Virus record (IMG/VR): IMGVR_UViG_3300037502_002304
Location: 1 to 64,000 of that record
DNA from: a virus
Length of the DNA: 64,000 bases
Direction: 5' to 3' (one strand)
Below, piece by piece: positions 1 through 64,000 of this stretch (position 1 is the stretch's first letter; the number at the start of each line of letters is the position of its first letter). The translations under genes were made by a program, and so were the position numbers. The notes beneath the pieces are model-generated. The model searched no databases and was not told where the DNA came from. It was given only the letters and a program-made list of their open reading frames with translations.

Positions 1-1
1 C

Positions 2-292
2 GCTCCAAATGGGAAAATCTATGGAATCCCACGTGATTCAACTCAAGTATTAGAGATAGACCCCAACACACAGACAACCACGTTGTTTGGTTCTTTAAGT
101 GGGACTAATAAGTGGATTGGCGGTGTGTTAGCACCAAATGGAAAGATTTATGGGATTCCGTTCAATCAAACTCAAGTATTAGAGATTGACAAATCCACCA
201 TAACAAAACAACCAGTCATAGATAATTTAATCCCAGATGACTTATCAACACTGCCAACATCGAATTACAATAAGTATCACAATAAATTTTAA
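2..292 (+). CDS. Repeat-containing protein, probable receptor-binding or tail appendage protein (5'-truncated)
   Basis: The reading frame is open from the window edge, so the gene starts outside and only the last 96 residues are seen. They hold two copies of a 43-residue repeat beginning APNGKIYGIP and containing TQVLEID, followed by a 34-residue tail. The Gly/Tyr/Ile-rich pattern resembles the blades of a beta-propeller. Such repeat proteins are often surface or receptor-binding proteins in phages; that role is inferred here from its place beside the tail genes. The TTG at 83 is in frame but lies inside the repeat and is not a start. Codon use (more ACA, CCA, ACG) differs from the structural genes downstream, which would fit recent acquisition. 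Confidence 0.7.
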   Translation, partial: APNGKIYGIPRDSTQVLEIDPNTQTTTLFGSLSGTNKWIGGVLAPNGKIYGIPFNQTQVLEIDKSTITKQPVIDNLIPDDLSTLPTSNYNKYHNKF

Positions 293-295
293 CGC

Positions 296-613
296 ATGCA
301 ATACATAGAATTAACACAAGACGATATAAATTACATAAATAATAGAGCTGTAATATGTTATTATAACAATAGCTTTGTATTATACGAACCTATCCCAGAA
401 GCTCTACAAGATTACTTTGCGGATAGAGAGAGAAAAGAGGTAAAAGAAGTTGACACAACAATAAAATCAGTGCGGTATGATTGGGATAATAACAAAGCTT
501 ATATATTAATAGCAGATGAAGATTATCCAGATGAAATTGAATTCGACTGCACTACCGACTGGACAACGCAGGATTGCCAAAATGCTATTAACTCAAAATT
601 TAATAAATTATAA
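296..613 (+). CDS. Small protein paralogous to the gene at 30363-30689
   Basis: 105 residues, starting 3 nt after the preceding stop. Function not recognised. It aligns over nearly its whole length with the 108-residue protein on the opposite arm: both have YI-L---DI-YI near the start, then EPIPE-LQDYF, VRYDW/VTYDW and a closing EFDC--DW-T-DC-NA block. The protein is small, acidic and soluble, with no signal or membrane segment. Its neighbour is the repeat protein upstream, so a role tied to a host-range module is possible but not shown. Confidence 0.75.
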   Translation: MQYIELTQDDINYINNRAVICYYNNSFVLYEPIPEALQDYFADRERKEVKEVDTTIKSVRYDWDNNKAYILIADEDYPDEIEFDCTTDWTTQDCQNAINSKFNKL

Positions 614-624
614 ACGTTACAGGC

Positions 625-744
625 ATGATTCTACTACTAACAATTAAACTTTTAACCGTGCTTGCCATATACGGCAAAGCCTATAATGATGCGAAAGGAA
701 CTAACACACCATTAGAGAACATAATTCAAATGGAGTTGAATTAG
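625..744 (+). CDS. Very small membrane protein (39 aa)
   Basis: ATG at 625 preceded by ACAGG, a weak Shine-Dalgarno-like match, and ended by TAG. The N-terminus (MILLLTIKLLTVLAIYGKAY) is a single hydrophobic helix; the rest is short and polar. It lies 11 nt after the previous gene in the same direction. No family recognised. At this length it could be a chance ORF, but the hydrophobic start and the tight spacing favour a real small gene. Confidence 0.4.
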   Translation: MILLLTIKLLTVLAIYGKAYNDAKGTNTPLENIIQMELN

Positions 745-814
745 TTGACAAAAAACCAGAAATAGAAATTCTATAAATATAATTGTAAAAACAATAAAAA
801 AATCTTATATTTGT

Positions 815-840
815 CCGATATATAATAATATCGGATTTTT
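815..840 (+). terminator. Rho-independent terminator
   Basis: Perfect 7-bp stem CCGATAT / ATATCGG with a 6-nt AT loop, followed directly by ATTTTTAT. It sits about 70 nt after the last small gene of this group and closes the left-edge transcription unit. The stretch from 745 to 1029 holds this hairpin and a decayed reading frame, and nothing else I can support. Confidence 0.7.
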
Positions 841-920
841 ATAACAGTAATAAATTGTATAAAATATGGTCAAAAAGATAAATTTTTATTAAAATTTCAA
901 TATGAACCAACACTTATTGA

Positions 921-1028
921 ACAGATAAAGAGATATCTAAGGATGGTAAAGAATATGATCTAGATAATAAACTTTGGATATTGAAGACATATGCTTTGTA
1001 TAAATTAATGAAATTAAAGGGTTACTAA
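921..1028 (+). pseudogene. Possible decayed gene fragment
   Basis: An open frame of 35 codons (from TDKEISKDGK to LMKLKGY) ends with TAA one nt before the next ATG. It has no start codon at its left end: the codon before it is TGA. A short ATG-initiated frame just upstream (MNQHLLNR, from 902) ends where this frame begins, as if a frameshift separated them. The charged, helix-like composition looks like real coding sequence. It is probably the remnant of a small protein, but chance cannot be excluded. Confidence 0.25.
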
Positions 1029-1029
1029 T

Positions 1030-1338
1030 ATGAAAGAATTTATAAGTAGTTTTCCAAATCTAGTGGCTGGAGTAATCACTATTCTAGCCACAGGGTTATC
1101 AAGCATTTTGATATATTACGTTAGAGAAAATATATCAGTTATTAAAAAATTAGACTCTACAGTAAGTAGTATATTAGCTAGATTTGCTGCACATGAAATG
1201 AAGACTGATGCTCTTACTAAAGATGTTGCCAAATTAGAGCAAAGAGTTGATACTCATGATTCTGATTTAAAAAATCTTAAAATTGATGTTGTAGAATTAA
1301 AAAGTAAAATAGAGATTCATGATAAGTCACAACGTTAA
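1030..1338 (+). CDS. Membrane-anchored coiled-coil protein
   Basis: 102 residues. Residues about 10-30 form one membrane helix (LVAGVITILATGLSSILIYY). The remainder is a long charged helix with heptad-like spacing (VAKLEQRVDTHDSDLKNLKIDVVELK), suggesting an oligomeric coiled coil. No family recognised. Together with the membrane proteins at 2129 and 2307 it may belong to a lysis or membrane-penetration set; this is inference from topology only. The next gene overlaps its 3' end by 20 nt. Confidence 0.65.
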   Translation: MKEFISSFPNLVAGVITILATGLSSILIYYVRENISVIKKLDSTVSSILARFAAHEMKTDALTKDVAKLEQRVDTHDSDLKNLKIDVVELKSKIEIHDKSQR

Positions 1339-1849
1339 ACAAGGAACATTAGGTAATTCTATTATAGTATACGATACTACTACATTAGATGAATACTCTG
1401 ATTTGGGTATAGATATTAATAATGATATAGTATCTATTACTTTTAGAATTACCATTAATGATGTAGAATATTCTAAAGATATAACTACAGAGTTATCTTC
1501 TTTAAGAGATGGTAATGGGTTAGTTATAGATTCTTTAGAATTGACAGGTGTTAGCAGTATTGGAGATGGAGTATACGACACAGTTCTAGAAATAGTAGAA
1601 AATTCTACTGGTTCTGATGTAACATATACTTCAGAAAAAACGGTGGTGTTCTATGAACTAATTAAATATAAGATACTTTCTAAGCTTAAAGATACAGATT
1701 GGAAAGAATTCTTTGGATGTTATACTGATAGACTAAGAACACCATTAAGGTATTATAATTGGTTACTGAATTTGGAATATACTTCTGAATTAGGTCTTTA
1801 CGATGATGCGGAACAAATTTTAACTTCATTACAGGAAATATGTCAGTAA
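1319..1849 (+). CDS. Unknown protein with beta-rich N-terminus and helical C-terminus
   Basis: 176 residues. The ATG lies inside the previous gene (20-nt overlap in another frame), which suggests translational coupling. Residues 1-110 are rich in beta-forming Val, Ile and Thr and look like an immunoglobulin- or fibre-like sandwich. Residues 120-176 are helical and aromatic (RYYNWLLNLEY). It is probably a small virion or tail accessory protein judging from position, but no family is recognised. The next gene overlaps it by 10 nt. Confidence 0.65.
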   Translation: MISHNVKQGTLGNSIIVYDTTTLDEYSDLGIDINNDIVSITFRITINDVEYSKDITTELSSLRDGNGLVIDSLELTGVSSIGDGVYDTVLEIVENSTGSDVTYTSEKTVVFYELIKYKILSKLKDTDWKEFFGCYTDRLRTPLRYYNWLLNLEYTSELGLYDDAEQILTSLQEICQ

Positions 1850-2145
1850 CAAAAAGTGATTTAGAAGATATTATAAGTAAGCTAAAGAAGCATTCTGCTA
1901 AAGATAATGTAGTAGAAATTACTTTCTGGAAAGCCTATAATGTATCTGAAGCTTATAATAGCTTCTGGGCTAGACAGTATTTGGACTTATATATCTATAT
2001 GTTAGAAGCTATCCTTAATTTATATGATGGTGATGACCTAAGTAGTAATCCTTATTTTAAGGATGAAGATGTAGATAATATTTTTAGTAAATCAAAAGAA
2101 TTGTTGTTTTATTTAACTAAATTGCCTTATGAATTTCTCTCTTAA
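1840..2145 (+). CDS. Unknown small helical protein
   Basis: 101 residues, overlapping the previous stop by 10 nt and the next start by 17 nt, so it sits in a tightly coupled string of small genes. It is mostly helical and aromatic-rich (FWKAYNVSEAYNSFWARQYLDLYIYMLEA). No signal peptide or membrane segment. Function not recognised. Confidence 0.6.
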   Translation: MSVTKSDLEDIISKLKKHSAKDNVVEITFWKAYNVSEAYNSFWARQYLDLYIYMLEAILNLYDGDDLSSNPYFKDEDVDNIFSKSKELLFYLTKLPYEFLS

Positions 2146-2323
2146 CTTTACAGCAAGTAAATTATTATCATTTATTATAGCTATATGTAGTGCTGCTTAT
2201 GGTTTTATCTTTAAAGATGGTGATAACATGGTAATAGGTTTTGGTATAGCAGCTAGTTTGTATGCTAATAAACAGTATCAAGATCGTAAGAAAACTTTAA
2301 ATATTGATGGCAATGAAAAGTAA
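2129..2323 (+). CDS. Small two-helix membrane protein (holin-like topology)
   Basis: 64 residues. Two hydrophobic helices, about residues 8-27 (ASKLLSFIIAICSAAYGFIF) and 33-47 (MVIGFGIAASLYANK), are joined by a short polar loop and followed by a charged tail. This is the topology of a class II holin. It is followed directly by a membrane-anchored coiled-coil protein with a spanin-like layout. Lysis is a plausible role, but the phage has another two-helix protein beside its lytic enzyme at 32 kb, so the assignment is tentative. Confidence 0.5.
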   Translation: MNFSLNFTASKLLSFIIAICSAAYGFIFKDGDNMVIGFGIAASLYANKQYQDRKKTLNIDGNEK

Positions 2324-2876
2324 AATTATAATGTGGGTAGTAGTAGCTTTTGTAGTGCTACTAAGTATAGTAACTTTGCAATTCTCCATGATTAGTAAAG
2401 CTTACGATAAGATAGATAGATTATCTGGTAACTTTACTGAATTAATGCAGGAGAACAAGCAATTAAGGTTTACTGTAGAAGAATTTGAAGAGTATTCTAC
2501 TAATAGAATGGATTCTATATTAAAAGTGGCTAATGTTAAACCTAAATGGGTTAAAGAATATACAGTTATAAATCATAATTATTATGATACTACTATTGTA
2601 GAAGTTCCAGTAGAAAAAGTAGATACTTTTACTTATTCTTTCTTAGACAGCAGAGATTGTTTTACTGTGGGAGGAACTGTAAGTATAAAAGATACAGTTC
2701 CCATTATAAGTATAGATTATAGAGAATTTTCAGATACTTTAAATATTATTAAGTATCTATATCCAAAAAAATTTCTGTTCTTTAGAAGTTACTTATTCGG
2801 TAAAACTGAGGGACTAGAAATAGTTGGTAATTGTGGTACTTACAATTATGAACACATACAAATAGTTAAAAATTAA
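2307..2876 (+). CDS. Membrane-anchored coiled-coil protein (spanin-like layout)
   Basis: About 189 residues from the ATG at 2307; an ATG at 2313 and a TTG at 2304 are alternatives. An N-terminal membrane helix (IIMWVVVAFVVLLSIVTLQF) is followed by a coiled coil (YDKIDRLSGNFTELMQENKQL) and then a beta-rich domain of about 110 residues. Similar single-anchor proteins are common near Crassvirales tail genes; the exact function is not known. It is the last gene before the late promoter, and a 54-nt AT-rich gap follows. Confidence 0.6.
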   Translation: MAMKSKIIMWVVVAFVVLLSIVTLQFSMISKAYDKIDRLSGNFTELMQENKQLRFTVEEFEEYSTNRMDSILKVANVKPKWVKEYTVINHNYYDTTIVEVPVEKVDTFTYSFLDSRDCFTVGGTVSIKDTVPIISIDYREFSDTLNIIKYLYPKKFLFFRSYLFGKTEGLEIVGNCGTYNYEHIQIVKN

Positions 2877-2882
2877 TAAATA

Positions 2883-2914
2883 TTTGTAATCCTCATAAAT
2901 TATTTGTAAATTTG
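2883..2914 (+). promoter_or_regulatory. Bacteroidetes-type promoter for the late (virion) operon
   Basis: TTTG at 2883-2886 and TAAATTTG at 2907-2914 are separated by exactly 20 nt. This matches the Bacteroides primary sigma pattern TTTG (-33) and TAnnTTTG (-7). Transcription would start near 2921, about 10 nt before the ATG at 2931. It lies in the only gap ahead of the long virion operon. It would let the host polymerase read these genes, either instead of or before the phage enzyme. Confidence 0.55.
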
Positions 2915-2930
2915 AAAAAATTTTATATAG

Positions 2931-3569
2931 ATGACCTTACAAGAAATATCATATTCTGTTCTGGAACTATTAAGACAGGGACATATAGTAGATGATGAAA
3001 GATTAGATATAAGGCTTATAGAAGACTTTGTTGTTACTAAAAGAGCTGAATATCTAAGAGATTCCTTAGATAAAGGAGTAATAGTATCAGAAAATTCTAA
3101 GCAGTTCCTAAATTTTGCTGTAGAATCATTTGATGATGGTAACTCTACTATATTAAAAACTGTTGATACTGTTCCTACCTTTTTAAATACTCGCAGTGGT
3201 TTAAAAATTACTGATATTACTGGTACTGATACTACTTCCTACATGTTTTCATATGTAAATTATAATCATTTTAAATTTGTAGGAAATGGTAGATATAATC
3301 AGAGTATAATCTTTGTAACATATAAAGATGGTTATTTATACTTAAAGAGCCAGAATAATGACTTTAAATTACTAGATGAGATAAATGTATCAGGTATATT
3401 AGAAGACCCAAGAAAAGCCCCTGACTTCTCATCTACTGAAGATGATTTCCCTATTGACTATGATGGAATAGAGTATATTAAAAATTCTATAGTTAGAGGA
3501 GATTTTAGAATGTTCCTTGCTGGTGTAGAAGATGAAGTATCCGATTCTAGTGGACAGATATTAACTTAA
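2931..3569 (+). CDS. Probable tail/neck ring protein
   Basis: 212 residues, first gene after the promoter. The N-terminus (MTLQEISYSVLELLRQGHIVDDERLDIRLIEDFV) resembles Crassvirales virion proteins that precede the gp4-like ring protein and assemble in the portal-tail collar. The middle and C-terminus are beta-rich. The assignment rests on gene order and recalled sequence character, not on a diagnostic motif. The next gene starts 11 nt later. Confidence 0.55.
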   Translation: MTLQEISYSVLELLRQGHIVDDERLDIRLIEDFVVTKRAEYLRDSLDKGVIVSENSKQFLNFAVESFDDGNSTILKTVDTVPTFLNTRSGLKITDITGTDTTSYMFSYVNYNHFKFVGNGRYNQSIIFVTYKDGYLYLKSQNNDFKLLDEINVSGILEDPRKAPDFSSTEDDFPIDYDGIEYIKNSIVRGDFRMFLAGVEDEVSDSSGQILT

Positions 3570-3580
3570 AATAATTTATA

Positions 3581-4126
3581 ATGGAGCGTAAGAGAAAGGT
3601 AACAGCAGGACTATATGATGCTTTCAAATTTTATAAGAATAAGGCAGGTAGGAACAAGGTGGACGTAGTACTGTATTCAAAAGTTTGTCAAGAATTTAAT
3701 AAACGAATATCTGATAAAATCATTAGAAAATCTTTTGAATTTAAACTACCATATAGATTAGGATTTTTAAGAATTAAAGCTATTAAACAGAAGGTAGTTA
3801 TTAAAGATGGCAAGATTGATACTGCTAGAATGCCTATAGATTGGCCTTCTACTAGGAAATATTGGGAAGAACTTTATCCAGATAAGACATGGGAAGAGAT
3901 TAAAAAGATTCCTAATAAGAAACTTATCATTCATACTAATGAACATACAGATGGGTATTTACTTAAATGGTACTGGGATAGGAGGCAAAGTAATGTAAAG
4001 AATCAAACAGCTTATGTATTTAGGGCTGTAAAAGGAGGTAAGAGTGAAGATGGGTATTATTATGGAAGAAGAGGGTTGTCTAAATGGGCTTCTTCTTATG
4101 AACGAGATAACTATTATTATGAATAA
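3581..4126 (+). CDS. Unknown conserved-type tail-region protein
   Basis: 181 residues, basic and aromatic. It contains many Lys/Arg, a Trp/Tyr-rich block (WPSTRKYWEELYPDKTWEEI) and a C-terminal tail ending in YYYE. No membrane segment or enzymatic motif. It sits between two ring-protein candidates, so it may be another collar component or an assembly factor. Its basic N-terminal half could bind DNA. Function not established. Confidence 0.5.
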   Translation: MERKRKVTAGLYDAFKFYKNKAGRNKVDVVLYSKVCQEFNKRISDKIIRKSFEFKLPYRLGFLRIKAIKQKVVIKDGKIDTARMPIDWPSTRKYWEELYPDKTWEEIKKIPNKKLIIHTNEHTDGYLLKWYWDRRQSNVKNQTAYVFRAVKGGKSEDGYYYGRRGLSKWASSYERDNYYYE

Positions 4127-4144
4127 TTTTAAAACTATATAGTC

Positions 4145-4408
4145 ATGAAAGACATGATGGAACATAAAGAGTATAAAAGATGGAGTAAATCTACTGAAGA
4201 AAATGGTTATTGTAAGAAAATTAAGGTAGAGGAATTAGAGAATGGATTTTTAGTTTGTTTAGAAGAATACGGAGAAAAAGGTGGTAAATACATTGATAGG
4301 ATGAAGAAATTCTATTCTACTACTAATCCATTGGATGGAATGACTCCTGAAAATGTTTCAGGTGAAGAAGAACTTAAGAAGGCTATTAAAAACTTTTTAA
4401 ACGAATAA
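4145..4408 (+). CDS. Small unknown protein in the tail operon
   Basis: 87 residues, charged, alpha/beta composition (GFLVCLEEYGEKGGKYIDRMKKFYS), one nt before the next start. No motif recognised. Short genes in this position of crAss-like genomes are usually virion accessory proteins or chaperones; that is inference from context. Confidence 0.5.
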   Translation: MKDMMEHKEYKRWSKSTEENGYCKKIKVEELENGFLVCLEEYGEKGGKYIDRMKKFYSTTNPLDGMTPENVSGEEELKKAIKNFLNE

Positions 4409-4409
4409 T

Positions 4410-5294
4410 ATGGCTTATAATGGTAGATATATTAGTATACAAAGAGTTGTAGAGGATGTATTTAGGGATGCTGGGTTTGACACAGTAGACTGGGAAAGTG
4501 CTGTAGCATGGACTGCTCAGTTGATGGGTTTAATAGGCATCCCTGGGCAATATATTACATTAAATACTAATGGAAAGGGTGATAATTTACCTCCTATAGA
4601 AATAAAGGATTACAGAGGTAAGTTACCCTCTACAATGGTTAATCTTATATCATGTAGAAGGTTAATAATATCTCCTGATAATAAGATAGTACATTACTAC
4701 GAAATGGTAGACTCTACAGATGTATATCATTTTACTCCTGAAGATAAAAAACCTCTACCAAATTCTCCTGTTTCAGGAATAGCTAACGTAGTAGAGTTTG
4801 AGTTAGATGAAGATGATGATTTATCTATAGAGCATAAAACACATTCTTATTCTCCTGAAAAACGTGAAGATAGAGTTTTTACTTATAAAATACAAGGAGA
4901 TTATATATTTACTAATTTTGAGGAAGGATACGTAGAAATAGCTTATAAAAGCTATCCTATAGATAAGAATGGATTTCCAATGATTCCAGATGATGAAAAA
5001 TATATAGCTGCTTTACAACATTATATTATTTATAAATTAGACTGGAAGAAATGGAGGTCTAACCCAGCTAGTCCAGGGCTTAGAGCTCTTGTAAATGATA
5101 GTGAACAAAAAGCTGACTGGTATATAGCAGCAGCTAAAACTAAATATCATATACCTACTCCTGATAAAATGGAAGCTCTTAAAAGAATGTGGCTTAGGAG
5201 TATTCCTAAACCAAATGAGCATAATACTGGTTTTAAAACTCTTAATAATCAGGAAAGGAGATTTAATCAATATTTAGGTAATAAAAGGTTATAA
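4410..5294 (+). CDS. P22 gp4-like ring (tail tubular) protein
   Basis: 294 residues. The opening (GRYISIQRVVEDVFRDAGFDTVDWESAVAW) is characteristic of the conserved Crassvirales ring protein related to P22 gp4, which binds below the portal and continues the DNA channel into the tail. The N-terminal half is helical, the centre beta-rich, and the C-terminus a long basic helix (ALKRMWLRSIPKP). It is followed 3 nt later by the muzzle gene, the usual order in these phages. MAYNG at 4410 is the only sensible start. Confidence 0.8.
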   Translation: MAYNGRYISIQRVVEDVFRDAGFDTVDWESAVAWTAQLMGLIGIPGQYITLNTNGKGDNLPPIEIKDYRGKLPSTMVNLISCRRLIISPDNKIVHYYEMVDSTDVYHFTPEDKKPLPNSPVSGIANVVEFELDEDDDLSIEHKTHSYSPEKREDRVFTYKIQGDYIFTNFEEGYVEIAYKSYPIDKNGFPMIPDDEKYIAALQHYIIYKLDWKKWRSNPASPGLRALVNDSEQKADWYIAAAKTKYHIPTPDKMEALKRMWLRSIPKPNEHNTGFKTLNNQERRFNQYLGNKRL

Positions 5295-5297
5295 TAT

Positions 5298-8200
5298 ATG
5301 GCTAAGCGTTTTGTAAATACTTTTAATGGTGGTATAGACAAGGATACATCAGTAAACAAATATGATAATCAGCACTACTATGATGCAGAAAATATTAGAA
5401 TAATTTCTAATGATACATTTTCAAGTGGTGCTGTTACTAATATGAACGGTCTATATGAAAGTTTAAGATTTGAGACTGCTAATTATACTAACGAAAATTT
5501 ACCTGGTAGCTTTTCTTTAAGTAGAGGAACTATCTATGGAATTGCTACTATTAGGGATAGAGTAGTATTTTTAGGAACTTTTTCTGCACAAGCCTATAGT
5601 CCATATCTAGAAGATACTACTACCGTTTTAGATGTAGATATGATCTTATCTACTACAGTAGATGAAGATGGTAATTTTGGCAGTGTAACTATACATTATG
5701 CTTATAAAGATGATGAAGACGGGATAGGACTTCATTTTAATAGGGACATGGCTGTAGTAGGTAGATATGAATCTGAAGATATACAAAAAGTATATTGGGT
5801 AAATGGAATAGACCCATTAAGATTTTATAATCTATCAGAAGACAACATAAATATTAATTATTTATTAGATGCTCTGGATTTAGAACAAGGTTTAACTATT
5901 AAATACCCTTCGTCTTTAGATCATGTTCCTGATGTTAATTTTAGTAGAATAAATATAGATGATATTTTAGAGGGAGGTAACTATACTGCAGGGGTAGTAC
6001 AATATGCTTATCAATTATATAATAAAAATGGTAATGTTAGTACTATATCTCCTGTTACTAATCCTGTATATTTAGCTTCTTCTAATAGATATGAAATTGG
6101 AGGTAATGATATAGGAGAAGAAGTAAGTAAATCTGTTAAAATATCTATAGAAGATATAGATGATAGATTTAATAGAATTAAAGTATTTGCTTTATTTAGT
6201 GATACTATTGATGGTAATCCTACAGTAAACGTTATCTATGAGGGAGAAAATAAAGGTAGTTTAGACTTAATAGATACTAACACTCCTGTAGATACTCTTA
6301 CTTATGAAGAATTTTTAGTATTTAATAATACTACTTATATACCTAATTCTATAGAATCTAAAAATAACATTTTATTCTTGGGTAATGTAAAAGAAGCTAC
6401 TTTCCAATCAGAAGCTATAGATAATTGGGATAGTAGGGCTTACATGTTCCCTGAAAATAGTGATAGTACACATATAAAAATATATAGAAGCCCTACAGGG
6501 GACTTTTACAATGATTATTTAGAGTATAATACTAGTAATTGGGATCAAATACCAATGGATGCAGAAGCTGTGGTATTAGGAGTCCCTGGGTATAGTTCTA
6601 AAAATTTAACAGCAGCTGATCTAACAGATTATCCATTATATAGAAGATTTAAACCCAATTCTAGCATATGTGGGGGTGAAGGTCCTAATATAGAATTTGA
6701 ATATGTTCTTACTGAGAATGTTATAGATACTTACTACAAAAGGGTATCTTCATCTCCAATAGAATACAAACCTGAAAGAACTGATAAAAATAGTAGAACT
6801 CTTTCTGGATTACAACCTAATGAAGTTTATAGGTTTGGCATAGTTTTTTATAACAAGAAAGGTCAAGCTAGTTATGTAAAATGGATTCAAGATATTAGAA
6901 TACCATATGTAGAACTTATAGATTCTGGTAAATCTACTATAGAATACGATGATGAGTCTCTTTCTTATAGAGGAAGAGAAATAATAGCTAATAATATTAA
7001 TATTAAATTTACTATAAAAAATTTTCCAGATGATGATAATATAGCAGCTTGGCAAATAGTAAGAGTTAAGCGTAATGCTCAAGACAGAGAAATCTTATAT
7101 AATGGTTTATTATTAGCTACTCATATAAGAGGAAGTGATGCTTTTACTAGGATTTATTTAGATTTTAATTCTGAAAGTGGTAAATATTATTCTGGAAAAC
7201 CCTTAGATAGAAATGATTATGATTATGCTAGTTCTGAAGATAGGCCATTAACTTGGGAATTTTTATGTCCAGAAATTAATTTTAATAAAGAAGTAGTAGA
7301 TTTATTAAATTGTAATATATTAGTGAATTATTATCAATTATATGATTCATATACTAAATCACTTAGTAGACATGACATATGTCAGTCTATATATTATAAA
7401 ACAGAACCTTGGCCTAGATACCATTCAGCTAGAGAAATTCAAAACTATGTAATAGCTAAACCTCCTACATTTACAGGAAATGGCGATTCTGGTATTGTTT
7501 ATAAATTAGGAGATTCTACTCAAGAGAAATTAATAAATACAGCTCTCCCAGAATATAGTGGGCATGGTGATAATATAGGAATAGGAGGAACTAAACTAAT
7601 AATAAGTAGTAAAGTTTTTGATTCTTTAGGGCCATCTTCTTTAAATAATAATAATTTTCCTGATAATACTGATTGGGATGAAGGTGATTATTATATTAGT
7701 AATGGTGAATATTATTATAGGACTTTATATGCTCAGATAACTAAAAACGTTATTTATTCTAGATACGGAGGCTTTACTTTTAAGGCTAGACAAAATAATG
7801 TATATATTCCATATGGAGAAATTAATAGAATAGAAGAGTCTACAGATACTACTACTAATTTCAACGGTGATACTTTTTTACAAATGTTTGATTATGTGAG
7901 AAGTCTTGCCCAAGAAGATTATCCAAAAGAATGGGGGGAGTACGATGGTTTACAAGAAATAATTAGTTTTCCTGTACATACCTCAATTAATCTTAATTTT
8001 AGAAATGATAATATATTTAAATATATTACTTTAAATCCTTCTGGAGAAACTGATGGCGATGGTAACTTAAAAGATATGTGGATCCAAGAAACGGTAGAAA
8101 CTGGAATAGCATATCAACCTATATACTATAATGAAAAAATAGGAGATTTGTATAGTTATAATTCTGTATATAGTAAACAGAATGAAGCTAAAAAGTTCTA

Positions 8201-9248
8201 TCCTAAGCCTGTTGATTTTGAAGAAAATAAATTTATAGATACTAAAGTAGTTGCTAGTGAAGAGAAAATTAATGGAGAGTACACAGATAGTTGGTTATTG
8301 TATAAAACAGCTAATTTTATAGAAGTAGAATCTAATTATGGAAGTATTACTACATTAAAACAATTCATGAATAACTTATATTGTTTTCAAGAAAATGCAG
8401 TCTCTATACTCTCTGTAAATGAACGTAGTCTTGTCCAAGATTCTTCTGGGTTACAATTAGCTTTAGGTACAGGAGGAGTACTTACTAGATATGATTATAT
8501 ATCTACTAATGCAGGACTTCAATCTCCTACTGCTATAGTTACATCTAAAAGAGCTCTCTATTTTATAGATGAATACAGTAAGGAGATATGGATAGTTCAA
8601 GGACCTAATTTGCAAGAATTAACCCGAATAAAAGGTTTTTCTAGTGAGCTTAATAGATTATTACCTAAAGAAAAAATTACGTTAGGATTTGACCCTAAAT
8701 TTAATGATATTTATTTTACTTTTGGATTTACTACTAATTGGATTTATAATGAAATTATAGGTTCTTTTATAAGTAAATTTACAGGAATAGTTCAAAATTA
8801 TTTTAATTTAAAAGGTGAATTTTATTCATTTAATTCTGTTAATACTTCATCTATCTTCAGACATAATGATCCTAATTCTAAATTAGGTAGTAAAGCTTAT
8901 ATTACTGTTCTTATCAATCCTAATGGTAATATAGTTAATCAATTTGATAATTTAGACCTTAGAACACAAGTTCTAGATGAATTAGGAGCTGAAGTAGATA
9001 GAACTGTTAGTAGGATAACTTATTCTAATAGTTATATTAGTCCTATTACTAGAGAGACTATTTTAAGTGGTACTGATAAAAACATGTCTTATTTAACTAG
9101 AATGTTTAGAACTCAAGTTCCTTTAACAAGTAGTGGTAAAAGAATGGCAGATACTTATTTATTAGTTACATTAGAATTTGATAATGAAGGTAATAATACA
9201 TTTAAGTTACATGATATAATAACTTATTATAGAGAAGCTCAGATGTAA
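5298..9248 (+). CDS. Tail stabilisation (muzzle) protein, P22 gp10-like
   Basis: 1316 residues, entirely beta-rich, beginning MAKRFVNTFNGGIDKDTS. This start and the size match the Crassvirales protein related to P22 gp10, named the muzzle in the phiCrAss001 structure, where it closes the short tail. The Asp/Asn/Tyr-rich composition with many small beta strands fits a multi-domain tail nozzle. No enzymatic motif is visible. It follows the ring protein by 3 nt. A 109-nt gap with a hairpin then separates it from the cargo genes. Confidence 0.8.
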   Translation: MAKRFVNTFNGGIDKDTSVNKYDNQHYYDAENIRIISNDTFSSGAVTNMNGLYESLRFETANYTNENLPGSFSLSRGTIYGIATIRDRVVFLGTFSAQAYSPYLEDTTTVLDVDMILSTTVDEDGNFGSVTIHYAYKDDEDGIGLHFNRDMAVVGRYESEDIQKVYWVNGIDPLRFYNLSEDNININYLLDALDLEQGLTIKYPSSLDHVPDVNFSRINIDDILEGGNYTAGVVQYAYQLYNKNGNVSTISPVTNPVYLASSNRYEIGGNDIGEEVSKSVKISIEDIDDRFNRIKVFALFSDTIDGNPTVNVIYEGENKGSLDLIDTNTPVDTLTYEEFLVFNNTTYIPNSIESKNNILFLGNVKEATFQSEAIDNWDSRAYMFPENSDSTHIKIYRSPTGDFYNDYLEYNTSNWDQIPMDAEAVVLGVPGYSSKNLTAADLTDYPLYRRFKPNSSICGGEGPNIEFEYVLTENVIDTYYKRVSSSPIEYKPERTDKNSRTLSGLQPNEVYRFGIVFYNKKGQASYVKWIQDIRIPYVELIDSGKSTIEYDDESLSYRGREIIANNINIKFTIKNFPDDDNIAAWQIVRVKRNAQDREILYNGLLLATHIRGSDAFTRIYLDFNSESGKYYSGKPLDRNDYDYASSEDRPLTWEFLCPEINFNKEVVDLLNCNILVNYYQLYDSYTKSLSRHDICQSIYYKTEPWPRYHSAREIQNYVIAKPPTFTGNGDSGIVYKLGDSTQEKLINTALPEYSGHGDNIGIGGTKLIISSKVFDSLGPSSLNNNNFPDNTDWDEGDYYISNGEYYYRTLYAQITKNVIYSRYGGFTFKARQNNVYIPYGEINRIEESTDTTTNFNGDTFLQMFDYVRSLAQEDYPKEWGEYDGLQEIISFPVHTSINLNFRNDNIFKYITLNPSGETDGDGNLKDMWIQETVETGIAYQPIYYNEKIGDLYSYNSVYSKQNEAKKFYPKPVDFEENKFIDTKVVASEEKINGEYTDSWLLYKTANFIEVESNYGSITTLKQFMNNLYCFQENAVSILSVNERSLVQDSSGLQLALGTGGVLTRYDYISTNAGLQSPTAIVTSKRALYFIDEYSKEIWIVQGPNLQELTRIKGFSSELNRLLPKEKITLGFDPKFNDIYFTFGFTTNWIYNEIIGSFISKFTGIVQNYFNLKGEFYSFNSVNTSSIFRHNDPNSKLGSKAYITVLINPNGNIVNQFDNLDLRTQVLDELGAEVDRTVSRITYSNSYISPITRETILSGTDKNMSYLTRMFRTQVPLTSSGKRMADTYLLVTLEFDNEGNNTFKLHDIITYYREAQM

Positions 9249-9316
9249 TATTATGTAATTAATAAATTTTAATATAAAGTCAATAAGAATTTAAATTTAT
9301 TTTGTATTATAAAAAT

Positions 9317-9340
9317 AAAGCCTCTATATTTAGGGGCTTT
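9317..9340. terminator. Hairpin between muzzle and cargo genes (partial terminator or processing site)
   Basis: A 10-bp stem with one wobble pair, AAAGCCTCTA / TAGGGGCTTT, and a 4-nt loop lies in the 109-nt gap between the muzzle and the first cargo gene. On the + strand the tail is AATAATATTA, a poor U-tract. On the - strand it is ATTTTTATAA, a good one. It may set relative levels of tail and cargo transcripts, or stop antisense reading. The direction is uncertain. Confidence 0.4.
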
Positions 9341-9357
9341 AATAATATTAGATAGTT

Positions 9358-10674
9358 ATGTATGAACTAAATATGTTACCTTTACAGTCACTAGGGGTTC
9401 CCACTTTAAATGTTGGAGGTATAAATAGTAGTGCATTACAATTACAACCAATGAAAACAGCTGCTGCTTCTGGAGCTGCAGGTATTAATCCATTAGCAAT
9501 GGCTGGTAGTTTTTTAGGAAATACTATTCAATCTTTTGGGGATCCTAATAGTCCTAATTATGGTACTAATATAGGGGGTGGGGCTTTAAGTGGTGCAGCG
9601 CAAGGAGCAGCTATTGGTAGTACAGTCCCTGGGATAGGAACAGCTATAGGGGCTGTAGCTGGTGGTCTACTAGGGGGAATTAAAGGACTTTTCGGTTCTA
9701 AACAAAGAGAAAAGCAGTTAGAGGCTAAGAAAAAGGCCAAATTAAAAGCTATGAATACCGCTATTGGTAAGCAAAGATTACAAGAATATGCAGCTAATAA
9801 TACTACATATAATTATGCTCCAACATTTAAATATGGAGGTATGATTCCTTCTTATCCAAATGGTGGGGTTATTAGAGATATTAATCCATCAAGTCCTTTA
9901 GCAATTCAAGCTATGTATTCAGGGTTAAAAGCACCTCTAGACTCTGCATTAGAAGCTAAATTTCCTAATCTAATAGAAATTAGAGCAAATGCCCCACGTA
10001 ATTTTAAAGAAAGAATGGCTTATGCAGATTCTATTATGAAGGCTAATCCTAATATCTATATAGAAGATATTTCAGAATATTTAAACCCTGAACAAATAGA
10101 ACTATTTAAAAAGGCTAGGAAAAATATTTCGGAGAAACAAGATGCAAACTTTTCAGGAACTGGACCTAAATCTGATGCTTATGGTGTAAGAAATTATATA
10201 TTTACTCCTACTCCTACAAGTTCACGTATACAAAAAGAAACTGGTAGAGTACTTGATAAGTATGGTATAGGATATAATAAAGATACTGGAGATTTTTATA
10301 AAATACCTATAAATAATTCAAGTTATAAAAATGGAGGTAGTATTAAGATAAAGCCTTCTAAAAGAGGTACTTTTAAGGCACAAGCTTCTAAAATGGGTAT
10401 GAGTGTACAAGAAGCTGCTACTAAAATTCTTAATGCTCCTAAAGGTAAATATAGTCCTGCCATGAGAAAGAAAGCAAATTTTGCAAAGAATTTTGCTAAA
10501 GCTAATGGAGGGTATTTGGAAGAGACTAGGTATAATCCTGATGTTACCACTTATGCTTCTGGAGGTTCTACTCATGAAACTTCTCCTTATGGAGGTATTC
10601 CAATTGGTAATAAAGGATTAGTTGAAGATGGTGAAGTTAGATATAAAAACTATGTATTCTCTAACAGATTTTAA
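9358..10674 (+). CDS. Internal virion (cargo) protein with Gly/Ala-rich hydrophobic segment
   Basis: 438 residues. Residues about 75-113 are Gly/Ala/Ile-rich (GGALSGAAQGAAIGSTVPGI, then AIGAVAGGLLGGIKGLFGSK), like membrane-inserting regions of ejected proteins. A basic helix follows (KQREKQLEAKKKAKLKA). A C-terminal region (SKRGTFKAQASKMG then SPAMRKKANFAKNFAKANGG) and the ending THETSPYGGIPIG / GLVEDGE are types I associate with crAss-like virion proteins. It probably travels inside the capsid or tail and is ejected with the DNA. ATG at 9373 is an alternative start. Confidence 0.6.
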   Translation: MYELNMLPLQSLGVPTLNVGGINSSALQLQPMKTAAASGAAGINPLAMAGSFLGNTIQSFGDPNSPNYGTNIGGGALSGAAQGAAIGSTVPGIGTAIGAVAGGLLGGIKGLFGSKQREKQLEAKKKAKLKAMNTAIGKQRLQEYAANNTTYNYAPTFKYGGMIPSYPNGGVIRDINPSSPLAIQAMYSGLKAPLDSALEAKFPNLIEIRANAPRNFKERMAYADSIMKANPNIYIEDISEYLNPEQIELFKKARKNISEKQDANFSGTGPKSDAYGVRNYIFTPTPTSSRIQKETGRVLDKYGIGYNKDTGDFYKIPINNSSYKNGGSIKIKPSKRGTFKAQASKMGMSVQEAATKILNAPKGKYSPAMRKKANFAKNFAKANGGYLEETRYNPDVTTYASGGSTHETSPYGGIPIGNKGLVEDGEVRYKNYVFSNRF

Positions 10675-10685
10675 TATTATTTATC

Positions 10686-11651
10686 ATGAATAAATCTAAA
10701 AAACATATTACTTTTGCAGAAAGAGCTCGTAAGATTATATCTAAATATAAAAGAGCTGATTTTGACAGCATTGAAAGAGAGCAAATGGAGAGAGAACTAG
10801 ATGCTCTAGCTGCAGAGCAAGAAGAGTATAAAAGACAGCATGGCATAGAAGATAATACACAAACTATGCAACATGCTAATGGAATTGACTTTAATTATTT
10901 GAATGCAGATTATGATGAAACTCCAGTAGCTATTACTTCTGATATGTTAAATCCTAACAATTATACAGCAACTGCCAGTAATAATCTAGTATCAACTAGC
11001 AGAGGAATGCTGCCTACAGATTCTATTAGTCCATATAAAACATCTATTATTCCCAGTATAGCTTCTGGAGCTATATCTACATTAGGTAATTTATGGATGG
11101 CTAATAGAGCTACTAAAGACTTACCTACTGTTAATTTAGGTAGAGTGTCTCCCTCTACAATCTCTTTAGCTAGAGAGAGAAGTAGAATTCGTAAAGATTC
11201 TAGAGATGCAGCTAGAATAGCTAGAACAAATGCTGCTAAAAATGCTAGAACTAGAGGAGAATACCTTTCTTTAGCTGCTGCTCAAGATGCTGCTATTAAT
11301 GAGGGTACAGCTAAGTCTTTATCAGATTTATATTCTAGAGAAGCTCAATATAATGCTGCAGAGAGGGCTAGAGCCTCTTCTGTTAATGCTGAATTAGCAT
11401 CTAAAGAAGCTTTAGCTAATTATCAGTCTAGATTACAGGCTCAAGCTAATAGAGATGCTTATTTAAGTGCAGCTTTACAATCTGTACCTCAAATGGTGCA
11501 AAATATAGCTGGAATTAGACAGCAAGATGCTTTAATTAATAGCTTAGGACAAGATTATTCTATAGGAATGTATAGAGATCCTAACTTAAATTTCTGGCAA
11601 AGATTAACTACACCTAAACAAATAGTTAGAGTATTTAATTCAAGAGGATAA
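10686..11651 (+). CDS. Internal virion (cargo) protein, Ala/Arg-rich helical
   Basis: 321 residues. The N-terminus is basic and helical (KKHITFAERARKIISKYKRA). The middle has a hydrophobic stretch (SIIPSIASGAISTLGNLWM). The C-terminal half is a very long Ala/Arg-rich helix (SRIRKDSRDAARIARTNAAK and onward), well suited to oligomerise or bind DNA. Such features are typical of ejected core proteins. It sits between two other cargo genes with gaps of 11 and 2 nt. No specific family assigned. Confidence 0.55.
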   Translation: MNKSKKHITFAERARKIISKYKRADFDSIEREQMERELDALAAEQEEYKRQHGIEDNTQTMQHANGIDFNYLNADYDETPVAITSDMLNPNNYTATASNNLVSTSRGMLPTDSISPYKTSIIPSIASGAISTLGNLWMANRATKDLPTVNLGRVSPSTISLARERSRIRKDSRDAARIARTNAAKNARTRGEYLSLAAAQDAAINEGTAKSLSDLYSREAQYNAAERARASSVNAELASKEALANYQSRLQAQANRDAYLSAALQSVPQMVQNIAGIRQQDALINSLGQDYSIGMYRDPNLNFWQRLTTPKQIVRVFNSRG

Positions 11652-11653
11652 CT

Positions 11654-13681
11654 ATGGCAACACCTATTCAATACATACCACAGCCTATATTTAATAATGT
11701 AGGAGTATTACAACAACAATTAGCACAAGATCAACAGAGGTATGCCCAAGCCATGGCTAATCAATTAGCTATGGAAGATGCTTTTGCACAGTTACAAACT
11801 CATGTAGCTGATATACCTTTAAAGAACGAAATACTCAGTGAGTTTCAACAAAAGGTAAAAGAAACTGTTGATCGTTATGGGGGAGATTATGGAGCAGCCT
11901 CTAGAGATTTAGCTAGGTTAGTATCTCAAACTAGACAGAATCCTTTCTTTCAGTTAGCTCCTGAACGTCGTAGATTAGCAGAAGAACAACGTAAACTAAT
12001 GTTGCAACTAGGACCTAATGCTATCTTAGCTAAAGATGTTACATCTGTTCCTTTAAGAGACCCTGAAACTGGAGAGTGGATTAGTCCTGAAGATTTGAAT
12101 TATTCTGTATTAGATCAACGTCAGTATGAAGAATTCTTAAATAGACGATATGGTGTTCTTAGAAATAGAACCACTCCTGGAGAATGGACTAGAAATAGTC
12201 AATACCCATGGATGTTAGAACGTTCTGTATATAAAGGTATACTTCCTGAAGAAGTAGAAGATTACAAAGCTCAGATGAGTGCAGATTTAGCAGCTCAACA
12301 TCCTGAACTTCCAGAAGAATACAGAGAGATGATTGCTGATAGTTATGCTAATCAATTAATGATGGGGTCTGCTAGTGAAAGAATAACTGATCCATTATAT
12401 GCTGCAAGAGCTAAATCTGGAAGCAGTGGTAGTAGTAATATAGGATATATTACTAGAACTATGCCTGGGGAAGTTTACCCAGAAACTAAAGAGGAGATTA
12501 ATAAAAAATGGGCTGATACTGCTAGAACTGTAAGCTTCTATCAAGATTTAAGACAATCTACGGGTACTGATAATATTTCAGATGCTTATAGAACCAAATT
12601 AAAGTCTTTAGGAATAGAGCTTTCTACTGATAAATTAAGAGAGAAAGATAAAAGGGCTCTAAATTCTTTATTACTTTCTGGTATATATGGTGACAAAAAT
12701 TCTGAAAAATATAAATTAGCACAAGAGTTAATGAAATTATATTATACTATTGATCCTGATGGTGGTGTAGCTAAAAGAGAAGATGGTACTTATGGTAGGT
12801 ATGTAGATATCTATTCAACAGGATTAATAGATACAGGTAATTTTGACCCTAAAATTATTAAAACTATATATAAAGTTCTGAATTCTAATGAACAATTAGA
12901 AAAGTTATTAAGGATAAATGAAAATCCTATATTTAATAATTTAGTTGGGCCTAAAGAAGAAGGTAAGCTAAGTCCTGATGAAGCTTCTTTAGTAATGGCA
13001 GATTTTGAAGGTAATAAATATATTACTAATAATAGAACATGGGAAATTCCCGCAGGCTCTACTAACGAAATAACTAATAGTATAGTTAGAAATATACAAG
13101 GGTCATTTAATAAACAAGACAAATATCAGTATTTAGATGAAGATAATAAGTTAAAGAAAGGTAAAGGTAATTTATCAGCATTACTTTCAGATTCTGATAC
13201 TAAAGTAACAAATGCACAAATTCTTCCTCCTAAAGGGCAAATAATCATAAATGCTATAGTAGATGGTGATCCTAGAAAGATTTTAGTAGATTCTACTCAA
13301 TTTAGTGAGCAAACTAAAGAATGGTTAGATACAGCTAAAATATTATCAGATGCTTACTATGATACAGAATCTTTAGGTGATTTAATAACATTTGATAATT
13401 ATATAGTTGATAGTAAAGGTAATAGAATGGCTGTAATAGTTACTAAACAATTTATACCTTCTGATCCTAATCAACCATTTGTAGACGAAAATGGCAACGC
13501 TTTGCCAGGAAAGATAGTTCCTGTAGTATATCAAACTATAGTAGATAGAAATGGTAAAGAAGTTGGGGATAGAGTTCCTACTAGTATAGAAGCTATAAAT
13601 AAACTTATATTAGATCAAATAACTACTAGTTTATTATATTCTGTTGATCCTAAGTCACAAACTTTAGATTTTAATAATTAA
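11654..13681 (+). CDS. Cargo / internal virion protein
   Basis: 675 residues. The N-terminus is Gln/Ala-rich and helical (VLQQQLAQDQQRYAQAMANQ), the middle mixed (residues 100-300), and the C-terminus alpha/beta (PFVDENGNALPGKIVPVVYQ). It starts 2 nt after the previous stop and ends 6 nt before the giant polymerase gene. In crAss-like phages the genes between the muzzle and the RNA polymerase encode proteins packed in the virion and ejected with the polymerase; I infer the same here. No catalytic motif seen. Confidence 0.6.
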   Translation: MATPIQYIPQPIFNNVGVLQQQLAQDQQRYAQAMANQLAMEDAFAQLQTHVADIPLKNEILSEFQQKVKETVDRYGGDYGAASRDLARLVSQTRQNPFFQLAPERRRLAEEQRKLMLQLGPNAILAKDVTSVPLRDPETGEWISPEDLNYSVLDQRQYEEFLNRRYGVLRNRTTPGEWTRNSQYPWMLERSVYKGILPEEVEDYKAQMSADLAAQHPELPEEYREMIADSYANQLMMGSASERITDPLYAARAKSGSSGSSNIGYITRTMPGEVYPETKEEINKKWADTARTVSFYQDLRQSTGTDNISDAYRTKLKSLGIELSTDKLREKDKRALNSLLLSGIYGDKNSEKYKLAQELMKLYYTIDPDGGVAKREDGTYGRYVDIYSTGLIDTGNFDPKIIKTIYKVLNSNEQLEKLLRINENPIFNNLVGPKEEGKLSPDEASLVMADFEGNKYITNNRTWEIPAGSTNEITNSIVRNIQGSFNKQDKYQYLDEDNKLKKGKGNLSALLSDSDTKVTNAQILPPKGQIIINAIVDGDPRKILVDSTQFSEQTKEWLDTAKILSDAYYDTESLGDLITFDNYIVDSKGNRMAVIVTKQFIPSDPNQPFVDENGNALPGKIVPVVYQTIVDRNGKEVGDRVPTSIEAINKLILDQITTSLLYSVDPKSQTLDFNN

Positions 13682-13687
13682 TTTATT

Positions 13688-16600
13688 ATGGCAAAGAGAT
13701 ACAAACTTAAAGATTACACTTTACAGAATATTGACCCTAATACAGGTCTGACAGAAAATATAAATGAATCTTTTAGTAACCCTAATTTAAATTTAGCAAA
13801 TTTTAAATTATCTTCTTATGCTAAGTCTCCTGTAGAAGAAGTAGGAAGGTATTTTCAAGATAGTTCTATATATGATGAAGGTATTTCTTACGATATGGCT
13901 ACCTCTCCTATGGGAATAGCTATGCACCGTCATGAAGAGCAACCTTGGTATGCTTCTCTTGGAAGTGCTTTAAATCAAGGTATAGTTGGTGAAGTTGTAG
14001 GAGGTACTTTAGAAGGTGTAGGGTATCTATTAGATATAGAACAATGGCTTAATTTACTTAGGGGAGAAGAACAAGAGTTTGGTAATTGGCTATCTGATAT
14101 AGGTAAAGATATAAGAGAATGGACTCAAGAGACTACACCAGTTTATACTGATCCTACTAAAGAAGGAGAATTTAGTCCAGAAGATTGGACATGGTGGATG
14201 AGTAGTGTATTGCCTTCTACATTTAGTACATTATCATTAATGATCCCTTCGGGGGCAGCTGTAAAAGGATTATCTACATTAGCTAAAACTGCTGGTGTAG
14301 CATCTAATCTAGGTAAAACAGCTAGATGGGCTACTAAAGGCGTAGCACAAGCTTTAATATCTAGACCATTAGAGTCTATGATGGAAGCCTCTCAGGTTAA
14401 AGATGAATTAATGAATACTTTACCTGGAACAGAAATAGGTACTGAAGAAGCTGATAAAATATATAAGAATTATGGTATACAGTTAAATCCTACAAGATTT
14501 GATACTGATGGTAATCCTGTCTATGAAATAGATAATGATACCGCTAATATAATAGCTGCTAAAGCTGCTGCTAATACTTTTAAGGCTAACTTACCAATGG
14601 TAATACAAGATATTCCACAGTATTTATTGTTAAATGCTCCGTTTGGTAAGGCTACTAAAAAACTTACTATAGATTTAGCTAAGAAAACTGGTCAAGATAT
14701 AACTCCTTTAGTAATAGAAAAAGGAGCAGCTATAGCTAAAGATATATTAGGAGAAGGTTTAGAAGAAGGCTATCAATTTATAGTTAGTGAAAGAGCCAGA
14801 GATATGGCCTTAGCTAGAGCTGGATTAGCAGAATATGAAGATTTAGATGAAGCTATTGGTAGATATTTTAAAAATGGTGAGTTCTGGACTTCAGTAGTAG
14901 CAGGAGCAGCTGGTGCTGGTCTTATGCAGACTGTTGGTAGAACAATTAATAACTCTCTAGTTCGTGCAAGAGGTTTAGAATCTGAAGATGAAGCTCGTGC
15001 TAAAGATATAGATTCTTGGGGAGCACAGATGAAATTTATTAGAGAGTTGATGCAAGCTGCTGAAGCTAACAATAATGAAGAATTATTTAGTCATGTATCT
15101 AAATTAGGTATAGCTGATTTGGGAATTAAATTATCTTCTGTAGGTAATCTAGGACATTTTATTGATGCTATAGATAATTTATCTAATGCTTCTGAAGAAG
15201 ATTTACAAAGACTTGGAATATCTGCAGAAGAAGCAGAATATATGGCTAATAATGCTCCTAATATTATAAAAGATTTACAATCTATAGGAGAACTTTATGA
15301 AAAGAATGTAGATAAATATGATGAACCTTTTGCTCAATTGATTACTAGAGAAGAATTCATGAAAAATTATCTCAATGATAAGGATATTGAGTTAGGTTCT
15401 GCATATGAAGAAACTTTTCAAACTATTCCAAATATTTTAAATCTTTCTGAAACAGGTAGAAAATTATTTGAAAATAAACGAATTATTATACCTGCTTTAA
15501 AGAATGCTATAGAAGAAACTAATAATTTTCTGCAAAAAAAGAATACTTCTGACAATGAGCAATTATTTAAAACTCGTTTAGAAGAGTTAAATGCTCTTTT
15601 AGAAGAAGTCACACAAGAAACTAATGAGTTAGAACAAAGTTACACAGAAGGAGAACGTAAGAATGATAGTTCTTATAATCATGATTCTGTTGATTTAACT
15701 GCGGCTCAAAGTCTTTATCTTAAAAAAGCATATAATCAATTACAACTTAAAAACGCATCTGAAATGGTAGAAAAGATGCGTACTACTGAATGGCAACAGG
15801 AAGCTCTTAAAAAGGCTAAGAAGGCTCAAGAAAAAAATGCTAAGAAGGTTGTCGACGCTGCTGAAACTATTGAAGAAGTTAAAGAAGTTAAGAAGAGAGC
15901 TAAAGGTACTGATGTAGAAAAAGCTGTAAATAAGGCTGTTAAAGAGAAAGCTGCAGAACAAGCTGAAACTTCTAATGTAGATGAGACTCCCACTGTAGAA
16001 TCTACTCCACAGAAAGAAGAAGGTGAAGTAGTATTTTCTTCTGAATATGAAGGAGAACCTACTACTGAAACTAAGCAAACTACTTCATTAGATGAAATTA
16101 TAAAATCAGGTAAGCCTGTTACTGCAGAAGAAGCATCTAATATGGAGCAACCTACTGAACAAGAGGAAGCAGAGCCTACTCCTGCTCAAGAAGTAGAACC
16201 TACTCTTCAAGCTACTCCTACTCAACCTACAGAAGAATCTGAGGAAGAAGGAGAAGTTGTGTTTTCTTCTGAATATACACCTACTCAAGAAGAACCTTCT
16301 GAAGAGCAGACAGAACCTACACAAGAAGAAACTACAGCTCCTTCTGTAGAAGAACTTCAAGCTTCTGCTAGACCTAGATCTACTTTTGCTCAGCGTAGGT
16401 ATGAAGGTAAACCTCATTTATTTTCAGATGAATTAGAAGGACTTACAAACGAATTAGATAAATTTGTTCGTAAAAACTCTCCACAAACTATTACTAATGA
16501 AGAATTAAATTTAATTAATGCTTTTGAAGTAACAACTCCTGAAGAGTTAGATTCATGGTTTGATAGTGTAGCAGATTCTGAAAATGCTGCTAATTTAGCT

Positions 16601-19600
16601 AATACAGTCAGAAATTTTTATAGTAATAGGAATAGTATTACTAAGGCTAAAAAGACAGCTAATCAGCCTCAAAATAGCATTAATTACAAGAAAAATGATT
16701 TAGACCAATCTAATAAACCTGGGGCAACTGACCCAATACCTTCTAGTGATAAAAATGTTAATAAAGGAGCTGATATTGTAGTATCTACTACTGAACAAGT
16801 TACAGGAGTTAAAAGTCCTAGGAGGATAAAAGATTATTATATAGATTCTAATGGTAACTTTAGAGAGAGTAAAAAAGAAGAGACTTTCCTTGCTGTAAAT
16901 GCTTATAATTTCATAGATAGATTTGGATTAGATCGTGGAGATTATAAAGCACAGAGTACTGTTTACTTTGAATTAGATACTAATGATCCTTATAGTAATA
17001 AGGGCATAGAAGATACTGGTATTCAAATAGTAGTATATAAGGATGGTAATCCAGATAATACAAGTACTTCTAATAGAAAAATAATAGGTTTAGTTCCTAG
17101 TACTAGAGGTTATTATAAAGATTTGTATGAGTTTAGAAAAATTCTCTTAGAAGATTTACGTTCTAAACAAGATGGTAAGTCTAGGTATGTAAGAAGTAAA
17201 TACACTTCTAAAATTGAAGGATTTCATACTCAATATATCCAGACTAAAGAGGAAAATTCTCCTCTAACTGTTATTAGAGAAGAACATCAAAAAGATCCTA
17301 GATTTGCTAAGCATGGTGGATATATAATAGGAATTACCAAAACTTCTACTAGAGGAATGACTCTGGAAGTTCCTAAAGCTAATGTTAGTATTAATGGTAC
17401 TTTAGAAACTGAATATCAAGGTCAAGTTATAATAATTACTAAGAATCCATTTATTAACGACGCATTATTAATGCGTGGGTTTGTTCGTAGTTTAAAATCT
17501 TATGAGAGTCTTGGTAAGAAACAGGCAGAAAATGGTTATAAGATACGTCAAAGAATTATAGATTTATTCAGAGCATTACCAGATAATCCTACTAAAAATC
17601 AGATTATAGAGCTAAATAATCAAATTAGACAATATCTAATAGGTAATGTTAGATATGAATCTGGAATTTTAATCTTAGATGATTATTTTAAAGTTAGTAT
17701 ACCAGAAATAAGATATGATAGTTTCGACCAGATAAATGCTTGGTTAGATGGTCTTATTTTTAATATTGATAAAAATAAGATTAATTCTCCAATGCCTGCA
17801 CAATATGACTTTGGATTTGGAGCTCAATCTGGTAAATATAATGAATTAATAAGCGACTTCTTAGTACTAACAATGCCTAAAAATAGGTATTTTGAAAATA
17901 CAGCAGCTATTATTTCTAGGAATTTAGTAGATACTACTGATAATAGTCAAGTAAAAGTTTTAAAGAAAGCTGCTTCTAATATAGTATCTAATATTAAGAA
18001 GTCTAATGATATTAAAGAATTGTCCAAAGATACTAATGTTACTGAAGAAACTCCTGTAGTTACTGCAGAACAATTAGAAGTTGGACAATATGTAGAATAT
18101 CAAGGTACTACTTATATAGTAACTAAATTTAATAAGAATGGCACTATTCAACTATTAAATCCTTTAGATGATAGTGAGAAAGGAAAAGTATCTGTCGCTG
18201 CTAAAAACATTAAGCCTACTAAATTTAAAGGTACTATAGTAGAGTATAGAAATATTAAGTATATAGTAACTAGTAAAGGTCAGATTATTTCTTTGTCTTC
18301 TAATAGAGCAATGAAATGGCCTGAAAATCATGGTACTAGAAGACACATTCTAAGTCTAGCTAATGATGCTGAGTCAGGTAGAGTAGAGCCCCTAGCTTCA
18401 AATAAAGTAGACATTAATCCTACTAGTATTAAAACTACTAAGGCAGTTCCTACTAGTACTAAAGATGCAGCTAGACCTACTAAACCTGTTGAAGCTAAAC
18501 CAACTAGTAAAGTTAGGATTGAACGTAAGAAAGACCCATTTGGTAATGCGGGTAAAAATGCTTTGTTAGGTATGTTTAGGAACAGTCAGAACAAACCTAA
18601 AACTAGACTGGCTGATTCTAGCAAACCTTATACTAAGTGGAATAAAGCACAAGAACTTGCTTGGTTTAAAAAGAACTTCCCTCAAGTACCTATTACAGTG
18701 CTAGATAATTTAAAGAATATAGTAGGTAATGGTAGAGAAGCTTGGGGAGCTTTTCATAATGCTTCTGTATATATAGCAGAAAATGCTGCTTCTGGTACAA
18801 CTTATCATGAAGCTTTCCACGTAGTATTTAACTTATTTTTGAATGAAGAACAACGTAATAATATATTAAAAGAATCTAAATTAACTGAAGAAGAATTAGC
18901 TGATAAATTCTCTGATTATGTAGCGTATAAGGATTTAGATAAATCTTTACCTACTAAAGTAAAAGATTTTTTTAGAAAGTTATGGTTAACTATTAAATCA
19001 TTCTTTACTAATAGTATTTCAGGAGTAGACGAATTATTCTTTAGAATAAATACTGGTTTCTACAAGAATGCTACTATAGATTATGGTGCTTTTGGTTCTA
19101 AAGTACTAAGAACTAAAATTGCAGGTTGGTCTTCTGCTTATACTAAAGATATAGTAGAAAGTATCAACATGCACATATTAACTCAGATACTTCCTGATAT
19201 TAGAGAAGCTAATCCAGAATTATCTAATTTAAGTGATGTTGAATTATTAAATGCTATTAACAACAATCCAGAATATGCTCAATATGGTGGTGGAGTATAT
19301 GCAATTTATAATAAAGTATATAATAACTTAGCAGACTTAGCTGAATCAGAATTTGTTCCTGATGATATACGTGAAAATATATTAGATGCTTTACGGTACT
19401 TTTATAATGAAGATGGTAGTCCTGGTAGTTTGATATTAGAAAGTATCAGAGCTTTAGATTATAATAATGGTATTTCTGTAAAAATAGAAGTAGTAGAAAA
19501 TACTATTGAGGATGAATCTGAAGAAACTACTATAGAAGGTGAAGAAGGTTCTCAATTAGAGAACTGGCAGACTACCTATACTGAAAGAAGTCGTAAAAAT

Positions 19601-22600
19601 AATGCTTCTTATAACATTAAGAAATTCCTACGGTATATAAGACTAGAAGACCAAATAAATGCTATAGGATTACCTAAATTTGTAGATTTTAATGAATTAT
19701 ATGATACACTTCTGAATGATTTAGCAGATTCTACAGATTTACAATCTATGGTTACTTATTTAAAGGATTCTCTTCCTTTCCATCCTGAATATCAACAAAT
19801 CATTGATGAGATTGAAAGAAATCCTCAATTTGGTGCAGAATTCTTCAATGCTTTCCATAATACCCATGCTAAGTATGTTAGCATACTTAAAAGAAATAAT
19901 AACTATGTATTAATGGAATCTAACCGTAAGGGAGTTGTTAATAACATTATTTCTAATTGGAGAAATAGTGTATTAGCAAAAGGTTCAGTACTAGTAGATA
20001 AAGGTAAAGGTAATTATGAAGTTAATACTAATAAAGCTGTAGAGATTAAAAAATCTTTTGATGATATTTTAAGAAAGACTGCAATTACCGATGAAGACTT
20101 AATTAAAGTATCTAATTTATTAAAAGAATTAGGTATTGAATTAGACGTTAGAGTTCTTCAATATGCTAAAAATAATAACTATATTAGAAAGATTTTAGAG
20201 GGAGATAAATCTATTTCTAAGATTATTAATAAGTTTGCAGAAGGTAAAAATCCTTTTGATGAAGAAGCTGGGTTAGATTCAGAAATGGCTTCTATTAGAA
20301 CTTTGGCAACATTAGCTAAGAAGGCTACTCCTTCTTTGTATGAGTCTGCATTTAGAAACGTATCGGGTAAAACTGTATATTCACACTTAGTACCTAACTT
20401 TTTGTCTAAGTTAGTAGCTAAATTGACAGATTCTAATAAGCTGATGTCAGTCATAGAGTTTTATGCTCAAGACCCATTATATCTAAATAATCCTATACTA
20501 ATTACTTTAGGTAACTTAGAATCTGATCCTCTAGAATTAAAAAATGCTTTCGAGGTAGCTATAGTTGATGGTATTATAGAAAATGGTAGTAAGGATTATG
20601 CAAGTATGGATGAGACTGACTATAAGGTGTTTACCTTAAATTCTTTCTTTAACAATGGTAATAAAGATTATTCTTACTATCGAGCTAACGTACTATCAGA
20701 TGCTCCTAATATGGTATTATTTAAATTTAAGAGGTTTAAAGAGGATGAAATAGTCAATTACTTATTATCTTTAGCTTCTGCTGAATATAAGCGTATTCAG
20801 GATGTAAAAGAGTATAAAGGAGAGGGTTATAAGAACTATAGTACAGATGCTAATGGTAACACAGAATCTGGCTATCATATAATGCCTATGTTCAATGGTT
20901 TCAAGGGTGACCCTGCTTCTAAACCTGAACAAGCTAAGAAACTTATTAGAGAGTATCTAGATAATAAGATTGAAGATTATAAAAAAGCTCTGATAAATTC
21001 TGGTGTAGTAACTCTTACTGAAGAAGGAACTGTTGACTTTGAGAATTCTAGATTAGATGGAAGAATTTCAAGAGTTAATTTTGATTCTTTCCTGAAAAAC
21101 TTCTATTATAATGACTACCTTATGAGGGCTTCATTCGGGGTATTAACTGTAGGAGATCCAGCTTATTATAAAGCAGATAAAGGCAGTAATAATAAGATGG
21201 TAGATTATACTAAAAGAGCTAAAGAGATTTACTCACCTAAATATGTACCAGATGTAAGTGCCTCTTATACTGATCCTAAAACTGGGGAAGTAATAAAAGT
21301 TGGTGATAGATACAATACTATTTACCTTAAAGATAAAGAAGCTATAGCTCCTTCTTATGACGATATAGAAGCTGCTTTAAATTCTGCAGTTAAATCTGGG
21401 TTTATTACAGAAAATCAGAAGAAAGCTATAGCTACTATGTATAAAGAGGTTAATTATACTGATGCTCAAGCATATACTACTCTTCCATTCTACAGAAAAA
21501 CTATGATTAGTTTAGGTAGATGGACTGATAGACATCAAGAAGCTTATAAGAGATTGATGGAAGAAAAGGGTACTGCTAATGATATTGCATTAGTTATGCA
21601 ACCTCTAAAACCCTTTATGTTTACTCATATATATGATGATAATTTAGGTAGAATAGTACCTGTACAACATAAGAACAGTGAATTTTTGTTACTACCTCAA
21701 TTAGTTAAGAATAATCCAGAGTTGAAAAAACTACATGACTTTATGATTGAAAATAATGTAGGCACGGCCAACTTTGAATCAGCTGTTAAGACTGGCTTAA
21801 CTAAAGTAATGACTCTGGATAACCTTAATGCTGACAATATTATTGAAGTATTTACAGAAGACAGAGGTATACAGCAAGAAGTTCCTGAACACTTTATAGA
21901 TGAAGAAAACTTATTTGGTACTCAGATAAGAAAGCTTATAATGGCTGACTTAGTTGAAGGAGTAGATTATGTAATAACTCCTCATGGTGAAGAAGCTATC
22001 AGTAAAAAGGCTAACGATCTTCGTAGAATGTATGAAGATATTATCACTCAAGACTTGGCTGAAGCTTTCCAAGAAGCTTATTCTGAGCTTACTACTGAAG
22101 ATGGAGACGTAGACTGGTCTAAGATTCATAATATTTTATTAGATGAAGCTAGGAAGCGTGGTAAAGGTGAACAATTTGAAAAAGCTATTACTTATGATCC
22201 AGTTAAGAATAGATTAAATTTACCTTTATTCCATCCTTTATATGCAAATACTACACAGCAACTTCTCACTTCTATATTTAAGAATAGAGTCACTAAACAA
22301 AAGATTGCTGGTGGGTCATTTGTACAAGCTTCTTCTTATGGATTATCTAGAGAATTAAAATTAGTATTTGATAAAGATAATGAAGGTAATTCTAATAGAC
22401 TTCTTTACGCAGAAGTTATGTTACCTGCATGGACTAAGCAGTTCTTTAAAGACTTTGCTAATCCTGATGGTACTATTGATTTTGAAGATGTTAAACAAGC
22501 TGCTCCTGGATTATTAGATATGGTAGGTTATCGTATTCCTACTGAAGATAAATACTCTATGTTACCTCTTAAAGTAGTAGGATTCTTACCTCCTGAATCT

Positions 22601-25045
22601 GGTGGAACTATTATGTTACCTGCTGAAATTACTACTATAGCTGGTTCTGACTTTGATATTGATAAGATGTATGTTATGATGAAAGCTTTTAGAAGAACTG
22701 CTATAGATCGTAATGCTTTCAGAAAAGACCTTAAAGAATATGCTAAAGCTCATAAGGAAGAATTTAAAGATACAGATTTATCTTATGATAACATAAATAT
22801 AGTATTAGACCAAATTATAAATGATGAACAGGTTCTTAATGATGAAGACTTACCTATATATGATTTTTACGTAGAAAATCGTAGGAAATATATCAAATAT
22901 AGTCCAGTTAAATATGATGTAAATAAGTCTTGGAGTGAACAATCTAAAGCTGCTAGAGATAATGCTAAAATTGATATAATTCTCAGTGTTCTACGTAATC
23001 AAGCTACAGTAGGTAGAATACTTAAACCTGGTGGTTTTGAACATCTTAAAAGTCTTGCAGGACTTATGAGATCTAAAACTGGTGCATCTAAAGAAGCATT
23101 AGATGTATATGATGTTTTATCTAATGATGTAATGGCCATTAGAAATATGGTAGGTAAGCAGTTGGTAGGTATAGCTGCTAACCATAATGCTCACCATGCT
23201 TTAAGACAACATACTAAATTAAGTTTTAAAGATCAGATGCAATTCGATGGTATAGTAGCTAGTAGTCTACATAATAAGTCAGCTTTAACTCAATTTGAAG
23301 TTAAAGGTAATAAATTAGTAAAAGTAGATAGTCCTAATAGATTAGTTACTGACAACTTATCAGAATTCTTAGCTGCTGTAGTAGATAATGCTAAAGACCC
23401 TGTATCAGATGCTATAGGATATACACTAGAAACAGCTGACTTAGTATCAACTATAGTAGCTTTAGGATATGACCCTGCTACTGCTTCTGTATTTGTTAAT
23501 CAGCCTATTATTAAGCATATACAGAAAGAAATGTCTAAGAATCCTAATAAATCTGAAAATACTATTATTAATGAAGTAGCTGAATCTGTTGGAGTAGACT
23601 TAGATGCAGTACAAGATGCTCCTAATATTAATACATTAGAAATGTTTAATGCTGTCGGCACTTCTGAAATAAATAATGACCTGCAGAAAAGAGTGTTAAT
23701 GGCTTATTCTAAATATAGAGAAATGGCTAATGCCATGAATAAGTTAGTACAAGCTACTAAAGCAGATACTACTCCTGTAGGGCCTACATTAGCTGATTCA
23801 GAAGTAATGATGGATTCACGTCAAGATATTACTAGTAAGGCTTTCCCAATAGAAGGAGTATCAGATTTTATTAGTGAATCTGAATTCTCTACTAACTTAG
23901 AGGTAGCCTTCTATAAGTATGGTATTTTAGAGCCAACACGATTAGTTTTGAATAGTTTATTCCCATATTATAATAGGCTATTCTCTGAGGTTAAATATGC
24001 TATTAAAAGTAATACTAAGTATAATAGACTATCAGCTAAGCAGATAAATGAAATCAATAATAAGGTATTGACTTTTGTAATGTCAGGGTTTGACTTCTTT
24101 GATATAGAAGAGGGTAGAAAATTAGTTACTAAGTTACCATTAGCTTTGTTCAAATATATTGAAAGTCATCCTGACCTTAAACAAAATGCTTTGTTAAAAC
24201 GATTAAGATATGAAGCTTCTACTGATAGGATTCCAGTAGATAGATTAGTATTTGATAATACTGGTAGTTTTACAGCAGAACAAAGAGAAGATGTTCAGAA
24301 TGCTTGGGAAGATTTATTAAATAGTACTAATGATGAGTACAGAAGATTAGGATTAGCATTAATTAAATATAGCTTCTTTACTTCTGGATTATCATTTAGT
24401 CCTAATGGATTTTCACAATTAATTCCTACAGATGCTTTCTTAACACATGTTAAGGACTCTAAAGGTATGTCACTTAGTGATTATCTATATAATTCTATGG
24501 ATGGAGATTTGTTTAATTCAGAACAATTTAATAGTTTTGTAGAACAGTTTTATCGTAATAATTATAATAATAGAGCATACGTACCTAGAGTAAATGAAGA
24601 TATGTCTAATGTAGACACTGCAGTAAGAGATAATACTACTGGTAAAACAGTAGGTTTTACTGTTAATATGAATGGTAAAAATGATGATTTTATAGTAAGG
24701 ATTAATAATTTCAAAAGAGCAGTTCCTTATATAGCTCATGAAGATTCTAAAGGTAATATAAATTTATATAGGTTAAAACAAGTTAAAGAAGGTATTGCTG
24801 AATATAGATTAGTAAGTAAATTAGGTATTCCTAATCATGTTCAGGAATATAACTTAAATATGAATGTTCCAGAATCTATGTTTGAGTTTAATAATGTAAC
24901 TATTAAGAGTGAGACTAATGTTAAGGTAGAAGAGAGTAATGTTAAAGAACCTGTACAAGGTCAAAATGTAGATGATTTCCTTAAAAGAGAGGGTATTACT
25001 GATAAAGATATAGATAACTTACCAGATTGTATTGGAAAAAAATAA
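13688..25045 (+). CDS. Giant virion-packaged DNA-dependent RNA polymerase polyprotein with zincin-like domain
   Basis: 3785 residues. The catalytic core is clear: the metal-binding loop DFDID is at residues 2988-2992, inside GSDFDIDKMYVMM. Upstream lie GGSFVQASSYG and VVGFLPPESGGTIMLP, the double-psi beta-barrel surroundings of crAss-like polymerases (type example: Cellulophaga phage phi14:2 gp66). These enzymes are packed in the virion and transcribe early genes after ejection. Other parts: helical N-terminus with hydrophobic segments (about 85-115, 170-215, 398-415); a Glu/Thr/Pro-rich linker (about 760-900) holding two EEGEVVFSSEY copies; an HExxH site (HEAFH, 1707-1711) with a later EEELAD, zincin-like. 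At about 1600 residues above phi14:2 gp66 (near 2200), it looks like a fusion of cargo, protease-like and polymerase parts. No internal stop. Confidence 0.93.
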   Translation: MAKRYKLKDYTLQNIDPNTGLTENINESFSNPNLNLANFKLSSYAKSPVEEVGRYFQDSSIYDEGISYDMATSPMGIAMHRHEEQPWYASLGSALNQGIVGEVVGGTLEGVGYLLDIEQWLNLLRGEEQEFGNWLSDIGKDIREWTQETTPVYTDPTKEGEFSPEDWTWWMSSVLPSTFSTLSLMIPSGAAVKGLSTLAKTAGVASNLGKTARWATKGVAQALISRPLESMMEASQVKDELMNTLPGTEIGTEEADKIYKNYGIQLNPTRFDTDGNPVYEIDNDTANIIAAKAAANTFKANLPMVIQDIPQYLLLNAPFGKATKKLTIDLAKKTGQDITPLVIEKGAAIAKDILGEGLEEGYQFIVSERARDMALARAGLAEYEDLDEAIGRYFKNGEFWTSVVAGAAGAGLMQTVGRTINNSLVRARGLESEDEARAKDIDSWGAQMKFIRELMQAAEANNNEELFSHVSKLGIADLGIKLSSVGNLGHFIDAIDNLSNASEEDLQRLGISAEEAEYMANNAPNIIKDLQSIGELYEKNVDKYDEPFAQLITREEFMKNYLNDKDIELGSAYEETFQTIPNILNLSETGRKLFENKRIIIPALKNAIEETNNFLQKKNTSDNEQLFKTRLEELNALLEEVTQETNELEQSYTEGERKNDSSYNHDSVDLTAAQSLYLKKAYNQLQLKNASEMVEKMRTTEWQQEALKKAKKAQEKNAKKVVDAAETIEEVKEVKKRAKGTDVEKAVNKAVKEKAAEQAETSNVDETPTVESTPQKEEGEVVFSSEYEGEPTTETKQTTSLDEIIKSGKPVTAEEASNMEQPTEQEEAEPTPAQEVEPTLQATPTQPTEESEEEGEVVFSSEYTPTQEEPSEEQTEPTQEETTAPSVEELQASARPRSTFAQRRYEGKPHLFSDELEGLTNELDKFVRKNSPQTITNEELNLINAFEVTTPEELDSWFDSVADSENAANLANTVRNFYSNRNSITKAKKTANQPQNSINYKKNDLDQSNKPGATDPIPSSDKNVNKGADIVVSTTEQVTGVKSPRRIKDYYIDSNGNFRESKKEETFLAVNAYNFIDRFGLDRGDYKAQSTVYFELDTNDPYSNKGIEDTGIQIVVYKDGNPDNTSTSNRKIIGLVPSTRGYYKDLYEFRKILLEDLRSKQDGKSRYVRSKYTSKIEGFHTQYIQTKEENSPLTVIREEHQKDPRFAKHGGYIIGITKTSTRGMTLEVPKANVSINGTLETEYQGQVIIITKNPFINDALLMRGFVRSLKSYESLGKKQAENGYKIRQRIIDLFRALPDNPTKNQIIELNNQIRQYLIGNVRYESGILILDDYFKVSIPEIRYDSFDQINAWLDGLIFNIDKNKINSPMPAQYDFGFGAQSGKYNELISDFLVLTMPKNRYFENTAAIISRNLVDTTDNSQVKVLKKAASNIVSNIKKSNDIKELSKDTNVTEETPVVTAEQLEVGQYVEYQGTTYIVTKFNKNGTIQLLNPLDDSEKGKVSVAAKNIKPTKFKGTIVEYRNIKYIVTSKGQIISLSSNRAMKWPENHGTRRHILSLANDAESGRVEPLASNKVDINPTSIKTTKAVPTSTKDAARPTKPVEAKPTSKVRIERKKDPFGNAGKNALLGMFRNSQNKPKTRLADSSKPYTKWNKAQELAWFKKNFPQVPITVLDNLKNIVGNGREAWGAFHNASVYIAENAASGTTYHEAFHVVFNLFLNEEQRNNILKESKLTEEELADKFSDYVAYKDLDKSLPTKVKDFFRKLWLTIKSFFTNSISGVDELFFRINTGFYKNATIDYGAFGSKVLRTKIAGWSSAYTKDIVESINMHILTQILPDIREANPELSNLSDVELLNAINNNPEYAQYGGGVYAIYNKVYNNLADLAESEFVPDDIRENILDALRYFYNEDGSPGSLILESIRALDYNNGISVKIEVVENTIEDESEETTIEGEEGSQLENWQTTYTERSRKNNASYNIKKFLRYIRLEDQINAIGLPKFVDFNELYDTLLNDLADSTDLQSMVTYLKDSLPFHPEYQQIIDEIERNPQFGAEFFNAFHNTHAKYVSILKRNNNYVLMESNRKGVVNNIISNWRNSVLAKGSVLVDKGKGNYEVNTNKAVEIKKSFDDILRKTAITDEDLIKVSNLLKELGIELDVRVLQYAKNNNYIRKILEGDKSISKIINKFAEGKNPFDEEAGLDSEMASIRTLATLAKKATPSLYESAFRNVSGKTVYSHLVPNFLSKLVAKLTDSNKLMSVIEFYAQDPLYLNNPILITLGNLESDPLELKNAFEVAIVDGIIENGSKDYASMDETDYKVFTLNSFFNNGNKDYSYYRANVLSDAPNMVLFKFKRFKEDEIVNYLLSLASAEYKRIQDVKEYKGEGYKNYSTDANGNTESGYHIMPMFNGFKGDPASKPEQAKKLIREYLDNKIEDYKKALINSGVVTLTEEGTVDFENSRLDGRISRVNFDSFLKNFYYNDYLMRASFGVLTVGDPAYYKADKGSNNKMVDYTKRAKEIYSPKYVPDVSASYTDPKTGEVIKVGDRYNTIYLKDKEAIAPSYDDIEAALNSAVKSGFITENQKKAIATMYKEVNYTDAQAYTTLPFYRKTMISLGRWTDRHQEAYKRLMEEKGTANDIALVMQPLKPFMFTHIYDDNLGRIVPVQHKNSEFLLLPQLVKNNPELKKLHDFMIENNVGTANFESAVKTGLTKVMTLDNLNADNIIEVFTEDRGIQQEVPEHFIDEENLFGTQIRKLIMADLVEGVDYVITPHGEEAISKKANDLRRMYEDIITQDLAEAFQEAYSELTTEDGDVDWSKIHNILLDEARKRGKGEQFEKAITYDPVKNRLNLPLFHPLYANTTQQLLTSIFKNRVTKQKIAGGSFVQASSYGLSRELKLVFDKDNEGNSNRLLYAEVMLPAWTKQFFKDFANPDGTIDFEDVKQAAPGLLDMVGYRIPTEDKYSMLPLKVVGFLPPESGGTIMLPAEITTIAGSDFDIDKMYVMMKAFRRTAIDRNAFRKDLKEYAKAHKEEFKDTDLSYDNINIVLDQIINDEQVLNDEDLPIYDFYVENRRKYIKYSPVKYDVNKSWSEQSKAARDNAKIDIILSVLRNQATVGRILKPGGFEHLKSLAGLMRSKTGASKEALDVYDVLSNDVMAIRNMVGKQLVGIAANHNAHHALRQHTKLSFKDQMQFDGIVASSLHNKSALTQFEVKGNKLVKVDSPNRLVTDNLSEFLAAVVDNAKDPVSDAIGYTLETADLVSTIVALGYDPATASVFVNQPIIKHIQKEMSKNPNKSENTIINEVAESVGVDLDAVQDAPNINTLEMFNAVGTSEINNDLQKRVLMAYSKYREMANAMNKLVQATKADTTPVGPTLADSEVMMDSRQDITSKAFPIEGVSDFISESEFSTNLEVAFYKYGILEPTRLVLNSLFPYYNRLFSEVKYAIKSNTKYNRLSAKQINEINNKVLTFVMSGFDFFDIEEGRKLVTKLPLALFKYIESHPDLKQNALLKRLRYEASTDRIPVDRLVFDNTGSFTAEQREDVQNAWEDLLNSTNDEYRRLGLALIKYSFFTSGLSFSPNGFSQLIPTDAFLTHVKDSKGMSLSDYLYNSMDGDLFNSEQFNSFVEQFYRNNYNNRAYVPRVNEDMSNVDTAVRDNTTGKTVGFTVNMNGKNDDFIVRINNFKRAVPYIAHEDSKGNINLYRLKQVKEGIAEYRLVSKLGIPNHVQEYNLNMNVPESMFEFNNVTIKSETNVKVEESNVKEPVQGQNVDDFLKREGITDKDIDNLPDCIGKK

Positions 25046-25051
25046 AGAGAC

Positions 25052-28000
25052 ATGAGTTGTACATATTCTGATGTAATTAGTGATTTAGAAATTCTCGTAA
25101 GACATGAATTTAGGGGAAATGCCAAGTCTGTTAGATTTGAAGGCATGAAGGCTATAATTAGTTATGGCCCTCAATATCAAGTTAAAAAACGAGATGAGGC
25201 TTATAGAATGGCTCAGAGAAAGTTACAAAAAGTATATGACTTTATAGAAGATAAATTAGGTCCAGCTTTTACAAAAGGGTGGGGCTCTATAGATTCTTCT
25301 AAAACTGATGCCATAGAAGTATATTTAGAAGTTCCTTATTATGTTAGAGAAGCTTATGCTAGGAAAAAAGCTAAGACTTTTCAGAGAGATATAAATTATT
25401 TCATGGGAGACAGAGCCTTAATGGAACAAGAACAAGGCTTAGATGATGAATTATATCAATTATTTACTTCTTCTGGAGAAGCACCTGATGCTAAATTAGA
25501 AAGAGTTCTTATAGAGTTTCTTAAAGAAAATGATATTAATGTTGAGTATGTTAATGACTTAAGAGATCGTAAAGGTATTAGTGCTGCTGGAATATCTTTC
25601 TTAGCAGACAGAGTTATTAAAATAGCTAAGAATAAGGCAGATATTACTACTCTTCCTGAAGAAGCTGCTCACTTTATAGTAGAAATGCTTCGTAGTAATG
25701 AGACTCTTTATAGAGCAATGTATAATTTAGCTAAAAGGTCAGATACTTTTACTAAAGTTTATGAAGAGTATAGTGAAGTTTATAATAATAACGAAGAGAA
25801 GATTGTTAAGGAAACTATGGGTAAAATTCTTGCAGATTATATCATTAAAAGACATAAAAACATGCAGGATTTACCTACCAATAGAAGAAATCTTTTACAA
25901 AGGATTTTAAGGTGGATATATTCATTTTTTGGTAAGACTAAGAGTGAAAAACTTCAGGAGGCTATAGATGATGTTTATGGTGAAATAGCTAATAAGATAT
26001 TTAATAAAACTTTAGAAACTGACCCTACACAGTTAGGGGCTGAAAGAATCGATCATAAAAAGAGTGACCCTTTAGTAGCTGAATTAATGAGTGGCATCAA
26101 TAGGATGTTTAAAAGGGCTGACATATTAGAAGCTAAGAGTGCTGAAGAACAGGATGAAAATAAAGCAGAATCTCTTAGAAGAGCTGCAGCTATGATACGA
26201 TATAATTTGTATACTAAAAGGGAGCCAGAAGCAGCCATTGCTCTCTACTTAGATTATATAGATAATGAAGAATTAAGTATTATTATTAATCAGATTCGTA
26301 AGTTTAGAGAAGACCCTAAGAAAAATAAACTTACTAGTTTTCAAATAAACCGTATTCAAGATATTATAGATGCTAACGAAGCCAGTATATCAGATATTAA
26401 TAGAATACTTAAATGGACTCCAGAGTTTAAGGATATTTATAATAAAGTAGAAGAAAGGCTTAAATCTGCTTTAAATCACTTATCAGAAGCTAAAGAATTT
26501 GTAGATATTCTCAATAGAAATAGGACTCAAGAGATTATTTTAGAAAACAGAGTAGAGGGTAGTAAGTTATCTGTAGAAGATATAGTAAATTCAAGTATAG
26601 GAGATATAGGTTATTTATCTAGATGGTTTGGGCCTTTAAGGACTTCTAGTAATGAAGTCCTTAGAATGGTCTATAATATGGTTGCCAATGTATACAATGA
26701 AACTCATAGAGAAGTTATTTCAGAAGGAAATGAAATGCTTCTCCTTCAAGAAGATTTTGAGAAAGCAGGTTTCAGTGGTAAAGACCTACATGAATTAGAT
26801 GAGAATGGTAAGAAAACTGGTTTCCTTATAGCTGAAAGAAAATGGGGTGAATATTATAAGGCTAGAGAAAAAGTCAGACAAGACTTAATGAAACATTTTA
26901 ATAAAGAAGTATATTCTGATATTATCCCAGAAGAATTAGATGAAGAGGAATTAAAATATTATAATAAGAAGTGGTCTGAATTTTTTAAGAAATATCATAA
27001 GTATGTAGATGGACAATCTATACCTAATCCTCCTATAAATGAAGAGTTTCAGAAGCGAATGAAAAATAAAGCATTTGCTGCTTATTATAATAAAGTTTTA
27101 GAGATTCATAGGAGGTCTAAAGAAATGCTTCCTAGAAAGTATAAAACTGGTATATATGAATGGATGTTACCTCAGATAAGAAAAGATATTATGCAGACTA
27201 TTAAAGACTCTGAAAACCCTCTGTTTAAAGAGTTAAAGTCTCGTATAAAAGAAAACTTTACTATTACTGAAGATGACATCGACTACGGTAGTCAAGACGT
27301 ATTATTAGATATTAACGGTAAGGTAGTTAAAAAAGTACCTGTTCATTACACTAAAAGATTAGAAGATCCTAATCAATTATCTAATGATATTACATCTATG
27401 TATGCTCTCTATTATGAAATGGCTTTAAATTTTAGAAGCCTATCTTCTAGATTAGAAGATATTATGGTTATAAAGAGAGTTATGGGTAGTTCTGTAATAC
27501 GTCCTCAAAATAAGACTGATAATGAAGGTAATAAGCTTGGTTATGAAACAAATGCTTATCAAGCTCTAGAAGACTTTATTAACGCTTATATTTATGGTGA
27601 AGAGAAGAATAAATCTTATATTACTTTACCTAATGGTAAAAGAGTAGAAATTAGTAAACTTGTAGATAAATTTAGGTCATTAGTAAGAAGTAGTAACTTG
27701 TTCTTTAATATCCCTACTATAATAAGTGGACATGTTAAAGGTAGTATAGATTCTAAATTAGAAGATGTTATGGGTTTATATACTACCCAAGAATCTAAAC
27801 TATTTGCAGAAGCTGAATTTGATAGGAATCTGCCTAAAGTTCTCTTAAATGCTGGTAAAAGATATAAAGAAACTAAGATGGAGCATCTATTCATGAGATT
27901 TGGTGTTTCTAAAGATACCAGAGAAATATTTAAGAGACTGGATATGCAAGATAGACTTTCTAGAACTACTTCTGATGACTTATTATATGGTATATATGAA

Positions 28001-28921
28001 GCTTCAGACTTTAGAGTTAAAGGTAAGTTTGCATTAGCTGTAATGGACAATTTTAGGCTTGTAGACGGCAAATTTATCACTAAAGCACAGTTTGATAGAC
28101 TAATCCATAAAAAGGGTCGTAAATGGTCTGATTTTAAAGATAAAACCTTATATAATGCTTATGATTTTAAGAATAATAGATTGATAGTTAAGCCTGAATT
28201 TAAGAAGTATGTTACTAAAGATATAGAAAATAGAGTAGCTAATATCATAGCAGATAGAACAGCCTCATTAGAAGGAGTTCCAGGAAGGTTAGACAGAGCA
28301 CAAATATATAGAGGAATGTGGGGTAGGATGTTAATGCTTCACAGAGGTTGGATGATTACTGGTGCTGCAGATAGGTTTAAAAAGGGTGGAATTAACTATC
28401 AAACAGGTGAATTTGAAGAAGGTTATTATCGTACTGTAGGTAGAGTTATAGCTAAACTGATTAATGATAAAAATGTAATTAAGTATAAATTATCAGTATG
28501 GGAAACTCTTAGTGAATATGAAAAGCGTAATGTTCGTAAATTCATGACTGATATGCTTGTTACAGCAGGATTTATGATATTAGCTAGAATAATTCAAGGA
28601 ATAGCAGATGATGATGACGATGATTGGGAATTGCAATATCTAGCATATCAATTTAATAGAATTGAGTTAGAACAAGCTGCATTCTTTAATCCACAAGAAA
28701 TTCCTAATATTTTGAATTCTCCGTCTGCAGCTGTTAGTACTTTTGAAGACTTACAGAACTTATTTTTTGCTATATGGGATAATGATGAGATTGAATATGG
28801 AGCTTATGAAGGAATGACCCAACGTGAGAAATTTCTCATCAAAAGAACTATATTAAAGAATATTTGGGAACTTCCTTATATTAAGGATAAAAATAAGTAC
28901 ATTAAGACTCAGATTCTATAA
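25052..28921 (+). CDS. Large cargo protein with degenerate zincin-like region
   Basis: 1289 residues, last gene of the virion operon. Residues 203-207 read EEAAH in LPEEAAHFIVEML, where an intact zincin would have HExxH. The following ILADYI and FFGKTKSEKLQEAIDDVYGE echo the order seen after HEAFH in the preceding polymerase protein. The rest is charged and helical. Near the C-terminus there is a hydrophobic helix (FMTDMLVTAGFMILARII) and a run of six Asp (1186-1191). It is probably ejected with the polymerase or contributes to it; in some relatives the polymerase is split over several neighbouring genes. Starts 6 nt after the previous stop. Confidence 0.65.
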   Translation: MSCTYSDVISDLEILVRHEFRGNAKSVRFEGMKAIISYGPQYQVKKRDEAYRMAQRKLQKVYDFIEDKLGPAFTKGWGSIDSSKTDAIEVYLEVPYYVREAYARKKAKTFQRDINYFMGDRALMEQEQGLDDELYQLFTSSGEAPDAKLERVLIEFLKENDINVEYVNDLRDRKGISAAGISFLADRVIKIAKNKADITTLPEEAAHFIVEMLRSNETLYRAMYNLAKRSDTFTKVYEEYSEVYNNNEEKIVKETMGKILADYIIKRHKNMQDLPTNRRNLLQRILRWIYSFFGKTKSEKLQEAIDDVYGEIANKIFNKTLETDPTQLGAERIDHKKSDPLVAELMSGINRMFKRADILEAKSAEEQDENKAESLRRAAAMIRYNLYTKREPEAAIALYLDYIDNEELSIIINQIRKFREDPKKNKLTSFQINRIQDIIDANEASISDINRILKWTPEFKDIYNKVEERLKSALNHLSEAKEFVDILNRNRTQEIILENRVEGSKLSVEDIVNSSIGDIGYLSRWFGPLRTSSNEVLRMVYNMVANVYNETHREVISEGNEMLLLQEDFEKAGFSGKDLHELDENGKKTGFLIAERKWGEYYKAREKVRQDLMKHFNKEVYSDIIPEELDEEELKYYNKKWSEFFKKYHKYVDGQSIPNPPINEEFQKRMKNKAFAAYYNKVLEIHRRSKEMLPRKYKTGIYEWMLPQIRKDIMQTIKDSENPLFKELKSRIKENFTITEDDIDYGSQDVLLDINGKVVKKVPVHYTKRLEDPNQLSNDITSMYALYYEMALNFRSLSSRLEDIMVIKRVMGSSVIRPQNKTDNEGNKLGYETNAYQALEDFINAYIYGEEKNKSYITLPNGKRVEISKLVDKFRSLVRSSNLFFNIPTIISGHVKGSIDSKLEDVMGLYTTQESKLFAEAEFDRNLPKVLLNAGKRYKETKMEHLFMRFGVSKDTREIFKRLDMQDRLSRTTSDDLLYGIYEASDFRVKGKFALAVMDNFRLVDGKFITKAQFDRLIHKKGRKWSDFKDKTLYNAYDFKNNRLIVKPEFKKYVTKDIENRVANIIADRTASLEGVPGRLDRAQIYRGMWGRMLMLHRGWMITGAADRFKKGGINYQTGEFEEGYYRTVGRVIAKLINDKNVIKYKLSVWETLSEYEKRNVRKFMTDMLVTAGFMILARIIQGIADDDDDDWELQYLAYQFNRIELEQAAFFNPQEIPNILNSPSAAVSTFEDLQNLFFAIWDNDEIEYGAYEGMTQREKFLIKRTILKNIWELPYIKDKNKYIKTQIL

Positions 28922-28975
28922 AAAATCGATTATTCTGACAATCAGGTTTCGGAAAAATAGTTATAAATCCAATAG

Positions 28976-29002
28976 TAAGGGGGGTAATAAATACTCCCCT
29001 TA
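28976..29002. terminator. Bidirectional terminator between convergent arms
   Basis: An 11-bp stem (TAAGGGGGGTA pairing with TACTCCCCTTA, one G-T wobble) with a 5-nt loop lies between the end of the last virion gene and the end of the phosphoesterase gene. The stop codon TAA of the latter is part of the stem. T-rich tracts follow on both strands, though neither is a strong run. It separates the two genome arms. Confidence 0.7.
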
Positions 29003-29494
29003 TTCTATTGAATTCTTCTTTAATATCTCTGATAATAATTGTGGTTTATAATTAATAGCTTCACAGGATACATTTATATACCTACTATCGTTTATTTTTT
29101 CTTCATGAATATGACCATGGATATTAATACATCCACGTAATTCTGAAGGATGAATAGGTATATGAGATAAAATGAATCCATCATGTTTACTAATTATATA
29201 ACCACCTATACAATTTACGTAGTTGAGTAACTCTGTATTATGAGCTCTTCTACATAATTCATGGTTTCCAAGTAATACTTTTTTATACCCTTTTAATAAC
29301 TTTAACTTAGAGTACTCTTTAGATTTTTCAAGACTTATATCTCCTAAAATCCATATAGTATCTCTTTTAGTAACAGTATTATTCCAAGTATTAATTATGT
29401 AATTATCATGCTCTTCTACAGAGTTGAATCCTCTACGTAAGGCCATATTAGTATGACCTAAATGTAAATCTGATATTACATATACATCTCTCAT
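29000..29494 (-). CDS. Calcineurin-like metallophosphoesterase
   Basis: 164 residues with all metal-binding blocks of the calcineurin-like fold in order: SDLHLGH, LGDI, LGNHE, SHIPIH and HGHIHE. At this size it is the short single-domain form, as found in many phages; substrates of such forms include phosphodiesters and nucleotides, and the one here is unknown. Its start codon overlaps the preceding stop (TAATG), so translation is probably coupled. It is the last gene of the - arm. Confidence 0.9.
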   Translation of the reverse strand: MRDVYVISDLHLGHTNMALRRGFNSVEEHDNYIINTWNNTVTKRDTIWILGDISLEKSKEYSKLKLLKGYKKVLLGNHELCRRAHNTELLNYVNCIGGYIISKHDGFILSHIPIHPSELRGCINIHGHIHEEKINDSRYINVSCEAINYKPQLLSEILKKNSIE

Positions 29495-29709
29495 TACTGT
29501 AAATTACTATAATAAAGATAAGGACTTCCAGCATCTGGAATTTCTTCAGTCTCTGGAAATTTAATCTTATAGTCAGGTTCAAATTTTATGTAATATTCTA
29601 CCAATTCTTCTTCACGTATGACCTTTTTAAGCTCTTTATTCAGTTCTTCTAATTTTACCATGTTGTGTATGGTAATTACTTTATTATCAGTATCTATTGT
29701 GAAATTCAT
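29494..29709 (-). CDS. Small unknown protein
   Basis: 71 residues, acidic, alpha/beta (MNFTIDTDNKVITIHNMVKLEELNKELKKV and onward); no motif recognised. Overlaps the phosphoesterase start by one base (TAATG), so the two are likely co-translated. Confidence 0.55.
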   Translation of the reverse strand: MNFTIDTDNKVITIHNMVKLEELNKELKKVIREEELVEYYIKFEPDYKIKFPETEEIPDAGSPYLYYSNLQ

Positions 29710-29733
29710 AGCAATTTATTTTAATTAGTTATA

Positions 29734-29964
29734 TCAAATTAATTTAGAAAATCCTCTAACCACTTCAAGTTCTATAAGTTCATGACTATTATCTTTAACA
29801 TAGTTATAAACAGTTTCAGCCTCTTCATCAGTTTTAAAATAAAATCCAACCCTATCTCCTGATGTTTTTACTATAATAAGATAAGGTTTATTTCCTAGAT
29901 TGAATCCATCTGCAGGATAATATACAATCTCTTCAATATTTTTTACTTTAATTAAGTGTTTCAT
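29734..29964 (-). CDS. Small unknown protein
   Basis: 76 residues. Predicted beta-beta-alpha character (YLIIVKTSGDRVGFYFKTDE, then an acidic helix). Its start overlaps the stop of the upstream gene by 4 nt (ATGA), showing that TGA is read as a stop in this phage. Function not recognised. Confidence 0.55.
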   Translation of the reverse strand: MKHLIKVKNIEEIVYYPADGFNLGNKPYLIIVKTSGDRVGFYFKTDEEAETVYNYVKDNSHELIELEVVRGFSKLI

Positions 29965-30305
29965 AATGCTACAATATTATCAATTCTTTTTAAAACTTTT
30001 TTCATCCATTTTCTAGAAGGACGACATAAGAATCTACCTAAAAAACTTATAAGATCTACTCTAATACGATTTATTTCAGATAAAATTTTATAATAATTAC
30101 TTTGAAATTCTTCATCACTATATCTAATCATATAAAAATGAAATTTTTCATTAGTACCGTATATTTGAAATATAGTAGGGGATATTACTTTTTTAATAGT
30201 AACTGCTTTTTGTGAATATTTAGCATGTGTATCATTTGCTATAATATCCCCAAATCTATATCCTTTAGATATTTTATTTAAATAAACAATATCATATTTT
30301 TTCAT
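29961..30305 (-). CDS. Small unknown basic protein
   Basis: 114 residues. The beta-rich N-terminal half begins KKYDIVYLNKISKGYRFGDII, like short SH3-type barrels. The C-terminal half is a basic helix (FLGRFLCRPSRKWMKKVLKR). It ends with TGA in an ATGA overlap. No family recognised. Confidence 0.5.
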   Translation of the reverse strand: MKKYDIVYLNKISKGYRFGDIIANDTHAKYSQKAVTIKKVISPTIFQIYGTNEKFHFYMIRYSDEEFQSNYYKILSEINRIRVDLISFLGRFLCRPSRKWMKKVLKRIDNIVAL

Positions 30306-30362
30306 AACTATAATTTTTAAATTGTTTTAAATACTTACTTAATATTATAAAGGTTTATTCTA

Positions 30363-30689
30363 TTACTCAGGAAGTACTAACAAACTAACTGCATTTATAC
30401 AATCATCAGTATTCCAATCTTTATCACAATCAAACTCATAAGGTCCAGGATAATTAGGATCTACTAAAGTAATATATACTTTATTTTCCACCCAATCATA
30501 AGTTACTGTCTTTATAGACTTATCAACCTTCCTAGTCTTTTTCCTCATTCTGTCTTTAAAATAATCTTGTAGATATTCTGGAATAGGTTCAAATAGAACT
30601 TTATTATTTGAGTAACGAGATATTATAGTTTTATCTCTAATATATTCTATATCTTCTTCAGACAATGTTATATATTTTCGCCCCTTCAT
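30363..30689 (-). CDS. Small protein paralogous to the gene at 296-613
   Basis: 108 residues. Shares with the left-edge protein the blocks YI-L---DI-YI, EPIPE-LQDYF, YDW near the centre and EFDC--DW-TDDC near the end. This copy has codon use like its neighbours, whereas the left copy does not. It is likely the resident gene, and the other a transferred or diverged duplicate. Function unknown. Confidence 0.7.
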   Translation of the reverse strand: MKGRKYITLSEEDIEYIRDKTIISRYSNNKVLFEPIPEYLQDYFKDRMRKKTRKVDKSIKTVTYDWVENKVYITLVDPNYPGPYEFDCDKDWNTDDCINAVSLLVLPE

Positions 30690-30740
30690 GATTTTAAGTT
30701 TTTTCTAAGTTCTAAGAAATTCAATTAATTCATCCGAACC

Positions 30741-31025
30741 TTACTTTTTACTCTTTACAATTTTCTTTACTTCATCTACTGGCATACTTAACCAATCGAA
30801 AGGAATACTAAATATTACTTCTCCATTCCATTCTTCAAGGCTATCATCTATAATATAACATTCTTTAAAATCATCACTAAATGTTAAATAACAAGGATAA
30901 CCGTCACTTAACATTGGATATTCTTTTGGTCGTATTTCATGTAATTGTTTTCCTAGAGATAATACCTCATTATAAATTTGTTTATGAAATTCAATATGTT
31001 TTTTAAAATCTTCCTTTGCTATCAT
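30741..31025 (-). CDS. Small unknown protein
   Basis: 94 residues; helical N-terminus then a beta-rich region with FKECYIIDDSLEEWNGEVIF and a basic C-terminus (KIVKSKK). No signal peptide or motif recognised. It lies between ThyX and the paralogue of the left-edge protein, with short AT-rich gaps on both sides. Confidence 0.5.
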   Translation of the reverse strand: MIAKEDFKKHIEFHKQIYNEVLSLGKQLHEIRPKEYPMLSDGYPCYLTFSDDFKECYIIDDSLEEWNGEVIFSIPFDWLSMPVDEVKKIVKSKK

Positions 31026-31042
31026 CTTTAATTTATTTTATA

Positions 31043-32128
31043 TTATAATGCTTCCCAATTATTCTCAACCATATACCTATATTGAATAAATCCTCTAAAG
31101 TTATTACACCATCCTGGAATTCGTTTTACAGTTCTACCATCTTCAGAAAGAACAAATTTAATAAAAGATTTATACTCATCGTCAGTCATTGCTCTAGCAC
31201 AGTGCTCAAATGGACTCATATGTTTAGATTTCAACAATCTATCATGTAATTCAATATCTTTCTGATAATCAATTTTACCATCGAAAGTCATGTATGATAA
31301 ACGAGCACATCTAGCTGTAGCTATTTTAACTTTATTCTGTTCGTCATAGTCTTTAAAACCAGTATTATCAATTTTTTCAACTTCAATACGATTTCCTACA
31401 AAATCAATCATATCTCCAAATGGGATATGCCATTCCCCAGGTTCAAGAACTTTAGGTTTAGATTCATTCACTGCATCCCATAAAGATTCTGCTAATGCTT
31501 GGATATGTATTTCTGCAGGTGATTTAGATATTTTCCACCATTCTTCTTCAGTAAAATTTTGTTTACCATAGTAAGCTTCATAATCTTTCCTACTCCTAAA
31601 AACTATATTATCAGTATCAGATAATTTTTCATTTGGATTAATATATTGTGGGCATCTAAGTTCGAAGAAATTATCTAATTCAGTAGTAGTAACTAATACA
31701 GTATGCCACATAAATGGTTCAAGAAGACGATTACAGAGTTGCTTTGTTACATCTAATAATAAATGTTTATTTTCTGGTTCTATCCAGTTATCTCCATGCA
31801 ATTCACAAGCTCTTTCCACAGCATTGTCTTTTGCATGTAACCAACCTTCTTTACACCTATTAATAAGTTTCTCATCAGTAATATACGCACTTCCTTGCAT
31901 TCCTTTATGGTCTTTTTGCCATGCTATAGGAATAAAAGGGCATTCTTCAATCTGTTTAACCATTTTATTAAATGGAATAGCACGACTACTAGCTGAATTC
32001 CTACTAAACATTCTATGAGTCATTAACTCTGAATGAATAAATCTAGGATATGTAGCTAAAAATGATATAATTCTATCTCCTTGTTTATTTATACTATCTT
32101 GTACTATCTCTACTCCAATCTTTTTCAT
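31043..32128 (-). CDS. thyX: Flavin-dependent thymidylate synthase ThyX
   Basis: 361 residues from the ATG at 32128. The ThyX signature RHRx7S appears as THRMFSRNSASSR at about residues 37-49, with Thr in place of the first Arg. Further family blocks are SKHMSPFEHCARA and NNFRGFIQYRYM. ThyX makes dTMP from dUMP using FAD, NADPH and methylene-tetrahydrofolate. It works with the phage dUTPase, ribonucleotide reductase and DNA polymerase. A longer frame starts at 32164, but that ATG lies in the loop of a terminator hairpin. The ATG at 32128 has the usual AT-rich leader and starts the conserved core (MKKIGVEIV). The protein is longer than typical bacterial ThyX (about 220-250 residues). Confidence 0.92.
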   Translation of the reverse strand: MKKIGVEIVQDSINKQGDRIISFLATYPRFIHSELMTHRMFSRNSASSRAIPFNKMVKQIEECPFIPIAWQKDHKGMQGSAYITDEKLINRCKEGWLHAKDNAVERACELHGDNWIEPENKHLLLDVTKQLCNRLLEPFMWHTVLVTTTELDNFFELRCPQYINPNEKLSDTDNIVFRSRKDYEAYYGKQNFTEEEWWKISKSPAEIHIQALAESLWDAVNESKPKVLEPGEWHIPFGDMIDFVGNRIEVEKIDNTGFKDYDEQNKVKIATARCARLSYMTFDGKIDYQKDIELHDRLLKSKHMSPFEHCARAMTDDEYKSFIKFVLSEDGRTVKRIPGWCNNFRGFIQYRYMVENNWEAL

Positions 32129-32142
32129 ATAATCTATTTTAA

Positions 32143-32178
32143 TTAAATTAAAGGGAAGTCCCATTAAGAGACCTCCCT
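32143..32178 (-). terminator. Rho-independent terminator between lytic enzyme and thyX
   Basis: A 9-bp stem, AGGGAGGTC / GACTTCCCT with one G-T pair, and a 9-nt loop, followed on the - strand by TTTAATTTAATT. It would end the lysis transcript and implies a separate promoter, or read-through, for thyX. Confidence 0.6.
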
Positions 32179-32190
32179 ATAAATTTAACG

Positions 32191-32799
32191 CTATGGATTT
32201 AACAGGATAAATTCATGTTTTGAGAATTCCAGTAGGTAATCACTTAATCTAGTACCATAACTATCTGCCGGATTATATCTACCATTAGTTCTTAAGAATC
32301 TTTTTACTCCTGAAGCTCCTGCTAAATGTGCAGCAGCTAATAATCCAGCTTCTGTTATCTTTATACCTGCTATGTATTTACCTTCATATTTCTCAATAGT
32401 ACTTTCCAAGCGTTTTCTGTTAATTTTTAGAAGCATTATTATTGCTTTATCTTGAGCTTCTTCTGGAAAAATACTTGGATTTTTTCTAAATTCAGAAACT
32501 CTAAGTGACCCATATCCTACCTCTTTAAGTGCAGCCCTACCAAATTGGTATTTTCCAATATACCCTAATGTATTTACTACATTTGGATTATTAGAAGATT
32601 CTTTGTATGCTAAATGATTTAGAAAATTTTCTAATCCTAATGAATTTAATTTATGAAACTTTTCAGTTTCAACTTTAACTTTAAATCTCTCTAAATCATA
32701 TTCCATATTCTCTTCTAACATCTCTACAGGTAAAGTAGAGGTACTAGTAAATGTAGCAAAAGCTACACTTAAAATTAATAGAATAATTACTCTTTTCAT
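32191..32799 (-). CDS. Exported peptidoglycan-degrading enzyme (lytic transglycosylase/endolysin-like)
   Basis: 202 residues. A clear N-terminal signal or anchor (MKRVIILLILSVAFATFTST) is followed by a charged helical linker. The domain that follows begins with a probable catalytic Glu in LAYKESSNNP, then GYIGKYQFG and AAHLAGASGVKRFL; this order is typical of lysozyme/transglycosylase-like phage enzymes. It would cut peptidoglycan in the periplasm. A two-helix membrane protein lies 12 nt upstream, making a holin/endolysin-like pair. With its own export signal it may be a secreted or signal-arrest type of endolysin. Confidence 0.7.
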   Translation of the reverse strand: MKRVIILLILSVAFATFTSTSTLPVEMLEENMEYDLERFKVKVETEKFHKLNSLGLENFLNHLAYKESSNNPNVVNTLGYIGKYQFGRAALKEVGYGSLRVSEFRKNPSIFPEEAQDKAIIMLLKINRKRLESTIEKYEGKYIAGIKITEAGLLAAAHLAGASGVKRFLRTNGRYNPADSYGTRLSDYLLEFSKHEFILLNP

Positions 32800-32810
32800 A
32801 TAATATAAAT

Positions 32811-33047
32811 TTACTGTTTACTTCGTCGCTTTATTCTAAATAAAGTCTTATCTCCAAAGATTTCTAGACATAAATTTACAACTAAAAATGCTGGCCATAA
32901 TAAGATTATTAGTAAAAATATACATAAATCCATTAAAGTTATTTCAACTTCTTCTCTAAGATAAAATCTTTCTTTAACTTCAATGAAAGCCATAATTGAA
33001 GCTACAATAAGTCCTACTAATAAATACAATAAAACAAGTGTGTTCAT
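32811..33047 (-). CDS. Two-helix small membrane protein, holin candidate
   Basis: 78 residues. Helix 1 is LVLLYLLVGLIVASIMAFIE; helix 2 is MDLCIFLLIILLWPAFLVVN; a basic tail follows (FRIKRRSKQ). The topology and the position directly before the lytic enzyme suggest a holin. Its second helix shares an L--LLWP-F motif with the membrane proteins at 59424 and 59714, so these may be one family with a different role. Confidence 0.6.
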   Translation of the reverse strand: MNTLVLLYLLVGLIVASIMAFIEVKERFYLREEVEITLMDLCIFLLIILLWPAFLVVNLCLEIFGDKTLFRIKRRSKQ

Positions 33048-33074
33048 AATATAAATAATTTAAATAGTTAATAA

Positions 33075-33599
33075 TTAGTCAATTAAATCTTCAAAATTTG
33101 TCCATCCTTTATCTTTACAAATAAGAACTAATCCTCCAATAATATCTGCTACATCATTTTTACGTAGTTCTTTAGAATTCTTAACTCTAGCTAATTTTTC
33201 GTCAAGTCTTGACCCATAAGGATGGTGTTTAGCAAATATATCTAGAGGTTTTAATGCAGAGTTACCATAAGCTTTATCCTTAGCTTTCTGCATTTTTAAC
33301 AAACTACTATAAATCTTTTCAAAGTCATCACCTTCTACAAAATTTGGTATCTTTAATTTATTTACTGAATCAGTTTTAATGTAAAGATCATTCTCCTGTT
33401 TTTTCATAAAATCAGAATATACTTTCATTGAAACTTCATCATTATAACATGTTCCTACAAATTCCCAATCTTCTGGAATCAATTCTGCTAATGTCCCTAC
33501 TGTATCAGAACTAATACTGTATTTGTGATGTTCTGAATAATTTTTACCTTTTTTAAAAAATTCGTTACTTTCCCCCACAAATTTATAAATATTCTCCAT
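33075..33599 (-). CDS. Nucleotide-modification-associated (DUF1599-like) domain protein
   Basis: 174 residues from the ATG at 33599. An upstream frame reaches 33626 but would overlap the polymerase stop and lacks the AT-rich leader. The C-terminal 75 residues (KMQKAKDKAYGNSALKPLDI, then RLDEKLARVKN and DVADIIGGLVLICK) look like the helical Nmad1/DUF1599 type, found in many phages beside nucleotide genes. The N-terminal half is not recognised. It follows DNA polymerase on the same strand. A role in handling or sensing nucleotides is inferred. Confidence 0.55.
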   Translation of the reverse strand: MENIYKFVGESNEFFKKGKNYSEHHKYSISSDTVGTLAELIPEDWEFVGTCYNDEVSMKVYSDFMKKQENDLYIKTDSVNKLKIPNFVEGDDFEKIYSSLLKMQKAKDKAYGNSALKPLDIFAKHHPYGSRLDEKLARVKNSKELRKNDVADIIGGLVLICKDKGWTNFEDLID

Positions 33600-33610
33600 A
33601 TTATTATATT

Positions 33611-35611
33611 TTAATGATTCCACCAATCTACTACTTTAGGGTCAGCTTTTAAAGGTACTCTTGTATAAAATTTAGCTCCAGCTCTTTCCATACAATCTTG
33701 TACTATAACAGCCACTTCATCTGCTAAATCTTCTTCAGCTTCTAATAATACTTCATCATGTACAATATTAGTAAACAGTACTTTAAAAAGCCATCCTCTT
33801 TTTTGCAATTCATTAAATATATAAACACCTGCTAATTTAGTTATTTCTGCCGAAGTACCTTGAATAGGATAATTATAGGATTTACGTTCTATTATCCCCT
33901 GCATTTTAAAGAATTTACGTACTTTTGGCTTATAATAACTATAAAATTTATCAGTTTTAGCATATTTATGATGTCTATATTCTTCCCAAAATTTAGAATC
34001 AATTTCTTTTTCTAATTGCTTATATTCATCAAAAAAATCTATAAAAGATTTTCTTCTACTAATGTCATTAAATTGCACATAACCATATTTAAGAGCATCT
34101 TCTTTACACTTTTTAAAATAATTTTTTACCCCTTTAAAACTATTAAAATAAGCTTCATAAATAGCATTTCCTTCTTCTATAGGAATTGATAAATTTTGAG
34201 CTATAGTAATACCTTGCCCTCCATATTGAATAGCAAATCCAGCACTTTTAGCTTTTTGTCTAAGATCTGGACGCTCCTTTTTAACTTTCTCTAATGGAAT
34301 ATCTTTTAAATCTTCATGGAAACATAATTTAGCAATATAGCTGTGCATATCTCCTAATTTTCTGTCGTAAAATTCCAACAGAGCAGGGTCTAAAGTCTTA
34401 TTAGCAAATACTACAGCTTCTTGACCACTATAGTCACAATTCACTAATTTATAACCTTTAGGTGCAGTAAAGCATCCTCTAGTTTCTCCATCAGCTGGGA
34501 TATTTTGTAAATTAATATGATCTATTCCTGTAGTACTATCTTTACCACCACAGGACATTCTTCCAGTTGCTTTAATTTGTGTAAAATTACTATGAAGCCT
34601 ACCAGATACTTTATTTATCTGGTCTAAAAAAGTTTGTCCATAAGTAGTTACAACCTTTTCTGCTTTCTTATACTCTAAATATAAAGGAATTATTTCAAAC
34701 TTATCTTTTTGAGGTATTAGTATCTTAGCTTCTACTGAATCTTTAGGCAATCCAGTTTTATCATCTATAGTAGTGATATCAATTCCTAATTCTTTAAATA
34801 AAGGTATCACTTGCTTTTGTGATGACCAATTTATAGAACATTTTCTTTCAGGATTAAACAGGTCTAATTGTCTATCAATATATTTAAATAAATTATGAGA
34901 AATGACCCAATTATCTAATTTAATTTTACACTCCTGAAATCTCTTATAATCCTTTTCCATCTTTGCAGCCCATTTATCTCTATCAAGATAAATACCGCAA
35001 TATTCTATATAAGCAAGTACTTTTACAAAAAGATTATCTAAAGCTAGAGCTCTTCTTAAATCCCATTTATCAATCTCTTTAAGCTGTTTGTTCATAATGG
35101 GTTTTAGGTATTTTACATCATCTGCTCCATATATAATGACTTTTTCCGATAATCCTTCTGTAATAATTTTACCTCTAATTTCCTTATCTAATTCTACCCC
35201 CCAATATTTATAAGCAATATATTTTAAAGATTTCCTAGCTCCTTCTATACCAGTATTTAGTACCATCTCTGCCAACATAGTATCATATATATTTGATGGT
35301 ACTATCCTTTGATGGTATAGAAACTTTAGATCAAATTTAGCATTTTGAAATATAAATGTTTTATCAGGATCTTCTAATAGTTTTTTATATTTCTGTAAAT
35401 TTACAGTAGAAGCATCTATAACAAACTGATCATTATAAGTACCTAACTGTAAGGAAAGGATCCTTTTAGTGTAAGGATCCAAACCTTCAGTTTCGGTATC
35501 AACTCCAATATACTTAAATTTATTAAGATATTTTAAACTATCTTCTACTGTGCAGTGCTTAATATTATTGCTTTCAAATATTATTGGTTGATTAGTTATA
35601 TAATATATCAT
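33611..35611 (-). CDS. polA: DNA polymerase I family (family A) with 3'-5' exonuclease
   Basis: 666 residues. The N-terminal DEDD exonuclease has VDTETEG (about 37-43), QNAKFDLKFL and IYGADDV. The polymerase domain has TGRMSC, NIPADGETRGCF, motif A NCDYSGQEAV, motif B RQKAKSAGFAIQYGG and motif C IVHDEVLLE. This is the replicative polymerase of the phage. The start at 35611 is fixed by a Shine-Dalgarno sequence (AAGGAGGG, on the - strand just upstream), rare in this genome. A longer frame to 35641 adds ten unrelated residues. It follows dut and the reductase in one operon. Confidence 0.95.
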   Translation of the reverse strand: MIYYITNQPIIFESNNIKHCTVEDSLKYLNKFKYIGVDTETEGLDPYTKRILSLQLGTYNDQFVIDASTVNLQKYKKLLEDPDKTFIFQNAKFDLKFLYHQRIVPSNIYDTMLAEMVLNTGIEGARKSLKYIAYKYWGVELDKEIRGKIITEGLSEKVIIYGADDVKYLKPIMNKQLKEIDKWDLRRALALDNLFVKVLAYIEYCGIYLDRDKWAAKMEKDYKRFQECKIKLDNWVISHNLFKYIDRQLDLFNPERKCSINWSSQKQVIPLFKELGIDITTIDDKTGLPKDSVEAKILIPQKDKFEIIPLYLEYKKAEKVVTTYGQTFLDQINKVSGRLHSNFTQIKATGRMSCGGKDSTTGIDHINLQNIPADGETRGCFTAPKGYKLVNCDYSGQEAVVFANKTLDPALLEFYDRKLGDMHSYIAKLCFHEDLKDIPLEKVKKERPDLRQKAKSAGFAIQYGGQGITIAQNLSIPIEEGNAIYEAYFNSFKGVKNYFKKCKEDALKYGYVQFNDISRRKSFIDFFDEYKQLEKEIDSKFWEEYRHHKYAKTDKFYSYYKPKVRKFFKMQGIIERKSYNYPIQGTSAEITKLAGVYIFNELQKRGWLFKVLFTNIVHDEVLLEAEEDLADEVAVIVQDCMERAGAKFYTRVPLKADPKVVDWWNH

Positions 35612-35630
35612 AACTACTTCCCTCCTTATC
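35612..35630 (-). promoter_or_regulatory. Strong ribosome binding site of the DNA polymerase gene
   Basis: AAGGAGGG lies about 8 nt before the polymerase ATG on the - strand. Most genes in this window have only AT-rich leaders, so a full Shine-Dalgarno match here is unusual. It decides the start site against the upstream in-frame ATG at 35641. Confidence 0.7.
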
Positions 35631-35649
35631 CAACTGCACAAAATTACAA

Positions 35650-36093
35650 TTATTTTCCTGTATGACCAAACCCTCCTCCACCTCTTTTAGTATCTGATAG
35701 AGAATTTACTGTATTCCATTCTACTGGAATTACTTTTTCAAAAAATATTTGAGCTACCCTATCACCTACTTTATAAGGAAAAGGACAATATTCATTACAT
35801 TCAAACATTATTTTCCATTCCCCTCTATAATCACTATCTATCTGTCCTGGACTATTCTTAATTGATAATTTTTCATCAAAGAATTTAGTAATACTACTTC
35901 TAGGAACAATTACTCCTTTATATCCTTTAGGAATTTCAGTAGCAAATCCTAGATTAACTAGATAATGACTAGGGAAAACTTTAGTTATTTCAGCAGCAAA
36001 TACATCAAAACAAGCAGCTTCTTCAGTTGCTTTTACTGGAAGTTTTGCATCAGGATGTACTAATTTAATTTTTACATCAATAGGTTCTGTCAT
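35650..36093 (-). CDS. dut: dUTPase
   Basis: 147 residues with the five trimeric dUTPase motifs in order: ACFDVFA (I), PRSS (II), QIDSDYRGE (III, with the catalytic Asp), GDRVAQIFFEKV (IV) and RGGGGFGHTGK (V). It converts dUTP to dUMP and pyrophosphate, keeps uracil out of the DNA and feeds ThyX. It lies 11 nt after the reductase stop and 38 nt before the polymerase start. No oddities. Confidence 0.96.
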   Translation of the reverse strand: MTEPIDVKIKLVHPDAKLPVKATEEAACFDVFAAEITKVFPSHYLVNLGFATEIPKGYKGVIVPRSSITKFFDEKLSIKNSPGQIDSDYRGEWKIMFECNEYCPFPYKVGDRVAQIFFEKVIPVEWNTVNSLSDTKRGGGGFGHTGK

Positions 36094-36104
36094 GCTAATA
36101 ACTT

Positions 36105-37024
36105 TTAAACAATTTCACAATTACCTCCACCACAAGCGACTTCTCCTCGTAAGTCTGTATTATCAAATGTTTCTACTACTTTAGACAAATCAATATCTTT
36201 TAAGCTTTTATAAGCCTCCTCATACTCTTCTTTAGTACAAGATTCAAATGGGGCTTGCTTATAAGTATGTTCAACATAAGGAAGTACAGATATTCCACTA
36301 TATAAATCCCTATTTATCCACATCCAATTAGCAACTTCATCCCATTCATGTTCTTTAATAGATACAGTACAGCTTACATTATGAGAATTATAACCTTTAA
36401 TAAATCCAGGTTTAATCCACTTATCTGTAATTGCATGTACTCTATTCAATAAATCTATAGCTGATTCATCTCTAGTAACTGCTCCTTCTGGTGCTTTTTG
36501 CGGAACTTTGATAATAGCAGTAGTATCAGGATTAAAGTAATCATCTTCTAAAAGTTCTGGATGATGTATTGTTAGATAAGTATATAAAGCTTCTGTTTTA
36601 TTAAGCCTAATACGTCTCCAATAATATTTATCATGCCAAGCATGTATTCCAGAAGATGTTCCTAATACCAAACTAGTAGTCCCTGCAGGTTTTACAGTAG
36701 TAACCCTAGCAGCAGGATTAATACCTATTTTAGCTGCATATTCTCTATTAACTTGTACAGCTAAATTAGCAGCTTCTTCTATATTATAGTCAAATACCTT
36801 CATTGAAGCAATACCTGTTTGAGAAACCCCCAATAATGCCTCTTTTTCACAATTTCTACGCCAACTATCTCTTAGATAGTGGAAATCTGTATAACTTGCT
36901 TGAAGAGTACCAATAATAGTAGCAGCTTTAACTCTATCATTAAAGTCTTGCTGTGATACTAAATTAGAAACATTTACTTCAGTAAGATTACACATTTGTT
37001 CAGAATGTAGTGATACCTCATGAC
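36105..37024 (-). CDS. nrdJ: Class II ribonucleoside-triphosphate reductase, exon 2
   Basis: Second exon, joined to the one at 37863-38814 by removal of a group I intron. Its first two bases complete the split codon TGT of the catalytic cysteine, so the joined protein reads NPCHEVSL with Cys318. The partner Cys329 lies 11 residues later (QMCNLTEVN), the same spacing as Cys408/Cys419 of the Lactobacillus enzyme. The end CGGGNC (Cys615/Cys620) is the C-terminal redox pair. The ATG at 36995 (MCNLTEVN) is not a true start. The full protein is 623 residues, shorter than the 739-residue Lactobacillus form. Confidence 0.92.
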
Positions 37025-37862
37025 CTTTATTGTTAACACTCTATAAAGAGTGTGCCTAGTCATTTCTGCTAGGCTCTGCATATTACTATGCAGAACAGAC
37101 TATATCATCACCCATTACTGGGGCCTTTCGTCCAATAATTTGTATTTAAAAGAATCTGTTATGTATGGTCTAATACCTTTCATAAATTTATTAATATCTT
37201 TTGTTCTTAAAGTTAGATAATAATACTTACCGTTCTTATTTATATTCCACTCCAAATTTAATTTATCTTTTAAAGCCTTCTTTAAGATGAATAAATCTCC
37301 ATAAGAAAGTCTTTTAAGATTTAGAGTTACTTTATATGAAGGATTGACCATACCTATATTAGGTCTAAAATCTTTATAAATAGACCCATCACTCATATAT
37401 AAAAAGGATAAGGCTTCATAATCTAATAATTTTAAGGCGTGTACATCAATACTTTTATAGTTACCTACATATATTCTATCTCTTAATTTAGTAAAGAATG
37501 GGTGTGTTTTTGTTTCTAACCTATATTGAGGTTGTCTGCCTTCTCCTTTATCTACAGAATATATTTTAGTACTGGTAATGTTTTCTAAAATATCTCTACA
37601 TAAAAGAACATAATCTTTATTTTTTTGTATCATATTCATTATAAACTTGGCATTTTTCTTATACTTATACACGCCTCCGTCTCCCATTACCATAAAAGAG
37701 ACTAACTTAACCAATTCCTTTTTATCAGTGATTTTTCTCATAACAAATTATTATAGTCGTTACACAATTCATATCGAATTAGCACGGTATTGTCCTAGTA
37801 GGAGTTCTACCGTTTTTAGAAAGGTTTTCATAGTAGATTACTCTATTATGCCGCTATCATTA
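37025..37862 (-). ncRNA. Group I self-splicing intron in the ribonucleotide reductase gene
   Basis: 838 nt. The 5' exon ends CCGT and the intron guide GCGG (37854-37851) pairs with it, giving a P1 helix with the U-G wobble at the splice site. The intron ends in G (37025), as required. P7 forms between GACTA (37758-37754) and TAGTC (37102-37098), the latter within GATGATATAGTC, close to the conserved S element. Further hairpins lie near the 3' end (GCCTAG / CTAGGC; ACTCTTTATAGAGT). A homing endonuclease ORF fills the P8 loop. Splicing rejoins the catalytic cysteine codon exactly in frame. Confidence 0.92.
37115..37741 (-). CDS. LAGLIDADG-type homing endonuclease inside the intron
   Basis: 208 residues. 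Two repeats typical of the family: ELVKLVSFMVMGDGGVYKYK (with MGDGG matching the LAGLIDADG active end) and ALSFLYMSDGSIYKD (with YMSDGS). Basic strands between them would contact DNA. It would cut intronless copies of the reductase gene at the catalytic-cysteine codon and so spread the intron. The ORF lies between the two strands of P7; its last codons run into the conserved core of the intron. Splicing removes it, so it needs translation from the precursor. Confidence 0.88.
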   Translation of the reverse strand: MRKITDKKELVKLVSFMVMGDGGVYKYKKNAKFIMNMIQKNKDYVLLCRDILENITSTKIYSVDKGEGRQPQYRLETKTHPFFTKLRDRIYVGNYKSIDVHALKLLDYEALSFLYMSDGSIYKDFRPNIGMVNPSYKVTLNLKRLSYGDLFILKKALKDKLNLEWNINKNGKYYYLTLRTKDINKFMKGIRPYITDSFKYKLLDERPQ

Positions 37863-38814
37863 ACGGATTAAATCCCATTTCTGGATTATTAGTCCAAGAA
37901 ATACCAGGCTCACCACTTCCTGAAGCTTTAATGTATTCCCACAAATCAAAGAATGTTTCTTTAGTAGCTCTTGACCTTACTAAAACTACACTATTATTAG
38001 CTCTACCTCTTTGTGGATTTAATTCCCACCAGTTACCTGTTTTACAAGATAACATTTCTTTATCATCCACAGAGAATAATGATATTAGTGCTGCTCTTCT
38101 AATACCTCCAGATAGTACAGAATCAGCTATATGACACATAATATCATGTACTTCTATAGGCCTTAACTTACTATTATCAGGTTTATTATCTAATATACCA
38201 CGTACTTTGGTAATACATTCTTTTAATGGTTGAGGACCAGGTGCTTTACCTCCAGAAGTAATTAATAAACTACCCTTAGGTCTAATTTCCCTATAATCGA
38301 ATTCTATTGTAGAAGAAATCATACCAAAGTAGGATTTCATCAACATTTTAATAGCATCAGCCCACCCAACTATACTATCTTCTATTACATATCTCCTAAC
38401 TCTATTAGGATTAGGTTTTCTGATATAAGGTAACTGTTCAACATGATGTTTTTGAACGGAATATCCTACACCAGAACCACTTAGTAATAGAAACATAGCT
38501 TCTTGGAAGGCTCTATAATCATTCATAGCCATGAAGCTACAATTATAAAGTCTAGCAGGGTTAACATCTGCTGCAGGCCCTGCAAACTGCATACTCCTCA
38601 TTGAAGGAAGTACCTTTTTGTTTAAAACAAATGAATATGCCCATTCAATATCATCCTTTAATTTAGGAAATTTCTTCAGGTGCATATTCTTATTCCTATC
38701 TACAATCTCCTGCCAAGTTTCCCTACGATTTAAATCATAAAGATACCTAGCATACTTGTTAAAAATAGTAATCTCACTCAAAATCTCTCTACTTCTATCC
38801 ATATTACTATTCAT
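37863..38814 (-). CDS. nrdJ: Class II (B12-dependent) ribonucleoside-triphosphate reductase, exon 1
   Basis: Codes residues 1-317 plus the first base of codon 318. Family blocks: LYNCSFMAM (Cys92, partner of the later redox cysteine), GSGVGYSVQKHHVEQLP, SGGIRRAALISLFSVDD, NWWELNPQRGRANNS and SGEPGISW. The enzyme makes dNTPs from NTPs using adenosylcobalamin and needs no radical-generating second subunit; none is encoded here. It must draw cobalamin from the host or the gut. Read through without splicing, the frame ends at TAA within 20 nt of the splice site. Upstream is phoH; downstream dut and polA form a dNTP and replication operon. Confidence 0.92.
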
Positions 38815-38831
38815 ATTAAAATATTTAGTTA

Positions 38832-39485
38832 TTAATAATTTTTAAGTAATTCATCAATTATTGGATGTCTCCAATTAGTCTTAAGACTATAATATCCTAC
38901 TCCTTCTACAATTTGGCTTAATTCACATAATCTTTTAAATCCAGATTCTTCTTTATTAATTAAAGCTTGATCTATATCACCACAGAAAATCATTTGAGAA
39001 CTACGACCTAATCTAGTAAAGAAAGCAATAGTGTCTTCTTTATTAAGATTCTGTGCTTCATCTACTATTACTATTGAATTATTAAAAGTTCTACCTTGTA
39101 CAAACATAGTAGGTACTATCTTCAATACTTTATCTTTAACTAGTTTATCGTAATTTTCACATCCTTCTATATCTGTGATAATTTCGATTATAGGGGCAAG
39201 CCAAGGGTCAAGTTTTTGTACAATATCTCCAGGAAGAAATCCAATATTATGTTCTTTTTTAAAAACTGGGGGTCTAGTAATTATAATATTTTTAATTCCT
39301 GAATTCTTACGCCCTAGAGCATACTGCTCTAGAGCATAAGTTGAAGCTAATCTAGTCTTCCCAGTTCCTGCTCTTCCTGCTAGACAAGTAATTACATTAC
39401 TTTTTATGACCTTTTTAGCTTCTAATTGATCTTTACTAAGACTTTCATTATACTTCTGGATTGGTGCTTTTGGTACTCTTCCCAT
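38832..39485 (-). CDS. phoH: PhoH-like ATPase
   Basis: 217 residues. Walker A is GRAGTGKT (about 37-44), followed by IIITRPPV. Walker B is IVIVDEAQN, followed by the family block IFCGDIDQ. This is the short phage PhoH form, an RNA-helicase-like P-loop ATPase whose exact role in phage infection is unsettled. It precedes the reductase by 17 nt in the same operon. Confidence 0.92.
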   Translation of the reverse strand: MGRVPKAPIQKYNESLSKDQLEAKKVIKSNVITCLAGRAGTGKTRLASTYALEQYALGRKNSGIKNIIITRPPVFKKEHNIGFLPGDIVQKLDPWLAPIIEIITDIEGCENYDKLVKDKVLKIVPTMFVQGRTFNNSIVIVDEAQNLNKEDTIAFFTRLGRSSQMIFCGDIDQALINKEESGFKRLCELSQIVEGVGYYSLKTNWRHPIIDELLKNY

Positions 39486-39501
39486 AGATTATCTTTTAAA
39501 A

Positions 39502-40008
39502 TTAATCATCATAATAGGTTTCCTTAATTATATCAATTTTACTACTTAAATCTACATCTTCTGGAAATTCTTCTAAGTTAAGATAGTCTATCCATTGCTG
39601 AATCAATTCTGGATCTCTGTATACTACTTTACTGATTAAATCATATACATGCAGCGGATAATACTCAAAAGTAAATTTAATAATCTTAGCTTTACTTTCT
39701 TCACTAATCTTACTGTATTTACCGTTAATAAATTTAATATAATCTTCTAAATACTCATCTTTAATTTTTAAGATTAAAATATACTCATTAGTATTTTCTT
39801 TGTGAAAAAGGGCGTCAAAGATAGGAATATTTTTATAATAATCAAAAAAATCTTCGGAAATATTTTCACCGTCGATTAATAAGACTAATACTTTATCCTT
39901 ATCTCGATACCTTATAAAAGTATTTTTAAGATTATCTAATAATGTCTGAACATTTTTTTGATAATCAGATAGTACTAACGGTAAAATGTAATTTTTTGAC
40001 TTATTCAT
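39502..40008 (-). CDS. Unknown protein
   Basis: 168 residues, alpha/beta, acidic. It has a hydrophobic strand followed by Asp (VLVLLIDGENIS) and a helical C-terminus (ELIQQWIDYLNLEEFPED). No signal or membrane segment. Located between rtcB and phoH with short gaps. The strand-Asp pattern could belong to a nuclease- or GTPase-like fold, but no full motif set is visible. Confidence 0.5.
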   Translation of the reverse strand: MNKSKNYILPLVLSDYQKNVQTLLDNLKNTFIRYRDKDKVLVLLIDGENISEDFFDYYKNIPIFDALFHKENTNEYILILKIKDEYLEDYIKFINGKYSKISEESKAKIIKFTFEYYPLHVYDLISKVVYRDPELIQQWIDYLNLEEFPEDVDLSSKIDIIKETYYDD

Positions 40009-40041
40009 ACGCCTCTACCAACTTCACGATTAAACTTACTA

Positions 40042-41253
40042 TTAAGATGCTTTAAAATTATAAATAGGTTTTAAAATATCTATAACTTCTACAGTACCTT
40101 TAATATTATTTATAATTTCATCTATAGGCTTATAAGCCATAGGTGACTCATCTAAGGTATCTTTAGTTACAGAACTACTATAAATACCTGACATACTCTT
40201 AACATATTCATCATAATTAAGAGTTTCAAAAGCTTTTTTACGACTCATTAACCTTCCTGCGCCATGCGGTGCAGAACAATTCCATTCAACATTTCCTAAT
40301 CCTCTACATAATAATGTCCCCTCCTTCATATTAATAGGTATAACAACTAATTTATTTAATAGGGCACTTATTGCTCCTTTTCTTACAATATAAGTGTCAT
40401 CATCTATACTTTTTGCTATAAAATTATGAATAGTATTAATAGTTTTCACCCTAAAATTTAGATTCATATTTCTTAAAATAATATAAGCTATATAAGTTCT
40501 ATTTAATAAAGCATAAAGGGTTACTTTTTGTACATCTTCAATATAATTATCAAAGTTTTTTCCTATTAAAACAGCATTTTCTTCATTAATAGATCTTTGC
40601 TTAATCTTATTAATAGCACTCTGTATTTCCTTTTGTCTACCAGCAGCTTTAAGCCTATTAATAGTACGCTGTATTTTCTTCCTTTTAGAATCTTTTAAGA
40701 AATCTATAGCTACTTTCTCATAATATTTAGCTACTTGATAACCTAAACTTCTACTACCAGAATGAATTATAAGATATAAATTACCTTCTTTATCTTTATC
40801 TACTTCTATAAAATGATTTCCTCCTCCTAGAGTTCCTATAGACTGTTTAGCTCTTTCAATATCTACATGATCTTTACATTTTAAACTATTTAAAAGTTTA
40901 GTGATAAGTATATTATCATTGTAATTTTTATGAACATTTTTACCACTGGGTACAGTATATTTAATAATAGCATCTAATTTTTTAAGATCAATATCTTTTT
41001 CTTGAAGCTTAAAAGCAGTGACCCCACAGCCAATATCCACACCTATTAATTTAGGTGAAATCTTATCTTTAACAGTCATAGTAGTACCTATAGTACATCC
41101 TTTTCCAGAATGTACATCAGGCATAATTCTAATTTTAGAATCTTTATAAAAGGGATTATTAGCTAGATTTTTTATCTGCTTTAAAGCCTCATCTTCAATG
41201 TTATCAGTAAAAATTTTTACTTCTGATCCAAATTTAGTTTTAAAAGTCTTCAT
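40042..41253 (-). CDS. rtcB: RNA ligase RtcB
   Basis: 403 residues with the RtcB signatures in order: MPDVHSGKGCTIGTTM, GVDIGCGV (metal-binding Cys76), LGGGNHFIEV, IHSGSRSLG, then APHGAGRLMSR (with the guanylylated His) and DESPMAYKP. RtcB joins 2',3'-cyclic phosphate or 3'-phosphate RNA ends to 5'-OH ends using GTP and Mn. In a phage it probably repairs tRNAs cut by host defence ribonucleases; that role is inferred. Overlaps the upstream nuclease gene by 4 nt (ATGA). Confidence 0.95.
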   Translation of the reverse strand: MKTFKTKFGSEVKIFTDNIEDEALKQIKNLANNPFYKDSKIRIMPDVHSGKGCTIGTTMTVKDKISPKLIGVDIGCGVTAFKLQEKDIDLKKLDAIIKYTVPSGKNVHKNYNDNILITKLLNSLKCKDHVDIERAKQSIGTLGGGNHFIEVDKDKEGNLYLIIHSGSRSLGYQVAKYYEKVAIDFLKDSKRKKIQRTINRLKAAGRQKEIQSAINKIKQRSINEENAVLIGKNFDNYIEDVQKVTLYALLNRTYIAYIILRNMNLNFRVKTINTIHNFIAKSIDDDTYIVRKGAISALLNKLVVIPINMKEGTLLCRGLGNVEWNCSAPHGAGRLMSRKKAFETLNYDEYVKSMSGIYSSSVTKDTLDESPMAYKPIDEIINNIKGTVEVIDILKPIYNFKAS

Positions 41254-42272
41254 GTTAAAGGTGTTTGAATTTCAATCACTCCATTATTTTCTGCAATATG
41301 CCTAGGAAGAATAAATTCTTCATTTTCTAGATACCATTTATAATCATCTACTATTTCTAGGATACCTTTATATTCTTTTCCAGTTCTGGTAATCCAGCCT
41401 TCAGCAGCCATTTCAATGAATTTATTAGGCATCTTATAAATTAAAGGTAATTCTGGATTTTCTCTAGAAATGTAAATGAATTCAAATGGTGCTACTTCAA
41501 AGTCTTTGAAATAAGGAACTGTTTCTCTAATATAGTATACTGCTATAGTATACATAGCAGCTTGTAGATAATATTTATATTTATAAAAGTTTTCCATAAA
41601 ATTAAAGAAAGTTCCTGTCTTTAAATCTTTAGGGTAAATAACCTTATTTTTATGATCTACTATTACAATATCAAGCATTCCCTTTACTTCTACTCCTCTT
41701 ATAGTAAAGAAAATAATTGCTTGTTTTACAATCTCTATATTTTCATCATAACTTTCTCTAAATATATCCCTAGTATATTCATGAGATTTTAAAGTAGCAA
41801 CCATTGTTTGTGCCAACTCTAATTCATCAGGACTTATATATTTTTTGCCCCTTAACATAGCTTTCACCATATTAAGTTGCACCTCAAAGAACTTATCCTT
41901 TAAATTAGGGGACTTCTTAAAGTTTAATTTCTTACAAATATCCTTTAAATCAGAGTCTTGTATATTAATTAAGTTATTATCAAATATATACTTTAATATT
42001 TTACTATGGTGAGTCCTTCCTGATAAATCAGGTGATACATTACTAATAGTGTATTCTTCATTTACATCATAATCCTCACCTGTTAAATATTTATCAACTA
42101 TACTTCCAAGTGTAAGACTTGGACTTCTTTTTTCAGGGATACCCTCCATTATTACGGAGGGTCCCTTTTCTTCTAATTCCTTAAAGAATGAATAAGAAGG
42201 TCTAGGATCTGCTCTATATTCTTTTTCTGGAATGTCTTGACAACAACTTTTAAATTCTACCATATCTTTCAT
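41250..42272 (-). CDS. PD-(D/E)XK exonuclease (Cas4/RecB-like)
   Basis: 340 residues. The N-terminal half carries PSYSFFKELE and SLTLGSIVDKYLTG, as in RecB-type nucleases. The catalytic core is GVEVKGMLDIVIVD followed by IYPKDLKTG (the D...DxK pair) and then YYLQAAMYTIAVYY, where QAAMY is typical of Cas4/RecB folds. It probably processes DNA ends in recombination or replication, near the Sak4-like ATPase and SSB. Ends with TGA in an ATGA overlap with rtcB. A GC-rich hairpin lies early in the gene at 42141-42162. Confidence 0.8.
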   Translation of the reverse strand: MKDMVEFKSCCQDIPEKEYRADPRPSYSFFKELEEKGPSVIMEGIPEKRSPSLTLGSIVDKYLTGEDYDVNEEYTISNVSPDLSGRTHHSKILKYIFDNNLINIQDSDLKDICKKLNFKKSPNLKDKFFEVQLNMVKAMLRGKKYISPDELELAQTMVATLKSHEYTRDIFRESYDENIEIVKQAIIFFTIRGVEVKGMLDIVIVDHKNKVIYPKDLKTGTFFNFMENFYKYKYYLQAAMYTIAVYYIRETVPYFKDFEVAPFEFIYISRENPELPLIYKMPNKFIEMAAEGWITRTGKEYKGILEIVDDYKWYLENEEFILPRHIAENNGVIEIQTPLT

Positions 42273-42275
42273 ATT

Positions 42276-42482
42276 TTAACCAAAATAATATTCTGTAACC
42301 ATTGTATCCAATTCAGATAATTTCTTACTTCTAGGATGTCTCTCACAAAGAGATTCTGTAATAATTCTAGCTACATGACCTTCAGATTGGTCAGTATTTA
42401 CTGCTTCTATAAATGCTTTCTTTACTTGTCTATCCCTTATATATTTTTTAGCATGCTTAATAATATCTTCTTTATTATACAT
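42276..42482 (-). CDS. Small unknown basic helical protein
   Basis: 68 residues, rich in Lys and Arg (IIKHAKKYIRDRQVKKAFIE), mostly helical. Spaced 3 nt from both neighbours, in a nuclease operon. It could bind DNA or a nuclease partner. No family recognised. Confidence 0.5.
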   Translation of the reverse strand: MYNKEDIIKHAKKYIRDRQVKKAFIEAVNTDQSEGHVARIITESLCERHPRSKKLSELDTMVTEYYFG

Positions 42483-42485
42483 ACA

Positions 42486-43127
42486 TTATTTCTTTAAGTT
42501 AAACAAAAATTCATTTAAAGTTTTTACATCATAATTTAACTTACTTTCTCCAATTCTATTTTTAGAAGTATTTCTCCTATATACTTCTAGATTAATTACT
42601 TTTCTAGGAGTAAAAGTTAAATTAAATAATGTATCAGCTCTTTTACTTTTTTTAGGGGAAAAAGGTTTTATCTTTTGGATATAAATTCCAGCCTTATCAT
42701 ATAACCATTTTTGTTTGTATGGAAATGAAATACTACTACTAGTATTCTTTTCATAATAAGCTTTTATTTCTACATAAGAAATAAATTTTCTTTCTCCATC
42801 TTCTTCTACTGTAGTATTTACTCTAAATGGAATATCTCTTACATTACCTTTTATAGGCACTTCAGTATTTAAATAAAATATATTTTCAGCCTTTTTATTC
42901 CATAAAATAGAGAAGTCAGCAGTAATACTGGCTTCCCTTAATAAATGTTCTGATTTTACAACTGTCTTACCTCTGACATTTTTATAATAATAATTTACTA
43001 CTGGCTCACTAAGAGGAAAAGTATTTACTTCATATCCCCAATCTTTTACAAATCCAGCTTGTTTTAATTCTTCTAAATAATAAGAAAAATACTCTTCTTC
43101 CCTAGACTTAAAATCATAATCAATCAT
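42486..43127 (-). CDS. PD-(D/E)XK-type endonuclease (DUF1064-like)
   Basis: 213 residues. The start (SREEEYFSYYLEELKQAGFV) followed by a Tyr/Phe-rich strand, then ITADFSILW and YVEIKAYYEKN with FPYKQKWLYDKAGIYIQKI, gives the D...ExK arrangement of small phage endonucleases similar to DUF1064. A likely role is cutting branched or recombination intermediates. Its start codon overlaps the ATP-grasp stop (TGA) by 8 nt. Family placement is from recognised sequence character, not from a search. Confidence 0.65.
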   Translation of the reverse strand: MIDYDFKSREEEYFSYYLEELKQAGFVKDWGYEVNTFPLSEPVVNYYYKNVRGKTVVKSEHLLREASITADFSILWNKKAENIFYLNTEVPIKGNVRDIPFRVNTTVEEDGERKFISYVEIKAYYEKNTSSSISFPYKQKWLYDKAGIYIQKIKPFSPKKSKRADTLFNLTFTPRKVINLEVYRRNTSKNRIGESKLNYDVKTLNEFLFNLKK

Positions 43128-43998
43128 CTGAATCCTCCTCTTCTAAATAATTCTCTGCATTACTATTATATCTCTTATTATATTCATCTACAGAAAAAGC
43201 AATTCCTAAATATTTAGAAATAGCTCTTACATACCTTAAATGAGTTGTAGTACCTCTTTTCATTCCTGGTGCAGTATTAATTTCTAATACACGAGCTTCT
43301 CCTGTATTTGAATTATATGCAATATCTACTGCACCAAATACTAATCCAAGAGCAGGAATAGCAGCTAATGCTACCTCTTTTACTATATCTGGAACTTCTA
43401 TTCCCTTCCTACAAAATGACCAACCTTTTTTAAAGTTTCTAATATATTTAGATTCTTCAGTAATAACTATATTCTTTTCTGCACGTCTACTGCTAGACAT
43501 TTTCTTTTTCTGTACAGCATCTATTACTTCTCCATTAAATACATGAATCCTATACTCAGCATCATTTTCAAAATATTCTGTATATAATTTAGCATCTACT
43601 AACTCATCTTCAGTAGTAGCTAATACAATACCTTTACCTTCTTTACTAGATACTAAAGTTCTACAATAAATTATTTTACCATTTCTAATAGCTTTGGCTG
43701 CATCTTTCTTTTTTAGATAAAAAGTTACATGAGGTACATCACTTAACTCTAAGTTAATAAGAGTCTTAATTTTATTAGAAGCTAATGCTACATTTTCAGG
43801 TCTATTTATAATAATTATATCAGCATTACCACGTCTTAAAGCAGGGGCATCTCCTGCATACCCCCAATTTAATACAACATGTCCAGTTCTTGGGATATAA
43901 TTTCTATTTGGATATATTCTTTTACATTTAAAATGTCTTGAAATAGCCTTAGAAGATAGACTATTCATTTTGTAAGGAAGAACTTTTAAATTTCTCAT
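43120..43998 (-). CDS. ATP-grasp ligase (RimK-like)
   Basis: 292 residues. An N-terminal pre-ATP-grasp part (VVLNWGYAG, DIIIINRPENV) is followed by EYRIHVFNGEVIDAVQKKK and the magnesium-binding block GEARVLEINTAPGMKRG. Such enzymes activate a carboxylate with ATP and join it to an amine. In some phages they sit with amidoligases and class II glutamine amidotransferases, as here (45496-49998), as part of a peptide or amide modification set. The C-terminus is acidic (YLEEEDSDD). The target is unknown. Ends with TGA. Confidence 0.8.
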   Translation of the reverse strand: MRNLKVLPYKMNSLSSKAISRHFKCKRIYPNRNYIPRTGHVVLNWGYAGDAPALRRGNADIIIINRPENVALASNKIKTLINLELSDVPHVTFYLKKKDAAKAIRNGKIIYCRTLVSSKEGKGIVLATTEDELVDAKLYTEYFENDAEYRIHVFNGEVIDAVQKKKMSSSRRAEKNIVITEESKYIRNFKKGWSFCRKGIEVPDIVKEVALAAIPALGLVFGAVDIAYNSNTGEARVLEINTAPGMKRGTTTHLRYVRAISKYLGIAFSVDEYNKRYNSNAENYLEEEDSDD

Positions 43999-44023
43999 AG
44001 TAGTTTATTTAAAAAGATTTAAC

Positions 44024-44401
44024 TTATTTATATATATTTAAATATACTAAACAAATTGCCATTCGAGATTTATTAGTGCTAGTATACTTTTTAACTTCAA
44101 CCTTGTCATAATAAGGTTTAAGTTTTTCTAATATAGTATCTAAATATTTTTCTCTAACATCAATTGCCATTATTTGTTTACCTACATACTCTTTGAGTAA
44201 TGACATAATTTTGTCAATATACTCTTGTTTCCTGAGATTAACAAGTGATTCAATATTTCCTACAGTAAATAATTGACAATTTAATGTTGGATCTACTGTG
44301 ACTAATATACTAACATAATTAGCATTTAAAAATATTATTTCTCCAATATAAGGAAAATATTTATGTTTCCATTCAAATACTATTTCTACATCTTGTGTCA
44401 T
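44024..44401 (-). CDS. Unknown protein, second of a tandem paralogous pair
   Basis: 125 residues from the ATG at 44401. A frame extends to 44437 but would overlap the previous gene, and only the ATG at 44401 has the AT-rich leader. Shares with its upstream neighbour: P-(L/F)NCQL near residue 47, VGKQIMAIDVR / IGKNIVLIDIR, YLD-----L-PY, then KKYTSTN and a final CL-YL. Soluble alpha/beta protein. Function not recognised. Confidence 0.65.
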   Translation of the reverse strand: MTQDVEIVFEWKHKYFPYIGEIIFLNANYVSILVTVDPTLNCQLFTVGNIESLVNLRKQEYIDKIMSLLKEYVGKQIMAIDVREKYLDTILEKLKPYYDKVEVKKYTSTNKSRMAICLVYLNIYK

Positions 44402-44417
44402 TTTAGTAATATTTAAA

Positions 44418-44810
44418 TTATATAAGTTTTTCGTCACTTAAGTATAATAAACATAAAACCATTTCAGACCCATTAGTACTTGTATATTTCTTAATGTTTA
44501 TTTTATTACAATATGGCTGTACTAATTTCTCCATTTTATCTAAATAGAATTGTCTAATATCTATTAATACAATATTTTTACCAATATGATATTTAATTTT
44601 TTTAAAAATCTGTCTAACTATATCTGGAAATTCTTTTAATTCTAAAAGTTCTTCACTTCCTCCTAAAGAACATAATTGACAATTAAAAGTAGGAGAACTA
44701 TATACTGTTAGAATAATATCGAAAAAAGGATCATGTTCTATAGTTATTTTTCCTGCACTAATTGGGCCAGTAACCCATTCAAATTTTACATTATTAATAG
44801 AATCTCTCAT
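44418..44810 (-). CDS. Unknown protein, first of a tandem paralogous pair
   Basis: 130 residues, starting 1 nt after the uracil-DNA glycosylase stop. Blocks shared with the next gene: TFNCQL, IGKNIVLIDIRQFYLD, IKKYTSTNGSEM and CLLYL. Diverged enough to be an old duplication. Neither copy shows a known motif. The pair separates UDG from the ATP-grasp gene. Confidence 0.65.
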   Translation of the reverse strand: MRDSINNVKFEWVTGPISAGKITIEHDPFFDIILTVYSSPTFNCQLCSLGGSEELLELKEFPDIVRQIFKKIKYHIGKNIVLIDIRQFYLDKMEKLVQPYCNKINIKKYTSTNGSEMVLCLLYLSDEKLI

Positions 44811-44811
44811 A

Positions 44812-45495
44812 TTACAATAATTTTAATTCTTGATCATAATATTTTTTAACTAATCCTACTAAATTTTTAAAATCAAATTCCCATAATCTACCTTTTCTAG
44901 CAGCATATGAAGGATGTTCTGCTTCTAGAATGATATGAGCATTTGAGTTTATATATTGTTTATAATCCTGTGCATTCTTACCCCACAAACAGAATATTAA
45001 TCCACTGTTATATTCTGATAGTCTTTTAAGCACTTCAATAGTAAACCATTTCCAATACTTAAAATGACTTTCTGGCTCACCTTTTTTCACAGTTAAAGCA
45101 GTATTATATAAAAATATACCTTGGTTAGCCCAATGTATTAAATCCTTTTTAAACTCTCCTTCATAATTAAAATCGTATTCTACACGTTCTTTTATTTTTC
45201 TGAGAGAAGGACTTAATCCATTAGAAGATAAATCATTAGAGAAAGCTAATCCATTAGCTCTATTATTTGGATAAGGGTCTTGGCCTAATATAACTACTTT
45301 TAAATCATCATAATTTGTTAATTTAAAGGCATTAAATACCTTATTTTTCTCTGGAAATATTAATCCTTTATTTACTTTATACTCTTTACTCAAAGAGTCT
45401 AAAATCTTATAAAAATCAGTAGATAGTAATATAGGACTTAACATCCTATACCAACTACCTACTAATTTTTGTGCAAATTCTTTACTAACTTTCAT
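44812..45495 (-). CDS. ung: Uracil-DNA glycosylase, family 1
   Basis: 227 residues with the family 1 motifs: GQDPYPN (71-77, with the catalytic Asp73 in the water-activating loop), GLSPSLRKI, IFLYNTALTV and the DNA-minor-groove loop HPSYAA. It removes uracil from DNA. With dUTPase and ThyX it keeps uracil low, a set common in crAss-like phages. It abuts the amidoligase gene with no gap. Confidence 0.96.
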   Translation of the reverse strand: MKVSKEFAQKLVGSWYRMLSPILLSTDFYKILDSLSKEYKVNKGLIFPEKNKVFNAFKLTNYDDLKVVILGQDPYPNNRANGLAFSNDLSSNGLSPSLRKIKERVEYDFNYEGEFKKDLIHWANQGIFLYNTALTVKKGEPESHFKYWKWFTIEVLKRLSEYNSGLIFCLWGKNAQDYKQYINSNAHIILEAEHPSYAARKGRLWEFDFKNLVGLVKKYYDQELKLL

Positions 45496-46920
45496 TCATA
45501 CTATTTCTTTTATTGGAAAATTAAAATTATTTAAATTGTCGCATTTAACATCTAATACTCCTATAAAATCATGATATTTACTTTGATACATATTCATAAG
45601 ATCTTTTCTATACTTTATATAAGCTTTTAAGAACTTATTAAGCATTTTATCTTTATAAATAGTATCTATAATAGAGTTAAGAGTAATATTTTTATTAAAA
45701 GGATTTTCATCTTTAACTCTAAAAGCATATTCTACAATAGCACTGGTAATAAATATCCAAGCAGCTATCTTATCTTTATTAAAAGTACTGTTATGAATTC
45801 TAAATTCTACAGTACCACTACCAGCAAAAGCATAATGATTTAAATTACATATATAATATCTAGAATTAACAGCCCATTTATGCTCATTATATGCATCTAT
45901 AGGATGGCTCATTCCTATATGAAAAGAATCTAAATCTACATTATCAGATGATAGAAATAAAACTATATTTTCTAGATCATGTTCAAAATCATCATAAGTT
46001 ATTAGATTTTTATTTAATGGTTGACAATAATTCTTACCAGTACTTTTAAATAAAGCTGTCCTTTTTAATAATAAAGGAAACATTTTATATATTTCATCCT
46101 GAACTGTACATACTGTTCTATAAAGAGATACTAACATTTCATCAGAGCGGGAATAACCTCCTATATGGACATGTAAACTTTCATCTACACTTCTAGAACA
46201 GTACTTATTCAATAGTTCAGAATGAGTTTTAATAGCTGGAAATACAACATTTTTGTCTAGAATTACAGTAGCATATTCAAAAGAAATACCTCTAGACTTT
46301 CTGAGACTACCATCTTTTACTGGTATTAATCCATTAATTAAACATTTATTTTCAGGGATTTTACCTGCATATGTTTCATATTCTAACCCCACAGTAACAT
46401 TATCTGGTAAAAATTTCCAGAAATGCTTTACTTTAGGTGGATTAAAGTGTTTATTAAAACTGTTGGTAAAACCTTGCAATAATCTATCTGCACTATAATC
46501 AAAGGGGAAATTATAACTTCCCCCTAAAGTTGGTCTATAGAACTTTTTATTTGCTTTATTTTTACGAACAAATATACCAGTTCTTATATCTTCTACATAT
46601 TTACCACTTTTTAATAAAACACTTTCATCATAAAAAATTCCTTCTGAAGGTATAGCAACACTTTTTATAGGATCAAATTTAAAATGAGCATAAACAGGTT
46701 TATCCTTCTTGTAATCAACTATACCTTTTACATGTGCTGCACTCTTTAATACATAATTCTTTACATCATAATCATACACTACTAAATTACTATCAATTCG
46801 ATAATATCGGCCGTTAGGCATTTTAAAGCACTGACGACCGATTTCATAATACTTACCATTATATTTTCTACAATTATCTTTAGGTGCAAGTGTACCATCA
46901 AAAGTTTCTACCATTTCCAT
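45496..46920 (-). CDS. Putative COOH-NH2 amidoligase (glutamine synthetase-like fold)
   Basis: 474 residues. About 160 N-terminal residues of unrecognised beta-rich sequence precede an amidoligase domain: TVGLEYETYAG (metal-binding Glu), LIPVKDGSL, GISFEYATV, SLHVHIGGYS and GTVEFRIHNSTFN. These are the motifs of the COOH-NH2 ligase superfamily, which uses ATP to form amide bonds. Neighbours are a class II glutamine amidotransferase (2 nt upstream), a second amidoligase and a gamma-glutamyl cyclotransferase-like protein. The set suggests a peptide-like modification; its target (host wall, a protein or a metabolite) is unknown. Confidence 0.8.
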   Translation of the reverse strand: MEMVETFDGTLAPKDNCRKYNGKYYEIGRQCFKMPNGRYYRIDSNLVVYDYDVKNYVLKSAAHVKGIVDYKKDKPVYAHFKFDPIKSVAIPSEGIFYDESVLLKSGKYVEDIRTGIFVRKNKANKKFYRPTLGGSYNFPFDYSADRLLQGFTNSFNKHFNPPKVKHFWKFLPDNVTVGLEYETYAGKIPENKCLINGLIPVKDGSLRKSRGISFEYATVILDKNVVFPAIKTHSELLNKYCSRSVDESLHVHIGGYSRSDEMLVSLYRTVCTVQDEIYKMFPLLLKRTALFKSTGKNYCQPLNKNLITYDDFEHDLENIVLFLSSDNVDLDSFHIGMSHPIDAYNEHKWAVNSRYYICNLNHYAFAGSGTVEFRIHNSTFNKDKIAAWIFITSAIVEYAFRVKDENPFNKNITLNSIIDTIYKDKMLNKFLKAYIKYRKDLMNMYQSKYHDFIGVLDVKCDNLNNFNFPIKEIV

Positions 46921-46922
46921 AG

Positions 46923-48752
46923 TTATCCTATTTCTGAAAGTTGTTCTTTAAAATTATTTAACAATTCAATAGTATCTTCAGCTAATTTAACTCCTGGATA
47001 AACATATAAATCATCTATAGTATCATCTATAAAAGACACTACATTAACTATTTCTTTAGCAATTTCTTTCCTAGTCAATTCATCTTCCATACTATCTAAA
47101 TAGTCATTATTATCCTTTTCAGTAGAATAATCTGATCCTAATATAGCTTCTTTCTTTTCTTCATCGGAACTATTGAAAACCTCTTCATAATATTTTTCTG
47201 CAACATCTTCATCTCTACTACAATCATATTCTAAAGCTTTATTAAAATCATCAAAATCTTCAGGATAATATTGTCCTTCATTTTCAGTAACAGTTCTATA
47301 ATCTGCTACTGTAGCTACTGATTCTCTACCACCCCTAATAAGTTTAGAGACTTTACTAAATACAGGATATAACATTCCATTATAAACTATTCTTTCACCA
47401 ATAATTGGATTCCATTCATAATATTTATTGTCTCTAAGATCTAATACAGGATGTAAAGCTATTTTAATTACTTTTTCTGCAAGAAATCTATTCTTCACTT
47501 CATCAGTATAAAACTTTTTATACTTCTTATTATATTTACGAAAACTTTTATGGTCTTTAACCATAATCCCATCTATAAAGTAATATACTTTATGATATGA
47601 AGAATTAGCTAAATCATTAGGTACAATATATCCTAAAGAATTTACGTGATAAATACCATGAACTATTTTATCTTTAATTTTATACCTACCATTTACAAAT
47701 ACTATTCTATTGTCTTCTAAACTAATTTTATCATCAGCAGAAGGTAAAGCTTTATTAGTAGAATTACTTTGAATTGTAGTACTCTGAGTGTTTTTACTCT
47801 TATACCTCATATTCCAGTTAGAATATCCACCATAATTATTATACCAATAGTCATCATAGTCATAACTATGGTTATAATTAAGAAAGCCATTGCCTTGGAT
47901 ATTCTTTCTAGTTATATGAAAATCATCTACTAACTTACCTTCTTTAAAAGTTAATACAGTATTAGCTTCTATTTCTTCAATATTTGGCTCAGCTTCTTCT
48001 GAAATTACATATAATGAATTTTCTACTGAAGAAAACCAAATATTATTTCTTCCTTCATAAATATATAATGGCCGCTCTTCTTCATTATCGTTAGAATATT
48101 TATTCATAGGACTTTCACCTCTAAATAATTTCAAAGTACTGTCCCTGAAATCATACCAAGCTAATGCAGCCCCTCCTTGATATTCTTCTAAAATAGAATA
48201 ATCTTTCTTTACAAGTAACGTCCATAATAATACTTGAGAATCATTAGGGGCATGTTCAATTTTCTTACCCTTATCGTAATAAACTAATTTTTCAGGAACA
48301 TTATATTTCTTCATAAGTTCCTCTTTATTATAAAGAGTACCATTATGAAGTCCCATTCCTATGATATTATCATTCTCATCCCTAATAGCAAAGGGTTGAG
48401 TATATTCAATACCCATAGTTAATTTAGCATTTGCAGAAGTTTTTCTAGTATGACCAAATATAGTTGTCTCATTTTCAATATCAGGGTTTAATCTATAAAC
48501 AACTATATCAGTATATTTTTTGATAGGGCTAGAATTAAAATGTTCATAATATTTTCCTATCATTCTTCCTGCAGCATCACCACCTCTGGGATCATTCATA
48601 ATACCAAGGATATTAAACTTATCCCATTTAAATTTTTTATTAGTCTTACCATGAAATCCCCAGATACCACAATTAAGAGTATCATAATTAGGTTTGAAGA
48701 AATAAGTTATAATCAAATGAACTAACAATGCTACTAAAATAATATTTACCAT
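46923..48752 (-). CDS. Class II glutamine amidotransferase with N-terminal membrane helix
   Basis: 609 residues. The Ntn-hydrolase start CGIWGFHG has the nucleophile at Cys28 rather than position 2. GHTRKTSAN, LHNGTLYN and NDSQVLLW are the expected downstream class II blocks. Before Cys28 lies a hydrophobic helix (MVNIILVALLVHLIITYFF) and NYDTLN, with no in-frame start nearer. The active form must therefore be made by cleavage before Cys28, as in propeptide-bearing amidotransferases, or the enzyme is membrane-tethered. The C-terminal 350 residues are acidic and of unknown function. It would release ammonia from glutamine for the adjacent amidoligases. Confidence 0.8.
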   Translation of the reverse strand: MVNIILVALLVHLIITYFFKPNYDTLNCGIWGFHGKTNKKFKWDKFNILGIMNDPRGGDAAGRMIGKYYEHFNSSPIKKYTDIVVYRLNPDIENETTIFGHTRKTSANAKLTMGIEYTQPFAIRDENDNIIGMGLHNGTLYNKEELMKKYNVPEKLVYYDKGKKIEHAPNDSQVLLWTLLVKKDYSILEEYQGGAALAWYDFRDSTLKLFRGESPMNKYSNDNEEERPLYIYEGRNNIWFSSVENSLYVISEEAEPNIEEIEANTVLTFKEGKLVDDFHITRKNIQGNGFLNYNHSYDYDDYWYNNYGGYSNWNMRYKSKNTQSTTIQSNSTNKALPSADDKISLEDNRIVFVNGRYKIKDKIVHGIYHVNSLGYIVPNDLANSSYHKVYYFIDGIMVKDHKSFRKYNKKYKKFYTDEVKNRFLAEKVIKIALHPVLDLRDNKYYEWNPIIGERIVYNGMLYPVFSKVSKLIRGGRESVATVADYRTVTENEGQYYPEDFDDFNKALEYDCSRDEDVAEKYYEEVFNSSDEEKKEAILGSDYSTEKDNNDYLDSMEDELTRKEIAKEIVNVVSFIDDTIDDLYVYPGVKLAEDTIELLNNFKEQLSEIG

Positions 48753-48764
48753 AATTTAAAGATT

Positions 48765-49613
48765 TTAATAATTTACACTTTTTAATTTCCTATAAACATG
48801 AGTATTTCTAAGACTACCTGAAAATCCATTAGAAGGTGGTATTTGTTCTACTAAATCTATACCTAGAAAATCATAATCTTCATAAGAAGGTTTCTTAAGA
48901 GACTCTAGTTTTTCACAATTTTCAGCAGAAGAACAATATTCTACTACTTTTTGTACTTGGTTATAAATCCAGAAAGTATATGCTGGATTTCCAAAATATC
49001 CACCTAAAGTACGGAATTCAATTCCATAAGGTGTAGGTCTAAATGCTCCATATGCACCATAATTTTCTCTACGTTGTTTAGTATATGATACTATATCTGA
49101 AGGTAAACTAACAAAATAATCATATGCTCTTGCTAGATACAGATTCATAATCATAGGGTCTACATTATCATCTAATACATCATAACCTAGATGAATATGA
49201 GTTCCTACAGGTCTGTAAAGAGAATCTCCTAATTTAGGTGATTGCTTAGAACATTTTTCCCAAGCATCTATATAACTGCTACATCCAAATTCTTGACCAT
49301 CTTTTGTATAAATAAACCTTTTATCAAATTTAGCTATATCTACAAAATCTATATGAGCTCCAGGTTTTTTAGTTTCAAGCAAAAGATTAATCATAGTAAT
49401 TAAGTAGCTCATATTACTGTAAAATGAGTCTTCAGTACTAGATGGTGGGATATTTCCTTCTATTAAGAGATTATCTTTTAATACAGCAAAACCATTTCCT
49501 TTATCTTCTGGATTTTGTTTAGTACCTTCAATAAACATAAAAGAAGGTAAATATTTATTTTTATATCTGATTACAAATTCAGGATCTGCACCGATAGTTT
49601 TAAATTCTAACAT
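48765..49613 (-). CDS. Putative COOH-NH2 amidoligase, second type
   Basis: 282 residues. The motifs TIGADPEFVI, THIHLGYDV and YGIEFRTLGG are those of the phage branch (PhiEco32-like type) of the COOH-NH2 ligase superfamily. Unlike the 474-residue one it has no large N-terminal extension. It sits between the cyclotransferase-like gene and the glutamine amidotransferase with gaps of 31 and 12 nt, so the four genes very likely act together. Substrate unknown. Confidence 0.8.
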   Translation of the reverse strand: MLEFKTIGADPEFVIRYKNKYLPSFMFIEGTKQNPEDKGNGFAVLKDNLLIEGNIPPSSTEDSFYSNMSYLITMINLLLETKKPGAHIDFVDIAKFDKRFIYTKDGQEFGCSSYIDAWEKCSKQSPKLGDSLYRPVGTHIHLGYDVLDDNVDPMIMNLYLARAYDYFVSLPSDIVSYTKQRRENYGAYGAFRPTPYGIEFRTLGGYFGNPAYTFWIYNQVQKVVEYCSSAENCEKLESLKKPSYEDYDFLGIDLVEQIPPSNGFSGSLRNTHVYRKLKSVNY

Positions 49614-49644
49614 AGTTATATATTTTAAAGGTTATTTAAAATTA

Positions 49645-49998
49645 TTAGTCAAAATTAGGTTCTTCCCAAATACCAGTTTCAACTAGTAAATCATAGTTAG
49701 GATTAAGTTCCATGTTATATACATAAATAATAGCTTTACCATATTTAGTATCTACTATCTGTTTATCATATAACTGAGGATAACCTTCTAATCTATCTAA
49801 AGCATCCAGACCCTCTTGGTTATCTACATCATAGACTTCGATAGATATACTACCATCTCCTGGTTTAATTCCAGGAAAGGCTCCTAAATTATACATATCA
49901 AAGCCTTTAATTCTATCTGTACCTAGATATTTATAAGGCCTAATCAATTCGTGATTGTAGAATCCCCTTTTTAATGAACCATAAACTGCTACTAACAT
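49645..49998 (-). CDS. Gamma-glutamylcyclotransferase-like (AIG2/GGCT fold) protein
   Basis: 117 residues. VYGSLKRG (5-12) is the substrate-binding signature, and LDRLEGYP holds the expected catalytic Glu (Glu71). GGCT-fold enzymes cyclise gamma-glutamyl amines to 5-oxoproline, releasing the amine. In known phage amidoligase clusters they accompany the ligases and may trim or recycle gamma-glutamyl linkages. First gene of this cluster in transcription order. Confidence 0.85.
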   Translation of the reverse strand: MLVAVYGSLKRGFYNHELIRPYKYLGTDRIKGFDMYNLGAFPGIKPGDGSISIEVYDVDNQEGLDALDRLEGYPQLYDKQIVDTKYGKAIIYVYNMELNPNYDLLVETGIWEEPNFD

Positions 49999-50016
49999 AA
50001 TTATAAATTTTAATTA

Positions 50017-50511
50017 TTAACTATTAAAAACAATTCTTCTTGTGAAAAAATTTTCATTTAAAGGAATATCATTTAAAGTAAACTTCTTACTTTTTAAAGC
50101 TAATTTTACTATTTGACCAAAGCTAGGACCATGTTTTAAATAATCTTTATTTAAATATACACTACTATAGTCGCCAGAATTTATAAAACTTGTTATACCA
50201 CTATATCCGTATGGATCATGTGTGATTGTTAATTTTTTAATTTCATCACAATAATATATACGAATATTAGAATTCCTTTTATCTAATAACATTCTAGCTA
50301 ATTCTCCTTTGGTAATAGTTTTAAATTTAGACTTCATTAACCAATAAATATCCATAAAACTCCTACCTTTTGTAGGATAACATTGAATACGATCATTATC
50401 TACATAATAAGTAGCTTTAAAATATCTGTCTGATTCATTAGGAAAAAAACTAAATAAATATTCTTTTTTAGTTTTAATATCTTTACCTTCCTTATAATAT
50501 ATTTTTCTCAT
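50017..50511 (-). CDS. Unknown protein, second of a tandem paralogous pair
   Basis: 164 residues, basic. Shares with its upstream neighbour KE(Y/F)-------PNE, (R/L)QCY, a GRSF/ARSF-----WL(M/F)K block, LA(R/K)(M/I)LLDKR-SNIR-YYCD and (Y/H)GYS-I-SFIN. Unknown function. The conserved block with Lys/Arg around NIRMYYCD/NIRIYYCD could contact nucleic acid. It follows the primase and its paralogue. Confidence 0.6.
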   Translation of the reverse strand: MRKIYYKEGKDIKTKKEYLFSFFPNESDRYFKATYYVDNDRIQCYPTKGRSFMDIYWLMKSKFKTITKGELARMLLDKRNSNIRIYYCDEIKKLTITHDPYGYSGITSFINSGDYSSVYLNKDYLKHGPSFGQIVKLALKSKKFTLNDIPLNENFFTRRIVFNS

Positions 50512-50523
50512 GATTATTAAATA

Positions 50524-51012
50524 TTAAAATACATCTGGATTCAAATTAATATCATCATAAGTAAAATCTTTATTTTGTAATGCCAATTGTAACACATCTT
50601 CAAAAGTTTCTCCATATTCATGAAAATACTCATCTAAATGCATAGAATATTCATGTCCTTCTGCATTTATAAAACTCGGAATAGCTGAATACCCATGATT
50701 AGTAGTTACCATTAACATTTCAACATCATCACAATAATACATTCTTATATTAGAATGTCTTTTATCTAGTAAAATTTTAGCTAATTCTTTTCTAGTAGCT
50801 GTTTTAAATCTGGTTTTAAATAGCCAGAATAATTCCCTAAAACTTCTTGCTGCTTTTCGGTAGCATTGTAACCTATTTGTATCTGAATAATAAGTTTCAG
50901 GAAAAAAACCTCTATTTTCATTTGGCAGAAGTTTTAAAATAAACTCTTTTTTTGAACGAGCCTTTATATTTTTGCAATAAATCCTTTCTATTGGATAATC
51001 TTTTTCACTCAT
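50524..51012 (-). CDS. Unknown protein, first of a tandem paralogous pair
   Basis: 162 residues. Its ATG overlaps the primase stop (ATGA), so it is translationally coupled to the primase. It matches the next gene over nearly its full length, including LLDKRHSNIRMYYCD and GYSAIPSFIN. No known motif. A replication-accessory role is suggested by coupling only. Confidence 0.6.
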   Translation of the reverse strand: MSEKDYPIERIYCKNIKARSKKEFILKLLPNENRGFFPETYYSDTNRLQCYRKAARSFRELFWLFKTRFKTATRKELAKILLDKRHSNIRMYYCDDVEMLMVTTNHGYSAIPSFINAEGHEYSMHLDEYFHEYGETFEDVLQLALQNKDFTYDDINLNPDVF

Positions 51013-52028
51013 AATCCTATTTCTTTTAATTGTTCTTTAATTAATTTTAAAGACTCCTCTTTACCGTTAAAATAATAATAATCAGAAATATCCTTTAGCA
51101 TACTTCCAGTATTAATATAAGGAATATTAAATTTTTCCTCTAATTTTTTAGAGAATTTTATACCAGCATCATCAAAATCATAGAATGTAACTATATGATT
51201 AAATCTACTTTTAAATTCTTTAATCAAAGAATCTTTAAACTCATAGTTTTCTGATTGAGGTGCAACAAAATTATAACCTAAATCATGCAAGCACATTCCA
51301 TCTTTTAATGATGAGGCTATGAATAATAATTCTCCTTTTTCTGGAAGTTGTTCGTAACCACTTAATGTATTCGGTAAAAAGCCACTAATCCATTTTAAAA
51401 CTTTACTTTCTGGTTGATAAACTTTAAATCTAATTACATTGTTTTTATTCTCTACATAAGCATATGCTAAAGGATCTGCTTTAATTACATCATCATTAAT
51501 AAATATATATAGTAGAGGTCTAACCCGATACTTTTTTAAAGTATCTAGGCTTACTCCATATGATTTCCAATACTCCACATCTCTCCTACGCCACTCTCTA
51601 CTTTTAATATTTAAAGAAAAGTGCTTCTCTAATTTTTTATAATCAATATTTTTATGAACTTTAGGATTTTTACTAGAACTTCTAGTTCTTATAGTATCTA
51701 TATAAAATTTATCTTGTAGGTTAAAATCTACTATTATTTGTTCAAGAGCTTCTCTATAATTTAAATGAAATAAGTTCTTTACAAAATGAATAGAATCCCC
51801 TTTATCTCCTGTAGCTAAATCATGATAAAGTATCTTATTTGAATATTTTCTAGAAGTATAAACAGAAAATGAAGGGTGGTTGTCTTTTCTTAATGGTGAA
51901 TGATTTACACCATTTATAGTTACTTCAGGAAAGTAATATTTAAATATATCATAATCACTTATGAACTTATAAATATTTTCTTCACTAACTTGTAATTTAG
52001 GATTAAATCTTTCATCTCTTAAATCCAT
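51009..52028 (-). CDS. DNA primase (DnaG-like, TOPRIM)
   Basis: 339 residues. The N-terminal part resembles the CHC2-type zinc domain (NHSPLRKDNHPSFSVY, then ILYHDLATGDKGDSIHFVKN), but the cysteines are gone, as in several phage primases. The TOPRIM domain has LFIASSLKDGM and IVTFYDFDDAG with the metal-binding Asp pair. It makes RNA primers with the DnaB-like helicase at 53613. It is preceded by a terminator after the SSB gene, and its 3' end overlaps the next gene by 4 nt (ATGA). Confidence 0.85.
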   Translation of the reverse strand: MDLRDERFNPKLQVSEENIYKFISDYDIFKYYFPEVTINGVNHSPLRKDNHPSFSVYTSRKYSNKILYHDLATGDKGDSIHFVKNLFHLNYREALEQIIVDFNLQDKFYIDTIRTRSSSKNPKVHKNIDYKKLEKHFSLNIKSREWRRRDVEYWKSYGVSLDTLKKYRVRPLLYIFINDDVIKADPLAYAYVENKNNVIRFKVYQPESKVLKWISGFLPNTLSGYEQLPEKGELLFIASSLKDGMCLHDLGYNFVAPQSENYEFKDSLIKEFKSRFNHIVTFYDFDDAGIKFSKKLEEKFNIPYINTGSMLKDISDYYYFNGKEESLKLIKEQLKEIGL

Positions 52029-52035
52029 AGTTATA

Positions 52036-52071
52036 GTAAATAAAAAAGGGCAGCCATTATGGCCACCCTTT
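52036..52071 (-). terminator. Rho-independent terminator after the SSB-like gene
   Basis: On the - strand: AAAGGG, an internal TG/TG mismatch, GCCA / TGGC with a 3-nt loop, then CCCTTT, followed by TTTATT. It separates the SSB-like gene from the primase gene. Together with the leader and promoter candidate upstream it makes the SSB-like gene a single-gene unit. Confidence 0.75.
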
Positions 52072-52094
52072 AATTTTAACTAACTTAACTTCTA

Positions 52095-52694
52095 TTAAAG
52101 CCATCCATCAGTCGCTGGTCCATCGGAAGTAAAACCTTCAGTATCTTCACTACCACCTGAAGCTCGCATGTTCATGCCTTCCTCAGGATCGGGCTCTGGA
52201 CGTGTAGTAAGGGCTTTACTACTAAGTCGAGGCAACCCATCTTCTACATTCTTAATACCCCAAAACCCATCAATTTCTAAGAAACGACGAGGACGGGTAG
52301 TTGTACCATAACATACTGCAACATTAACTTTAATGTTATCTTGATTATCATGGCAGCATTTAAGTACACCATCCAAAGCTTCAGTAGGTGATTTATATGC
52401 TTTAACAGCTTTATCTTCTACTCGAAATACTTTAGCCAAATGTTTCAATTCACGACCAAACATTTCTTCACGAGTACCTTCAATATCATCTAGACCTCGT
52501 TTAAAATAAGCACGGTTAACTTCACCTCCATTTTCATCAGTTACAATTAATCTATAATCAGGTGCATTTTCAGATTCATCTGCTGATTTCTTTTCAATCC
52601 TTACAGAACAGTTCTTTACTACTCCTGCTTCTCCATTGTTGAATACTTTTACTTCTTTGTCATCGAATCTTTTTTCACTTAAATCAAATGCCAT
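52095..52694 (-). CDS. Probable single-stranded DNA-binding protein
   Basis: 199 residues. The N-terminal 100 residues are beta-rich and charged (EVKVFNNGEAGVVKNCSVRI). The C-terminus is an acidic, Gly/Ser-rich flexible tail (GGSEDTEGFTSDGPATDGWL), as in phage SSBs. It lies beside the Sak4-like ATPase, helicase and primase. It uses CGT/CGA arginine codons and has higher GC than its neighbours, as expected for a strongly expressed gene. It shares a 14-nt leader with the gene at 62392. SSB is my best call; no OB-fold signature can be proven by eye. Confidence 0.5.
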   Translation of the reverse strand: MAFDLSEKRFDDKEVKVFNNGEAGVVKNCSVRIEKKSADESENAPDYRLIVTDENGGEVNRAYFKRGLDDIEGTREEMFGRELKHLAKVFRVEDKAVKAYKSPTEALDGVLKCCHDNQDNIKVNVAVCYGTTTRPRRFLEIDGFWGIKNVEDGLPRLSSKALTTRPEPDPEEGMNMRASGGSEDTEGFTSDGPATDGWL

Positions 52695-52710
52695 AGTTGT
52701 TAGTTTTTAT

Positions 52711-52724
52711 AAAGTTAGACAATA
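52711..52724 (-). promoter_or_regulatory. Conserved leader element, copy A
   Basis: The 14-nt sequence AAAGTTAGACAATA (as read on the + strand) lies 17-30 nt upstream of the SSB-like start codon. It occurs identically upstream of the gene at 62392-62946. Both genes end in a strong hairpin terminator and have higher GC than their neighbours. It may be an upstream promoter part, a translation enhancer or a regulator site. Confidence 0.5.
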
Positions 52725-52747
52725 AATTATTTTTCTAAATAGGGTTA

Positions 52748-52755
52748 CAAAGATA
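52748..52755 (-). promoter_or_regulatory. Candidate Bacteroidetes -7 promoter element
   Basis: TATCTTTG on the - strand matches TAnnTTTG. Transcription would begin near 52741, about 47 nt before the SSB-like start, and the conserved leader element would lie in the 5' untranslated region. No good TTTG is seen at the expected -33 distance, so the call is weak. Confidence 0.35.
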
Positions 52756-52788
52756 ATAATTTTATTTATAAATACTAGTTAAAGAATA

Positions 52789-53544
52789 TTAATCATTGTT
52801 TTTAATAAAGATCCTGTCCCAATAAGCAGTAATATTGTTATTTTCATCAGATTCTGCTATAACAATTTCTTTACCTCGAAGATGAGGCGGTCTTGCTTCT
52901 ACAATAGAATCTTCACCTCCATTAAAATTAATAATAGTTTTATTTTTATCTCTATAAATATAACCAAGAGCATCAGATTCTGCTGCTACTAATCGTTCTA
53001 ATTTTCCAGACAAATCAATTGTATTTTCAAATAATTCCTTACCTTGTCTGTTAATATTCTTATCTTTAGTATGCGCTAATAGAATCAAGTGAGGTGTTAG
53101 TTTTCTAAAAGTATTAATAACTTTAAAGAAAGCTTCCCTTAGATATAAGTAACCTGCACCATTAGGAAGACTACGAACATCCTCAAAGCGATATTTACCT
53201 GTTTTTGGATCTAAACCAAAGTTCTTACCCATAGGTGTCTTTTGATATAAATTCTGAGCTAAAGGTAGAACCATTTCTTCCAAATCAGTAGCAGTATCAA
53301 TAGTAATGTATTCATAAGGACAATTTGCTTCTTTAATTGCCTTACTTACTTCCATTAACTCATTTAAATCAGAGGCTTTTATGATTAGGCCACTGACATA
53401 ATCTGATCCATCATTAATGTCAACAATTAGGTTATTGTCCAGCATGGAAGCTATAGTAGTTTTACCACTCTTAGGCTTTCCAAATAATACCAAAAATCTT
53501 GGATTAACTGTCTTAGGCTTGCTTTTCTGCGTTGGTAACTTCAT
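52789..53544 (-). CDS. Sak4-like RecA-fold ATPase
   Basis: 251 residues. Walker A is GKPKSGKTT (about 23-31), Walker B YITIDTATDLE, followed by LILLAHTKDKN. This is the phage AAA_24/Sak4 type, a RecA-like recombinase that acts in single-strand annealing with an SSB, which here is the next gene. It carries a basic N-terminal extension (MKLPTQKSKPKTVNPR). Preceded by a 68-nt AT-rich gap with no clear promoter. Confidence 0.82.
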   Translation of the reverse strand: MKLPTQKSKPKTVNPRFLVLFGKPKSGKTTIASMLDNNLIVDINDGSDYVSGLIIKASDLNELMEVSKAIKEANCPYEYITIDTATDLEEMVLPLAQNLYQKTPMGKNFGLDPKTGKYRFEDVRSLPNGAGYLYLREAFFKVINTFRKLTPHLILLAHTKDKNINRQGKELFENTIDLSGKLERLVAAESDALGYIYRDKNKTIINFNGGEDSIVEARPPHLRGKEIVIAESDENNNITAYWDRIFIKNND

Positions 53545-53612
53545 AATTAATACTATTTTATTATATTATTAAATTTATATTTATAAATCTTATTATATTT
53601 TTACTCATACGA

Positions 53613-54743
53613 CTAAGTTATAGCGTAACTTTCTTCTTTTTCTCTCATATTACTAACAAATTTATAAACTTCATTAATAGGTTCTCTTGGCAATTCTTTA
53701 AAAAAGTTTACCGCCCCATTAAAATAAGTTTGAATAGTAGCATTAGCTTTACCATTTCTGTTAAGTATTATGCTAATTTCTCTGTGATAATCTCTTAGTC
53801 TTGTTAAGTCCCAATTTTCATACGATGTTTCTTTATATTTATAAGGTGAAAATATCCCCAACATCAAAGTAGCATCCATTGCTGTATCTTTACAGTTAGC
53901 TAGTCCCTCTCTATCAGGTCTTACTTTATCTAATATTACACTACCATTATTACTAAACTGTTGTCTAGTAGAATCACTTGACTGCTGTTGTACTAATACC
54001 GGTGAATATTTGTATCTAGTTACAAATCTAATTAGATATTCACTAGATAAATTTTTTATACATTCATAAACAGTCTTACCTCTTTCTGATAAAAGAGAAG
54101 CATGGTCAATAATGGGTACTACTATTTGATTAGGATTATTAGGGGTATAATAGTCAAATACCTTTCTTTTTCTACCAGGATTTTCCCAATCATCTACTTC
54201 TATATAATGAGATTCACCATGTTCTTTGGCGTAATTCTCTATTTTTACTGAAATTCCAGTAGGATGCCTAATATTATCTATAATTTCTACTTTAGACTCA
54301 AAGAATTCCATCCATTCTTTAAATTCTTGACTGTCCAAAATAGATAATATTTGGTCGTCTACTGTATAACTTTCAAATACAGATTGTAAATGGTCAGGAT
54401 TTATAAGTATACCATATTTAGTAAATAACCTATAACAGATTGCTTGTAATATCTTAAATTCTTTAGATAATTCTAAAGAAAAATATATTACTTTATAATC
54501 TATATCTATATCTGGATGTTCTAATAAGAAGTCCAGTGGTTGATATACAAATAAAAAATCTGTTAACTGAGTTTTACTCTCTTTAGGACCACTTGTTATA
54601 ATGGTATACATACCTTTTCTAACTCCTGGTAAGACTTTAGACAGTCTAGGAAAGTGTTTAGACCAAGGTATTGCTATTATACCCCCTGATTCTTTAATAC
54701 GCTTATTTTCCTTAATATTATCTAAGACCCTCTCATAAATCAT
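53613..54743 (-). CDS. Replicative DNA helicase (DnaB-like)
   Basis: 376 residues; RecA-fold helicase core without the usual DnaB N-terminal domain. It opens with WSKHFPRLSKVLPGVRKGMYTI, the DnaB-like lead-in to the P-loop. The P-loop itself is SGPKESKTQL, where the usual Gly before Lys is Ser. IVVPIIDHASLL is the Walker B region, and VLVQQQSSD fits the next conserved strand. It unwinds DNA ahead of the polymerase with the primase at 51009. Ends with TAG. Confidence 0.75.
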   Translation of the reverse strand: MIYERVLDNIKENKRIKESGGIIAIPWSKHFPRLSKVLPGVRKGMYTIITSGPKESKTQLTDFLFVYQPLDFLLEHPDIDIDYKVIYFSLELSKEFKILQAICYRLFTKYGILINPDHLQSVFESYTVDDQILSILDSQEFKEWMEFFESKVEIIDNIRHPTGISVKIENYAKEHGESHYIEVDDWENPGRKRKVFDYYTPNNPNQIVVPIIDHASLLSERGKTVYECIKNLSSEYLIRFVTRYKYSPVLVQQQSSDSTRQQFSNNGSVILDKVRPDREGLANCKDTAMDATLMLGIFSPYKYKETSYENWDLTRLRDYHREISIILNRNGKANATIQTYFNGAVNFFKELPREPINEVYKFVSNMREKEESYAIT

Positions 54744-54755
54744 AAATGTTTTAAT

Positions 54756-55376
54756 TTATTTTACAATTACTCTATAATCTTCTCCTATATACCCCCCAGA
54801 TAATCTAAATTTTACTTCTGAAGGCAGATATTGTTTTCTTAACTGCCTTATCATAGCTTTTATCGTTCTAGGATGAGAGACATTAGTATGAGTTGGATAA
54901 TACATTGAAGTATGTACCCATCTTCTTGTTTTCTTATTATATTCCCAATCATAAGACTCTGGACTTAACCACCATTCTTTAAATGGTGAATAGGGTTTGT
55001 TATGAAGTGGGAACTCTGTTATTTTAGGAATTTTACGAATAATGATTTTCCTGTTTTGTCTATAGTCTTCTGGAAGTTTCACAGGAAACTCTTTATTTTT
55101 AAATTCATTATAAGTTTTCTGACTGTATACATCTTTCATCCGTTTTTGAACAAATTCAAATGGACAGTTTTGGATGAGGTAAATATCCACCCAATTAGGT
55201 GTGTTCATAATCGGACGTTCTTGCGTAAAATCTTCCTCTCCCCACCAGTCAAACACATAGTCCCCTATACATTTCTTAAAACCATCAAAGAAGACTACAA
55301 CTTGTTCACTGGCCCAGCTCTTGAATTTAATATATTCTTCATATGAATCTGTATATGTTTTGTCAATTCCTGCCAT
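54756..55376 (-). CDS. Unknown protein in the replication operon
   Basis: 206 residues, rich in Trp, Tyr and Lys (WASEQVVVFFDGFKKC, DYVFDWWGEEDF, FKEWWLSPESYDWEYNKKTR). The C-terminal helix RTIKAMIRQLRKQYLPSEVKF is basic. It lies 12 nt upstream of the helicase gene. I recall similar sequences near crAss-like helicase genes but cannot name a function. No enzyme motif seen. Confidence 0.5.
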   Translation of the reverse strand: MAGIDKTYTDSYEEYIKFKSWASEQVVVFFDGFKKCIGDYVFDWWGEEDFTQERPIMNTPNWVDIYLIQNCPFEFVQKRMKDVYSQKTYNEFKNKEFPVKLPEDYRQNRKIIIRKIPKITEFPLHNKPYSPFKEWWLSPESYDWEYNKKTRRWVHTSMYYPTHTNVSHPRTIKAMIRQLRKQYLPSEVKFRLSGGYIGEDYRVIVK

Positions 55377-55381
55377 ATATA

Positions 55382-55582
55382 CTAACTATTTTTACTTTTA
55401 AACCCTCTAAATAATATACTTATTAAGATATTTAAAGCTAAAGCCTTCCAAAAATTTATTTCTGGTAAATTAAATAGATAGGGCATTACATAATTCCATA
55501 ATATCATTACTACCCAAGTAGTAAAATATTCTATTGATATTATGATTAATATTGCTAATAAATATAATAATAAATTTTTCAT
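55382..55582 (-). CDS. Small two-helix membrane protein
   Basis: 66 residues. Two hydrophobic helices (LLLYLLAILIIISIEYFTTW; FWKALALNILISILF) are joined by an aromatic loop and end with a basic tail. 6 nt gaps on both sides. Function unknown. Confidence 0.55.
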   Translation of the reverse strand: MKNLLLYLLAILIIISIEYFTTWVVMILWNYVMPYLFNLPEINFWKALALNILISILFRGFKSKNS

Positions 55583-55588
55583 ACACTA

Positions 55589-56263
55589 TTATTTTTTAAT
55601 TTTAAGATGTTTAACATCTACTCCAGCTAATTTAGCTACTTCTTCCATAGTTAAAACTACCTCCTTCTCTTTAAGATCCTCTTTATATTCTTCTAATGCC
55701 TTTTTACATGAATTATATGTTTTATATAACTCGGAAGTTTCACCACCTCCACTATAATATTCTGGCTTAATAAAAAATAGTTCTGTTTTCTTAATCTCAA
55801 AAGTTCTTTTATTAAAATAATAAGCTATTTCTTCTAGATCTACAAATATCTCTCCAATAGAATTAGTAAATATAGAGTCTGTACATAATCTTAATCCAAA
55901 ATATTTTTCAAAATTATTTAATTCTTCTTGAGTTAAAATCCTACCAAATCTTTCAAGATTATTTAAATCAGATAAGTAGTATTGGTCTCCAAATATCTTT
56001 AAAATTTTACGTTTATTCCCTTCATCACTTATTAAAACATCTCCTTCTTTATACTTCATAGTTGATGAATTTTTAGAGTCATTAGAAGTAGATTCCTTAT
56101 ATAATTCATATCCATACTTATCTAACTCATGCTGAGTATAGGATACCCTTGATCTTTCATAATTATCTACCTCAGATAAAAGATATACTTCACCACATAT
56201 ACCTAAGATTTTACGTTTACTACGATGTTTACTTATTAAAATGTCTCCTACTTTATATTTCAT
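55589..56263 (-). CDS. Protein with internal duplication and HTH-like C-terminus
   Basis: 224 residues from the ATG at 56263; a TTG nine bases upstream is less likely. Residues 1-50 and about 67-117 are two copies of one module: MKYK-GD-LIS, KRKIL-I-G--Y-LS, then a T(Q)-(H/E)EL block. The C-terminus EEVAKLAGVDVKHLKIKK looks like a short helix-turn-helix. The module start resembles small SH3-like beta barrels. A regulatory or nucleic-acid-binding role is possible but unproven. Confidence 0.6.
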   Translation of the reverse strand: MKYKVGDILISKHRSKRKILGICGEVYLLSEVDNYERSRVSYTQHELDKYGYELYKESTSNDSKNSSTMKYKEGDVLISDEGNKRKILKIFGDQYYLSDLNNLERFGRILTQEELNNFEKYFGLRLCTDSIFTNSIGEIFVDLEEIAYYFNKRTFEIKKTELFFIKPEYYSGGGETSELYKTYNSCKKALEEYKEDLKEKEVVLTMEEVAKLAGVDVKHLKIKK

Positions 56264-56285
56264 AATTGACAAATTTTAAATTTAT

Positions 56286-56855
56286 TTATAATCGTTCTAC
56301 ATTTTCACCAGAATTTAGATCAAAATCTTGATGGGTACCTTCTTTTCTTTCTAAAATAGCATCTATATAAGGTTCCCAACCAGATTGATTAATATAAGTT
56401 TCTAGCTTCTTTAAGTAATCTAAGGCACCTCTTTTCTTATAAGAAGCCAACATAATTTTAGTTGCTTGAATAACTAAATCATGAACTTCTTTCTTAGTTA
56501 CCTTTCTAAGATATTTTTCTGATAATAACTTATAATCTCTAGTGATTTTACCTAATTGTTCTTTATTTTTAGCTCTAAGAACTCTTCCTGATGGTGTTTT
56601 ATGAGGATATAATTCAAATAATTCGTCAAAATTTATAGCATTTTTACTGAATATTTTATTAGCTTTTTCAGTAAATATTATTCTATCCTCTATCAGAATT
56701 AAATATCCTTTTTCTACTAAAGAATTTATAACTGACTCACTAGATTCAAATGGAACATCAAATTCACATGTACCACTTATTTTTAATAATGTTAGATACT
56801 CATTGATATTGAGTCCCCACTTTATCAACTGCACTAAATCAATCTCAATTATCAT
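56286..56855 (-). CDS. Winged-helix-like protein, possible replication or regulatory factor
   Basis: 189 residues. The N-terminal 75 look like a winged helix (YLTLLKISG, then SESVINSLVEKGYLILIEDRIIFTEKA). They are followed by FDELFELYPHKTPSGRVLRA and a basic helical region, an order seen in replisome organisers and some crAss-like proteins. The start is supported by a purine-rich site (GAGGGGAG) immediately before the ATG. The position upstream of the helicase operon fits a replication role. Confidence 0.5.
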   Translation of the reverse strand: MIIEIDLVQLIKWGLNINEYLTLLKISGTCEFDVPFESSESVINSLVEKGYLILIEDRIIFTEKANKIFSKNAINFDELFELYPHKTPSGRVLRAKNKEQLGKITRDYKLLSEKYLRKVTKKEVHDLVIQATKIMLASYKKRGALDYLKKLETYINQSGWEPYIDAILERKEGTHQDFDLNSGENVERL

Positions 56856-56867
56856 CTCCCCTCAAAT

Positions 56868-57107
56868 TTAATTCAACTCCACTCTTTCTAAATTAATAAT
56901 ACTATCATATAATTCTTTTCTTGGATTAGCTTCATAAGCTTTCTTAAACTCATTTTTTACTGTCTCTAACATCTTAATTAACTCTTCATCTGGTAAATGT
57001 TTTATTACCTTTTTTTCAACCTGTTCTGGTGGGTTCCTACGCTTAATCCTGTCCTTTTCATCTAAATACCCACCCATGTCTTTTGCCCAACTAATATTGC
57101 TACTCAT
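56868..57107 (-). CDS. Small unknown charged protein
   Basis: 79 residues from the ATG at 57107; a TTG at 57116 is in frame but has no support. Highly charged and helical (RIKRRNPPEQVEKKVIKHLP, then a leucine-rich helix). No family recognised. Confidence 0.5.
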   Translation of the reverse strand: MSSNISWAKDMGGYLDEKDRIKRRNPPEQVEKKVIKHLPDEELIKMLETVKNEFKKAYEANPRKELYDSIINLERVELN

Positions 57108-57119
57108 AACATACAAGAT

Positions 57120-57338
57120 TTAATTATTATCTTCAATTAATACTCCAAATGTAGCATTTTCTTCAAAATCTTTTAATGATGTTATTGGAACATCAGTTCC
57201 ATAAAGCTCATATATCATATAAACTTCCTTACCATGTTTAAATCTATTTATGGCTTCTTTCTTGGTAATAACTTTATACTTACCCCCATACCTACAATTA
57301 ATAATTAATTCCTTATAATTTTCTTTATTATTACCCAT
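57120..57338 (-). CDS. Small unknown protein
   Basis: 72 residues from the ATG at 57338 (MGNNKENYKELII). A longer frame from 57371 runs inside the preceding gene. Its ATG overlaps the upstream stop by 8 nt, so it is probably coupled. Alpha/beta composition, acidic end (FGVLIEDNN). Function not recognised. Confidence 0.5.
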   Translation of the reverse strand: MGNNKENYKELIINCRYGGKYKVITKKEAINRFKHGKEVYMIYELYGTDVPITSLKDFEENATFGVLIEDNN

Positions 57339-57534
57339 AACAATATTTATTATTCCTGAAGATATTATCATATTCTAGAATAGAAATAGGTAATCCTTCT
57401 TCTGCCATATCTACAATAGCCTCTTTTTTAGCTAAGTCATGTAAGTTTTTTACCTCATCATGTGAATTATCTTTAATATCTTTATATTGAAAAGTATATT
57501 TAATTTTTCGGATTAAAGTACTGATAATTCTCAT
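57331..57534 (-). CDS. Small unknown protein
   Basis: 67 residues, basic N-terminus (MRIISTLIRKIKYTFQYK) then an acidic helix (EVKNLHDLAKKEAIVDMAEE). It is the first gene after the structured intergenic element at 57557-57675. No family recognised. Confidence 0.5.
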   Translation of the reverse strand: MRIISTLIRKIKYTFQYKDIKDNSHDEVKNLHDLAKKEAIVDMAEEGLPISILEYDNIFRNNKYCYG

Positions 57535-57556
57535 AGTTATTAAATTTTAAAGTTAA

Positions 57557-57675
57557 AAGGCTTCCGCAGGGTTACTGGTTTGTTACTTTATAGTCTACTA
57601 CTAACCCTTTTTCGACTTTAAACATGTAACCTAACAGCTCTCCTTACCTTATGGCTAGTGGGTTTTGGAAGCCTT
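57557..57675 (-). ncRNA. Candidate structured RNA element
   Basis: A 9-bp outer stem (AAGGCTTCC / GGAAGCCTT) closes a 101-nt insert between two small genes. Inside there are competing complementary pieces: GGTTAC and GGGTTA can each pair with the GTAACCC near the 3' end, and AACCC near the 5' end can pair with GGGTT; TAAAGTC and GACTATA also pair. The GC content is well above its surroundings and it has no ORF. It ends in TTTTAAC on the - strand. It could be a structured leader, a switch-like attenuator or a small RNA; no known class is recognised. Confidence 0.5.
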
Positions 57676-57682
57676 AATTATT

Positions 57683-57955
57683 TTAAATATCTTCCAATAC
57701 ATCATCATCAGTAGCTACTATTGCTCCTGTAAGTCCTTTAATTGTTAAAAGTCCTATTTCTCTATCATCTTCCAGTAAAGGAAATATAGCAGCAGGTTCA
57801 TTAATTTCTAGAAATTCTTCTTCAGAAATTTTCTCATTCTTAGGATCATTCATTAATTTAATGAACTTATTAATAAAGTCCTCATTTTCTTCGGTAAGTT
57901 CAACTTTAAAAAACAAACTACGTTCCTTGTCTTTATAATAAAAGGGACCAATCAT
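57683..57955 (-). CDS. Small unknown acidic protein
   Basis: 90 residues, very acidic (VELTEENEDFINKFIKLMND, EKISEEEFLEINEP). The start IGPFYYKDKERSLFFKVEL is beta-like. It ends 8 nt before the structured element and follows the secreted-protein gene by 5 nt. No motif recognised. Confidence 0.5.
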   Translation of the reverse strand: MIGPFYYKDKERSLFFKVELTEENEDFINKFIKLMNDPKNEKISEEEFLEINEPAAIFPLLEDDREIGLLTIKGLTGAIVATDDDVLEDI

Positions 57956-57960
57956 ATCAT

Positions 57961-58359
57961 TTAATTTATATTTCCTCCAGGATCTTTTATACTAAATATT
58001 GTAATATAAGATAAATTCTCATTTTCTTCATATTGAATAGTAAAAACTACCCCTTCATAAGAAAACCAATAGTCTATAAAATCTTCTCTTACTTTCCAAT
58101 AACTTAGTACCCTATAGTTTAATTTCTCTTTAAGTCTATCTGTAAGACTTGCTATAATATTAAAAGCATTGGAACCTACATATACTTGTACTCCTGTTAT
58201 AGCTTTACCATTATAAATAAAACTTTTTTCATCTACTTCTACTGAAGTAGGGATAGAAGATTTATAAAATATTGATATAGCTTGGGCTTCAGAGATTTCT
58301 TGAGCTTCAAGAAATTCTACAATGAATAATATTGCAAATATAGCTAATAATTTTTTCAT
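57961..58359 (-). CDS. Small exported protein of unknown function
   Basis: 132 residues with a cleavable signal peptide (MKKLLAIFAILFIVEFLEAQ, cleavage likely near residue 19). The rest is an alpha/beta domain of about 110 residues with no cysteine and no enzyme motif. It would act in the periplasm, perhaps at the host envelope. It lies 12 nt after the nucleotidyltransferase-like gene. Confidence 0.6.
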   Translation of the reverse strand: MKKLLAIFAILFIVEFLEAQEISEAQAISIFYKSSIPTSVEVDEKSFIYNGKAITGVQVYVGSNAFNIIASLTDRLKEKLNYRVLSYWKVREDFIDYWFSYEGVVFTIQYEENENLSYITIFSIKDPGGNIN

Positions 58360-58371
58360 AACAAATAATTT

Positions 58372-59232
58372 TTAAGATTCAGTTTCAAATTCAGAATATG
58401 AATAAGAATTATTATTGCCAGTACTTACGCTACGAGTAGCTCTTTTTAATAGACTAAGATAAGATTTTTCTGGAAGAACATATCCTTTATTATACCAATG
58501 ATACATTCTTGCTAAAGCATTAATAGCAACAGCTTTATGTCTAAAAGAATAGTTAGTAGGAATAAGTATTTTAGTATCAAAACTTACCTTATCTATATAA
58601 AAGTTAGGACTTGAGTTAGAAAAAGTTATTTTACCTTGTTCTATAGTATAACAGAAGTAGTCTGGACCATTTGTTAAAATTTGTACTACTAAATCATCCT
58701 TTTTAAAAGTCATAGCAGTTTTAGTTCCTGAAACAAATGTCCATCCTGTTTCATGGAATACATTCATAAGGTCTTGACCACCTTCTCTTTTATAGAATAA
58801 GTCATAATCTTTAGGTTTCCTATCTTCTAAAATATCTACAATAGCTCCTCCTGTTAATATTATATATCTAGGGTCTACAATAGGTTTTCTATTTTCTCTT
58901 GCTATTCTGAGATACTCTTTAATAGAAGCATCAATTGCTTCAAATCCATTATCTTTTTTAATTTTTTCCACTAAATGGTTCATAGATGTATCAGTTTTAA
59001 TGTTAAAAGGTATGTTTAAAAAATTTGCTAATTTTTCTACATATTCAGCACTTCTATTTAGATTTTCTTCTATAAGTTTATTGTAATATATAGAAAAAGC
59101 TTCTGATCCTATGTTTCTATAATTTATCAATACTTCAAACAAGATAAGTCTAGAGAATGCACTAGTAATATTTTCTTTTTTAATAAAAGTATATAATTTT
59201 GATAATAAATCTTGGAATTCTTCTGTATCCAT
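58372..59232 (-). CDS. Nucleotidyltransferase-like protein (pol-beta superfamily signature)
   Basis: 286 residues from the ATG at 59232. A longer frame to 59283 runs into a hairpin and lacks the AT-rich leader. The core is ILTGGAIVDILEDRKPKDYDLFY, i.e. GG-x(n)-DxD of the pol-beta nucleotidyltransferase fold. The N-terminal 120 residues are helical and the C-terminus Ser/Asn/Tyr-rich. Whether it is catalytically active and what it modifies cannot be told. Related folds act in tRNA end repair, nucleotide signalling and toxin-antitoxin systems. Confidence 0.65.
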   Translation of the reverse strand: MDTEEFQDLLSKLYTFIKKENITSAFSRLILFEVLINYRNIGSEAFSIYYNKLIEENLNRSAEYVEKLANFLNIPFNIKTDTSMNHLVEKIKKDNGFEAIDASIKEYLRIARENRKPIVDPRYIILTGGAIVDILEDRKPKDYDLFYKREGGQDLMNVFHETGWTFVSGTKTAMTFKKDDLVVQILTNGPDYFCYTIEQGKITFSNSSPNFYIDKVSFDTKILIPTNYSFRHKAVAINALARMYHWYNKGYVLPEKSYLSLLKRATRSVSTGNNNSYSYSEFETES

Positions 59233-59254
59233 AATAATTACATTAATAATAAAG

Positions 59255-59303
59255 GGGTTGAGACTATCATAGCGGGTTACCATTACTACGGTCTCTTCCC
59301 CTC
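59255..59303 (-). terminator. Hairpin before the nucleotidyltransferase gene
   Basis: GGGG, a 2-nt symmetric mismatch, GAGAC, a 25-nt loop, then GTCTC, mismatch and CCCC, followed on the - strand by TTTATTATT. It may end the transcript of the small membrane proteins upstream or form a structured leader. The gap 59284-59331 holds nothing else. Confidence 0.5.
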
Positions 59304-59331
59304 TCTTTGCCTTACTTTGATAAATCCCTTG

Positions 59332-59415
59332 TTATTCATCATCTAAGGATAAATATAAAGTTAAAGCTACTATAATTATAACAAGTGCCATATAAATTAT
59401 TTTAAGTGTCATCAT
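59332..59415 (-). CDS. Very small membrane protein (27 aa)
   Basis: Starts with two ATG codons (MMTLKIIYMALVIIIVALTL) and ends in an acidic SLDDE. Nearly all of it is one membrane helix. It lies 8 nt after the membrane protein gene upstream on the same strand. Too short to assign; composition and context favour a real gene over chance. Confidence 0.4.
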   Translation of the reverse strand: MMTLKIIYMALVIIIVALTLYLSLDDE

Positions 59416-59423
59416 TTTATCAA

Positions 59424-59717
59424 TTAATAAAAGAAATTAGTGATTTTATCGATCCATTTAGATATATTTGTAATATTTGGGAAAACAGTTTTTAACTTTT
59501 TGTATATATATCTAAGTACTAAGATCAATAATTTATATATTACATGGATTATAAGATACATAAAAGTAGCTGGCCAAAATGTTAGAAGAATCATAAGCCC
59601 CATTATATCTGAATTATCTGCTTTCCAATTATTTTCTTCTGATTGAACGACATATATTAACAAACCTGCTAAAAGTATCGGTAATAATCCTATTAAATAT
59701 ATCTTTATAAATATCAT
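59424..59717 (-). CDS. Small membrane protein with WP motif
   Basis: 97 residues. Two hydrophobic segments (IYLIGLLPILLAGLLIYVVQ; IMGLMILLTFWPATFMYLII) and a basic C-terminal part. The second segment shares the L--LL--WP pattern with the proteins at 59714 and 32811. Overlaps the previous gene by 4 nt (ATGA). Confidence 0.55.
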   Translation of the reverse strand: MIFIKIYLIGLLPILLAGLLIYVVQSEENNWKADNSDIMGLMILLTFWPATFMYLIIHVIYKLLILVLRYIYKKLKTVFPNITNISKWIDKITNFFY

Positions 59718-59998
59718 TTTGGTATAATTTTAGTTAAACAACTTTTTAATTTTCTAATTAAAAATATAATATTCTTTACTATATAGTAAGATAAATAATA
59801 AATTAGTACCGTTAATACAACTATTACTACTGCACTTAATATAAAGGGCCATGTTAATACAAAGAAAAATCCTAGAGCTATATCTTCAAAGTCTCTTTCT
59901 TTTAGTTTATCTAAATTATCAAGTGTAGCAATTAATATCAAATATAATACTGTGAGAATTATAAATCCTATGAAATAAATTGATCCCATAAGTTCCAT
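59714..59998 (-). CDS. Small membrane protein with WP motif
   Basis: 94 residues. Hydrophobic segments IYFIGFIILTVLYLILIATL and IALGFFFVLTWPFILSAVVI run on into a third (VVLTVLIYYLSYYIVKNIIF), with a basic end. Similar in layout to its neighbour, with the shared LTWP motif; probably an old duplication. Ends with TGA. Confidence 0.55.
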   Translation of the reverse strand: MELMGSIYFIGFIILTVLYLILIATLDNLDKLKERDFEDIALGFFFVLTWPFILSAVVIVVLTVLIYYLSYYIVKNIIFLIRKLKSCLTKIIPK

Positions 59999-60054
59999 TA
60001 GAATGTTCTTTTAATATTTTAGTTAGTAACATGATTTTATAGATTTAACTGTTC

Positions 60055-60402
60055 CTAACATACTTCTATAAAATTCTTTATTAATATCTCTAATACTTTA
60101 GGTTGTATAACACATTCACCATATTCATTAGCGATTATATAGTTTTCTACTTCTTCCGCTAATTCTTTATAACTTTTAGGCACTGTCTTATATAACCTAT
60201 CTATTTTCTTTTTAGCAGCTTCAATAGCTTCTTCTTCTGTAGGAAATCCTAATGTATAATTATCTAAATTACTACGATAACCAAGAAGAGCTTTTCCACA
60301 TATTGAATCTGCATGAAAACTATTATCTTCAGTACTTTGATATACTGTAATCTCAATATTCCTATATTGTATATCTTTAATCTTTTTTAATTCACTTGTC
60401 AT
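60055..60402 (-). CDS. Small unknown protein
   Basis: 115 residues. The N-terminal half is beta-rich with a short repeat-like start (RNIEITVYQSTEDNSFHADS), then the helix TEEEAIEAAKKKIDRLYKTV, similar to HicB-like beta-beta-beta-alpha folds. The C-terminal half is helical. HicB likeness is only a visual impression. 15 nt after the broken gene upstream. Confidence 0.5.
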   Translation of the reverse strand: MTSELKKIKDIQYRNIEITVYQSTEDNSFHADSICGKALLGYRSNLDNYTLGFPTEEEAIEAAKKKIDRLYKTVPKSYKELAEEVENYIIANEYGECVIQPKVLEILIKNFIEVC

Positions 60403-60417
60403 AACTTATAATTTTAA

Positions 60418-60747
60418 TTATCTCTTTATATAATCTTCGGTTAAACCAGCTTCACTAACTTGATTTCCATATTTATCTGCTACAAAAAAACCATAGCAAG
60501 TAAATATTTCTGCATCAAATTTTCCAAAGGCCACATAACCTTCTTTAAGAATTATTTCTTCTTCTGTACCTATATTTACACCAAATACTACATGATCTCA
60601 TACTTTGTATGTAGTATCTCCTATTGTTACGAATGTTGCATCAGAATGTATTTTTGAGTCTTTATGCACATCTTTTTCAGAGGATTCATTTGTTAAAATC
60701 GAAACAAATTTTCTATATGATTGTTCCAATTCTTCTGAAGTTTTCAT
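60418..60747 (-). pseudogene. Gene interrupted by one in-frame TGA
   Basis: From the ATG at 60747 the frame reads 109 codons to TAA at 60418-60420, with a single TGA at codon 50 (60598-60600). Both halves look coding (TFVTIGDTTYKV before; DHVVFGVNIGTEEEIILKEG after), and the leader is the usual AT-rich type. TGG to TGA would be one base change (Trp). TGA ends other genes here in ATGA overlaps, so recoding is unlikely. It is a recently broken gene, or a base error or polymorphism in this assembly. Confidence 0.65.
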
Positions 60748-60770
60748 AGTTATAATTTTAATTATATTAT

Positions 60771-60797
60771 AATAAAAAGTGCCAGTCTCTCCTGGCA
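60771..60797 (-). terminator. Rho-independent terminator
   Basis: Perfect 6-bp stem TGCCAG / CTGGCA with a 6-nt loop, followed on the - strand by CTTTTTATT. It lies between the gene at 60853 and the broken gene at 60418. Confidence 0.8.
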
Positions 60798-60852
60798 GTC
60801 ACACCTATAGAGTTTTTAAACGATAATCATTTTATTATAGAAATATAAATTA

Positions 60853-61053
60853 TTATTCGTTTAAATATTCATCAATTTCATGTGATTCTACATAACCTTC
60901 TGAAATTTCTTTTAATCTGTGTTCAGGTACAAAATAAGCTGAAGAGCCTACTTTAGATAATAGAGGTTCATCATTAATGAGAATACACTCATCAAACCAT
61001 TCTTTATCCATTAATATCTGAGAAAATGGCCATTCTACAATTACATATTTCAT
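60853..61053 (-). CDS. Small unknown protein
   Basis: 66 residues, acidic, alpha/beta (MKYVIVEWPFSQILMDKEWF, then EHRLKEISEGYVESHEIDEY). No motif recognised. Followed by a terminator about 56 nt downstream. Confidence 0.5.
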   Translation of the reverse strand: MKYVIVEWPFSQILMDKEWFDECILINDEPLLSKVGSSAYFVPEHRLKEISEGYVESHEIDEYLNE

Positions 61054-61070
61054 AATAATTTCATTATTTA

Positions 61071-61367
61071 TTATTGTTGAGGTTGAATATACTTTTTATA
61101 AATAGTATTTGCTATTTCATCACAATCAAGTTCTCTATCTTGGGGATAGTAATTTTCTAATATTATATCTTGTATGTCTTTGATAATTGCATATTTATCT
61201 AAAAACTTAAAGTTTTGATTATGTTCTTTTACTAAATTTTCAGCACTTTCTATATTAGTACATGTACCAATTACCTTTCCTTCTGCAGTTCTAATTTCAT
61301 GTCTAAGTTTGTCTAAAGGACATACAAACCATTTTTTAGCATAAACGTTTATATTATTTGCTTCCAT
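61071..61367 (-). CDS. Small unknown protein
   Basis: 98 residues. The N-terminal part has NVYAKKWFVCPLDKLRHEIR and GKVIGTCTNIESAENLVKEHN, a beta-beta-alpha layout. The C-terminus is helical, ending IYKKYIQPQQ. Function not recognised. Preceded by a hairpin terminator. Confidence 0.5.
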   Translation of the reverse strand: MEANNINVYAKKWFVCPLDKLRHEIRTAEGKVIGTCTNIESAENLVKEHNQNFKFLDKYAIIKDIQDIILENYYPQDRELDCDEIANTIYKKYIQPQQ

Positions 61368-61406
61368 TGTTATAAAGTTTTATTTAGATATGGTTAATAA
61401 ATTAAA

Positions 61407-61437
61407 TAGTAGCAGTACTATAATAGTACCACTACTA
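61407..61437 (-). terminator. Hairpin terminator
   Basis: TAGTAG, a CA/CA mismatch, GTACTA, loop TAA, then TAGTAC, mismatch and CTACTA: 12 bp of stem with a 3-nt loop. The - strand continues TTTAATTTATT. It follows the 61445 gene by a few bases. Confidence 0.6.
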
Positions 61438-61444
61438 AAGATAA

Positions 61445-61831
61445 TTAAATTATTTCCCAACTCTTCACTTTGCCCCCTAAATGTTCGGCAATCTCTTGAA
61501 GATGTGGTTCAATCTTTTCTTTGAATGAAGCATGTTTCCAATTCTGAGCAAGTTTACCCATCGGTGATCTTAACCACCTATGTAATCCTTCCTCAGGTGG
61601 AACAGGTCTTTCTAAAGCATGTTTAATGAAATGATAACTTAAAGTAATGACCTGAGTAGCTTCTTTATACTCTGGTCTTACTACTGCCTTCATTGGTTCA
61701 GTAATAGTCATCTTCTCTTCTTTAGAGAAAGAATTTTTGACATTAATTTTGGCTTCTTTATAAACACCCTGGCGTACCAAGTACTTGCCTCTGCTAACAG
61801 TCAGCAAGATTTTTGAAGTAGAATCAATCAT
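61445..61831 (-). CDS. Unknown protein of the early region
   Basis: 128 residues, basic. It includes SRGKYLVRQGVYKEAKINVK, then RPVPPEEGLHRWLRSPMGKL and a helical end (FKEKIEPHLQEIAEHLGGKV). Higher GC than most neighbours, like the genes at 61867 and 62392, suggesting a shared, strongly expressed group. Its own terminator follows. Function not recognised. Confidence 0.55.
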   Translation of the reverse strand: MIDSTSKILLTVSRGKYLVRQGVYKEAKINVKNSFSKEEKMTITEPMKAVVRPEYKEATQVITLSYHFIKHALERPVPPEEGLHRWLRSPMGKLAQNWKHASFKEKIEPHLQEIAEHLGGKVKSWEII

Positions 61832-61866
61832 TATAATAATATAGGTTATATAATAATATAAATTTA

Positions 61867-62310
61867 TTATTTGTTTTGGTTTATAGCTAAATTCTTAGGA
61901 TTCCAGTAGGTAATACATACTGGATAATATAACATACTCATATCTGTACCAATCTCAGCAACTACTTTATTAGTAACTGCATCAGTTATCTCAAGTATAT
62001 CATAACAAGCTTGTATACTGAAAGCATCTAATATGCTTGGTTTCATTTGGCATATTACTTTCTGTGGTGGAAATGTATTAGACACCTTCTCTTCTGTTAT
62101 CTCTAGCTCTCCTAAGAATGACCTTTGTCCATCATCAGGGTTTTCTACTGCTTCATAAGTAATGCCATCTAATATAAACCTGACAACATTTACTTCAACA
62201 GTTTTATCACGAGTATCTTTTATAGTCTTTTTAGAAATATCAAACCCTGACAACATATGCTCCCCTACTAAGTCTTTCAAAGTAATATTATCTCTTATCG
62301 GGTATTCCAT
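61867..62310 (-). CDS. Unknown protein of the early region
   Basis: 147 residues, beta-rich, acidic (VVRFILDGITYEAVENPDDG, VVAEIGTDMSMLYYPVCITY). No signal peptide or motif recognised. It sits between two genes of similar composition; a terminator lies upstream at 62345. Confidence 0.55.
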   Translation of the reverse strand: MEYPIRDNITLKDLVGEHMLSGFDISKKTIKDTRDKTVEVNVVRFILDGITYEAVENPDDGQRSFLGELEITEEKVSNTFPPQKVICQMKPSILDAFSIQACYDILEITDAVTNKVVAEIGTDMSMLYYPVCITYWNPKNLAINQNK

Positions 62311-62336
62311 AGTTACAAATGATTATTTTGGTTAAT

Positions 62337-62377
62337 GAATAAAAGACTCCTTACCCTAATGGTTAGAGTAAGAAGTC
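62337..62377 (-). terminator. Strong rho-independent terminator
   Basis: GACTCCTTAC pairs with GTAAGAAGTC (one wobble), then, after a single mismatch, CTAA with TTAG around a 3-nt loop. The - strand continues TTTTATT. It ends the transcript of the 62392 gene just 15 nt after its stop. Confidence 0.8.
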
Positions 62378-62391
62378 CATATTATATTATC

Positions 62392-62946
62392 CTATGCTTC
62401 TCCAGAGATGAGGGTTTCAAGGCTTGCAGATGGGGTGGATTGTTTAGCAGCCTCTGCAGCTTCTTTCTTCACATCCACTCTCTCAGTTACTTCAAGAGTA
62501 TCGTGTCCTTTCTTCTGGAACTCATCGTGGCTACAAATTTGGGTAGTCCTATAGATAGGTTTACCATTATTCAGAAGGATATTACCATTTCTATCAACTC
62601 TTGGTTGTTGTCCATCAAACCAAGCTTTAAGGCTATCCTTCACCCTAATAGTTCCAGGAATAGTAGCTCCTTTTGGAAGGTCTTGAGCCACTTTTGCAGA
62701 AGCATTCTGTATAGCTCTCATATATACTTCTGTAGAGCTCCATCCTAACAACTGAGCACCCAAATCAGATACTTCAGTATTAGAGCTAGGAAGTCCTGTT
62801 ACTTTAGCCATGAAGTACAGATTTACATACTCTTCATTAGAGGTCTGTACTTTATCAATAAGCACTAATTTACCTTCATCCAGAGCTTTTTTAATCTCTG
62901 CATTGGCTAACAGTTCTTCATTGGTTAAATTCCTGTTCAAATCCAT
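62392..62946 (-). CDS. Unknown, probably highly expressed early protein
   Basis: 184 residues. A helical N-terminus (TNEELLANAEIKKALDEGKL) is followed by a mixed domain with YVNLYFMAKVTGLPSSNTEV and an acidic/Ala-rich C-terminal tail (KKEAAEAAKQSTPSASLETL). GC is higher than its neighbours. It is a single-gene unit: leader with the conserved 14-nt element, gene, strong terminator. This is the same design as the SSB-like gene at 52095. A nucleic-acid-binding function is possible; no family recognised. Confidence 0.6.
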   Translation of the reverse strand: MDLNRNLTNEELLANAEIKKALDEGKLVLIDKVQTSNEEYVNLYFMAKVTGLPSSNTEVSDLGAQLLGWSSTEVYMRAIQNASAKVAQDLPKGATIPGTIRVKDSLKAWFDGQQPRVDRNGNILLNNGKPIYRTTQICSHDEFQKKGHDTLEVTERVDVKKEAAEAAKQSTPSASLETLISGEA

Positions 62947-62959
62947 AATTTATGATTTT

Positions 62960-62973
62960 AAAGTTAGACAATA
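62960..62973 (-). promoter_or_regulatory. Conserved leader element, copy B
   Basis: AAAGTTAGACAATA (+ strand reading), identical over 14 nt to the element before the SSB-like gene, at a similar distance (14-27 nt) from the start codon. Flanking bases are also alike (AT-rich on both sides). Confidence 0.5.
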
Positions 62974-62989
62974 TATTAATTTAATTTAA

Positions 62990-63003
62990 GCACTGTGCAG
63001 TGC
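62990..63003. repeat. Small inverted repeat
   Basis: GCACT and AGTGC flank a 4-nt GTGC. It lies in the leader between the conserved element and the two-copy repeat, upstream of the 62392 gene. Possible operator. Confidence 0.35.
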
Positions 63004-63012
63004 CATAGTTTC

Positions 63013-63057
63013 GAAAGGGATGCAACGCAGCGAGTCCCATTTTACTATAGATTATAG
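63013..63057. repeat. Two-copy intergenic repeat, copy 1
   Basis: Begins GAAAGGGATGC and ends GAGTCCCATTTTACTAT then AGATTATAG. It matches copy 2 (63787-63838) in the start GAAAGGGA, the centre GAGTC, the block CATTTTACTAT and the end AGATTATAG. Each copy lies some 50-110 nt upstream of a - strand start codon, suggesting a promoter or operator function. Confidence 0.55.
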
Positions 63058-63093
63058 GTTATAGGATTATTGATTAAGGGACTATTGAGTTTT

Positions 63094-63130
63094 GGGCTAT
63101 GGGCTCTGGGCTTGGGGGGTTGCGGGGCGG
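63094..63130 (+). other. G-quadruplex-forming motif in a GC-rich island
   Basis: Tracts GGG at 63094, 63101 and 63108, GGGGGG at 63114 and GGGG at 63124 are separated by loops of 3-4 nt, fitting the G3+N1-7 pattern. It lies in a 234-nt non-coding gap of a strongly AT-rich genome. Apart from the repeats and leader elements noted, the gap 62947-63180 holds no ORF that I can support. On transcripts of the - arm the same bases are C-rich. Confidence 0.6.
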
Positions 63131-63180
63131 CGTAGTAGTGGAAATAAAGAGCAGTTTAACCACATGCTCAGGTGGGATGT

Positions 63181-63429
63181 TTAACCTTTAGGCCACACTC
63201 TACGTCTATGTGGCCTGTAATTACGATTAGTACAAGCATAATATTGCCCCTGTACTATCGATTCTTTAGCAGCCTGATTAATTTTTTCACAAACAATCAT
63301 AGCTGACCTACTGTAACCTACCCTCGTCCCTGAATATATCGGACTAGATAGGGTATTTTTTCTATCCCCAAGTTCACATAATATATTATGAACTTTAGGG
63401 TTTGTGGAATATATTAACTTACCCCTCAT
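63181..63429 (-). CDS. Small unknown basic protein
   Basis: 82 residues from the ATG at 63429, which has a Shine-Dalgarno-like AAGGA about 7 nt upstream; the ATG at 63462 is less likely. Basic, with an Arg-rich end (NRNYRPHRRRVWPKG) that could bind nucleic acid. No family recognised. Confidence 0.5.
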   Translation of the reverse strand: MRGKLIYSTNPKVHNILCELGDRKNTLSSPIYSGTRVGYSRSAMIVCEKINQAAKESIVQGQYYACTNRNYRPHRRRVWPKG

Positions 63430-63519
63430 GATTCTTCCTTTTAACATTATTATACCATACAATAATAATTATACTCCATACTGCTAATGTTGCTAAGAAT
63501 GTTATCATAGTACTATGTT

Positions 63520-63738
63520 TTAATGATTAATAAATCTCAATCGTACTCCAACTTTACCATTACCATAACGATACATCCCATCAGTTGGTATATTTAGGTC
63601 ATCGCATTTCTTCAGGAATAGATAGGCATCAGATTCATTATTAAAACCTTCTATAGTATCCCATACTGCCCTAAAGTTTAACTTTATATTAGGCTCTAAT
63701 TGTCTACCATACTCCATTAATTCCTCTATAATAGTCAT
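63520..63738 (-). CDS. Small unknown protein
   Basis: 72 residues, alpha/beta (IIEELMEYGRQLEPNIKLNF, then KVGVRLRFINH). Upstream is copy 2 of the intergenic repeat. No family recognised. The gap 63463-63519 contains nothing I can support. Confidence 0.5.
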   Translation of the reverse strand: MTIIEELMEYGRQLEPNIKLNFRAVWDTIEGFNNESDAYLFLKKCDDLNIPTDGMYRYGNGKVGVRLRFINH

Positions 63739-63786
63739 GATAATATATTTTAATGGTTAATATTAAGAGGTACACATCAGGATTTA

Positions 63787-63838
63787 GAAAGGGAAGCGTA
63801 GCTACGAGTCGCATTTTACTATTGAGTATAGATTATAG
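63787..63838. repeat. Two-copy intergenic repeat, copy 2
   Basis: GAAAGGGA, then the 10-bp palindrome CGTAGCTACG, then GAGTCGCATTTTACTAT and, after 7 extra bases, AGATTATAG. It lies 49-100 nt upstream of the start at 63738. The palindrome is only partly kept in copy 1. Confidence 0.55.
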
Positions 63839-63854
63839 TATTCTAGGAAAGGAA

Positions 63855-63879
63855 AGGCAATAGCTAATAACTACTGCCT
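63855..63879 (-). terminator. Hairpin terminator
   Basis: A 9-bp stem, AGGCAATAG / CTACTGCCT (one wobble), with a 7-nt loop, six nt after the stop of the truncated right-edge gene. The - strand continues TTCCTTTCC, a weak T-tract. Confidence 0.55.
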
Positions 63880-63885
63880 ATTATC

Positions 63886-64000
63886 CTAATAAGTATCTAC
63901 TATAGAAGCATCCTCAGGGTCAAATTCTATGTAGTCATCAGGTATTTTAGGAACATCTAATCCCCTGCGTTTAGCCTCTTTTGATATCCTCTGTATCCAC
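63886..64000 (-). CDS. Unknown protein, 5' end outside the window
   Basis: The - strand is open from the window edge to TAG at 63886-63888. The last 37 residues are seen: a basic helix (WIQRISKEAKRRGLDVPKIP) followed by an acidic tail (EFDPEDASIVDTY). Function cannot be told from this fragment. Confidence 0.5.
   Translation of the reverse strand, partial: WIQRISKEAKRRGLDVPKIPDDYIEFDPEDASIVDTY

Follow-up and report, generated by a model that had tools for sequence, protein, structure and literature searches.

The locus raises two questions: whether a crAss-like phage makes its virion RNA polymerase (vRNAP) as one chain with a peptidase and a long N-terminal part, and what the peptidase might be doing there. 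The window covers the initial 64 kb of a virus record 90 kb long and contains an ATG-started open reading frame of 3785 codons on the plus strand (13688..25045), uninterrupted under the standard genetic code. At 29% GC, the probability of an open frame of this length arising by chance is ~1e-135. Open reading frame, homology, and motif evidence divide the 3785-aa chain into an N-terminal part, a zincin-like metallopeptidase domain, and a vRNAP. A first-pass annotation of this DNA had described the same fusion in one uninterrupted frame, and the observation of a single fused chain is confirmed. The interpretation that accompanied it is partly supported.

Several relatives have two genes at this position, as would be expected if the assembly had joined two neighboring genes here through a frameshift or an overlooked stop. 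The chance that the frame is such an artefact is nonetheless negligible. An independent IMG/VR contig (L007) carries a full-length homologous frame of 4111 aa with the same fusion, 43–59% identical, and contigs L029, L030, and L093, from the same clade as the window chain, have a fused frame too. A third contig, L008, shows the N-terminal part and zincin as in the window chain before its frame leaves the contig end. Across the zincin–polymerase junction, divergence from L007 at codon positions 1, 2, and 3 is 0.31, 0.16, and 0.46, which indicates that the frame is under purifying selection through the junction. The fused state of L007 and this pattern of codon-position divergence rule out an assembly error and answer the objection of a splitting frameshift that the first-pass annotation had named as a danger to its reading.

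Identity to L007, the nearest relative, varies along the chain. The zincin is the best-conserved stretch (71%), followed by the polymerase core (60%) and the helical N-terminal part (48%), with the linker the most divergent internal segment (32%). L007 also has two large inserts relative to the window chain. One, at ~1486–1640 of the L007 chain, reads YYHGGPKG...GKGFYFT, has a weak match to DUF3990, and looks ADP-ribosyltransferase-like by eye. The other (~3105–3235) lies inside the polymerase core shortly upstream of the DFDVD motif. A PHROGs search returned no family for the 3785-aa chain, and a DNA-level search of named phages found nothing near; in its distant mode, it recovered only ~150–170 nt around DFDID at 68–75%.

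The polymerase module is identified by homology to a known structure. In a phmmer search against the PDB there is one match, 6vr4_A (the phi14:2 vRNAP), at E = 2.5e-44 over residues 2470–3715, a span that includes the region around residues 2700–3100 where the polymerase had been expected. A 38-sequence profile of the segment 1601–2434 matches 6VR4 residues 122–792 (E = 8.3e-54), and a Foldseek search with the AlphaFold model of that segment has 6VR4 as its sole significant match (E = 3e-12). The profile match places the beginning of polymerase homology near residue 1831, ~25 residues past the end of the zincin. The module, a homologue of gp50/gp66, therefore extends over residues ~1831–3715 (19178..24832); the first-pass annotation had recognized a crAss-like vRNAP correctly and had supposed a shorter one. 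Its placement of the DFDID catalytic aspartate loop at residues 2988–2992 (22649..22663) also stands, the loop forming part of GSDFDID (2986–2992), the DxDxD catalytic motif expected of a crAss-like two-barrel vRNAP. Alignment of the core to 6VR4 implies that the chain contains two double-psi beta-barrels. Membership among the N4-type vRNAPs, which are T7-like single-subunit enzymes, is ruled out by the match to 6VR4, a two-barrel enzyme.

The zincin-like metallopeptidase domain occupies residues 1647–1808 (18626..19111), as assigned by homology, motif, and profiles. It carries HEAFH at residues 1707–1711 (18806..18820), in which H1707, E1708, and H1711 are invariant, and an invariant glutamate, E1735 (18890..18892), which is proposed as the third zinc ligand. 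These four residues are the only invariant columns across 35 homologous domains, and they are among five invariant columns in the 38-row alignment of residues 1601–2434. An HExxH motif with a glutamate 24 residues on has the appearance of a working zinc site, with E1735 as the presumptive third ligand. In crAss001, cr85_1, cr128_1, and Dulem virus 41, the homologous domain stands at the C terminus of a separate gp47-type protein (E 5e-35 to 7e-41). Matches to named peptidase families are marginal, with Tox-MPTase4 at E 2.4e-4 and 21.5 bits, under the cut-off of 25, and the profile comparison with Zmp1/Pro-Pro endopeptidase (PPEP) at E 0.02. Foldseek of the two-domain model of residues 1601–2434 (zincin plus the N-terminal part of the polymerase) gave no peptidase match and nothing beyond 6VR4. 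Motif, conservation, and these marginal profile matches together support the zincin-like domain that had been proposed, and the domain is most likely an active peptidase. In L008, a segment with a second HExxH (HELLHS, at ~1869 of its chain) is inserted directly after the zincin.

The N-terminal part (residues 59–760; 13862..15967) is homologous by blastp to the N terminus of crAss001 gp47 and to Intestiviridae proteins annotated as "RNAP-associated protein fused to zincin." An AlphaFold2 prediction of residues 1–760 is almost all helix (mean pLDDT 71, pTM 0.44), in agreement with the long helical region first described, and a fold search of this model against the PDB gave no match. The hydrophobic segments also attributed to this part are weak, the best 19-residue Kyte–Doolittle window scoring 1.28, below the usual transmembrane threshold. 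A low-complexity linker follows at residues 761–900 (15968..16387), and its description as Glu/Thr/Pro-rich fits a composition in which E, T, P, and Q make up 48–68% of residues. The middle region (residues 901–1640; 16388..18607), where L007 has a large insert, is without an assigned domain. By analogy with what is thought of the N-terminal domain of the N4 vRNAP, the N-terminal part and linker most likely form an ejection or anchoring module.

The genes around the giant chain, all on the plus strand, place it in a recognizable block. The order is a crassvirus muzzle (tail) protein (5298..9248; Pfam PF25731, E 8e-176), a C1-type ejection protein of 438 aa (9358..10674), two genes conserved in L007 and L008 that encode 321 aa (10686..11651) and 675 aa (11654..13681), the giant chain, and a separate gene for a third RNAP-associated protein of 1289 aa (25052..28921) that is homologous to crAss001 gp49 (E 9e-65) and phi14:2 gp65 (E 9e-18). 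With the muzzle family, portal and major capsid protein PHROGs, and the vRNAP block, the virus belongs to the Crassvirales; the top match of the portal is phi14:2, at 38.7%. The C terminus of the 438-aa protein resembles crAss001 cargo C1 (gp45; E 2e-14), and the protein has a Gly-rich hydrophobic segment at 90–111. The C1 homologue being a separate gene, the idea that this cargo lies within the fused chain is ruled out, contrary to the first-pass annotation. By homology, the chain is crAss001 gp47 and gp50 read through.

The same modules are packaged in different ways across the order. In crAss001 (Steigviridae), all three are present as gp47, gp50, and gp49, with the window polymerase 30.6% identical to gp50 and the zincin 29.5% identical to gp47, but they are three separate genes and gp47 is on the strand opposite gp49 and gp50. 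In phi14:2, the gene order is the same as in the window and the polymerase gp66 (PDB 6VR4) is homologous to residues ~1831–3715, but it is flanked by separate genes for gp67 and gp65. The Intestiviridae (p-crAssphage gp44/gp45, crAss002, jaberico, and ctbg_1) do have a giant fused vRNAP of 4070–4407 aa; there, however, the fusion joins the catalytic and downstream proteins, while the N-terminal part and HExxH domain sit in a neighboring, separate protein. Phage N4 gp50 (Schitoviridae), the best functional analogue, is similar in layout only: it is ejected and functions as a single chain of ~3500 aa with a membrane-inserting N-terminal domain, a low-complexity linker of ~100 residues, the RNAP, and an HExxH domain, in that order (PMC12633501). 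Its polymerase is the unrelated T7-like type, and its HExxH domain comes after the polymerase rather than before.

Closer counterparts of the window layout exist. The Suoliviridae (delta crAss-like) phages cr114_1, cr4_1, cr60_1, and cr50_1 have giant vRNAP frames of 4272, 4491, 4494, and 4774 aa in which a zincin with HEA(F/W)H lies upstream of DFDID in one frame and the downstream RNAP protein is separate. These frames stay open only when TAG is translated, here as Gln, a requirement that the window gene does not share, and their core identity to the window chain is only ~23–28%. The cultured Flavobacterium phage Fpv3 also has one giant chain, gp32, of 4287 aa, in which ~2400 residues precede the core of the polymerase, and the next gene encodes ~1600 aa; gp32 is annotated as a virion structural protein and differs from the window chain in having DYDID in place of DFDID and no zincin detected by HMM. 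The claim that known members are about 2200 residues long or split over several genes does not hold, given that the fused Suoliviridae chains are already in GenBank, that the cultured Fpv3 has its own giant chain, and that vRNAP genes reach ~6000 aa according to a review (PMC10136315). Fusion of crAss-like vRNAPs to large proteins has also been noted (PMC10770324). Judged from these frames, the zincin–polymerase fusion is not new and is already present in many crAss-like phages. The longest polymerase chain seen among the chains here, in L044, is 6057 aa and has three HExxH motifs.

A search with the window chain and L007 gave 72 IMG/VR loci, a sample that includes a few duplicates or near-duplicates and is skewed toward relatives of the queries. 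The zincin is in frame upstream of the polymerase core in 49 of them, and 37 of these 49 also have a long N-terminal part (at least ~1150 residues ahead). An in-frame zincin was not detected in 19 loci, and 4 could not be assigned. Such a sample shows that the fusion is widespread among the sequences recovered, not its true frequency. The distance from the end of the zincin to the start of the polymerase core is 577–958 aa in the 49 loci with both in frame. In cr108_1, the frame would likewise run from zincin through polymerase but for an intron-like interruption. This interruption (L016:20719-21010) lies within the catalytic DxDxD codons, and cr116_1 seems similar. Disruption of the catalytic DxDxD motif has reportedly been seen in zeta crAss-like phages before.

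Where the chain is divided, it is divided on either side of the zincin. The split falls after the zincin in crAss001, cr85_1, cr128_1, and Dulem virus 41, the last with the zincin protein and polymerase as adjacent collinear genes separated by a 32-nt gap. It falls before the zincin in L041, L076, and L079, where the N-terminal part is a separate upstream gene and the zincin stays on the polymerase. With the gene divided at either position in relatives, the single-chain state is probably dispensable. The constant position of the zincin, its near-invariant active site, and the gene splits on both sides may be new; no description of them was found in the literature searched, in which the founding papers on crAss RNAPs (Yutin 2018; Drobysheva 2021) were represented through later papers and GenBank annotation.

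The phylogeny does not sort the two layouts cleanly. In a 21-row polymerase tree, the window and L007 (100/100) are sister to gut Steigviridae with split genes (99/98), and phi14:2 falls apart from this grouping. Two alternative topologies were rejected: a clade of the window, L007, the Steigviridae rows, and Dulem 41 that includes phi14:2 and leaves cr108_1 out (p-AU 0.0008), and a single clade of all fused rows, which would represent a single origin of the fused layout (p-AU 6e-32). In an 85-row tree (hmmalign alignment, FastTree, midpoint rooting), the root and long branches of which are unsure and the sampling biased, each side of the deepest fork contains fused rows, and the split rows form a small number of nested groups. 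This pattern would fit an ancestral fused state followed by several splits, as a suggestion only.

Considered as a whole, the window chain is probably a crAss-like single-chain vRNAP with a peptidase, predicted to be ejected from the virion. The basis for this reading is the homology of each part, a fused frame that relatives conserve, and the conserved active-site motifs of polymerase and peptidase, with packaging, ejection, and refolding modeled on relatives. By that analogy, the chain would be synthesized late, stored in the capsid beside the portal, and threaded through the tail at least partly unfolded after the C1-type ejection proteins; in the host, it would refold, and the polymerase would transcribe early genes without the host RNAP. 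In crAss001, gp47, gp49, and gp50 are present in virions, and cargo is thought to cross the tail partly unfolded (PMC10172136). The polymerase and the zincin-like domain share one chain, and their co-injection as a polyvalent protein (Iyer 2017) is predicted.

What the zincin does within this ejected chain is where the readings diverge. No other part of the chain is as constrained as this domain, which has a near-invariant active site, lies between the N-terminal part and the polymerase wherever it is present, and is bordered by splits on both sides, a layout suggesting that it separates the two modules or couples them in some other way. Separation in the strict sense would make the chain a true polyprotein, cut by the zincin beside itself at assembly or after ejection to free the N-terminal part and the polymerase. 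The placement of the domain directly between the modules, ending ~25 residues before polymerase homology, and its invariant active site would suit such a role; the natural splits just after (crAss001 and Dulem 41) and before the zincin (L041, L076, and L079) indicate that the separate pieces work, and autoprocessing by zincin-like peptidases has been proposed for N4-like vRNAPs (Iyer et al. 2017; PMC5512222). The relatives in which processing might be visible nevertheless show no sign of it. Gels of crAss001 virions, which have the same zincin, show bands of 150, 270, and >300 kDa (PMC6235969; the bands are not individually assigned to proteins in the text), close to what intact gp49, gp47, and gp50 would give at 154.5, 262.5, and 276.9 kDa (PMC10172136), and recombinant full-length N4 vRNAP, also with an HExxH domain, shows no degradation (PMC12633501). 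A zincin HMM detected no such domain in the upstream proteins of phi14:2 (gp67), DAC15, cr106_1, and cr111_1, which means that processing is not general. Self-cleavage, one form of the cutting that the first-pass annotation had raised, is less likely than not for the window chain.

Alternatively, the zincin could be an injected effector acting on a host target and riding whichever vRNAP chain is convenient. It is on the N-terminal part in some lineages, on the polymerase in others, and undetected in some phages; it has weak similarity to toxin-type metallopeptidases, and effectors with peptidase activity recur among injected polyvalent proteins (PMC5512222). Its constant position between the modules and similar spacing in divergent phages speak instead for a polymerase- or ejection-linked role, and the effector reading is a credible one that falls short of being favored. 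A broader proposal combines two claims: that the N-part–zincin–polymerase chain is the ancestral and commonest crassviral state, with crAss001, phi14:2, and p-crAssphage as later splits, and that the zincin is a built-in maturase freeing the polymerase from the ejection module in the host. As a joint claim it is improbable. The window gene itself is ordinary for its order, and the split layout of crAss001 and phi14:2 should not be taken as typical; comparison with relatives makes the question of zincin function testable.

Elsewhere in the window, a block of replication and metabolism genes includes an RtcB RNA ligase gene on the minus strand (40042-41253; E 1e-65). Farther along on the minus strand (45496-48752), an Amidoligase_2 gene (E 1.8e-9) stands beside a glutamine-amidotransferase-like gene (GATase_6, E 2.4e-6), possibly a phage-borne pair that modifies peptides or the cell wall. 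At L010:11067-14366 (record 71067-74366), a terminase large subunit of 1099 aa contains an insert resembling an intein (LAGLIDADG; Hom_end_hint, E 1e-15); inteins in crAss-like TerL proteins are already known.
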